From: a bacterium
GTDB taxonomy: Bacteria > Bacteroidota > Bacteroidia > B-17B0 > Aurantibacillaceae
Length of the DNA: 33,965 nt
Direction: 5' to 3'
Assembly: GCA_029945625.1 (NCBI GenBank)
Contig: JAQSCW010000019.1
Coordinates: 1-33,965, forward strand
Positions within the stretch are counted from its first letter, which is position 1; each line of letters begins with the position of its first letter. The notes beneath the pieces were generated by a model, which saw only the letters and a list, made by a program, of their open reading frames with translations, had not been told where the DNA came from and ran no database searches. This document shows, piece by piece, positions 1-33,965 of the stretch. A program made the translations under genes and the position numbers.

Positions 1-155
1 GGAAGTTTTCTTGGTAAGTTTTTCTCTTCATGGGGGCAGGCTCAAAAACTTTCTCCCCGGATTTTCCGCTTGACCCCAAATTTTTTTTATGCGAAAATTA
101 GGAATTAGATCCCATGAGCAGATGGATCGTCATTAGCTTGGCTAAAATGTCCCGT

Positions 156-1208
156 CTATAATTTTTTGAAATTGGGATTGCTCATCATGCTGGTATCTGT
201 TAAGGTCTTCAAAAACTTCAGCAAATTGCTTTTTTGAATGGGGGATAAACTTAAACCGTATTTCTTAAAGGCTTTGGTCATAATGGGGTCAATGTTTGGC
301 GACTCCCAATGCACTCCCGAATCGTAAAAGTCAATCACCTCTTCCAATGTCTGAAACCGTCCATCGTGCATGTAGGGGCCGGTTAATTCTACGTTGCGCA
401 GTGTGGGCGGACTGAATTTCCCCTTGTCGCTTTCGTTTGCCGTAACAAGGAAATAACCTAAATTGGGTCCTGTTGGTGCGGCGTCCAAACCATTATTATT
501 AAACGTGTTGCTGGTCATCAAGGGATAACCATGGCAGTGAAAACAATCTCCTTTTTCGGTAAAAAAAATCTCATAGCCAGCGAGTTCATCGGCTGTCAGT
601 TGACCTTCGTGCCGGATCCATTTATCAAATTTTGAATCAGACGAGATGAGTGTGCGCATGAATTGTGAGATGGCATAAACAATTTTAAGCTGGAGTTCAT
701 CGGTACTTAAGGTGCCCACATCATCTATATTAAATGCTTTTTTAAAAAGTGAAGGATATTCGGAATGCGCTTTTAATTTACTCACCAAATCGCTCATATT
801 GGTGTTAAAAAAATCGGGACCAAAATCACCCAAACAAAGCAGGTCTAATTTTGGCTGGGAGCCATTCCAATTGTATTCGGTGTTCCAGGCCAGATTGATA
901 TGGGGTGGTACACTGATGTGTTCGCCTGTTTTGGAGACAAACAGCGGACTTGAAAAAGATTTGTTAGAAATATGGCATGAAGAGCAAGAGAGCCCGTTGC
1001 TTGATAAAATAGCATCGTAGTATAATTTATGTCCTAACAATACGCCTTCTTCGGTGAGGGGATTTTCGAGGGGGATTAAGGGAGCAGGGAATCGGGGAGG
1101 CACTTTGAGTGTATAAGGAGTGGCAACCGCATCGGCAGTAGTCCCTACATGCTTTGTGCACTGTGTCATAATAAATGAACTGCAGAGTATAAAAGCAAAT
1201 TTCTTCAT
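156..1208 (-). CDS. MauG/MbnH-like di-heme cytochrome c peroxidase family lipoprotein
   Basis: Member of the bacterial di-heme cytochrome c peroxidase/MauG superfamily. Two canonical heme c motifs are visible, CSSCH near residue 75 and CFHCH near residue 223, together with the family motif PYMHDGRF near residue 279. I place the start at the ATG at 1208 (MKKFAFIL), which opens a lipoprotein-like leader ending TQC; an upstream in-frame ATG at 1235 would add nine residues and overlap the preceding gene. It begins one base after the stop of an MbnP-like gene. MbnH enzymes are MauG-like proteins that oxidise a Trp of their MbnP partner to kynurenine (known for methanotroph homologues), so MbnH is a better guess than an H2O2-detoxifying peroxidase. 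Last gene of the Rrf2-ric-nrdJ-mbnP operon. Family confidence is high; the MbnH assignment rests on the neighbour. Confidence 0.85.
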   Translation of the reverse strand: MKKFAFILCSSFIMTQCTKHVGTTADAVATPYTLKVPPRFPAPLIPLENPLTEEGVLLGHKLYYDAILSSNGLSCSSCHISNKSFSSPLFVSKTGEHISVPPHINLAWNTEYNWNGSQPKLDLLCLGDFGPDFFNTNMSDLVSKLKAHSEYPSLFKKAFNIDDVGTLSTDELQLKIVYAISQFMRTLISSDSKFDKWIRHEGQLTADELAGYEIFFTEKGDCFHCHGYPLMTSNTFNNNGLDAAPTGPNLGYFLVTANESDKGKFSPPTLRNVELTGPYMHDGRFQTLEEVIDFYDSGVHWESPNIDPIMTKAFKKYGLSLSPIQKSNLLKFLKTLTDTSMMSNPNFKKL

Positions 1209-1209
1209 G

Positions 1210-1944
1210 TTAGAGACTAAAAACATTTTTTCCATTAGCAGTGATCTTCAACATGGCAGTATCATTTCCCATGATGTAGTTGCCGTCTTTATTAAAATCA
1301 AATTTATAGGGACTTCGAAACCAACTGTTGATGTTCATGAGCGGCTTTAGTATTACTTCTGATCCTGTACTGATGGAGAATTTTTTGTAGAGGAGGGTGG
1401 GAATTAAACATTTATTGGTGCCCAGGTGCATGGCATATCCTTGTGGTACACCGGCATCTTTATAATATCCTTCCATTTTCAAAAAATGATATCCTCCGCC
1501 CATTGGGTCGGGCCACTGCATGTTAATATTGTCGTTCACTTCCGGCAGGGCACCTGTGGTGTTTTGAGAAGGAATGAGTCCGATGTTAAAAGAGATTCCG
1601 ATGTAGTTGCCGGTTGGTGGATTACTGTAACTGAGAGTGTTGGTTTGGGGCTGTGTAGCATCCACGTACTGGTAATTTTGCATAAGCAATTTTGAACTGT
1701 CGCTTCTCAATAAGCAGATCTGTGAGAGGTAATACTCTAGTTTGGTAACGCTGTAGGGGTAACCAGCCGGAGTGGTGTACGTGAAGGCATTGGTTTGGAA
1801 AGAACCATTATCCGTTATATAATCCAGTTGAAGAGCCATGGTGGTGCTCACCGGATCAGCATCGGGTAATGGTTCAGTTTTTTTCTTGCAGGAAGTACAA
1901 CAAATCACAAATAGCAAAAAACAATAAACTCCAAACCGCATCAT
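1210..1944 (-). CDS. MbnP-like copper-binding lipoprotein
   Basis: 244-residue secreted lipoprotein: hydrophobic leader then CTSCKKK near residues 16-22. The body carries the MbnP-domain pattern, with a beta-rich start, VTKLEYYLSQI near residues 67-77, then MQWPDPMGGGYHFLKMEG near 142-159. Only two tryptophans lie in the mature part, W144 (inside the conserved W...GY.FLK.EG block) and W208. In characterised MbnP proteins a Trp is converted to kynurenine by the partner MbnH to create a copper site; W144 is my candidate by position in the motif. H153 and H173 are possible copper ligands. A MauG-like di-heme gene follows one base after its stop, the usual MbnPH arrangement. It lies 39 nt downstream of nrdJ in an operon headed by an Rrf2 regulator, so the pair may be expressed under nitrosative stress. 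Confidence 0.78.
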   Translation of the reverse strand: MMRFGVYCFLLFVICCTSCKKKTEPLPDADPVSTTMALQLDYITDNGSFQTNAFTYTTPAGYPYSVTKLEYYLSQICLLRSDSSKLLMQNYQYVDATQPQTNTLSYSNPPTGNYIGISFNIGLIPSQNTTGALPEVNDNINMQWPDPMGGGYHFLKMEGYYKDAGVPQGYAMHLGTNKCLIPTLLYKKFSISTGSEVILKPLMNINSWFRSPYKFDFNKDGNYIMGNDTAMLKITANGKNVFSL

Positions 1945-1983
1945 TCTATTTAATTTTACCCCCTTTATGAAAGAGGTGTGTCA

Positions 1984-3993
1984 TCAACTAACGGTGCATA
2001 CATCGTTGCTGCAGAATTTTTCTCCAATTGAGTCTTCTGCAAGCACCATAAAGTCGATTTGTTTTACGTGTTTTACTAACTCTTCGTAACGGGCTTTGGT
2101 AATGGCTTCGTAGGGCATTTGAGCATAAGCACCAATGTCTAATTTTGGCAAAAAGCTAATGGCTTTCAGATCGTACTTATAATAATCGAGTACTGTTTTT
2201 ATCTGACTTGCTTCTTCGGGTCTGAAAGTAACAGTGCATGAAACCTGGTTATCGCTCCAATATTTTTGAAGGAACACAGCCAACGCCACTTGTTCCCAAA
2301 TGGTCACGTCTTTCAAACTTTTTCCTTCATTATGTACCGGAAATTCAACAACCAGTGAGGAGTGATCCACCACATCTTCTTCTATGTGCAATCCCGATTC
2401 TTTAATGGCAGGAATCAGTCCCGATGTTTTGGCGATCCTTACTCGGCGAATGTAGTAATCAAATTCAGGGAAGTGGCATCCCGGATTTACGCCGGCAAGT
2501 AAGCTTACCGTACCACTTGGTTTTACACTGGTGGTTTTAATACTTTTAGGAACACATAACCACGAGGAATAAATATCATCCCACGACTGAATGTGTTTGT
2601 AACCATCGTCGAGCCAAGTTTTTAAGGTCTCGAGTGAGTATTTGTCAATAAAGTTGGTGATGCCCGACACCGACGTGCCGATTCGTCTGTTCCTTTTTTG
2701 AACGCGGTTAGTTTCATGCCAAGTAGTATTTACCAAGGTGGCAGTTTTTCCCAGCAAGTAGGCAAATTTCAGAGTTCTGAGGTAATCTTCTTTTGATTCG
2801 GCGCGTGATGGAAATGTTTCTACCAGGCAGCAGAGTTCATACGACTCAAGAGTTTGTTCGCCGCAAGGATTGGTGCCCATGGCTTTTTCATCTTTGTGAT
2901 CAGCAGGATCGCACATGCGTGAAAATGCGCGGATATTGTCCATAAACACAAATCCGGGTTCGCCGTTCACGGCTGTTTGTTTCGACACTTCCGCAAAATT
3001 GGTATTCATATCAACTGTCACGCTGTTGTTAGAAGCCCATCCCCAAGCAGCTCTGTGAGCCATTTTCCCTTCATATTTGTTTTCTTTTGAATTCCAGCTG
3101 TAATCTTTGAGTTTGCGATATTCTTTATTTTCAACCGAACCCAACGCAATTTGCGCAGTTCTTCTCACATTGCCGGCCACCACACATTGTCCAATCATGT
3201 TCATGATATCGGCAATGGCGGTAATGGAAATGTGTTTGCCATTATTTTTGTTGAGTACCTGCCGAATTTGCTGATGCAATTTTTCAAGAGGAGCCGGACC
3301 CGAAGAAACGCCTCCAAAACCTTCAATGGGAACGCCTGCCGGTCTGATCTCATCGTAGTTGAAATGCACCCCACAGGCTTTATTGAACCCAAAATGTTTG
3401 GCAAAATAACTGAATAACAATTTTTCCACGCTCATTACCCAACCTTCTCTTGAATCGGGTATTGTATACAACTCATGAGTATCGTCGTCTTGTTTGTTCA
3501 CTTCAATCTTGTCGGCTCCCTCCACATCAAAGCCAACGCCCACACCTACCATACTCATGTCCATCATGAAAGTGAACGGCTTTACCGCTTCTTCAATATT
3601 TTTTCCAATGCTGGCGGTCGACACAAAGGCGCAATTAAATAAAGCTTGTCCCACCTTACGTTTGTGAATGATGGGCGAACCTAAAGCCCAAAGCATTCGG
3701 CCCGGTGGCAGAAATTTCATCTTAAAAATCCGGTCATACATTTCCTGCGCCGAGCGTTGCCCTTTGCGGTTATTCCAACCCAATTCATTACTCAGAATAT
3801 GTTCCTTCTGCAACGAATAAGCGCCTTCTACGACCCGCCTTACCGTTTCGTGCCATTGTTCGTTTGTTCCGTCGGCCTTTAACCGCGAATAAGTACGGTA
3901 AAAGGTGAGGAGTCCTAAACCGTTGTACCCAAAATCGGGAGTGATGTCTTTGTATTGCGCAACAAAGTCGTCGTCTAATTTAAAATTTAGCAT
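1984..3993 (-). CDS. nrdJ: Adenosylcobalamin-dependent (class II) ribonucleoside-triphosphate reductase
   Basis: 669 residues resembling the monomeric B12-dependent reductases of the Lactobacillus leichmannii type. It reduces ribonucleotides to deoxyribonucleotides without needing oxygen. Visible catalytic features are FNCAFVST (redox Cys near 121), NPCGEQ (radical Cys near 377) and the C-terminal thiol pair CSNDVC near 661-666 that passes electrons from thioredoxin-like reductants. It is shorter than the roughly 740-residue Lactobacillus enzyme, so part of the allosteric insertion may be absent. It lies 35 nt downstream of ric and apparently in the same operon. Class I reductase is sensitive to NO and needs O2, so co-expression of an O2-independent enzyme with an iron-site repair protein makes sense; that link is inference. 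Confidence 0.9.
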   Translation of the reverse strand: MLNFKLDDDFVAQYKDITPDFGYNGLGLLTFYRTYSRLKADGTNEQWHETVRRVVEGAYSLQKEHILSNELGWNNRKGQRSAQEMYDRIFKMKFLPPGRMLWALGSPIIHKRKVGQALFNCAFVSTASIGKNIEEAVKPFTFMMDMSMVGVGVGFDVEGADKIEVNKQDDDTHELYTIPDSREGWVMSVEKLLFSYFAKHFGFNKACGVHFNYDEIRPAGVPIEGFGGVSSGPAPLEKLHQQIRQVLNKNNGKHISITAIADIMNMIGQCVVAGNVRRTAQIALGSVENKEYRKLKDYSWNSKENKYEGKMAHRAAWGWASNNSVTVDMNTNFAEVSKQTAVNGEPGFVFMDNIRAFSRMCDPADHKDEKAMGTNPCGEQTLESYELCCLVETFPSRAESKEDYLRTLKFAYLLGKTATLVNTTWHETNRVQKRNRRIGTSVSGITNFIDKYSLETLKTWLDDGYKHIQSWDDIYSSWLCVPKSIKTTSVKPSGTVSLLAGVNPGCHFPEFDYYIRRVRIAKTSGLIPAIKESGLHIEEDVVDHSSLVVEFPVHNEGKSLKDVTIWEQVALAVFLQKYWSDNQVSCTVTFRPEEASQIKTVLDYYKYDLKAISFLPKLDIGAYAQMPYEAITKARYEELVKHVKQIDFMVLAEDSIGEKFCSNDVCTVS

Positions 3994-4028
3994 ATAGTTG
4001 AGTTTTTAAGAGTTTTTTATTAAACAGG

Positions 4029-4766
4029 TTATTTAGTTTGAAGTATAGTTTTAGTTAGTTGATCGGCCACGCGTGAAAGCGCTTCGGGAAAGAGCACATT
4101 ATTTTCTAAGTGAATATGCAACTGTAAATCCGCTTCAAATTCTTTCAGCAGGTAATATGCTACTTTATAAGTGTTGCAGGCTTCAGCAGGTGGCGTATAA
4201 TTATCGCTGAGTTCCGCAATTTTAATAAACCGTTCACCTTCCACCTCATGTTCTTGTTTCATCATTAAAATGGGATTGTCAACCTCGCTGTAATGTTTAG
4301 ATTCTATGACCTGTTCCTGCTCAGCCAATTGTCGGATAAAAGGGAATAAGATCTCTTCTTCTCGTTTCATATGCACGGCCAGTAATCGGGAAGAATCGTA
4401 AAAATGATTTTCAATTTCCATCACCTCAGGGTGCGCACGACCATGCACCTGACTTACTTTAGCGAGGTACTGCAGAATGAGAGGAGTTTTTTCCCTCACG
4501 TAGCGGTGATGTTTTTTTTCAAGATAGTCAACAAGCAAATCGATGGGCCATGCTCTGAAATCAGCGTAGGAGGTATCTGTTCTTTCAGTGGCGGTGGTAA
4601 GGTCTAAAATAAGTGCTTCAGGGTTGATCCCCTTCTTTTTAGCCGCTGCTTCAATACTCAATCCTCCTTTGCAGCAAAAATCAATCCCGTAAGTTGAAAA
4701 GACTTCCGCCGTGCGGTAATCTTCGGCTACCAGCTCTCCTATAACTTGTTTATGATGAATATTCAT
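4029..4766 (-). CDS. ric: Iron-sulfur cluster repair di-iron protein (RIC/ScdA/YtfE)
   Basis: 245 residues with the two-part RIC architecture. An N-terminal ScdA_N domain carries GIDFCCKGG (adjacent Cys 31 and 32), followed by a hemerythrin-like four-helix domain rich in His and Glu ligands: KKHHRYV near 84, the VHMKREEEILFP block near 131, MKQEHEVEG near 169 and HIHLENNVLFPEAL near 217. RIC proteins restore Fe-S clusters damaged by NO or peroxide, and YtfE can reduce NO. It starts 15 nt downstream of the Rrf2 regulator and precedes a class II ribonucleotide reductase. Neighbouring nor-type genes support a nitrosative-stress role. Length is typical for the family and no truncation is seen. 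Confidence 0.93.
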   Translation of the reverse strand: MNIHHKQVIGELVAEDYRTAEVFSTYGIDFCCKGGLSIEAAAKKKGINPEALILDLTTATERTDTSYADFRAWPIDLLVDYLEKKHHRYVREKTPLILQYLAKVSQVHGRAHPEVMEIENHFYDSSRLLAVHMKREEEILFPFIRQLAEQEQVIESKHYSEVDNPILMMKQEHEVEGERFIKIAELSDNYTPPAEACNTYKVAYYLLKEFEADLQLHIHLENNVLFPEALSRVADQLTKTILQTK

Positions 4767-4781
4767 GGCTGTGGCTCCGTA

Positions 4782-5219
4782 TTATAGTTTTAAACAAGTC
4801 AACCCTTCTTTTAACCCCGTAGACATTTCAAACAAAGTAGTATCCTGCAACATGGTCTTGAGATCAGCTTTAATATGTTTGAATTTATGATGTACCGGAC
4901 AAGGATTTTTTTGTGAACACTCCCGTAAACCCAAAACGCAGGTTTTGTAGGTAAATCCCTCGTCGATAGCCAAAATAATCTCTTCCAAACGAATGCGGTT
5001 CATTTGTTTTAGTCCAATTTCAAAACCACCCATGGCTCCCTTTACCGAAGTTATAATGTTATTTCTCACCAATTGCTGAAGGATCTTGGCAGTAAAGGCT
5101 TCAGGCGAACCTATTTCTGCAGATATATCCTTTAAGCTCGCACGGTTGTCGTTGAGCGACTGCAGGGAGATGTAGATGGATGCCCTGATGCCGTATTCGC
5201 AAGCTTTCGAAAAAATCAT
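4782..5219 (-). CDS. Rrf2-family transcriptional regulator, probably Fe-S/NO-sensing (NsrR-like)
   Basis: 145-residue Rrf2 protein. The N-terminal winged helix starts MIFSKACEYGIRASIYI, with the wing region KGAMGGFEIG near 60-69. Three cysteines, C94, C101 and C107 (TCVLGLRECSQKNPCPVH), occupy the usual ligand loop of IscR/NsrR. Spacing is C-x6-C-x5-C, so an Fe-S cluster is plausible but not proven. It is followed by ric at 15 nt. A near-perfect palindrome (5252-5277) overlies its own promoter, and the same core recurs in front of the norCB operon at 11427, which argues that this protein is autoregulatory and a repressor of the nor operon. NsrR is favoured over IscR because of ric, nor and the absence of isc/suf genes. 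Confidence 0.88.
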   Translation of the reverse strand: MIFSKACEYGIRASIYISLQSLNDNRASLKDISAEIGSPEAFTAKILQQLVRNNIITSVKGAMGGFEIGLKQMNRIRLEEIILAIDEGFTYKTCVLGLRECSQKNPCPVHHKFKHIKADLKTMLQDTTLFEMSTGLKEGLTCLKL

Positions 5220-5231
5220 GTTGTTTTTTTA

Positions 5232-5277
5232 CAAAGATAATTAGAAATGATTATATCGGATAAAATTGTCCGATATA
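5232..5277 (-). promoter_or_regulatory. Promoter and palindromic operator of the Rrf2-ric-nrdJ-mbnPH operon
   Basis: Minus-strand -7 element TATCTTTG at 5232-5239 matches Bacteroidota TAnnTTTG. Upstream, arms TATATCGGATAA (5252-5263) and TTGTCCGATATA (5266-5277) form a 12-bp inverted repeat with a 2-nt spacer and one mismatch, centred about 37 bp upstream of the inferred start of transcription. The core TCGGAYAA-N2-TTGTCCGA is shared with 11427-11444. Confidence 0.75.
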
Positions 5278-5347
5278 ATATGCACAATTACTTGTAAATA
5301 ACGCTACAGGTTCTATGTGAGGATTTTATGCATAGAATGTTAAAAAA

Positions 5348-5390
5348 TGACTTTTCTCATAACCTAAATCAAAATAGAGGGCTAACATTG
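5348..5390 (+). promoter_or_regulatory. Crp/Fnr-type site and -7 element for the thioesterase gene
   Basis: TGACTTTTCTCA (5348-5359) fits TGA-N6-TCA. Its centre is 36.5 bp upstream of the end of TAACATTG (5383-5390), a one-mismatch TAnnTTTG. The half-site symmetry is weak; support comes from the spacing shared with other promoters in the window. Confidence 0.5.
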
Positions 5391-5422
5391 AGGGTTATTT
5401 TCATTCTTTAGTGTATAGTAAA

Positions 5423-5890
5423 ATGGCCAGAGCAAAAACACCCAAGTTTTCAGAAACAACGATGACCGAAGTGGTTCTGCCGAACGATACCAATCCCATG
5501 GGAATGTTGCAGGGAGGAAGGTTGGTACAATGGATGGACCTGGCATCGGCCATTTGCGCTCAAACCCATGCCGATCAAATTTGTGTTACCTACAGTATTG
5601 ATAGTCTAAAATTTATGGCCGCCGCAAGGGTGGGCGATATTATTACCATCAAGGCAAAGGTAACCAGAGCTTTCAGAACATCGATGGAGATCTTTGTACA
5701 AGCTCATAGCAAAGAAGTACTCACACGAAAAAAAAGACTAATTAATCAAGCATTTTTTACCTTTGTGGCCATAAACGACAAAGCTACCTCCATACCGGTT
5801 CCCGGAATAAAGCCGGTAACTGCCGAGGAAATAAAGGAATATGAAAATGCCGAAAAAAGAAGAAATTATAGAATGAAAGATCTACTATGA
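5423..5890 (+). CDS. Acyl-CoA thioesterase, hotdog fold
   Basis: 155-residue single-hotdog thioesterase of the YciA/BFIT type. The N-terminal half holds the characteristic NPMGMLQGGRLVQWMDLAS, where the Asn and the following helix form the acyl-CoA active site, followed by ITIKAKVTRAFRTSMEIFV. It should hydrolyse acyl-CoA thioesters in the cytoplasm; chain preference cannot be read. The ATG at 5423 is preferred to an in-frame GTG at 5411 because it leaves a leader of about 28 nt after the predicted promoter. It overlaps the next gene (ATGA) and is divergent from the Rrf2 operon. Possible Crp/Fnr control is seen upstream. Confidence 0.85.
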   Translation: MARAKTPKFSETTMTEVVLPNDTNPMGMLQGGRLVQWMDLASAICAQTHADQICVTYSIDSLKFMAAARVGDIITIKAKVTRAFRTSMEIFVQAHSKEVLTRKKRLINQAFFTFVAINDKATSIPVPGIKPVTAEEIKEYENAEKRRNYRMKDLL

Positions 5891-6333
5891 AGGAAATTCA
5901 AGAGAATATTAAAAAGTTCTTAAACGCCAACCGAGTGGCCAGTGTTTGTTTCAACAACGATAAAGATGAACCTTATTGTATTAGCTGTTTTTTTGTATAC
6001 AACGAGGAACAAGACACACTTATATTTAAATCGTCATTTGGATCAAGTCACGATAAAGTAGTGCAAACTACCGCTTTGGTGGCGGGCACCGTTTTACCTG
6101 AAAAATTTGATATATTGAAAATTCGAGGAATTCAGTTTACCGGGCAAATCTTGCAAGCAAACCACCCCCATGTACTCGCACATACCTCCATGTATTATAA
6201 AAAATACCCGGCCGGACTGGTTATGCCCGGGTACATTTGGACCGTAAAGCTGCAGTACATAAAATTTACCGACAATACTCTGGGTTTTGGCAACAAAACA
6301 ATCTGGCAAGCTAATTCGCAGCCGGCTAAATAA
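5887..6333 (+). CDS. Pyridoxamine 5'-phosphate oxidase-like (YhbP-type) flavin-binding protein
   Basis: 148 residues with the split-barrel PNPOx-like pattern: an N-terminal helix IKKFLNANRVASVCF, then EPYCISCFFVYNEEQDTLIFKSS typical of FMN-binding barrels, and a C-terminal WTVKLQYIKFTDNTLGFGNKTIW strand pair. Such proteins bind FMN, F420 or heme; the substrate is unknown and true pyridoxamine phosphate oxidase activity is unlikely given the small size. The start codon overlaps the thioesterase stop, so the two are translationally coupled. Three Cys (near 21, 32, 35) are present but form no recognised motif. Confidence 0.75.
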   Translation: MKEIQENIKKFLNANRVASVCFNNDKDEPYCISCFFVYNEEQDTLIFKSSFGSSHDKVVQTTALVAGTVLPEKFDILKIRGIQFTGQILQANHPHVLAHTSMYYKKYPAGLVMPGYIWTVKLQYIKFTDNTLGFGNKTIWQANSQPAK

Positions 6334-6355
6334 ATTCCTCAAATAGAGCGCTCCT

Positions 6356-6532
6356 TCAGGGATGAAGGATCGCGAACAGCAAAAAAGATATTCCGGCCAA
6401 GAAACTGATAAAGAGCGCTCCAAAACCGATTCTGTATTGTGTTCTGCCACTGAACCATCTTCCGGCTAAAAATATACCGATTAGGATACAAACGGCCACC
6501 CAGAGGGCCCCAACTAAAATATATGTATTCAT
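6356..6532 (-). CDS. Small two-helix membrane protein of 58 residues
   Basis: Reading the minus strand from the ATG at 6532 gives a clean 58-codon frame beginning MNTYILVGALWV. It has two hydrophobic segments, about residues 4-24 and 37-56, separated by a polar basic turn GRWFSGRTQYR, and ends at TGA (6356-6358). It lies 18 nt downstream of proline dehydrogenase on the same strand, at the end of the nor operon. I recognise no family. Codon use and helix pattern look real, but short length leaves some doubt. Confidence 0.5.
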   Translation of the reverse strand: MNTYILVGALWVAVCILIGIFLAGRWFSGRTQYRIGFGALFISFLAGISFLLFAILHP

Positions 6533-6550
6533 GTTTTTTAAAACTGTGTG

Positions 6551-7741
6551 TTATACATTACTGTTTTCGGGAGTTTTTCGGCGTGAAAGTTCGTTTTCTA
6601 AACGCGTCACTTCTTCACTCATTTGACCGCTAATAGAGGAATTTTCTTCTGCCCTGCGAATGAGGTAAGGAATGGCCTTTTTAACTTCACCATAGGGCAG
6701 GTACTTGGAGGCATTAAATCCTCCGGCGGCCAGATTAAATGTGAGGTTATCGCTCATTCCTAAAAGTTGAGAAAATTTCACTTTTTTATAATGATCACTT
6801 ATTTTATATTTTTCAATTAAGTTGAGGGCTAGGCGTGTGCTTTTTTCATTATGTGTAGCAATGCACGTGTACACATGGGGATTCGAGAGGCAAATATCAA
6901 TCGCCTTGTCAAAGGCATCGTCTGTTTCCTGTTTGGTGGAATAAACAGGGCTCGGAATTCCGGCCAATTTTGCGTCGAGTCGCTCTCTTTCGGCATAGGC
7001 CCCTCTCACCAATTTGATACCTGCGAAATGTTGGTTCTTTTCGGCCGCTTTGATGGCATTTTGAAGGTACTCCAAGCGATCAGTAAGATACATTTGCAGG
7101 GTATTAAACACGATGGCTTCTTTTTTATTATGTCGTTCCATCATAGTTTCCACCACACGGTCAAATACATCTTGTGTACAACGTTCTTCAGCGTCAATAT
7201 ACACCAACACGTGCTGTTTTTCAGCTTCTGCGCAAATGGCTTCAATGCGATTCAGGAAAAGATGGTAACGTTTGAGTTCAATTGTGCCTTCCTGTGGACT
7301 CTCTTTGTTGATCTTCTTAAAAAATTCCTGATCTTCCAGCCCGGTCAGTTTTACACTGATCGAGTTGTCTTTCGATTCTCTGCTCAATCGCATAATATTT
7401 TCAAGAATAATTTCGCCGTTTTTATTAAAGACACTTTCTAGTTTTTCGGCTTCTGACACGTAATCAAGTACCGATTTCACTTTGAATTCATCCAGTCGTT
7501 TAACCGTTGCCAATGCCTCTGAAATGTCTTCTCCCGAACAAAACACCTTGAAGACCGTGGATTTAATGAGGGCCTTAAAAGGCAAATGATATTTGAGAAT
7601 GTTATTGGCAACCGCCATCATCACTTTAACCATTTTTGGGTATTGAAGCATTTTAAAAATGTAATAGGTAAAACGCAGCTCGTTGTTCTTTTTATATTTA
7701 TAAGCTGTTTTGTTGTTGTTGAGGTTTACAGAAGTTTCCAT
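6551..7741 (-). CDS. Proline dehydrogenase
   Basis: 396-residue single-function PRODH (the PutA proline-oxidising TIM barrel without the P5C dehydrogenase part). It oxidises proline to pyrroline-5-carboxylate using FAD and passes electrons to the quinone pool. Visible family signatures are VYIDAEERCTQDVFDR near 180, IKLVRGAYAERERLDA near 243 and the C-terminal YLPYGEVKKAIPYLIRRAEEN block that closes the FAD/proline site. The start is fused to the norB stop (TAATG), so translation is coupled to norB. Finding a quinone-reducing dehydrogenase inside a nor operon is odd; it could feed electrons to the membrane or simply share a promoter. Confidence 0.92.
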   Translation of the reverse strand: METSVNLNNNKTAYKYKKNNELRFTYYIFKMLQYPKMVKVMMAVANNILKYHLPFKALIKSTVFKVFCSGEDISEALATVKRLDEFKVKSVLDYVSEAEKLESVFNKNGEIILENIMRLSRESKDNSISVKLTGLEDQEFFKKINKESPQEGTIELKRYHLFLNRIEAICAEAEKQHVLVYIDAEERCTQDVFDRVVETMMERHNKKEAIVFNTLQMYLTDRLEYLQNAIKAAEKNQHFAGIKLVRGAYAERERLDAKLAGIPSPVYSTKQETDDAFDKAIDICLSNPHVYTCIATHNEKSTRLALNLIEKYKISDHYKKVKFSQLLGMSDNLTFNLAAGGFNASKYLPYGEVKKAIPYLIRRAEENSSISGQMSEEVTRLENELSRRKTPENSNV

Positions 7742-9129
7742 TATAATTTAATTGTTGATGACGTGATAGAGTTGGGGAGGGGTGCGTTTATTTCGTTGAC
7801 GGAACGCAGTTCACAGCGTACATAAGACCTTAGTAAAACAAAGACCAGAATAGTGATGGAGATCAGAAGAAAAAAGCCCGCAATTGCAAACACAACGAAG
7901 TAAGGATGCAAGCTCTGCATCATTTTGCCATAAGGAATTTGAACGCTCGCCATTTGCCAGATGCCCTTTTTTATGCCGGCGGCATTGAGGGCGATCCAGA
8001 ATGCAAACAAACTTACCTGCGCCCCCCAAAAGGCGATGCTGAGCCCCACATTTGCTTTATTAAAGGAACTACATTTGCCGCTAAAAAATTCGAAGCAGGC
8101 GGCTAATAATATCATGCTGTTGATGCCGATGGTGGTACCCATGGCGTGCGCAACTGTTACGTGTGTGCCATGCGTATAAATATTAATGGCCGGAATAGAC
8201 ATGAGCAAGGCCTGACCCAAATTAAAAAATACCCAGGCATCGGCTGCGAACAAGAACCGAAATGGAAAATAGTGATAGTGTTTTTGAACATCCGATACAC
8301 TTACCCTCCAGGTATAAAAGATGCGTGCAAAAATAATCCATTCGGTCATGCTCACGCCATAACCCATGTACCGCACGTAAGGCAATGTGGGCAGGGTGTA
8401 GATATGATGTCCCCAGTTAAACATGAGATTGAACAATCCTAAAAAATACATACCAAATGCCAGTTTGCTGAAGCCGGCTTTTTTATTGCCGCTGATACGG
8501 TCCATCAAAAAGAAAGCAGTTCCATAAATGATTTGATTCCATGATCCCACCAGTGAGCCGTTTACTTTCCACTGAATGGTCATGTCGGTAATAAAATGAG
8601 TTCTGAAATAGGGAAACACCCACAAATAATTTTCGATAAAGGTGAACAAAAAGAATATCATGCCCGTCATCCACATCCACATGTAAACCGGCCATTTCTT
8701 CAAAACGCGCGTACACCGGAAGAAATTAAACAGAAACACAACCCAGGCGCCTATAATAGGTAAGGCCCAAATGGGATTAAATTCCCAGTATTCACGCCCA
8801 CCGAATTGTTTTGTGAAATAAGAATAAAAAATTCCTACAATAGCTACCAGCCACAAAGCCCACTGAATTGTAGCAAGGGTTTTTGAAGGTTTTTGTTCCG
8901 ATACATATTCCAGTCCACTGTAAATACAACCGCTGGCGCCCAAGATGATCCAGAACAAAACCGACGACACATGCATGGGCCGTAATGAAACAAAACCGAT
9001 TGTGTCTTTAAGATAATTGGGCAATACATAGCTGAGGCTGGCCAACGAACCCATGATGAGCCCAAAAAACAACATCACCAAAGAACTCGCCAAAAAAAGT
9101 TTACCACTATTAAGTTGTTTAAAGCTCAT
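7741..9129 (-). CDS. norB: Divergent NorB-like heme-copper-superfamily subunit with altered active site
   Basis: 462-residue, about 12-helix membrane protein of the cytochrome c NO reductase large-subunit type, paired with NorC. H53 (RPMH) matches a low-spin heme b ligand, NWGHH (H241/H242) matches two FeB ligands and H328 in TVAHAMG matches the heme b3 ligand. Several key residues differ from Pseudomonas NorB. My gap-free manual alignment of WKVNGSLVGSWNQ with WVVHLWVEGVWEL puts N190 at the third FeB His (H207), V194 at Glu211 and N198 at Glu215. The second His of the HxH pair is M330. It is therefore a NOR-superfamily enzyme of uncertain reaction; NO reductase, NO dismutase-like or another activity is possible. 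ATGA overlap with norC; start/stop overlap with proline dehydrogenase. Confidence 0.82.
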   Translation of the reverse strand: MSFKQLNSGKLFLASSLVMLFFGLIMGSLASLSYVLPNYLKDTIGFVSLRPMHVSSVLFWIILGASGCIYSGLEYVSEQKPSKTLATIQWALWLVAIVGIFYSYFTKQFGGREYWEFNPIWALPIIGAWVVFLFNFFRCTRVLKKWPVYMWMWMTGMIFFLFTFIENYLWVFPYFRTHFITDMTIQWKVNGSLVGSWNQIIYGTAFFLMDRISGNKKAGFSKLAFGMYFLGLFNLMFNWGHHIYTLPTLPYVRYMGYGVSMTEWIIFARIFYTWRVSVSDVQKHYHYFPFRFLFAADAWVFFNLGQALLMSIPAINIYTHGTHVTVAHAMGTTIGINSMILLAACFEFFSGKCSSFNKANVGLSIAFWGAQVSLFAFWIALNAAGIKKGIWQMASVQIPYGKMMQSLHPYFVVFAIAGFFLLISITILVFVLLRSYVRCELRSVNEINAPLPNSITSSTIKL

Positions 9130-9539
9130 TTTTTTTCAATCATCCCGAGGGCATTAATAGTAAAGTTGCGAGGATCTGCGGAGCCGCTTTCATCAGTACT
9201 TCGCAGGAAATGAAGGAGATTTGTTTCTTCTTCCTCGGTTAAGTGAAAAGGGGGCATCAGTCCGGTCCCCGATTTCACCAAGGCTTTGATGTAAATGGGA
9301 CCTTTGCCTTTGCAGGAATATATATTGGTTAAATCAGGTCCCATATATCCCCCCAAACCATATAACTGATGGCAACTTTCGCAATTGTAGTCTTGCCATA
9401 CCAATCGTCCTTTCGATGCCAAAGTGGCGTTAGGTGCACTGTTTAGGTGTTTACGAATAGGCACCAGATAAATACTCAGGGAGTAGATGACAAAGGCAAC
9501 ACATAAGAGAGCAAATATAAGTTTCACCTTTATTTTCAT
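9126..9539 (-). CDS. norC: NorC-like membrane-anchored cytochrome c subunit
   Basis: 137 residues: one N-terminal transmembrane helix (about 5-26), then a mono-heme cytochrome c domain. The heme motif lies in the very typical NorC string NCESCHQLYGLGGYMGPDLT (residues 52-71); the axial Met is M95 in GLMPPFHL. It passes electrons from periplasmic cytochromes to the NorB-like subunit. It overlaps norB (ATGA) and follows the 605-residue gene at 29 nt. NorC looks fully conventional, in contrast to its NorB partner. Confidence 0.9.
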   Translation of the reverse strand: MKIKVKLIFALLCVAFVIYSLSIYLVPIRKHLNSAPNATLASKGRLVWQDYNCESCHQLYGLGGYMGPDLTNIYSCKGKGPIYIKALVKSGTGLMPPFHLTEEEETNLLHFLRSTDESGSADPRNFTINALGMIEKK

Positions 9540-9568
9540 AACCGCCTATTCTATCGGGTTGAAGTCAT

Positions 9569-11386
9569 CTAACTTTGAACCAAGTTCTCTTGTGTTACGT
9601 TTATTTGAATGAGTTGAAGCCTGCCTTTTAAATCACTGAGTTGCTCGCTCATCTGATCGGCAAAGTCGTTTAATACTGTTAAAGAAGGGAGTATGGAATG
9701 GTAATAGTCGATTCCGTTTAACAAATTTGTTCTAAATGAATTAAAGTAATTCACCTGCTTCTGCGTGGCAGATTTAATTGAGTTTTCCACTTCAGTTTTT
9801 AAATAGTCTACGTATAATTTTAATTCATTCACAAATACGTGGGGACGATTGACTGAGTTTAGAATAGTTTTACGACCGTATATGTGATCGATCATTTCCC
9901 GCAACGAGAAGGTACCTGAAAAGTATGCCAGATTTGGACCGGGGCAAATGGCCACAGCTTCTAAACCGTGTGATAAACGCGTGTGATTTTTGATTAGCGA
10001 TCCCGCACCCAGGCCTTCACACAAACAATCCTTTTCCATGATCTTATTAATGATGGCATCTTTTTCTTTTTTCGGAATCTCCAGTTTTTCGGTTTGTTTG
10101 ATCTTTAGGTTCTGATATTCGCGCGAAGCAGTACAAATAGGATGTTCTGTAAACTCTGTGTCGGTGGACAGGAATTTTTTGTAACACGGACTTCCCGGAT
10201 GGTGTTTTTCAATGCGCCGCTTACGTTGTTCTTCTGAACTACTCAGTTTGAAATTATTAAACGGTACACCCAATGGGGAAGCATGACTTAGGTAATAATC
10301 GCTTTGCTTGGCGGTAGCCAATTTTCTAAGAGTGTCATCATCCACGCTGGTAGCTTCCGGCACTAGCAGAAACGGACTTCCCCAGCCGGTAGCATCCAAC
10401 TTATAGTGTCCTAATAAAAAATTATTTTCTGCAGCCGTGCCTATTCCTCCTTGTGCGGTTATTTTCAGACCGGGTGCTACGGTAAATTGTTTTCCTTTGA
10501 GAGCAAGAGTTTCAGACCATATCTTGAACAGCTCTTCAAATAACTCATCGCGCCTTAATTTAAATTCTTCCAAAATAGGTCCCATAAGAAGTCCTTCTGT
10601 TGCAAAAGCATGGCCCCCACAATTGAGGCCCGACTCAATTCTGAATTCTGAAACCCAAAGGCCCTTTTTTGCAAGAAATTTTCCCTGAATGAGGGCTGAG
10701 CGGTAGTCGCTTACTTTTAAAATTATCTTTTTTCTAAGTTCACCTTCCCGGTTTGGGAAAAAATCATCGAAGGTTTCGCAGTAACTGTATAAGCGCGGAT
10801 TGAGGCCGGCCGAAAACACTACAGATGACGTTAACGAACTGTTTGCGAAGCCCCGAAGTGCCGAAAGTGCATCCGAATATTCGACAGGTAATTTTTCGCC
10901 CTGAGCATCATAATTGATCTTGTCAACCTTAGTCATGATATTTACATCAATGGAACCCGGTACTAATTGGGAACGAAGAAATTGTTCTGTTTCAGTTCTT
11001 TCTGAAGCACTCATGCCCGGCAGTTTTTTATACAGAGCTTTGTTTGCAGAGGTATCCGGGAGCAACTCAAAGTATTTGGCTAAATCATTCTCTGCCTCAA
11101 ACGGCAAAGCCGACAAACGCTCGAAATTTTGGTCAACTACTTGTTTTAACAGGTTCAGATAGGCCGTGATCCTTCTTGAACGACTATCGGGTTCTCCCAC
11201 CACTATGGGTACAAATTCGAGCTGCCTGTCCCGGCAAATCACTTCCCGCATTTGTTCAACTAGGTGATCTTCAATGATGGAGAGAACTGAGGAGATGCCA
11301 AAATGAGCAACTTTGATGGGGGTGTCGATGGTAAATCCTAATCCCATTACAGGAATATGAAAGGTGTGTTCAGACGTAACAGGCAT
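9569..11386 (-). CDS. Unknown 605-residue protein with nitronate monooxygenase-like FMN barrel signatures
   Basis: I do not recognise a named family. Visible features suggest an FMN-dependent TIM barrel of the nitronate monooxygenase/enoyl-reductase type: TPIKVAHFGISS at 22-33, SGLNCGGHAFATEG at 252-265 (comparable to the GGH catalytic-loop motif), LKITAQGGIGTAAEN at 307-321 (phosphate-binding GGIGT) and TGWGSPFLLVPEA at 333-345. After the barrel-like part come four cysteines, C401, C418 and the CLC pair C454/C456, that could bind a metal or Fe-S cluster. A C-terminal helical region (about 490-605) looks like coiled coil. First gene of the norCB operon, under the shared Rrf2-type operator, so a role linked to NO, nitro compounds or assembly of the oxidoreductase is a reasonable inference. 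No signal peptide: cytoplasmic. Confidence 0.6.
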   Translation of the reverse strand: MPVTSEHTFHIPVMGLGFTIDTPIKVAHFGISSVLSIIEDHLVEQMREVICRDRQLEFVPIVVGEPDSRSRRITAYLNLLKQVVDQNFERLSALPFEAENDLAKYFELLPDTSANKALYKKLPGMSASERTETEQFLRSQLVPGSIDVNIMTKVDKINYDAQGEKLPVEYSDALSALRGFANSSLTSSVVFSAGLNPRLYSYCETFDDFFPNREGELRKKIILKVSDYRSALIQGKFLAKKGLWVSEFRIESGLNCGGHAFATEGLLMGPILEEFKLRRDELFEELFKIWSETLALKGKQFTVAPGLKITAQGGIGTAAENNFLLGHYKLDATGWGSPFLLVPEATSVDDDTLRKLATAKQSDYYLSHASPLGVPFNNFKLSSSEEQRKRRIEKHHPGSPCYKKFLSTDTEFTEHPICTASREYQNLKIKQTEKLEIPKKEKDAIINKIMEKDCLCEGLGAGSLIKNHTRLSHGLEAVAICPGPNLAYFSGTFSLREMIDHIYGRKTILNSVNRPHVFVNELKLYVDYLKTEVENSIKSATQKQVNYFNSFRTNLLNGIDYYHSILPSLTVLNDFADQMSEQLSDLKGRLQLIQINVTQENLVQS

Positions 11387-11404
11387 GTGTTTGTTTTATA
11401 GAAG

Positions 11405-11445
11405 CAAAGGTACTCTAGTATAGTAATCGGACAAGTTTGTCCGAG
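11405..11445 (-). promoter_or_regulatory. Promoter and Rrf2-type operator of the 605-aa/norCB operon
   Basis: Minus-strand -7 element TACCTTTG at 11405-11412 and a TTG at 11432-11434 (19-nt gap) make a standard Bacteroidota promoter with a leader of about 14 nt. The perfect inverted repeat TCGGACAA, GT, TTGTCCGA (11427-11444) covers the -33 element, as expected for a repressor site. Same core as the operator at 5252-5277. Confidence 0.78.
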
Positions 11446-11462
11446 ATAATATTTGTCATTAT

Positions 11463-11486
11463 AAAACATGATAAATGTCATGTTTT
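11463..11486. promoter_or_regulatory. Crp/Fnr-type palindrome upstream of the nor operon
   Basis: Perfect 9-bp arms AAAACATGA (11463-11471) and TCATGTTTT (11478-11486) around a 6-nt spacer; the core is TGA-N6-TCA. It is centred about 75 bp upstream of the inferred start, further out than the other Crp/Fnr-type sites in the window, and upstream of the Rrf2-type operator. Confidence 0.6.
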
Positions 11487-11586
11487 GCTAAATATCCCTT
11501 GGTAGGACTTGACCAGAGAGGTGAATTGCTACCTACCGGTGCTTAGGCATGTTAACAACATTTAGGAGAGAAAATAGCGGAAGGCT

Positions 11587-12066
11587 CTACTTCACTTCCT
11601 CGAGGCTAAACATATATTCGAGGATGTTTCTGGCTTCGACATCCGATAGGTTCTGATTTGGCATCCGCACTAGACATAATTCGAGCATGGCTTGGGCTTC
11701 CTGATCTTTATCAATCATGGGATCAGGATTAGTGATGAAATTCATGATCCAAACCGGACTTCTCCTTTTTGTAACTCCATGCCAACCCGGCCCCACCAGT
11801 TTTTCGGTACTTGTTTTATGACAAGCAGAGCATTTAACTTCAGCAATCATTCTCCCAGATTCAGACCATTCTTTGTTCAAGGGGATGTTAAAGATCACGT
11901 TTTGCTCGTTCCATTTTCCTTCTCCGCGGTGAGGATCATAATTCTCTGTTTCTTTCACCATACTTTCTGCACTCATTGGCTTGGCGTTCTCTGCATCGTC
12001 CGCGTCTCCACAGGCTGTTAGCAGAATCAGAATCGTAATTGCAGAAAAGATAAAAACATGTTTCAT
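11587..12066 (-). CDS. Mono-heme cytochrome c lipoprotein (NosC-like)
   Basis: 159-residue lipoprotein: leader ending LLTAC (Cys 19), an acidic linker, then a class I cytochrome c domain with CSACH near residue 80, KLVGPGWHGV after it and the axial Met in LVRMPNQNLSD near 134. It should carry electrons in the periplasm. The GPGWHGVTKRRSPVWIM and CLVRMPNQNL strings resemble, from memory, cytochromes seen beside nosZ in Bacteroidota; that is a weak recollection, and no nos gene is in the window. It is the third gene after nadA and nadB on the same strand (53 nt gap) and may share the nadA promoter. Confidence 0.85.
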   Translation of the reverse strand: MKHVFIFSAITILILLTACGDADDAENAKPMSAESMVKETENYDPHRGEGKWNEQNVIFNIPLNKEWSESGRMIAEVKCSACHKTSTEKLVGPGWHGVTKRRSPVWIMNFITNPDPMIDKDQEAQAMLELCLVRMPNQNLSDVEARNILEYMFSLEEVK

Positions 12067-12119
12067 AGATAAGAAATTTGATTTCGACTAAAATAGGAAT
12101 TACTTTTTAAAAATGAAAT

Positions 12120-13763
12120 TCATAGGGTAATTGTATTGGATTTTGTTTTGTTTTTGGAGTGCGATCTCAACTCGTGGAGATTTTCAGCCGAAATCCCGGC
12201 CTGTTTTCCCGATTCCAAGTCCGTATTATAAAATACACCCCTGTTTTTTTTGAGTCGTTTGGCATCTTTTAAGATGAGTAAACCGGTATCTATCATATTG
12301 TTGAGTTCCAACGTGCGAGCGTGTATCGCTTCGCCTTGTCTTCTTGGTGTTTTTGTTTGGAGGTCTTTTAATAGGAGGATCGCTTTGTTAAGTTGTTTGT
12401 ATGATGTGGTGATGCCGCTATTTGCGCTCATTGTTTCTTTCAAACTTACAACTGCGCGGTGAATGGCTTTAGTTTGAGGTTGCCGGTCTTTACTCAGCAA
12501 CAAGTTGGGTATGTTTTTTTTATAGGGTTGTGTTTTTATTTTTTTGACCGAATTCTTAAAAGCCCTGTGAGAAAAAACCAAAGCTTCCAGAAGTGAATTT
12601 GAAGCCAGACGATTGGCTCCGTGAAGACCGGTATATGAGTTTTCGCCGCATGCGTATAAATTTGTGACCGATGTTTCCCCGTTGGGATCGGTGGAAATTC
12701 CACCACAGCAGTAGTGTGCACTCGGAACCACGGGGATCATGGTGGCCCTGGGATTAATTCCTATTCTTTTACATTTTTTATAAATGGTTGGAAAATGTTT
12801 GATGAAGTCAGCTTTGGGGATCTGTCGGCAATCCAAAAAAACATGGTCGTCTCCCGATTTTCCTAATTCGGAGGTTATAGCTCTTGCCACAATATCACGT
12901 GTTGCCAGATCCTTACGGGAATCATAATTACCCATAAAGGCAATCCCTCTCGAATTTCTTAATATGCCGCCGTATCCGCGCACAGCTTCGGAGATCAGAA
13001 AATTAGCATCTTTGTTTTTTTCATACAAGGCTGTGGGATGAAACTGAACATAGGCCATGTTTTTAATTTTTGCCCCTGCACGATGTGCCATCGCAATGCC
13101 GTCGCCGGTAGCAATAGCTGAGTTGGTGGTGTGTTTATACACTTGTCCCACTCCGCCACTGGCCAGCATCGTGATTTTGGCAGCAATTTTAACGATCTTG
13201 TTTGTTTTTTGATCCAATACATAGGCACCGAAACACTTGTTTTTCTTACCTGAGTGTTTTGTTGTATGCAGATCTTTTTCGGTGATCAAATCAATGGCAA
13301 TGGTTTCGGTAAGAACTAGAATATTTGGCGTATTGGTGACCTGAGCCAACAAGGTTTGCTGAATTTCCAAACCGGTGAAATCTCCCGCATGCACCACGCG
13401 GTGCAAACTGTGTCCGCCTTCTTTCGCCAGATCAAGCATCTTGTCAGCAGTTCGGTCGAACTGAGCACCGTATCGAACCAGTTCTTCTAAACGAGCCGGT
13501 CCTTCTCTGGTGACAAACTCTACCACTTTTGTGTTACAAAGGCCGTCTCCTGCAGAAAGGGTATCATAAATATGTTTTTCAAAAGAATCGTTTACTGTAT
13601 CTACCACTACCGCAATCCCGCCTTGCGCCAAACGGGTATTGGTTTCGGCTTCTTTCCCTTTGCAGATTACCGTAACTGTTGCTTTTGGTAAGGCCCGAGC
13701 AGTTTTTAATGCAAAACTCAGTCCTGCAATACCGGACCCAATAACTAGCACATCTGTTTTCAT
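12120..13763 (-). CDS. nadB: L-aspartate oxidase
   Basis: 547-residue flavoprotein that oxidises L-aspartate to iminoaspartate, the first step of de novo NAD synthesis; it can use fumarate as well as O2. FAD-binding signature VIGSGIAGLSFALKTA at 6-21, NTRLAQGGIAVVV near 42, HRVVHAGDFTG near 121, the SAHYCCGGISTD active-site region near 348 and GLHGANRLASNSLLEALVF near 379 identify it against succinate dehydrogenase flavoproteins. It starts 5 nt after the nadA stop. No nadC is visible in the window. Confidence 0.95.
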   Translation of the reverse strand: MKTDVLVIGSGIAGLSFALKTARALPKATVTVICKGKEAETNTRLAQGGIAVVVDTVNDSFEKHIYDTLSAGDGLCNTKVVEFVTREGPARLEELVRYGAQFDRTADKMLDLAKEGGHSLHRVVHAGDFTGLEIQQTLLAQVTNTPNILVLTETIAIDLITEKDLHTTKHSGKKNKCFGAYVLDQKTNKIVKIAAKITMLASGGVGQVYKHTTNSAIATGDGIAMAHRAGAKIKNMAYVQFHPTALYEKNKDANFLISEAVRGYGGILRNSRGIAFMGNYDSRKDLATRDIVARAITSELGKSGDDHVFLDCRQIPKADFIKHFPTIYKKCKRIGINPRATMIPVVPSAHYCCGGISTDPNGETSVTNLYACGENSYTGLHGANRLASNSLLEALVFSHRAFKNSVKKIKTQPYKKNIPNLLLSKDRQPQTKAIHRAVVSLKETMSANSGITTSYKQLNKAILLLKDLQTKTPRRQGEAIHARTLELNNMIDTGLLILKDAKRLKKNRGVFYNTDLESGKQAGISAENLHELRSHSKNKTKSNTITL

Positions 13764-13768
13764 GCTGC

Positions 13769-14743
13769 TTAGCTAAGTGCCGTTTCTCTTGGCATGACCG
13801 AGAGATCCAACATTCTTTGAATGGGTGAAAGAGCCTTTACGCGCAGGGGCTCTGTGATTAGGATCTCAGGACTTTCGTTTTTTAAACACAAATATAATTT
13901 TTGCAGGGTGTTTAATTTCATATAACGGCATTCGCTGCAGGCACAGGCGTTGGCTTCAAATGACGGTGCCGGAATAACCAGTTTGCCGGGTGCATCAGTT
14001 CTTAATTGGTGTAAGATGCCCGCCTCGGTGGCTACAATAAACTCGCGTGCAGAATTGTTTTTGATGTACTGGATCATGGCGGTTGTTGAGCCAATAAAAT
14101 GAGCCCGTGCCAACAGTCTGGCATCCGATTCGGGGTGTGCCACCAATTTTGCATGCGGGTGTGAATGTTGAAGTTGTTCTATTTTTTCAAGTGAAAACGC
14201 TTCGTGTACTTCACAGGCGCCATCCCAAAGCAAAAGATCTCTGCCGGTGGTCTTCATAAGGTATTTCCCCAAATTGCGATCGGGAGCGAAAATAATAGAC
14301 TTATCTGCAGGAATACTGTTGATGATCTGAACAGCGTTGGAAGAGGTACACACAATATCACTCAGGGCTTTAATTTCGGCGCTGCAATTGATGTAAGTGA
14401 CCACCACATGCCCGGGGTGTTTGTCGATAAAGGCCTTAAACTCTTCCCTCGAACAACTGTCGGCCAACGAACAACCTGCATTTAAGTCGGGTAAAAGTAC
14501 AATCTTATCGGGGTTTAAAATCTTGGCTGTTTCGGCCATAAAATGAACCCCTGCAAATACAATGATGTCGGCGCTGGTGCTGGCAGCCTGCTGTGAGAGT
14601 CCCAAACTATCTCCTACAAAATCGGCTACGTCCTGAATTTCGGGTTCCTGATAGTAATGGGCCAGTATCACCGCATTTTTCTCCTTTTTGAGTTGTGAGA
14701 TAATACGCCCTAACTCCTCATTTTTTTCAGGAAGGTTGTTCAT
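13769..14743 (-). CDS. nadA: Quinolinate synthase A
   Basis: 324-residue NadA, which condenses iminoaspartate with dihydroxyacetone phosphate to quinolinate using a [4Fe-4S] cluster. Visible are [19 protein letters not shown] near 28, [10 protein letters not shown] near 88, the IVCTSSNAV cluster-binding Cys near 132, and the C-terminal [13 protein letters not shown] containing the third ligand. First gene of nadA-nadB-cytochrome c. A strong promoter with a Crp/Fnr-type site lies immediately upstream, giving an unusually short leader (about 12 nt). Cluster proteins such as NadA are NO-sensitive, which fits the setting. Confidence 0.95.
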
Positions 14744-14759
14744 GTGTCTTAATAAACTA

Positions 14760-14802
14760 CAAAATTAATTTTTGCCTTAGCCATCTTTCCTGATTTAAGT
14801 CA
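14760..14802 (-). promoter_or_regulatory. nadA promoter with Crp/Fnr-type site
   Basis: Perfect minus-strand -7 element TAATTTTG at 14760-14767. The site TGATTTAAGTCA (14791-14802) is centred exactly 36.5 bp upstream of the element's end, placing it near -41.5. A TTTG also lies 36.5 bp away on the plus side (14830-14833), so the site might serve the divergent desaturase as well, though that element is poorer. Confidence 0.6.
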
Positions 14803-14969
14803 TAAACACCCGTGACTTTACTCAGAGGCTTTGCTTCAATTATTTCTTATCTTCGCAAAAGCTTAGTGAATAGCTTCTGTCCTCATGGTTTGGGATGTGC
14901 TGTGCGACCCATCGGGAATTAAGGATGTGCGGGGGGTTAACTGGTAAGCGGATTAAAACTTTTTTAAAC

Positions 14970-16049
14970 ATGATGAATACCGTAAAATTTAAGGGAACTG
15001 ATATCCGCGAAAAAAATTTCGCAATGGCCCTTAAGAAAAATGTAAATGCGTATTTTAAAACCAATAATATTTCAACGAAAGCGAATGCTGCCATGGTGGT
15101 TAAAACCATTGTGCTAATTGCCCTGTACATTGCCCCTTTCGTATTGATTTTAAGTATCCCTATGAGCGGCCTCCTAGCGCTTCTATGCACGGTGGTAATG
15201 GGTATTGGTGTAGCCGGCGTAGGAATGGGTGTGATGCACGACGCCACTCATGGGGCGTATTCAAACTCTCCCTGGGTCAACAAACTTTTTGCCGGTACAA
15301 TTTATCTACTGGGCAGTAATTCATTGAATTGGAAAATACAACATAATGTGCTGCATCATACCTACACCAACATTACAGGTTTGGATGAAGACATCGACAA
15401 CAAAGGACCTATCCGGTTATCGGAAAGAATGCCCTATAAAAAGATCTATCGTTTTCAATACCTGTACGCGGTGTTTTTTTACGGCTTAATGACCCTTACC
15501 ATGTTAACCAACGACTTTATAAGATTAACAAAATATTCTAAGATGGGATTGGTGGGTGCTCAAAACAAAAAATTAGGTTCTGAATTCACCAAAATGTTGT
15601 TGCGAAAAACGTTGTATTTGATTGTAATTATCGGTCTTCCCTTGTGGTTGACGCCCTTCTCAATCTGGCAGATCCTTTTGGGGTTTTTCGTGATGCATTG
15701 GGTGGCCAGTATTATTTTAAGTTTGGTATTTCAAATGGCTCATGTGGTGGAAGGTACCGATCAAGAAGGCACCGGACACGACATCACGTCCGACTGGCAT
15801 GTGCACCAGTTAAAGACCACCAGCGATTTTGCAAAAAGTAATAAATTGTTGAGCTGGTATGTGGGCGGCCTCAACTTTCAGGTCGAGCACCATTTGTTCC
15901 CAACCATTTGTCATGTGCATTACAAACACCTGGCACCCATTGTGGCAGAAACCGCACGCGAATATAATGTGCCCTATCATAGCCATCCAAGCTTTAGAGC
16001 GGCATTGCGCTCTCACTTTACAAAATTAAAGGAACTTGGCTTAAAATGA
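14970..16049 (+). CDS. Membrane fatty-acid desaturase (linoleoyl-CoA desaturase-like)
   Basis: About 359 residues. The three histidine boxes of front-end acyl desaturases are present: HDATH, HNVLHH and QVEHH in the string FQVEHHLFPTICH. Hydrophobic segments flank them (about 44-90 and 205-255). It inserts a double bond into an acyl chain with O2 and an electron donor; no cytochrome b5 domain is fused. I choose the ATG at 14970 (MMNTVKFKG) because an earlier in-frame ATG at 14895 adds a Cys/Arg-rich stretch unlike the family. Its stop overlaps the start of the PTPS-like gene (ATGA). Confidence 0.88.
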   Translation: MMNTVKFKGTDIREKNFAMALKKNVNAYFKTNNISTKANAAMVVKTIVLIALYIAPFVLILSIPMSGLLALLCTVVMGIGVAGVGMGVMHDATHGAYSNSPWVNKLFAGTIYLLGSNSLNWKIQHNVLHHTYTNITGLDEDIDNKGPIRLSERMPYKKIYRFQYLYAVFFYGLMTLTMLTNDFIRLTKYSKMGLVGAQNKKLGSEFTKMLLRKTLYLIVIIGLPLWLTPFSIWQILLGFFVMHWVASIILSLVFQMAHVVEGTDQEGTGHDITSDWHVHQLKTTSDFAKSNKLLSWYVGGLNFQVEHHLFPTICHVHYKHLAPIVAETAREYNVPYHSHPSFRAALRSHFTKLKELGLK

Positions 16050-16522
16050 ACAGCCAAAACGAGCTTACTCATACAAAGAGAATAAGGGTCACTAAAAAAT
16101 TCACGTTCGATATGGCGCATGCCTTGTATGGGCATGACGGCTTGTGTAAAAATATTCATGGTCATACATATAAATTGGCAGTCACACTCATGGGCTTGGT
16201 TGTTGAAAAGCCGGGTGAAGCCAAGGATGGCATGGTGATTGATTTTTCTGATTTCAAAAGTCTGGTACAACGCGAAGTGATCTCAATTTACGATCATGCG
16301 CTGGTATTGAATGGCCATTCACCGCATGCCAAAATTCAACACCTCGATCTTAATTTTGAGAAAGTGGTGTATTTTAACGGACAACCTACTTGTGAGAATT
16401 TGGTGTTCGATATAGTTTCAAAAATAAGACCTCATCTGCCTGCTCAGGTACATTTACATAATTTGCGACTCGATGAAACCCCCACTTCTTATGCGGAGTG
16501 GTTTATTGCCGATAATAATTAA
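16046..16522 (+). CDS. 6-carboxy-tetrahydropterin synthase/PTPS family protein (QueD-like)
   Basis: 158 residues of the 6-pyruvoyl-tetrahydropterin synthase fold. Zinc ligands are FDMAHAL (His near 25) and NIHGHTYK (two His near 39-41), with the catalytic Cys in GLCKNIHGH; MVIDFSDFK, YDHALVLN and the C-terminal DETPTSYAEW (substrate Glu region) are all present. QueD makes the queuosine precursor 6-carboxytetrahydropterin; the family also includes pterin synthases, and without other que genes nearby I leave the symbol blank. Overlaps the desaturase stop. Confidence 0.85.
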   Translation: MNSQNELTHTKRIRVTKKFTFDMAHALYGHDGLCKNIHGHTYKLAVTLMGLVVEKPGEAKDGMVIDFSDFKSLVQREVISIYDHALVLNGHSPHAKIQHLDLNFEKVVYFNGQPTCENLVFDIVSKIRPHLPAQVHLHNLRLDETPTSYAEWFIADNN

Positions 16523-16637
16523 GTAGGAGCGAGGTCCGGGTGAACTGGCTGTAATTCAAAATGATAAAGCAAGTGAGATTTTGTTGAGCGAATGAATGAG
16601 CGATTGAAAGAAGAATAAAATTTCATTTTGCAATTTT

Positions 16638-17501
16638 TCAACTCTTCTCATGTAATTCGGGTGGTATCGATAAAACAGGTATTTCCGATTCATCGACCAA
16701 CTGATGGTCGTAGTTGCCAAACCAAAATCCGTTAGAACCCGCACGTTGATCGGTCATGGTAATAATGATATCGGCTTTTACTCGCTTTGCTTGCGATAAG
16801 GTTTTGCCCACCGGATTGTCGGTTTTGATAACCTCACTGCTGCATGTCAAATTTTCTTCTTTGGCCTGATGTTCTATTTTTTCAAGAATATTTCTAATCT
16901 TTTGTTCAAATTCAGTTTCTTTTTTACCCAATATACCTATAACGTGAATAGTGGAAGCACAGAGTTTTGCCATTTGCATGGCGGAGTTTATTTTTTGAGG
17001 TGAGTGCTCGGAAGAATCGATAGGCAATAGGATCTTAGAAAATCCAAGATGCGGGGCTTCGGCGCGAAAAGTCATAACAGGTATGGTGGATTTTTTTATA
17101 ACCCGATACGAATTGCTGCCGCTAAAAAATGTGCTTGTGGAATCAGAACCCTGCGTACCCATAACAATGAGGCCTACCTTATTTTTTTCGGCGGTGTTCA
17201 CAATTTCAACCGGACGGCTTCCTACCGCCACAAGTGCAGTTACTGTTATGTCAAATTCCTTTTTGATGTTTCGCCCCAAATCTTCTAAATGTTCCAAAAT
17301 TGATTTTGTTTCTTCGGCCATACCTCTGAGTTCAGTAGTGGGAAAAACGATGTTCTCAATTTCTTTTTTTCTTTTAACATGCAGTAAAAATAATTCGCCT
17401 TTCGATTTTTTCACCAACAGGGCACCGTGTTTAATGGCATGCATGGAAGTAAGTGAGAAATCTACCGGGATCAAAATTTTGGAGGGGTTGAGGGTGATCA
17501 T
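16638..17501 (-). CDS. Tandem universal stress protein (UspA x2)
   Basis: 287 residues made of two Usp domains. Domain 1 opens SKILIPVDFSLTSMHAI and ends with the nucleotide-loop-like GLIVMGTQGSDSTSTFFSGSN; domain 2 opens SKILLPIDSSEHS near 155 and ends ADIIITMTDQRAGSNGFWFGN. The first domain keeps a G-x2-G-like loop; the second is more degenerate. Soluble cytoplasmic stress protein. It faces the desaturase/PTPS genes convergently. A TGA-N6-TCA sequence lies at 17599 but without a well-placed -7 element. Confidence 0.9.
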   Translation of the reverse strand: MITLNPSKILIPVDFSLTSMHAIKHGALLVKKSKGELFLLHVKRKKEIENIVFPTTELRGMAEETKSILEHLEDLGRNIKKEFDITVTALVAVGSRPVEIVNTAEKNKVGLIVMGTQGSDSTSTFFSGSNSYRVIKKSTIPVMTFRAEAPHLGFSKILLPIDSSEHSPQKINSAMQMAKLCASTIHVIGILGKKETEFEQKIRNILEKIEHQAKEENLTCSSEVIKTDNPVGKTLSQAKRVKADIIITMTDQRAGSNGFWFGNYDHQLVDESEIPVLSIPPELHEKS

Positions 17502-17729
17502 GATTTCTTATTTAAGTGAAATTTCAGAGATAGAATTTTCTCAGGCGAAGATAAATCAAAACAAGAAATTTAACACTGACGGCAGTCACACAGGTGGGTG
17601 AGAAATGTCAGCTTTTCCATTTAGCGTGTCCAAATCTACCCACTGCCCGCAGTGAGAAGTAACTGTCCTCGGGGGCCAGCGTGATTTATTTAAATTTCAG
17701 ATCCTCCTCCGGTACGTGAGTGGAAACGC

Positions 17730-17945
17730 TTAATTAGAAATTAATTCGGCTTTGTAGCCCGCATTTTTTAGAACCTCAATAATCTCCTCTGAATTTAAAT
17801 TTGCAGTATCAATACTCAGAATCTTATCGGGACTCGCCAGATCTACATCCCATTTAGAGATGCCTTCTTTCGCGTTTAAGAAGGGAGTCACCGTGGCAAT
17901 GCAACCGCCACATTTGATGTTTGATTTGAATTTTAGTGTTTTCAT
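17730..17945 (-). CDS. Heavy-metal-associated domain protein, copper chaperone-like
   Basis: 71-residue HMA domain (ferredoxin-like fold) with the metal-binding CxxC in IKCGGCIATV (Cys 12 and 15), VDLASPDKILSID and a C-terminal NAGYKAEL. It probably carries Cu(I) in the cytoplasm and hands it to the ATPase encoded 12 nt upstream. The residue two before CxxC is Ile rather than the common Met. Same transcript as the ATPase. Confidence 0.88.
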   Translation of the reverse strand: MKTLKFKSNIKCGGCIATVTPFLNAKEGISKWDVDLASPDKILSIDTANLNSEEIIEVLKNAGYKAELISN

Positions 17946-17957
17946 AATAAGATGTTT

Positions 17958-20180
17958 TTATAATTTTTTAGATTTAAGTCTTAAGCTATTGCTCACCACC
18001 GATACAGAGCTCAATGCCATGGCAGCTCCCGCAATCATGGGATTGAGTAAAAAGCCGTTGATCGGGTAGAGGATCCCCGCTGCAATGGGTATTCCAATAA
18101 GATTATAGATAAAGGCCCAGAATAAATTCTGATGAATTCCGTTCACAATGTGCTTTGAGAGTGTAAATGCTTTTGGAATGGCTTGCAGATCGGAGGTCAT
18201 GAGAGTTATGCTGGCCACATCCATCGCAATGTCGGATCCTTTCCCCATGGCAATGCTAATATTAGCTTGAGCGAGCGCTTCGCTGTCGTTAATGCCATCT
18301 CCCACCATGGCAACTGTTTTTCCTTCGGTTTGAAGTTGTCTTACCAAAGCAGATTTGTCTGAAGGCATTGCATGTGCCTGGTAATTTTTGATTCCCACTT
18401 CATCTGCCACTGCTTTCGCGCTTTGTGCATTATCGCCCGTAAGCATGTATACGGCAATGCCACGCTCCATCAATTGCGCGATGGCCGCCTTGGAAGTGGG
18501 TTTAATTTTGTCAGTTATGGCAATCATGGCCAGCACTTCGCTGGCATCGCTAAAAAACACAAGCGTATAAGCGTTGTTTTTCCAGTTGGTCAGTGTTGCC
18601 GCGAGCACAGGACCCACTTCAATCTTAAACTTTTGAAGAAGATTTTCGTTTCCTACATAATACGTGTTCTCCTTCAAGTTGGCTTGAACGCCCATACCGG
18701 TTAGACTTTCAAAATTGGTAAGGGACAATGTGGAGAGAGTATCTGCACTTAGTTTTTTAACGATTGCAGCGGCCAAGGGATGTTCTGACCGTGCTTCCAT
18801 ACTCATGAGGATCTGTTTTAATTCGGGCGTTTCTTTACCGGGTAACCATTGGATGTCCTGCACATCCGGTTTGCCTTCTGTAATGGTTCCTGTTTTGTCT
18901 AAGATGAGAGCATTTACTTTATGAGCAATTTCTAAACTTTCTGAATCTTTAATCAGAATATTATTTTCGGCACCTTTACCAACACCCACCATGATGGCAG
19001 TGGGCGTAGCCAATCCCAAGGCACAGGGGCAAGCGATTACTAGGACTGTGATGGAATTTAAAAGAGCATAGGTAAACCCGTTTTCGCCACCAAAAAAATA
19101 CCAGATAATAAAGGTGAGTAGGGCCAAACCAATTACTGTTGGTACAAAAATGCCGGCAATCTTATCTACTAATTTTTGTACAGGGGCTTTGCTGCCCTGG
19201 GCTTTTTGCACCATGCTAATGATGCGGGCAAGCAGGGTTTCACTCCCAATTTTTTCGGCTGTAAATTTAAAACTACCTTTTTGATTGATAGTCCCCGCGA
19301 ACACGGCATCCCCCGATTTTTTTTCTACCGGTATGGGCTCCCCGCTGATCATACTTTCGTTGACAAAAGACGAGCCTTCTGTGATTTTGCCATCAACCGC
19401 AATTTTTTCACCCGGCTTCACTAAAATGAGGTCATTCAATTTTACGTCGGCAATAGGGATCTCCTTCTCTTGATTATTTTCGAAGATCATCACCGTGTTT
19501 GCCTGCAAACCCATCAGTTTTTTTATGGCAGAGGAGGTATTTGACTTGGCATTTTCCTCCAGCAATTTGCCAATGGAAATAAAAACAATGATAACAGCTG
19601 CTGCTTCAAAATAAACATGGGCCTGCAATCCCTTGTTGGTCCAGAACTGGGGATAAAATGTATTAAACACGCTGAAAATATAGGCAATACTTGTACTTAA
19701 GGCCACGAGTGTGTCCATGGTGGCGGTGCCATGTTGTAATTTCTTCCAGGCGCTGACATAAAAATGTCTTCCAAAATAAAATACAACTATTGTGGCAAGG
19801 GCCATGGAGATGTAATTGGAGGAGGGGAGGTGCATAAAAAACATACCCAGAATCACAATTGGCGTGGAAAGGATGGCCGACCAAAGAGTTTGTTTTTTTA
19901 ATTTTTGAAAAGTTCTTTCTTTTGCTTCTTCTTGAAGGGTCTGCGCATTTTCTTCGGTAATCAACAGATCGTAACCTATCGATTGCACCGTGCTTTTCAA
20001 ACCCTGCTCATTAATGGCTGAAGCATCCCATTCCACCAAGGCACTTTGATTGGCGTAATTCACACTCGCATTTTTTACCCCGGAAGTATGTTTGAGAATA
20101 CTCTCCACACTCACCGCGCAGGCAGCGCAACTCATTTCGAGCACAGGAAACGAGCGCTGTTTGAGGGAAGAAGTCATCAT
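17958..20180 (-). CDS. copA: Copper-translocating P1B-type ATPase (CopA-like)
   Basis: 740 residues. One N-terminal HMA domain with MSCAAC (Cys 18, 21), then eight transmembrane helices with the ion-path motif CPC in VIACPCALGLATPT, the phosphorylation site DKTGTITEG, the nucleotide-binding His-Pro in SEHPLAAAI, and the hinge MVGDGINDSEAL. P1B-1 class by the CPC and C-terminal helix residues. It exports Cu(I), either for detoxification or for supply to cuproenzymes. The predicted Crp/Fnr-type site upstream favours a link to anaerobic respiration. A FixI/CcoI-like role is possible. Confidence 0.92.
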   Translation of the reverse strand: MMTSSLKQRSFPVLEMSCAACAVSVESILKHTSGVKNASVNYANQSALVEWDASAINEQGLKSTVQSIGYDLLITEENAQTLQEEAKERTFQKLKKQTLWSAILSTPIVILGMFFMHLPSSNYISMALATIVVFYFGRHFYVSAWKKLQHGTATMDTLVALSTSIAYIFSVFNTFYPQFWTNKGLQAHVYFEAAAVIIVFISIGKLLEENAKSNTSSAIKKLMGLQANTVMIFENNQEKEIPIADVKLNDLILVKPGEKIAVDGKITEGSSFVNESMISGEPIPVEKKSGDAVFAGTINQKGSFKFTAEKIGSETLLARIISMVQKAQGSKAPVQKLVDKIAGIFVPTVIGLALLTFIIWYFFGGENGFTYALLNSITVLVIACPCALGLATPTAIMVGVGKGAENNILIKDSESLEIAHKVNALILDKTGTITEGKPDVQDIQWLPGKETPELKQILMSMEARSEHPLAAAIVKKLSADTLSTLSLTNFESLTGMGVQANLKENTYYVGNENLLQKFKIEVGPVLAATLTNWKNNAYTLVFFSDASEVLAMIAITDKIKPTSKAAIAQLMERGIAVYMLTGDNAQSAKAVADEVGIKNYQAHAMPSDKSALVRQLQTEGKTVAMVGDGINDSEALAQANISIAMGKGSDIAMDVASITLMTSDLQAIPKAFTLSKHIVNGIHQNLFWAFIYNLIGIPIAAGILYPINGFLLNPMIAGAAMALSSVSVVSNSLRLKSKKL

Positions 20181-20192
20181 CTGTTTTGGGAG

Positions 20193-20235
20193 TAAAAGTA
20201 CAATTTATTAAGGGCTTGTTTGCTGATATTGCTCA
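20193..20235 (-). promoter_or_regulatory. copA promoter with Crp/Fnr-type site
   Basis: Minus-strand TACTTTTA (20193-20200) is a one-mismatch TAnnTTTG. TGATATTGCTCA (20224-20235) is centred 36.5 bp upstream of its end, the same spacing as at nadA and the later operons. The leader would be short, about 8 nt. Confidence 0.5.
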
Positions 20236-20854
20236 GACCAATGTGAAAGAACAATAAAAAAAGAATGAACGTCGAAGATCCTTGGGATGTACGTGTATAG
20301 GAATCAGAGTGGAGGTAAATATTGTCCGGACCAGATCCCGCAAGTGTACACCGCTTTTTACTCTGTGTTAAAATTAGCGTGAAATCCGAGCGGGCTTACA
20401 ACAATTATATATAAAAAGAGTGCTATATAAAGAATCCTGTGGTTTTTCAGATTGCTATTATGAAATAGGGTGCGAACACCCTAAATTTGAAGAGGAAAGA
20501 CAAATTCTAGTTTACTGGGTTTCTGCCAAGATCTTGAATCTAAAAATTTAAGAGATGTTGTTGCGACTTTTCCGAAAACAGCAGCGTTTTTGCTTAATTT
20601 TCTTTACCTAATGCCTTAAATGAAGGTGATTTAGCAAATTCGTCGTGTTGACCTCAACTGGGTCAAACTTTTCACTCATTATGGATATCTGCACGCACAA
20701 GTTTCGCCCCCTAAAAAATCCGAAATGTTAAAAACGGAATGTCTTTCTAGTGCGCGCATTGCGTCAAGTCTGTCAAACGCTGATGGTTGGCCCGGGAAAG
20801 AAGAAAGCTAGGTAGCAGATCACTGTTTGCGGCTTGATGAAAATCACATAAGAA
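20236..20854. other. Long non-coding stretch between copA and yceI
   Basis: About 620 bp with no credible reading frame on either strand and no tRNA-like structure. It holds a small hairpin (20466-20483, arms TAGGGTG and CACCCTA with a 4-nt loop, no T-run), an interrupted inverted repeat TTGACC...GGTCAA (20648-20666), and a lone palindrome GTCCGGAC near 20329. No function can be assigned; a small RNA is possible but unsupported. Confidence 0.4.
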
Positions 20855-20900
20855 ACTGACATTTGTCAGTCTAGTGAGTGAGATTCCCGACCTACCTTTA
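20855..20900 (+). promoter_or_regulatory. yceI promoter with Crp/Fnr-type palindrome
   Basis: ACTGACA (20855-20861) and TGTCAGT (20864-20870) are perfect 7-bp arms around TT, core TGA-N6-TCA. TACCTTTA (20893-20900) is a one-mismatch -7 element whose end is 37.5 bp from the site centre. The leader is about 28-50 nt depending on the start. Confidence 0.65.
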
Positions 20901-20953
20901 CCCCTGAAAAGAAACAACAAAATAAATTAATAATGAACCAAACAAAAATAATT

Positions 20954-21721
20954 ATGAAAACAAGATCAGCAACAAAACTCGTAACAGCCATCGTCGGCTT
21001 AACCGTTACGGCAATTGTCTTTATAAGCAGTTGCAAAAAAGACAACACTACTGAATTATTGGCGGCAACATCTACAACAGGCTCTGATGTGATTGATGCT
21101 AAAATCGGGGGCTTTCCTCCAACTACATACACTGTACCAGGAGCATGGAAAGTGGATAAAGTTCACAGTAACATCATGTGGGAAACTCAATACTATGGTA
21201 GCGGCGCAGCACTTACCGGAAGATTCAACAACTTCGAAATGAAAGTGTATTTCGATCAAGCTAATCCTGCAAATACTACCGTAAAAGCATGGGTACAACT
21301 TTCAACGTATAATACCGGCGAAACAGGAAGGGACGCTTATGGAAAATGTGGTCCTGGATATATGGGCGTGAAATGGGATACGCTCGCTAAAACTTCTCCA
21401 ACTGCCTATACACTCGCTCCAAAAGCAACTTCCGACACAGCCTGGTTTAACAGTACCGGTTGTGTAAAATATGGAAGTGGGTACATGCTCACAGGTACCT
21501 TCAAATTCCGTGGTGTTACCGAAACAATTTCTATGCCAATGTCTTATACCGGAAAAGGTACTGTGGTGAATGCTACCACCGGCAAGAAGACGGATAGGGT
21601 GGGATTATATGTGTCGTTTTCCATCAATGCGAACTCAGTTTATGGGGTTAACTCTACATCCATTAATGATAAAGTGCTGATCCGGGCCGACTGCAACATT
21701 GTTAACAATGCGCATGACTAA
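20954..21721 (+). CDS. YceI-family lipoprotein
   Basis: 255 residues. Leader MKTRSATKLVTAIVG ending ISSCKKD marks a lipoprotein. The rest is a YceI lipocalin-like barrel: WKVDKVHSNIMWET near 60, LTGRFNNFEMKVYFD, a central region, LTGTFKFRGVTETISMPM near 180 and VGLYVSFSINAN. YceI barrels bind long isoprenoid or amphiphilic ligands in the periplasm. A Cys pair (C128 and C162 or so) in an insertion GKCGPGYM...STGCVKYGSGYM is unusual for YceI and might bind a metal or heme or form a disulfide. An ATG at 20933 is an alternative start; 20954 is preferred since the gene at 25585 begins with nearly the same leader. Confidence 0.85.
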   Translation: MKTRSATKLVTAIVGLTVTAIVFISSCKKDNTTELLAATSTTGSDVIDAKIGGFPPTTYTVPGAWKVDKVHSNIMWETQYYGSGAALTGRFNNFEMKVYFDQANPANTTVKAWVQLSTYNTGETGRDAYGKCGPGYMGVKWDTLAKTSPTAYTLAPKATSDTAWFNSTGCVKYGSGYMLTGTFKFRGVTETISMPMSYTGKGTVVNATTGKKTDRVGLYVSFSINANSVYGVNSTSINDKVLIRADCNIVNNAHD

Positions 21722-21772
21722 CAGGAAAATTAATCAGAACTAATATTTTAAAATAATTAAAACTATAATCAT

Positions 21773-22138
21773 ATGAAAACAATAAAAAATATAGCCCTAT
21801 TAGCAGTCGTGTTTCTCCTTGCATTTACGTCATGCAAAAAAACAAACGACTTCGGAGGTGCAGCAAAAATAAAAGGGATGGTAACGCTTAACGGTACGGC
21901 AGTTCCCAATGCATTTGTACATATTGCCTTTGGTACAACAGAAGCTACTACTTCGTACGATGCTAACGGATCAACTGACGCTAGCGGAAATTATGTATTC
22001 GGTGGCTTATTAAGAGGCGATTACTTTGTAACAGCTGATTACACAAACAGTACCGGCCAAAAATTTGTAAGCGGTGGTGCAAAAATCACCATTGGAGACA
22101 AAAAGGGTGAAGTGACTGCTGATTTGAAGTTAGAATAA
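21773..22138 (+). CDS. Carboxypeptidase-regulatory-like domain lipoprotein
   Basis: 121 residues. Lipoprotein leader ending AFTSCKK (Cys 21), then a single Ig-like CarboxypepD_reg fold: AAKIKGMVTLNGTAVPNAFVHI, SYDANGSTDASGNYVFGGLLRGDYFVTADY and a closing strand KGEVTADLKLE. Such domains act as surface or periplasmic binding/adaptor modules. It lies 51 nt after yceI on the same strand and is closed by a strong terminator, so yceI and this gene form a two-gene unit. Confidence 0.75.
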   Translation: MKTIKNIALLAVVFLLAFTSCKKTNDFGGAAKIKGMVTLNGTAVPNAFVHIAFGTTEATTSYDANGSTDASGNYVFGGLLRGDYFVTADYTNSTGQKFVSGGAKITIGDKKGEVTADLKLE

Positions 22139-22205
22139 TTGTCAGTAGGTATGTAACCTAGGGTACAAATAGTACTTTGACATCTTAACATCATTCAAAA
22201 AAAAC

Positions 22206-22238
22206 AGAGTGATCTCTGAGGAGATCACTCTTTATTTT
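22206..22238 (+). terminator. Rho-independent terminator after the yceI unit
   Basis: Perfect 11-bp stem AGAGTGATCTC/GAGATCACTCT with a 4-nt TGAG loop, followed by TTATTTT. Confidence 0.9.
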
Positions 22239-22367
22239 AAGTACTGGTAGAAATTTTGTTAATAATTGAAGAAGGATTAAGAGAAAACACCGGAATGGAT
22301 TCAATAATTTAGCGGTTTTTGGAATTTTTACAGAGAATAATAATAGTCAACTAGTCAACATAGTAAA

Positions 22368-23750
22368 ATGAGAATTATGAAACTTAATAGTAAAACGCTT
22401 TTTCTGGCGGGAGCTTTTTCACTGCTGCTTGCGGGATGTGAAAAGGGCTATTTCCCTAAACCCCCCGCACCACCGGCAGCAAAAGTGCCTTTGGAAACTA
22501 CTACCCTAGAAGCATCGTACGCCGCAAATGTGCCGGTGTCGTTAACAGATGCTTTCTGGAAGAATGCCGATTTTTTGCGAGTTGCAGTGAGTGACTTGAA
22601 TAAAGGATCTTTGTATTCTGACGGTTTTCTGAACATGACCGGTACTTACGGAGGACTGGCAACATTTAACAAGGGGGCCGACCCCAAGGTAGTGATGAAA
22701 GCCGCCTACACCGATACAAAATTATATGTGTACATGGAATGGCTGGATAGTGATATTAACCCGGCTTTTGCAACCGCCTCTCTGATTGCTGCTGCTGATC
22801 CCTTGAAGACGGACACAACCGGAGGCTGGACCTCCCAAGGAAATTGTGACCGCGTTGCACTTGCCTTCGATATTTCAAATGCCAGCAGCGCTGCAGGAAC
22901 TTTTGTGGACAAAGGATGTGCAGCGTCGTGTCACCTTAACAAAATGCAACCGGCTAGTGGATCTGTGGACATCTGGAGTTGGGATCTTGCAAATTCAGAT
23001 GCCTTGGGGTATGCCTCCGATCTTGTGACCAACAGCACGGCAGGCCTCATCAATGATGCCGGCCAAGGGATGTCCGCTTCCAATAAAAAAGTGAGTGGAA
23101 ATTCACGTTCCGAACCTGCGTATGAATGGGACGGCGCCGAACAAAGTTATGTGCGTGCCGTAGATGGAAAAACAGTAACACTGGACGCGGGCTATTTTTT
23201 ACTTAATAAAATTGCCTTTGTGGGAGATTTCAAAAAAGGGCAAGCGATCTTCAATAATCCAACTCTCGGTTCAGGATGTGCACACTGTCACGGTGAAAAT
23301 GGCGTGAACGGGGAAGCCACCTCTTTTGCCAATGTTTCTTTTGCCAGAAAATATTCGAGAGAATCTATGACGAGTACTGCTTTGCAGGATGGCCATGATG
23401 GAAAAAATTATTTTGCTCAGATATCTTTGGCTGACCGCGATCATTTGTTTGCATTTATCAGGGGAATTGGCGGCGTACCCGGCACCTATCTTACTGTTCC
23501 AAGTGGAAGCGCAGCCGATGTTTGGACCGTTTCTAATATGGCGCGTACCAAAATAGATGTGTCAAAAGCTCATACCTTGTATCAGGTACTAATGGTGCGC
23601 AATTTAACCAATGGTAATACCGATGATGTTCAATTTACCTCTCCTTCGGGAAAGGCTGTTCCTTTTGGAATTGCCCTCATGAATGGCGATGGCAAAAATC
23701 ACATTGGTTCATTAAAACAAATTCTCACTTTCAAATCTAAAACACCATGA
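22368..23750 (+). CDS. Ethylbenzene dehydrogenase heme-domain-like lipoprotein with inserted cytochrome c
   Basis: 460-residue lipoprotein (leader ending LLAGCEK, Cys 24). The outer parts resemble the EB_dh heme-b domain of dehydrogenase gamma subunits: VKAAYTDTKLYVYMEWLD near 110-127, NCDRVALAFDIS near 159 and, at the C-terminus, VPFGIALMNGDGKNHIGS. An atypical C-x3-CH motif (KGCAASCH, 184-189) sits in the first part. Residues about 287-370 form a cytochrome c domain with canonical GCAHCH (304-308). It may therefore bind one b-type and one or two c-type hemes. It overlaps the next gene (ATGA) and heads a cytochrome/barrel module repeated downstream. An ATG at 22377 is an equally good start. 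A tandem TAGTCAAC repeat precedes it (22344-22359). Confidence 0.7.
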   Translation: MRIMKLNSKTLFLAGAFSLLLAGCEKGYFPKPPAPPAAKVPLETTTLEASYAANVPVSLTDAFWKNADFLRVAVSDLNKGSLYSDGFLNMTGTYGGLATFNKGADPKVVMKAAYTDTKLYVYMEWLDSDINPAFATASLIAAADPLKTDTTGGWTSQGNCDRVALAFDISNASSAAGTFVDKGCAASCHLNKMQPASGSVDIWSWDLANSDALGYASDLVTNSTAGLINDAGQGMSASNKKVSGNSRSEPAYEWDGAEQSYVRAVDGKTVTLDAGYFLLNKIAFVGDFKKGQAIFNNPTLGSGCAHCHGENGVNGEATSFANVSFARKYSRESMTSTALQDGHDGKNYFAQISLADRDHLFAFIRGIGGVPGTYLTVPSGSAADVWTVSNMARTKIDVSKAHTLYQVLMVRNLTNGNTDDVQFTSPSGKAVPFGIALMNGDGKNHIGSLKQILTFKSKTP

Positions 23751-24115
23751 GAATAATTTCATTTCTTGTAATTGCACTCATTATTGCAATTCCATTTTCT
23801 TCTTGCGAGAAAGAATATTTTAAACCGGTTCAAGTAGATCCCAATGTTCCTGTAAGCTACAAAACTGATGTAGAACCCCTCTGGGCTGCAAAGTGCATGG
23901 GTAGTGGCTGCCATGGGGGCTCTGTGCCGCCAAACTTAAGTGTTGGAAAATCCTATGCATCTCTTATTGAGGGCTTGTATGTTGACACCCTTAATCCGGC
24001 AGCTTCTCTGCTGATGATTAAGTTAAATAAGGATATGCCCCCGGGAGGCTTGCTACCGCAGCCAGACCGTGATAAGGTACAAAACTGGATAAAACAAGGC
24101 GCTAAGGATAATTAA
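23747..24115 (+). CDS. Small lipoprotein with C-x4-CH heme-like motif
   Basis: 122 residues. Leader ending PFSSCEK (Cys 20), then SYKTDVEPLWAAKCMGSGCHGG, where the Cys pair is spaced C-x4-CH instead of C-x2-CH, and a late Met in DMPPGG that could be the axial ligand. The DVEPLWAAKC..SGCHG layout is a familiar pattern of Bacteroidota/Planctomycete cytochrome-like lipoproteins. It is coupled to the upstream EB_dh-like gene by a 4-nt overlap and has a close paralogue at 26990. Heme attachment through the longer spacing is likely but needs a test. Confidence 0.75.
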   Translation: MRIISFLVIALIIAIPFSSCEKEYFKPVQVDPNVPVSYKTDVEPLWAAKCMGSGCHGGSVPPNLSVGKSYASLIEGLYVDTLNPAASLLMIKLNKDMPPGGLLPQPDRDKVQNWIKQGAKDN

Positions 24116-24141
24116 AGGTAAATATTAAAATTTTATACACC

Positions 24142-25038
24142 ATGAAGAATCTCTTTATTACTATGAAACCACACATCATTAAAACAGCAGCATTAACACT
24201 CACTTTGTTTTGTTTACAAGCAACAATGCTAAATGGGCAGAATGATTCCGCAGCCGTTTCTGAGAAACCTGCAAAAGACAAACGACCGGTAAAGGACATG
24301 TTTGAAAGTGGCTATCTGATCAACAACCAAACAGCCATTATTCCCACCAAGCATACTTTTGAGTTTGTAATTCAGCATCGCTTTGGATTGCTAAATGCCG
24401 AAGGTTTTGATCTTGCGGGTTTATATGCGCCTTCAAATATCCGAATCGGATTTAATTACGTATTTACCAAAAATCTGGAAATTGGTTTTGGGACTACCAA
24501 AAACAACAAACTACAAGATCTAAATTGGAAATACGCGCTCCTAAAACAATCTCGATCCGGTAGCATGCCATTGAGTATTACCTACTACGGAAATGCTGTA
24601 ATTGATGTGAGAGAGGATATTTTTCCAAAAACGGTTGACCGCCTTTCCTATTTTCATCAGCTTATTTTTGCAAGGAAATTTAATAAGAGCATTTCCCTCC
24701 AAATTGCCCCTAGCTTATCACATTTTAACATGGTTGAAACAGGAATTATTCACGATAACATCGGAGTTTCCTTTAATGGTCGTGTGAAAATAAGTGATGC
24801 AGTTGCCATTACCTTTGAATATGATTATAACATAACGGCGCAAGACAAGGACCTTATCACGGTAATGCCAAATCTTGGTATTGGTATTGAAGCGGCTACC
24901 AGTAACCACGTGTTTCAGATTTTTGTGTGTAGTGGGCAGTCAATCATCAACCAATACAATGTATTGTATAATCAAAACGATTTCTTCAAAACAGAATTTT
25001 GCATCGGCTTTAATATGACCCGATTGTGGAATTTCTGA
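24142..25038 (+). CDS. DUF5777-like outer-membrane beta-barrel protein (copy 1)
   Basis: 298 residues. Signal peptide ending LNGQ, then a barrel with alternating aromatic strands and C-terminal FCIGFNMTRLWNF. Family-like signature: LINNQTAIIPTKHTFEFVIQ, HRFG, LAGLYAPSNIRIGFNYVF. An ATG at 24163 (MKPHIIK) is an alternative start. The paralogue at 27403 shares most signature positions. Position after two secreted heme-type lipoproteins suggests a partner in carrying electrons or a small ligand at the outer membrane, which is inference; DUF5777 has no assigned function that I know. Confidence 0.78.
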   Translation: MKNLFITMKPHIIKTAALTLTLFCLQATMLNGQNDSAAVSEKPAKDKRPVKDMFESGYLINNQTAIIPTKHTFEFVIQHRFGLLNAEGFDLAGLYAPSNIRIGFNYVFTKNLEIGFGTTKNNKLQDLNWKYALLKQSRSGSMPLSITYYGNAVIDVREDIFPKTVDRLSYFHQLIFARKFNKSISLQIAPSLSHFNMVETGIIHDNIGVSFNGRVKISDAVAITFEYDYNITAQDKDLITVMPNLGIGIEAATSNHVFQIFVCSGQSIINQYNVLYNQNDFFKTEFCIGFNMTRLWNF

Positions 25039-25095
25039 TCGTAGCTTATAAGTAAGCACTTCCTACGATCCAGATCAACAAGTTCGTAAAGAAAG

Positions 25096-25126
25096 ACAGG
25101 CAATAAAATTTGCCTGTTTTTTTTTG
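25096..25126 (+). terminator. Rho-independent terminator after module copy 1
   Basis: 8-bp stem ACAGGCAA/TTGCCTGT, 6-nt loop, then a run of eight T. Confidence 0.88.
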
Positions 25127-25497
25127 TGGAATCGCGAGGTTTAAGGAAAGTACTAAAAAAAAGAAAGAAGTGAGGAGAACCGATTTAGAATAGTAGAAAA
25201 TAAATCCGCTACCAGTAAATCTTCTACCGCCGGTTTTCATCGAGAAATTTATTTAGAATCATTATTTATTAGGTATGATTTTGATCAGAATTAACATCGT
25301 TTGCAAACGCCGAACTGCTATTATTTAGCAACGATTCCTAGCTATTTTATTTTTTTCTGAAAAAGGTTGCCCTTTTAAACCTATACAGCATTGGCACGCA
25401 GAAGGTATAGGTAAATCATTGATAAATAAACACAGTTTGCCGCAAAGACCCCATTTTATTTATTCACCGACCAACAAAATTACACTTCATGATAGTA
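25127..25497. other. Non-coding spacer between the two modules
   Basis: AT-rich, no convincing gene. It contains an 8-bp inverted repeat ACCTATAC/GTATAGGT (25379-25386 and 25405-25412) with an 18-nt loop, too far from the predicted promoter to be an obvious operator. Confidence 0.4.
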
Positions 25498-25540
25498 TGA
25501 CTTGTATCAGTACTGTAGGTGCCTGGCTGCTGTAATTTTG
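25498..25540 (+). promoter_or_regulatory. Crp/Fnr-type promoter of module copy 2
   Basis: TGACTTGTATCA (25498-25509) is centred exactly 36.5 bp upstream of the end of a perfect -7 element TAATTTTG (25533-25540). Leader of about 40 nt to the ATG at 25585. Confidence 0.62.
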
Positions 25541-25584
25541 TTCCGTTAAAAACAATTTGAATCACTAAAAAACTAAATAAAATT

Positions 25585-26949
25585 ATGAAAACTAGATCGG
25601 TAAAAACAGTTGTAACAGCCTTAACTGTAATGGGAGTTACAACCTTAATGTTTGTGGTCAGCTGTACCAAAACAAATCAAACACTCGACACGCCACCCGC
25701 TCAGGGACTTCCACCGGTAGTTACAAATCCGGCAGACCTGATTTGCGCCAAAGCGACATCTGCACCAATCATCGATGGAGTGGCAGATGCTGTTTGGGAC
25801 AATGCAACTAAATTAAACGCAACCACTCAGGTGCCCGATCCGGGCAATGGCATGTTTTACGGATACATTGGTACACAATACCCAATCACCCTTCGCTCTA
25901 TGTATGATGCAACTAATATTTATTTTTTGGCTGAATATCCCGATGCAGATAAAAGTGTTCAAGTATCCCCTTGGTATTTTAATCCTTCTACAAAACGTTG
26001 GGCACAGGAACCAAGTGCCAAAACATTTGATGTGAACGGAAATATTACCCGCGATGGATGGGGCGAAGACAAACTTTCCTTCTTATGGAACATCGATAAT
26101 TCGGTGGTAAAATTTGCCTCACAATCGTGTTATGCAACGTGTCATATATTTACGTCTTACCTTGATCCCACAACAACACCCGCTACCATGAAAGCGAATC
26201 AAAGTGCTAATCACTATACCAATGGTTCTAATGAAAAAATTGATATGTGGTGGCTAAAAATTGGAAGAGATCCTATTCATGGTCAATTCTCAGATGAGTA
26301 TCAAGACTGGGCTGGTGGACCTTCTATTACCAGTTTAGTGGGAGGAAGCGGCAATGGCCGTCACCAGGATGATCAGGTTGTGACAGGTTCTTCTACTTCC
26401 TATCCCTATGGTCCCGCTTATTCTTCAAATGTAACCGGCGAAGGAACCAGAAATAACTCTCAAACCTTTACGTTAACAGTTTCAGGAAAAACTACCACCG
26501 CAACTGCTCCAAAATACATTATTCCCGGAAAATCCGACTACTATTATATACTTGAAACCGACATTACTAGCGGCGTAGCCCTAACTGTTACCGGCTTGGA
26601 TACACTTGGTAAATTAACTTTAAGTAACGCATCAGTAATCGATCCTAACATAGGTACCGATTATCAGCGAGTGGGCGATGCAGTATATGGAGGCGGTGGT
26701 CCTAAAATCATTCCAAGTTACATTTCTGCACCACTCAAAAACAACCGTGCCGACATAAGCTGCCAAGTAAGTTATACCGGCACAAGTTGGATCATTGAAT
26801 GGAAACGTGCCTTAAAAACTGCTGATACAAAAAGACAGGACGTTGACTTTTCAAGTCTTCAGGATCAACCCTTTGGTGTGGCGATATTTAATAAGTCGAA
26901 CTACCAGCATGGTATCAAACCAAACCTGACCTTGAAATTCCAAAAGTAA
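25585..26949 (+). CDS. Ethylbenzene dehydrogenase heme-domain-like lipoprotein with C-x3-CH motif
   Basis: 454 residues. Lipoprotein leader MKTRSVKTVVTALTV ending FVVSCTK (Cys 27), close to the leader of the YceI protein. Body features of EB_dh-type heme b domains: APIIDGVADAVWDNAT near 60-75, LRSMYDATNIYFLAEYPD near 103-120, WGEDKLSFLWNID near 159, and the C-terminal DQPFGVAIFNKSNYQHG near 430. SCYATCH at 181-187 is C-x3-CH, matching the motif position in the protein at 22368, but this copy lacks the inserted canonical cytochrome c domain and instead has a Ser/Thr/Gly-rich middle. Followed by C-x4-CH lipoprotein and barrel genes: second copy of the module. Confidence 0.72.
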   Translation: MKTRSVKTVVTALTVMGVTTLMFVVSCTKTNQTLDTPPAQGLPPVVTNPADLICAKATSAPIIDGVADAVWDNATKLNATTQVPDPGNGMFYGYIGTQYPITLRSMYDATNIYFLAEYPDADKSVQVSPWYFNPSTKRWAQEPSAKTFDVNGNITRDGWGEDKLSFLWNIDNSVVKFASQSCYATCHIFTSYLDPTTTPATMKANQSANHYTNGSNEKIDMWWLKIGRDPIHGQFSDEYQDWAGGPSITSLVGGSGNGRHQDDQVVTGSSTSYPYGPAYSSNVTGEGTRNNSQTFTLTVSGKTTTATAPKYIIPGKSDYYYILETDITSGVALTVTGLDTLGKLTLSNASVIDPNIGTDYQRVGDAVYGGGGPKIIPSYISAPLKNNRADISCQVSYTGTSWIIEWKRALKTADTKRQDVDFSSLQDQPFGVAIFNKSNYQHGIKPNLTLKFQK

Positions 26950-26989
26950 CACAAACAGGAACTATTCATTGATTTAATATTTTGAAATC

Positions 26990-27391
26990 ATGACACTAAA
27001 AAAAATTGTAATACTTATGGCCGCACTAACGGTGCCCATAATTGGCTTACAAAGTTGTTATAAGGTTGCCACGGTGCCAAAAAGCGCAGAGGTAGAAGTT
27101 ATAACAGCACCTGTGAGTTATGCCACTGACCTCCAGCCCTTATTTACTGCAAATTGCAGCATGAGCGGATGTCATAGTACGGGGGGAAAAGTTCCTGATC
27201 TGACTGTTGGTAAATCCTATAACGCGCTCATAAACGGGAATTATATTAATACCGCAGATCCTGAGAACAGTAACCTTTATCTCTGGCTAATCGGTAAAAA
27301 AGGTACACCCATGCCACCCGGCGCGGTGAATCCCGGAAACATCAATAACCTTACCCTGGCATGGATCCAGCAAGGAGCACTAAACAATTAA
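26990..27391 (+). CDS. Small lipoprotein with C-x4-CH heme-like motif (copy 2)
   Basis: 133 residues. Leader ending GLQSCYK (Cys 23), then SYATDLQPLFTANCSMSGCHS with C-x4-CH and a late MPPGAV Met. Aligns throughout with the product at 23747 (shared SY.TD..PL...C..SGCH, LTVGKSYNALI.G.Y, MPPG, WIQQGA). It lies 40 nt after the EB_dh-like gene and 11 nt before the barrel gene. Confidence 0.75.
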   Translation: MTLKKIVILMAALTVPIIGLQSCYKVATVPKSAEVEVITAPVSYATDLQPLFTANCSMSGCHSTGGKVPDLTVGKSYNALINGNYINTADPENSNLYLWLIGKKGTPMPPGAVNPGNINNLTLAWIQQGALNN

Positions 27392-27402
27392 AAAAAAATA
27401 GT

Positions 27403-28308
27403 ATGAAAAATAATATAAAACAACAACTAACTCATCGGTTTCCGCCGCTTGCCCTGTTGGTACTTTTTCTGGCCTTAGGGAATCTGTTGAATGCGCAAGA
27501 CAGCACTGCTACTGAAGGAAAGAAGGAGTATGCAAAGAAAACCTTTATTGGCAATTTGATCATCGATAACCAAACGTGTATGGTGCCGGTAAAAGGCGTA
27601 TTTGAATTTGTAATCCAACATCGTTTTGGGACCATGGAAAATGGGTATGAAGACTTTGCCGGCTTGTACGCATCTTCAAACATTCGCCTCGGGTTTAATT
27701 ACACGCCAATCGAAAATCTGCAAGTGGGCTTTGGTTTTACCAAAGAACAAATGATGTGGGATGCAAACATCAAGTACGCCCTTGTTAAACAGGGTAAATC
27801 GGGGGGCTCTCCTGTGAGCGTGACCTATTTCGGGTTGATGGGCATTGATACCCGACCGAAAGAAGGCAACTTTGTGGAAGATGTGGATCGTTTGTCGTAC
27901 TTCCACCAATTGATACTGGCCCGTAAGGTGACCAAAGATCTGTCCATTCAGGTGGCGCCAAGTTTTTCGTGGTATAACAATGTAGAAGGATACGTAAGCA
28001 CAGATGGAAGCATTAAGCCGACAATGAACAATGGGCATTTGGCCATCGCTTTCATGGGGTGTTATGCGTTAAGTGATAAGTTTTCGATCATCGTAAATTA
28101 CGATCAGCCGCTCACCGAACATACCACTAACAATCCTGATCCTAATATCAGCTTTGGATTTCAGGTAGGCACCAGCTCACACACCTTTCAGTTATTTGTA
28201 GGAAATTACCACAGTATTGTTCCTCAAATGAATAATTTTTACAATCACAACAATTACAAAGATGGCGCAAGTGCATTTTTGATTGGATTTAATATTACCA
28301 AACGATAA
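27403..28308 (+). CDS. DUF5777-like outer-membrane beta-barrel protein (copy 2)
   Basis: 301 residues from the ATG at 27403 (MKNNIKQQL), chosen because an upstream in-frame ATG at 27361 lies inside the preceding gene. Signal peptide ends LLNAQ. The signature IIDNQTCMVPVKGVFEFVIQ, HRFG, FAGLYASSNIRLGFNYTP matches the copy at 24142, as do the DRLSYFHQLI.ARK and SLQ(I/V)APS blocks. C-terminal strand ends FLIGFNITKR. Probable outer-membrane location. Confidence 0.8.
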   Translation: MKNNIKQQLTHRFPPLALLVLFLALGNLLNAQDSTATEGKKEYAKKTFIGNLIIDNQTCMVPVKGVFEFVIQHRFGTMENGYEDFAGLYASSNIRLGFNYTPIENLQVGFGFTKEQMMWDANIKYALVKQGKSGGSPVSVTYFGLMGIDTRPKEGNFVEDVDRLSYFHQLILARKVTKDLSIQVAPSFSWYNNVEGYVSTDGSIKPTMNNGHLAIAFMGCYALSDKFSIIVNYDQPLTEHTTNNPDPNISFGFQVGTSSHTFQLFVGNYHSIVPQMNNFYNHNNYKDGASAFLIGFNITKR

Positions 28309-28336
28309 GGCGGTAATGCTCTGGATTGTTATAAAG

Positions 28337-28371
28337 CTTCACCTCTTGAAAATAGAGGTGAAGTTTTTTTT
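28337..28371 (+). terminator. Rho-independent terminator after module copy 2
   Basis: 10-bp stem CTTCACCTCT/AGAGGTGAAG followed by eight T. Confidence 0.9.
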
Positions 28372-28480
28372 GAACGCTAATTTTCGATTACCAATACACC
28401 ATCAATCATTACTAAATGAATTGCCGACACCGAGCCTCTTTGAATAGCAATTTTTTGGGCATTTTTTGTTTTTTTTTTGA

Positions 28481-28548
28481 TTATGACCAAAGTCATAAAT
28501 TAAATTGATGCGTGTCATTCAAGGCAGTGCACTTAAACACGTACTTTG
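28481..28548 (+). promoter_or_regulatory. Promoter with two tandem Crp/Fnr-type sites for the NrfCD-like operon
   Basis: Site A, TTATGACCAAAGTCATAA (28481-28498), is a perfect 7-bp-arm palindrome. Site B, TGATGCGTGTCA (28506-28517), is weaker. Centres are 22 bp apart, two helical turns. Site B is centred 36.5 bp upstream of the end of the -7-like TACTTTG (28542-28548), giving about -41.5 and -63.5. Confidence 0.7.
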
Positions 28549-28579
28549 AGAACGGAATAACACTTTAAACCTATAGATT

Positions 28580-28885
28580 ATGTCACAAAAATCAGAAGAA
28601 AAGGACAAGAAGGAAACGCCTAAATCCGGAAGGAGAGGCTTTCTTAAATTAGGATTACTTGCTGCGGGATTAACCGCGGTGGGAGGTGGCCTACAAGAAG
28701 CATTATCAGAGGAGAAGATCACTGCAAAAAGCGATGGAGGAGAGAAGATGAAAATGCTCACCCCTGATGGTAAATTGGTGGAAATTGACAAGTCTCTCTT
28801 CGATAAACTCTCTACCAAGAAGAAAGCAAGCAATTCGGAAATTTATCAGTGGATGAATAATCCTTCTAAAGACAATAATATTTAA
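28580..28885 (+). CDS. Small twin-arginine signal protein
   Basis: 101 residues, no known family. A charged N-region leads to GRRGFLKLGLLAAG (RR at 18-19), a good Tat motif with hydrophobic stretch to about residue 38. The short mature part holds KMLTPDGKLVEID (58-70), which closely matches KLLSPEGEIVEVD in the next protein, so the two N-terminal regions look paralogous. No cofactor motif. Only 3 nt separate it from the Fe-S gene. It may be a Tat escort or a small structural subunit; both are guesses. Confidence 0.7.
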   Translation: MSQKSEEKDKKETPKSGRRGFLKLGLLAAGLTAVGGGLQEALSEEKITAKSDGGEKMKMLTPDGKLVEIDKSLFDKLSTKKKASNSEIYQWMNNPSKDNNI

Positions 28886-28888
28886 GTT

Positions 28889-29857
28889 ATGAAGCCAGAA
28901 GAAAAATTAAAAGACAACAGCAGGCTGGAATTTTTAAAAACCGCTGCCATTGCTACAGTAGGCACTTTAGCCTGTGGAAGTTTGGTGTGTTCCTGTTCAA
29001 AAAAGGAAGCTCCAAAAAGCCAAAAAGTGAAGCTGCTTTCCCCCGAAGGGGAAATTGTGGAAGTGGATTCAGACTACCTTAATCATCAAGAGCACATGGC
29101 TATTATTTCCAAATTGGAAGCCCGTGAGGGTATTGCCGGTAAGAAATTCGTGATGGTGGTGGATTTGTCGCGCTGCAAAAATGCACGTAAATGTGTAAAC
29201 GCATGTCAGAAGTGGCACTATCGCGGCGAAGACACCGAATGGTTGACGGTAAAATTAATGAAAGACAGTGAGAAAGGCGCGCCGTATTGGTTCCCTAAAC
29301 AGTGTTTTCATTGCGATAATCCTCCATGCGTGAAGGTTTGCCCGGTTGATGCCACCTACAAAAGAGATGATGGGTTGGTGTTAATTGACAACGAAAGATG
29401 TATTGGTTGCAAATTCTGTATGGCAGCTTGTCCTTATTCCACAAGGGTGTTTAATTGGGATGAGCCTGAAATTCCTGATTACATCCAGGGCCAACCATAC
29501 TCTGCAGAAACCGGTATTCCGGCAAAAATAGGAACTGTTGAAAAATGCGATTTCTGTCCCGACAGAAGCAGAGAAGGCCTACTACCTCCGTGTGTAGAAG
29601 CTTGCCCAAATGGCGTATTTTATTTTGGTGATGAAAATGAAGACACCGTGACCAATGGTGATGAAACAGTTAGTTTCACACAATTGATCAAAGATGGTGG
29701 CGCTTACCGTTTTCAGGAAGAATTGGGTACCAAGCCACGCGTTTACTACTTGCCGCCAAAAAACCGTCAATTCCCTGTGGAAAGAGGATACGAAGCATTG
29801 CCTGATAAATTGAAGGACAGATTCAGAGATGTAATGGAAGGTAGTGGTGAAATTTAA
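28889..29857 (+). CDS. NrfC/PsrB-like ferredoxin subunit with four cluster motifs
   Basis: 322 residues. Four Cys groups of a DMSO reductase B/NrfC-type protein: C96, C102, C106; C139, C142, C147, C151; C171, C174, C177, C181; C220, C223, C235, C239. The first group lacks the usual second Cys (Ala99 in CKNARKC), so one cluster may be [3Fe-4S] or otherwise ligated. The N-terminus NSRLEFLKTAAIA resembles a Tat signal but has RL rather than RR, and a lipobox-like VCSCSKK follows. It should pass electrons between the NrfD-like quinol module and periplasmic cytochrome c. No molybdopterin subunit is present. Confidence 0.88.
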   Translation: MKPEEKLKDNSRLEFLKTAAIATVGTLACGSLVCSCSKKEAPKSQKVKLLSPEGEIVEVDSDYLNHQEHMAIISKLEAREGIAGKKFVMVVDLSRCKNARKCVNACQKWHYRGEDTEWLTVKLMKDSEKGAPYWFPKQCFHCDNPPCVKVCPVDATYKRDDGLVLIDNERCIGCKFCMAACPYSTRVFNWDEPEIPDYIQGQPYSAETGIPAKIGTVEKCDFCPDRSREGLLPPCVEACPNGVFYFGDENEDTVTNGDETVSFTQLIKDGGAYRFQEELGTKPRVYYLPPKNRQFPVERGYEALPDKLKDRFRDVMEGSGEI

Positions 29858-29898
29858 AAGTCTAAGGTGTAATTATCAACTATTAAAACATAAAATTT

Positions 29899-31254
29899 AT
29901 GGAACTAAATAAATATCAACAGGAGCTCTTTGACAAGCAACGCCCGACCGTTGAAAAATTTGGGGCAAAGACATGGATGTGGTCATTGTTTTTCTTGGCA
30001 TGGATCGGACTTGGTGGCTACGCTCTGTATTTGCAGATAGCCGTAGGTCACACGGTGACAGGGATGCGAGATAATGTGGTATGGGGGCTATACATCGCCA
30101 ATTTTATTTTCTTTATTGGGATTAGTTATGCCGGAGCCGTAATATCGGGAATCCTTCATATTTTGAAAGTAGAATGGCGAAAACCAATTATACGAATCGC
30201 AGAAATGATCACCGTAATTTCTACTATCATCGGTCCAATTTTTATTCTGCTTTGTATAGGCCGACTCGACCGATTGCATCATTTATTTTTATATCCCCGT
30301 TTGCAGTCTCCCATTACTTGGGACGTGTTTGCTATTGGAACGTATTTTGCGGGAAGTGTGATTTTTCTTTACCTCGCACTCATTAAGGACTTTGCTATTT
30401 TACGCGATGCCAAGTTAAATGTTCCAAAATGGAAACAACATTTATATAAATTTTTAGCGATAGGTTACCGTGGTACAAAAGGACAAAATCGTCATATTAA
30501 TATTTCCACCAACCTCATGGCCATCATGATTGTGCCCCTTGCCATTATTGTACACTCCGTATTGTCGTGGATTTTCGGTATGACCTTAAGACCGGGCTGG
30601 CACAGCACCATTTTTGGACCTTACTTTGTTCTTGCGGCAATTTATTCAGGAACTGGGGTTTTGATTATGGCCATGTGGGTGTACCGTAAAATGTACAAAC
30701 TCTATGACTATATCACTGATCAACATTTTGTGTATTTAGGCTACATCATGATGGTTCTGGGAGCAGGCTATGGCTATTTTACTTTTTCGGAATACCTAAC
30801 CGATTGGTTTGCTTCCGAAAAATGGGTGAGTGAAGTACTTGAAAAAATGTTTAATCCCGCAAAATACGGATGGTATTTCTTATACTCTAACGTCTTTGGA
30901 ATTCTAATTCCGGTGTTGGTTGTCGCCATTCCTTTTACCAGAAAGCCGGGTATTATTGCCCTTGCCTCAACCTTTATGGTGCTGGCATTATGGATCAAAA
31001 GGTACCTCATCATTGTACCTACTCTTGAATCTCCATTATTGCCAATGCAAGATACCCGCATGGAATACGTTAAATATTCTGCAACTTGGGTTGAATGGGC
31101 ACTTACTCTGGCAGGCGTGGCCACTTTCTTTTTGTTCTTCACCATCATGTCTAAAATTGTTCCCATTGTTCCCATATCTGAATTTGGTGATAAGGAAAAA
31201 AACCCGGAAGCGCCAACTGATGCAACTAAAGAAAATAATTCAAATCCTGTTTAA
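29899..31254 (+). CDS. NrfD/HmeB-like polytopic quinol-interacting membrane subunit
   Basis: 451 residues with about ten transmembrane segments. An N-terminal stretch of about 25 residues precedes helix 1 (WMWSLFFLAWIGLGGYALY). The NVVWGLYIANFIFFIGISYAG block near 59-79 and GPIFILLCIGRLDRLHHLF near 112-130 are typical of NrfD/PsrC proteins that exchange electrons and protons with quinones. Long C-terminal acidic tail. It follows the Fe-S gene by 41 nt, the usual NrfCD order. Closest known relatives by architecture are HmeB/ActC-type subunits; direction of electron flow (quinol to cytochrome c) is inferred. Confidence 0.9.
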   Translation: MELNKYQQELFDKQRPTVEKFGAKTWMWSLFFLAWIGLGGYALYLQIAVGHTVTGMRDNVVWGLYIANFIFFIGISYAGAVISGILHILKVEWRKPIIRIAEMITVISTIIGPIFILLCIGRLDRLHHLFLYPRLQSPITWDVFAIGTYFAGSVIFLYLALIKDFAILRDAKLNVPKWKQHLYKFLAIGYRGTKGQNRHINISTNLMAIMIVPLAIIVHSVLSWIFGMTLRPGWHSTIFGPYFVLAAIYSGTGVLIMAMWVYRKMYKLYDYITDQHFVYLGYIMMVLGAGYGYFTFSEYLTDWFASEKWVSEVLEKMFNPAKYGWYFLYSNVFGILIPVLVVAIPFTRKPGIIALASTFMVLALWIKRYLIIVPTLESPLLPMQDTRMEYVKYSATWVEWALTLAGVATFFLFFTIMSKIVPIVPISEFGDKEKNPEAPTDATKENNSNPV

Positions 31255-31264
31255 AATAAGAAAT

Positions 31265-32200
31265 ATGAAACGAATTTTGACCGTAGCTATAGATAGGAAA
31301 TCCATTTCAAAATTAATGGTTTCTGCTGCAATCCTTATTGCCGCCATGAGTCCCGGCAGTTTTTTTGCTCAGGGAGACTCAACCAAAACTAAAAGTGACG
31401 CCAAAGAAGAACCAACAACAGTTTCTCCGTCACTTGAATTTTATACTGTACAAAAAGGCAATAATACCATCGATTTAAGAGCTCGCCTCCAAGGGAAAGT
31501 AAATGGCGCCAATAAAAAGTTACCGCATTTGAAAGTAAATTTTATGTCGGTGAACGGGGATGAGGAAAAACTTTTGGGTTTTGGGATCACCGATGTAAAC
31601 GGAAAAGCAGTTTGTAATCTAAAAAGCGAACTCGTACCTACAGATGAAAAAGGCAATGTGAACTTAAAGGCAATTTATGCCGGTACTAAACTTGTTGAAG
31701 GAGCTGAGGAAGAATTGACCATCCGTAAGGCGCGACTTGAAATAACTCCTGTAACGGGCGACACGGTGTATTCGGTGAAAGTAAAATTAGTCGACGTGTC
31801 AACCGGAACTGTGACTCCTGTGCCTGAAACCGCACTGGGTATTTTTGTTCACCGGTATTTTAATCCTTTAAAAGTGGCTGAAGCAACCACTGACGAAAGT
31901 GGTGAAGGCACAGCCGTTGTACCATTTGAATTACCGGGAGACAAGGAAGGAAACATCGAGATCTTAGTGAAATTAGATGAGCACGAATTGTACGGCTTTA
32001 TGGAATCTTCTGTAACTCAAAAATGGGGTATTCCGCTTGAAGATCAATTAAGAAGAACTTCCAGAGCACTTTGGACGGCTCACCCTCCTTTATGGATGCT
32101 GATAACATTTATTATTCTGATAACGTTGGTATGGGGTCACTATATCGTGATCATTTGGGAATTGTTCAGATTACGAAAAGAAGAACCGCACATTAACTAA
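31265..32200 (+). CDS. Secreted Ig-like protein with C-terminal membrane anchor (a)
   Basis: 311 residues from the ATG at 31265; earlier in-frame starts lie inside the NrfD gene. N-terminal signal (KLMVSAAILIAAM...FFAQ), two beta-sandwich-like repeats (about 55-150 with GFGITDVNGKAVCNL, and 155-240 with AEATTDESGEGTAVVPF) and a C-terminal transmembrane helix (MLITFIILITLVWGHYIVIIW) with a basic tail. I know no family name. Same layout as the next product, so a duplicated pair. Probably a periplasmic accessory or scaffold subunit of the NrfCD-like complex. Confidence 0.75.
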   Translation: MKRILTVAIDRKSISKLMVSAAILIAAMSPGSFFAQGDSTKTKSDAKEEPTTVSPSLEFYTVQKGNNTIDLRARLQGKVNGANKKLPHLKVNFMSVNGDEEKLLGFGITDVNGKAVCNLKSELVPTDEKGNVNLKAIYAGTKLVEGAEEELTIRKARLEITPVTGDTVYSVKVKLVDVSTGTVTPVPETALGIFVHRYFNPLKVAEATTDESGEGTAVVPFELPGDKEGNIEILVKLDEHELYGFMESSVTQKWGIPLEDQLRRTSRALWTAHPPLWMLITFIILITLVWGHYIVIIWELFRLRKEEPHIN

Positions 32201-32266
32201 ATAGGATCCAAAAATCTCTTTCGTATAGTCTCACTTCAAATTAGTAGATTTGAACTAGATCGAGTT

Positions 32267-33157
32267 ATGCCATTAATTTTTACATATTTGCCAAGTAGAA
32301 AGTCTTTCTTCTTTTGGGTCGCGTTTGGAATTTTTTTCACCGGCCACTCCCAAACTCATGGAAGTGCTGTTGCCGGTACTAATAAGATTACTCCCACCCT
32401 TACCGTAAATTATAGGATCACCAATGGTGAAAAAGGGATCACCGTGGGGGTTACAAGAATGGAAGGGGAGAAGGTGGTTCCCGTTACCAACCTAATAGTG
32501 AACCTGTACCTTACCCAGCACAAAAAATATGATCCCGCTACAGGCGAAGGGTGGATAGGCAATCACGTGACCGATCAAAGTGGTCACGTCTATTTTTCAC
32601 TTCCCGTAAAAGTGCTGAAGTTGAAAGAAAATAGTCATACCTTTTTTTTCATAGCCAGCATCGGTTCTGATCCCATATTTAAAGACACGCACGACAGCAT
32701 TACGATGGCCGATGCCTCAATAGAATTGTTCTCCGGTGAAACAGCGGCTAATACAAGAGTGGTAGCTAAATTTTCAAAGAGTGAGGAAAATGGCGTGGTG
32801 GCAATCCCTCAAAAGGAAATAAAGTTCTTTGTAAAAAGGGGAGCTGAAGAAATTCCGTTTGGCAGGGAAAATCGACTTACCGACATGGAAGGGGTGGTGA
32901 GTGAGATTCTGCCGGAGGATATCTTTGGAAATGAGAATAATACAATTACCGTTTTAGCCCGATTTGAAGATAAGGAGAACCACGGCATTATTGAAGTTAG
33001 CCGCGATATTCCTTGGAAGGCTCCTAAAGGAGGATCTAACGCCGTTAATCAGAAACTTTGGTCCGGCATTCGAAATGCACCGGTGGCTTTGGTAATCGCT
33101 TTGGCAATGGTGTTAATTATGCTAATATTTTTCGTTCGGGCAAAAAAGAAACAGTAA
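32267..33157 (+). CDS. Secreted Ig-like protein with C-terminal membrane anchor (b)
   Basis: 296 residues. N-terminal signal-like hydrophobic segment (FFFWVAFGIFFTG), two beta-sandwich-like domains (NHVTDQSGHVYFSLPV near 103, ENRLTDMEGVVSEILPE near 203), then IPWKAPKGG and a C-terminal helix VALVIALAMVLIMLIFFV with RAKKKQ. Shares domain order, the (T/V)D..G.....(L/V)P repeat feature and anchor with the preceding gene product but little plain identity. No cofactor-binding motif. Unknown function; operon position suggests a partner of the membrane complex. Confidence 0.75.
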   Translation: MPLIFTYLPSRKSFFFWVAFGIFFTGHSQTHGSAVAGTNKITPTLTVNYRITNGEKGITVGVTRMEGEKVVPVTNLIVNLYLTQHKKYDPATGEGWIGNHVTDQSGHVYFSLPVKVLKLKENSHTFFFIASIGSDPIFKDTHDSITMADASIELFSGETAANTRVVAKFSKSEENGVVAIPQKEIKFFVKRGAEEIPFGRENRLTDMEGVVSEILPEDIFGNENNTITVLARFEDKENHGIIEVSRDIPWKAPKGGSNAVNQKLWSGIRNAPVALVIALAMVLIMLIFFVRAKKKQ

Positions 33158-33208
33158 ATTATTTATCTTTACACAATAATTTAAATTCACAAAATAAAAA
33201 CCAAATAA

Positions 33209-33649
33209 ATGAAGCTTATGAAAACCTTATCAAACAGAAAATTTCTAGTAGTGGGATCCATGATGTTTATTTTTGCATTGATCACCATGTCATTCAGCGT
33301 CAAATTTCAAGATGCGAAGAAAAAACCATGGAACGCACCGGATGCGGCAAAAAAAGCAAAGAATCCTGTTGCAAAAAATGATGAAAGTGTTGCTGCGGGT
33401 AAAGCCTTGTACATGAAACACTGCAAATCTTGTCATGGCTCCAAAGGCCTAGGTGATGGACCAAAATCTAAAGAATTAGACACAGCTTGTGGCGACTTTA
33501 GCGCAAAAGAAACCACCGACCAAACCGATGGAGAATTGTTTTATAAAACAAAAGAAGGAAGAGATGATATGCCGTCTTTCAAGAAAAAAATCACCGATGA
33601 CGAGGAAATCTGGAGTATCATTAATTTTATGCGCACACTCGCTAAATAG
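33209..33649 (+). CDS. Mono-heme cytochrome c
   Basis: 146 residues. Signal/anchor helix (FLVVGSMMFIFALITMSFSV), Lys-rich linker, then a class I cytochrome c domain: GKALYMKHCKSCHGSKGLGDG (heme at about 79-83) and an axial Met in DDMPSFKKKI near 128. Last gene of the operon, ending just before a strong terminator, so it is the likely periplasmic electron acceptor of the NrfCD-like complex. The ATG at 33218 is an alternative start. Confidence 0.88.
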   Translation: MKLMKTLSNRKFLVVGSMMFIFALITMSFSVKFQDAKKKPWNAPDAAKKAKNPVAKNDESVAAGKALYMKHCKSCHGSKGLGDGPKSKELDTACGDFSAKETTDQTDGELFYKTKEGRDDMPSFKKKITDDEEIWSIINFMRTLAK

Positions 33650-33677
33650 TATTTTAAAACAGTCTTTTTAATAGTAG

Positions 33678-33717
33678 ATCTCTGAAGTAATTTAATTTAC
33701 TTCAGAGATTTTTTTTA
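33678..33717 (+). terminator. Rho-independent terminator ending the NrfCD-like operon
   Basis: Perfect 13-bp stem ATCTCTGAAGTAA/TTACTTCAGAGAT, 6-nt loop, then eight T. Confidence 0.93.
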
Positions 33718-33844
33718 CCGAAAATTTTTGTTAATGTCTGTTACCGGCGCCTGGTACCAATAGTTTCGGATCAATCGGAATTGTTGGGGAAATGGTTATT
33801 ATTTATTCCTTGGATTTTTTTTTATAAATGGAAACAACTAGTTT

Positions 33845-33942
33845 GCTGCGTGAGCGATTGTAGTGGAAAGCCCACAGCCACGCCTGTCTCTTTGCGTGGC
33901 GAGGACTTGCAACGGAAAGCGCGACCCCTGAAGCAGAAAAAC
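33845..33942. repeat. Putative dispersed intergenic repeat unit
   Basis: GC-richer than its surroundings. Two related half-units, GATTGTAGTGGAAAGCCC and CTTGCAACGGAAAGCGCG, flank a hairpin with arms CCACGC (33878-33883) and GCGTGG (33894-33899). From memory, similar strings recur in intergenic regions of Bacteroidota genomes. Only one copy is in this window, so the repeat status is an inference. Confidence 0.4.
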
Positions 33943-33965
33943 CGGGAATTGTTTTGGAAAGTTTT

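Follow-up and report, generated by a model that had tools for sequence, protein, structure and literature searches.

This locus raises the question of what is achieved by two neighbouring gene sets, each encoding an EB_dh-type lipoprotein, a small cytochrome-type lipoprotein and a DUF5777 outer-membrane barrel. As the preliminary description had noted, the same three-gene order occurs twice in the window, by which we mean the whole stretch of 33,965 nt that was analysed. The features of the region are the following.

20933..21721, + strand: YceI-family lipoprotein, 5' neighbour of module 1 (PF04264, 3.7e-15)
21773..22138, + strand: small lipoprotein, carboxypeptidase-regulatory-like fold (PF13620, 27.5 bits, below the cut-off of 32.3)
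22206..22231, + strand: terminator-like hairpin 5' of module 1 (-16.8 kcal/mol)
22368..23750, + strand: EB_dh-type lipoprotein of module 1 (PF09459, 4.3e-15); carries CX3CH (CAASCH) and, as an insert, a CXXCH cytochrome domain
23747..24115, + strand: small cytochrome-type lipoprotein of module 1 with CX4CH; its start codon and the preceding stop overlap (ATGA)
24142..25038, + strand: module 1 DUF5777 outer-membrane barrel (PF19089, 9.7e-72)
25085..25128, + strand: terminator-type hairpin 3' of module 1 (-20.4 kcal/mol, z -6.9)
25585..26949, + strand: module 2 EB_dh-type lipoprotein (PF09459, 3.2e-19); CX3CH lies at 26128-26145 and the invariant distal His442 at 26908-26910
26990..27391, + strand: small cytochrome-type lipoprotein of module 2 with CX4CH at 27155-27175 and the conserved Met108
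27403..28308, + strand: module 2 DUF5777 outer-membrane barrel (PF19089, 3.7e-70); the mechanical ORF, 27361-28308, begins at 27361, and ATG 27403 is the more likely start
28328..28376, + strand: terminator-type hairpin 3' of module 2 (-20.3 kcal/mol, z -6.7)
28580..28885, + strand: protein of 101 aa whose start is of the twin-arginine type (SGRRGFLKLG), without Pfam match
28889..29857, + strand: 4Fe-4S protein (PF13247, 2.1e-25), nearest to DsrO below its cut-off (NF045797, 183.9 of 200 bits)
29899..31254, + strand: NrfD-type membrane protein (PF03916, 3.2e-31), DsrP-like at 84.4 of 350 bits
31265..32200, + strand: weakly Ig-like protein (Big_1, 0.015, below cut-off) with a membrane segment at its C terminus; start codon picked by eye
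32267..33157, + strand: second protein with a C-terminal membrane segment, resembling the preceding product by eye, without Pfam match
33209..33649, + strand: mono-heme cytochrome c (CKSCH; PF13442 1.1e-12, PF00034 3.8e-12)
33676..33711, + strand: terminator-type hairpin 3' of the cytochrome c gene (consensus scan and folding); the contig ends at 33965

The EB_dh proteins of modules 1 and 2 passed the PF09459 gathering score (56.8 and 70.3 bits against 33.3), and the DUF5777 proteins passed that of PF19089 (241.6 and 236.4 bits against 23.1). The arrangement had been described as a tandem duplication. The copies have indeed diverged, with identities of 20, 39 and 44% for the EB_dh, CX4CH and DUF5777 proteins, respectively. 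However, a recent duplication was rejected, because module 1 is nearer to module 1 of the loci L155 and L156 (60-61, 50 and 67-69%) than to module 2. Eight module-1 EB_dh proteins form one clade (FastTree support 0.998), and orthologous modules 1 and 2 adjoin each other in other genomes as well. Identity and tree thus identify the two as ancient paralogues, separately conserved versions that probably have different partners. The extra cytochrome c domain attributed to the first copy scores weakly against Pfam (PF13442, 19.9 bits for a cut-off of 27), but its CXXCH is common to eight modules of the same type, including that of the window.

Linkage of the three families was determined by a six-frame count; an ORF-based count, in which 59 of 74 EB_dh copies were followed by the CX4CH gene, was too low because longer overlapping ORFs hid this gene. 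CX3CH-type EB_dh genes were followed by both a CX4CH-family and a DUF5777 gene in 71 of the 73 named copies with room for them and in 21 of 26 survey copies, while both partners lay downstream in 0 of 11 cases when EB_dh lacked CX3CH. These counts support a conserved unit of lipoproteins, predicted to be of heme type, and a barrel. Related loci occur in Flavobacterium sp. SUN052, Niastella vici and Emticicia aquatica. The families are therefore not mostly apart elsewhere, a possibility raised at the outset, as far as CX3CH-type EB_dh is concerned; for DUF5777 and EB_dh as whole families the separation holds. Among 296 sampled Bacteroidota genomes, DUF5777 was found in 115, EB_dh in 20 and both in 10. 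Exceptions were CX3CH-type EB_dh genes without a barrel (L057, L060, L077/L194 and L092) and L062, where barrel and cytochrome lie upstream of EB_dh instead of downstream. The module members co-vary (Mantel r 0.71, 0.77 and 0.82; 94 modules, p 0.001), a signal that shared inheritance of the operon gives as well.

By Pfam and predicted fold (AlphaFold pLDDT 85 for module 2), the EB_dh lipoproteins belong to the same family as the gamma subunits of the type II DMSO-reductase family (EbdC, 2ivf_C; NxrC, 7b04_C; PF09459), whose Met and Lys we take to be heme ligands. Unlike these subunits, they are lipoproteins with CX3CH and a distal His. Because this motif served to define the CX3CH-type set, finding it there does not count as independent evidence; it falls in one alignment column in 113 of 113 proteins, and the distal His442 is likewise invariant in the alignment (113/113). 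Ordinary EB_dh proteins share an invariant Lys (11 of 11) that is replaced in all 113, a loss that rests on the alignment and is subject to some doubt since a Lys follows His442 within six residues in 40 of the 113. The Met is replaced in 103 of 113 proteins and kept in 9 of the 10 copies with the extra CXXCH, and the Met and Lys ligand pair of a type II gamma subunit thus seems to be missing from the CX3CH type. From these sequences we infer heme attachment and ligands, and that an EB_dh-fold protein may have turned from a non-covalent into a covalent heme protein. The CX3CH motif of both EB_dh proteins in the window had been absent from the preliminary description.

The small partner is mono-heme by motif, with CX4CH in 100 of 101 proteins and CX2CH in the other one, and Met108 is conserved in 98% (n=101). 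Motif and conserved distal Met are those of a c-type cytochrome with predicted covalent heme, and the cytochrome c assembly family PF01578 is present in the genome. A two-motif CX4CH-family member (L200, 396 aa) passed the cut-off of PSCyt1 (planctomycete-type cytochrome c, PF07635), whereas the window's own CX4CH proteins matched no Pfam family above cut-off; their NCBIfam scores lay far below cut-off, and a PDB sequence search with the window protein gave chance-like matches only (best E 0.24). The gene order is EB_dh-Rieske-DUF5777 in L203 and EB_dh-Rieske in L194/L077. Since at least one locus has a Rieske protein where the CX4CH cytochrome would otherwise stand, this slot looks like that of an electron carrier. 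EB_dh beside Rieske (L203, L194) resembles archaeal CbsA/SoxL, of which we take CbsA to be an EB_dh-type protein, but the Bacteroidota modules differ in having an outer-membrane barrel. As a control, Sulfolobus acidocaldarius gave a match to the EB_dh profile; the cbsAB/soxNL genes are described in a section of PMC5461723.

Of the 80 named EB_dh loci, 67 have a DsrO-like FeS and NrfD gene pair on the same strand, compared to 2 of 62 EB_dh-free DUF5777 units. The downstream genes of the window are of the DsrO/DsrP and NrfC/NrfD kind, but they missed the NCBIfam cut-offs for DsrO and DsrP and adjoin outer-membrane lipoprotein genes. No molybdopterin family was detected among the window genes scanned (the contig ends at 33965), and these likewise lack the Mo alpha and FeS beta subunits of a type II DMSO reductase. 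The cluster showed no recognisable catalytic subunit, so the endpoint appears to lie elsewhere; nothing in the analysis ties the modules to NOx.

Our preferred reading, to which we assign a probability of roughly 55%, is that each module is a carriers-only redox module that is anchored in the outer membrane, probably faces the periplasm, is wired to the quinone pool and includes a narrow channel. The EB_dh-fold protein and the small CX4CH His/Met-type cytochrome c would be anchored in the outer membrane, most likely at its periplasmic face, beside the 12-strand DUF5777 barrel, which would form a narrow channel (or a scaffold). Electrons would move between the quinone pool and the NrfD membrane protein with its Fe-S partner, presumably outward from quinol by analogy with NrfCD, and a soluble cytochrome c would carry them across the periplasm. 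The EB_dh and CX4CH proteins could then hand them on to, or take them up from, a small redox-active solute admitted by the barrel, or an unlinked partner. The reading builds on gene order, conservation, heme motifs, Met/Lys loss and FeS/NrfD linkage in the sequences, and on the barrel size from structure prediction; from these we infer topology, electron path, direction and barrel role.

For the module 2 DUF5777 protein, AlphaFold predicted about 12 strands (pLDDT 90, pTM 0.81). The best-covered Foldseek neighbours in the PDB were KdgM and NanC, and the wider barrels OmpG, OmpF and FadL were listed at lower TM-scores. NanC and KdgM are solute channels, and conserved polar residues of DUF5777 occupy alternating positions along the predicted strands. 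These features would suit a channel through which one solute is taken up or exported, with cytochromes, Rieske or YceI proteins processing this solute or holding its redox state in the periplasm, and with EB_dh, whose fold is related to CBM9, and YceI acting as binding proteins without a respiratory function. Likewise, EB_dh-free DUF5777 units adjoin YceI in 52 and a CX4CH-family protein in 47 of 62 cases (15 of 62 have no CX4CH-family gene within 2.5 kb). As DUF5777 occurs mostly without EB_dh and often with YceI and a small cytochrome, the role of the barrel may have little to do with EB_dh. We nevertheless consider a non-respiratory channel unlikely, because the FeS/NrfD pair goes with the EB_dh version, which suits respiration better.

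The modules had also been likened to a porin-cytochrome conduit. What stands of this comparison is the conserved lipoprotein-barrel unit that is often linked to the FeS/NrfD pair, whereas a conduit in the MtrAB/Cyc2 sense, with a barrel that sheathes or docks the cytochromes and electrons passing via hemes to an extracellular donor or acceptor, is improbable. MtrAB, MtoAB and PioAB also have a barrel encoded beside cytochromes c, and Cyc2 combines a mono-heme cytochrome with a barrel. A gene set of carriers only that is joined by an outer-membrane barrel, cytochrome c and a pair of the quinone oxidoreductase type would fit such a conduit, and the genome gave no match to the MtrB_PioB family, so that a substitute would be needed if the bacterium respires outside. 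However, about 12 predicted strands compare with about 17 in Cyc2 and 26 in PioB/MtoB/MtrB (values from a section of PMC10654088), and with KdgM and NanC as neighbours the barrel seems too narrow for a cytochrome to fit inside. The cytochromes of the modules are small mono-heme lipoproteins encoded by separate genes, not embedded multiheme proteins, and 0 of 193 DUF5777 ORFs (some from contigs counted twice) contained a C-x2-4-CH heme motif. A split Cyc2, in which the small cytochrome plugs the barrel, was dropped given the 12-strand prediction and the lack of fusions.

Surface exposure of the lipoproteins would also favour a conduit, and K-(D/E)2 at +3 to +5 after the anchor Cys was found in 5 of 58 EB_dh proteins. 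With 0 of 101 CX4CH proteins the signal is nearly absent overall, although it is that of Capnocytophaga and may not be the one used in this lineage. At least two acidic residues at +2 to +6 occurred in 7 of 58 EB_dh and 6 of 101 CX4CH proteins, where again the rules of the lineage may differ. According to a section of PMC5080379, the lipoprotein export signal established for Capnocytophaga is not the same in Bacteroides and Flavobacterium.

That two respiratory operons and a barrel came together by accident and were duplicated in this lineage is scarcely credible: EB_dh is absent from the 10 same-genus and 4 same-family genomes listed, where the module is thus dispensable, and outside the class EB_dh and DUF5777 are non-adjacent in the 4 genomes with both, but the linkage counts, a background of 21 CX4CH-family matches in 1802 positions and the adjacency of old orthologous modules elsewhere contradict it.

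Under the redox-module reading, the paired modules beside genes for a quinone-linked complex may represent an undescribed outer-membrane electron route in some Bacteroidota. Such a route would exist in many Bacteroidota of fresh water and soil, given the breadth of DUF5777 in the sampled genomes, if electron transfer at the outer membrane is what the DUF5777 unit does. More tentatively, and with the odds against it, DUF5777 barrels may form a widespread, undescribed class of outer-membrane redox gates in Bacteroidota, in which the one-electron carrier can be exchanged (CX4CH, CX2CH or Rieske) and the third lipoprotein varies (EB_dh, YceI). Within this reading, one branch of EB_dh would have changed from a b-heme protein with Met/Lys to a c-heme protein with distal His, and module 1 would represent an intermediate in which the Met is retained. 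If true, a change in heme type and ligands could be read from the series that leads from Met/Lys through CX3CH with Met and His to CX3CH with His. A literature search with poor coverage of subscription papers returned no paper naming DUF5777, on NXR heme ligands or on such a quinone-linked route in Bacteroidota.

A YceI-type gene lies in the same place 5' of module 1 in L082, L083, L087, L155, L156 and L158 (L082 and L158 are the same contig, judged by length), and these loci have a gene for 121-135 aa at the position of the small lipoprotein, alike by eye in L155 and L156. The L231 protein at the position of the 101-aa gene matched TAT_signal at 0.0057, below cut-off.

The consensus terminator scan yielded 14 terminator-like sites against 14.2 in shuffles and, unlike folding, was not informative; it listed neither module-closing hairpin on the + strand, perhaps because their stems pair into the T run. 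In agreement with the preliminary description, folding showed that each module is closed by a stable hairpin leading into a T tract, with 0 of 200 shuffles equally stable in both cases.

The window spans all of contig C19 (33,965 bases), part of a genome of 4.1 Mb whose relatives, judged by these genes, are Bacteroidota. Both three-gene sets of the preliminary description were recovered as it has them, and folding placed a stable hairpin and a T run 3' of each, in agreement with the terminators it had proposed. The EB_dh stop codon of module 1 overlaps the CX4CH start (ATGA), while the other module genes are separated by short gaps.

156-1944, minus strand: MbnP gene and, overlapping it, a gene of the di-heme CCP_MauG type, an MbnH-like pair
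4029-5219, minus strand: ScdA-type protein with an Rrf2-type regulator
7741-9539, minus strand: COX1-family gene adjoining a small cytochrome c
Upstream of the modules: YceI lipoprotein and 121-aa lipoprotein
22368-25038, plus strand: module 1, EB_dh-type (PF09459) lipoprotein with an inserted CXXCH domain, small CX4CH cytochrome-type lipoprotein, DUF5777 (PF19089) barrel
25585-28308, plus strand: module 2, the same three families
Downstream of the modules, same direction, in order: small Tat-type protein (28580-28885), DsrO-like Fe-S protein (28889-29857), NrfD protein, two proteins each bearing a membrane segment at the C-terminus, mono-heme cytochrome c, hairpin

By eye, a segment of the Tat-type protein (K-x-L-[TS]-P-[DE]-G...VE-[IV]-D) recurs at the Fe-S protein's N-terminus and is also present at 13614-13901 of L231, one of the stretches (L numbers) collected around EB_dh or DUF5777 in other genomes. 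In the left part of the window, the ScdA-type/Rrf2-type and COX1-family/cytochrome c genes suggest nitric-oxide handling or a terminal oxidase. Despite these genes, no tie between the modules and the NOx-linked electron transfer raised earlier was found here.

To define the module, we compared EB_dh genes with a CX3CH motif (class B) and without it (class A). The named loci were the best 80 of 100 relatives from a pattern search; of their 73 class B copies with the required 2.3 kb of room (84 in all, 11 without it), 71 had both a CX4CH-family gene and DUF5777 in the 2.5 kb downstream. In the survey loci (37 stretches from the window's class and three from outside it), both were found in 21 of 26 copies (30 in all, four without room); the two sets overlap, with at least six contigs, matched by their equal lengths, common to both. 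The copies without the complete pair downstream were L194 and L203 in the named set and L057, L060, L062, L077 and L092 in the survey set; of these, L203 has DUF5777 but not the CX4CH gene, L062 has the CX4CH/DUF5777 pair upstream of EB_dh, L092 comes from outside the class, and L077 and L194 are apparently one contig. Among 13 class A copies, 11 had enough flanking sequence, and none of these 11 was accompanied by either gene. The class A genes (L059, L063-L071) mostly adjoin a gene of ~1160 aa together with an Fe-S gene, a neighborhood that looks like a molybdoenzyme operon, possibly of the nitrite/nitrate type.

A survey of 296 genomes of the phylum detected DUF5777 in 115 and EB_dh in 20. 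Within the window's class, all seven EB_dh matches (six genomes) were followed on the same strand by DUF5777, at most 0.7 kb away. Outside it, EB_dh occurred in 14 genomes, four of which (G030, G116, G183, G208) also held DUF5777, and by match coordinates the two were adjacent in none of the four. The co-occurrence of the three families stands for class B and fails for class A, and DUF5777 and EB_dh as whole families occur mostly apart. When these 296 genomes were scanned with a CX3CH-type EB_dh profile, the strong matches came from those six in-class genomes; G208 gave a fair match (1.1e-12), and the remaining matches were weak and partial. Two of the three out-of-class stretches (L093, L094) had no match to the models built in this analysis. 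EB_dh was present in 35 of 395 genomes of the class and absent from the 10 same-genus and four same-family genomes listed in that survey, so its distribution is patchy.

DUF5777 also occurs without EB_dh. We examined 62 such units, two from the window genome and 60 stretches chosen from ~150 DUF5777 places of the phylum survey, omitting those already taken with EB_dh. A CX4CH-family gene lay within 2.5 kb in 47/62, YceI in 52/62 and either in 58/62, the exceptions being L104, L105, L106 and L143; as background, positions on these stretches farther than 4.5 kb from either DUF5777 or EB_dh gave 21 and 25 of 1802, respectively. YceI identity was Pfam-confirmed in three cases. The recurring pattern is a barrel accompanied by a small electron carrier and by a third secreted protein that varies. 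The window genome has four DUF5777 genes; of the two outside the window, that on contig C10 adjoins a 194-aa protein, YceI-like by eye, and that on contig C15 a lipoprotein bearing single CX4CH and CXXCH motifs. Its only EB_dh matches are the window's two. A further unit recurs directly next to the EB_dh module in L200, L211, L215, L216, L220, L224 and L230, and also in L210 and L212; it combines a protein of 396-429 aa with two CX4CH motifs, a CX4CH protein of 207 aa, a YceI-type protein of 184-214 aa and DUF5777, and in L212 it is on the opposite strand from the EB_dh module.

The small-cytochrome slot can be filled differently. In L203 (Flavobacterium sp. SUN052), a Rieske protein (1942-2388) stands instead of the CX4CH cytochrome between EB_dh and DUF5777, and in L194 (Fibrella rubiginis) one follows EB_dh (11360-11809), DUF5777 being absent there. 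Since one carrier replaces another of a different kind, this argues that the slot serves electron transfer. A motif search over 183 sequences gave seven Rieske-like ORFs, none of them farther than 4 kb from DUF5777 or EB_dh, a nearness partly built in because the sequences were chosen around these genes; those in L101, L118, L147 and L151 are candidates by motif, and L101 has both the Rieske motif ORF and a CX4CH-family gene.

The heme ligands were assessed by aligning EB_dh sequences, 11 of class A and 113 of class B (106 distinct). All 11 class A sequences conserve a Met and a Lys, which we take to be the heme b ligands, and 2ivf_C and 7b04_C have Met and Lys at or beside these places. The Lys is lost in 113/113 class B sequences, yet 40 have a Lys at most six residues after His442; the Met is retained in 9/10 sequences with the extra CXXCH and in 1/103 others. 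C182, C186 and H187 (module 2 EB_dh numbering) fall in a single alignment column each in 113/113, where the motif, whatever its position, had defined the class; H442 is likewise invariant (113/113). Structure prediction for module 2 EB_dh (pLDDT 85) gave a model that matches 7b04 NxrC and 2ivf_C EbdC. We infer that class B EB_dh binds heme covalently, the heme being flanked by His187 and, opposite it, by His442 (in module 1, the Met). The small protein has CX4CH in 100/101, the lipid-anchor Cys in 101/101 and Met108 in 98%. CX3CH and CX4CH are counted among heme-binding motifs in PMC5566968, and the window genome has two matches to the cytochrome c assembly family PF01578.

An AlphaFold2 model of the DUF5777 barrel (69 sequences; pLDDT 90, pTM 0.81) has 12 predicted membrane strands, counted from the strand list with two three-residue strands excluded. 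In Foldseek, NanC had the best E-value and KdgM the best target coverage (TM 0.71), with further matches to FapF, OmpG, COG4313, FadL and OmpF. Conserved polar residues tend to alternate along the strands (e.g., D120, K124, S139, T141, D149, Q169, K175, Q183, N248, Q263, N297), as expected for a polar lumen. The resemblance to a porin-cytochrome conduit noted earlier was not borne out, as the modules do not match known conduits in predicted size, heme number or fusion; PMC10654088 puts Cyc2 at ~17 strands and PioB/MtoB/MtrB at 26. No MtrB_PioB match was found in the window genome.

The Capnocytophaga surface signal is C-X-K-(D/E)2, and signals differ between genera, according to PMC5080379. 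This genus-specific motif, which may not be the signal of the present lineage, was found in 5/58 EB_dh and 0/101 CX4CH proteins, and at least two acidic residues at +2 to +6 in 7/58 and 6/101. Given this rarity, most copies probably face the periplasm, although the Capnocytophaga signal may not apply here.

Among the named EB_dh loci, 67/80 have FeS and NrfD genes on the same strand (flanks of at most 10 kb, many truncated by contig ends), against 2/62 of the EB_dh-free DUF5777 units (flanks ~8 kb). The best reading is an electron-transfer module that would consist of carriers only, act at the outer membrane and be tied to the FeS/NrfD pair and the cytochrome c, with a putative endpoint in a small solute that the barrel lets pass or in a partner not linked to the module. 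An outward direction of electrons is a guess drawn from the analogy with NrfCD.

The two modules have diverged, as previously described, with identities of 20% (EB_dh), 39% (CX4CH) and 44% (DUF5777). Module 1 is closer to module 1 of L155/L156 (60-61, 50 and 67-69%, respectively), and module 2 to their module 2 (76-78, 61-70 and 67-72%). Both modules occur in 3/80 named loci. Their order in L156 and L158 is that of the window, and in L155 it is the opposite; L158 and L082 are apparently one contig. The L083 and L087 stretches hold module 1 without module 2. In a FastTree phylogeny of 117 EB_dh sequences rooted on class A, eight module-1 sequences formed one clade (support 0.998) and 96 others another (0.894); L084, whose CXXCH is located elsewhere in the sequence, branched next to the 96-sequence clade, and L092, which has no CXXCH, next to the module-1 clade (0.843). 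Between the three members, pairwise distances are correlated (r 0.71, 0.77 and 0.82; p 0.001) across 94 of 100 full modules, repeats removed, which common inheritance of the operon would equally give. In L079 (contig C20 of genome G600), a single 18 kb contig carries the module-1 cluster twice, in divergent copies that both have FeS and NrfD nearby.
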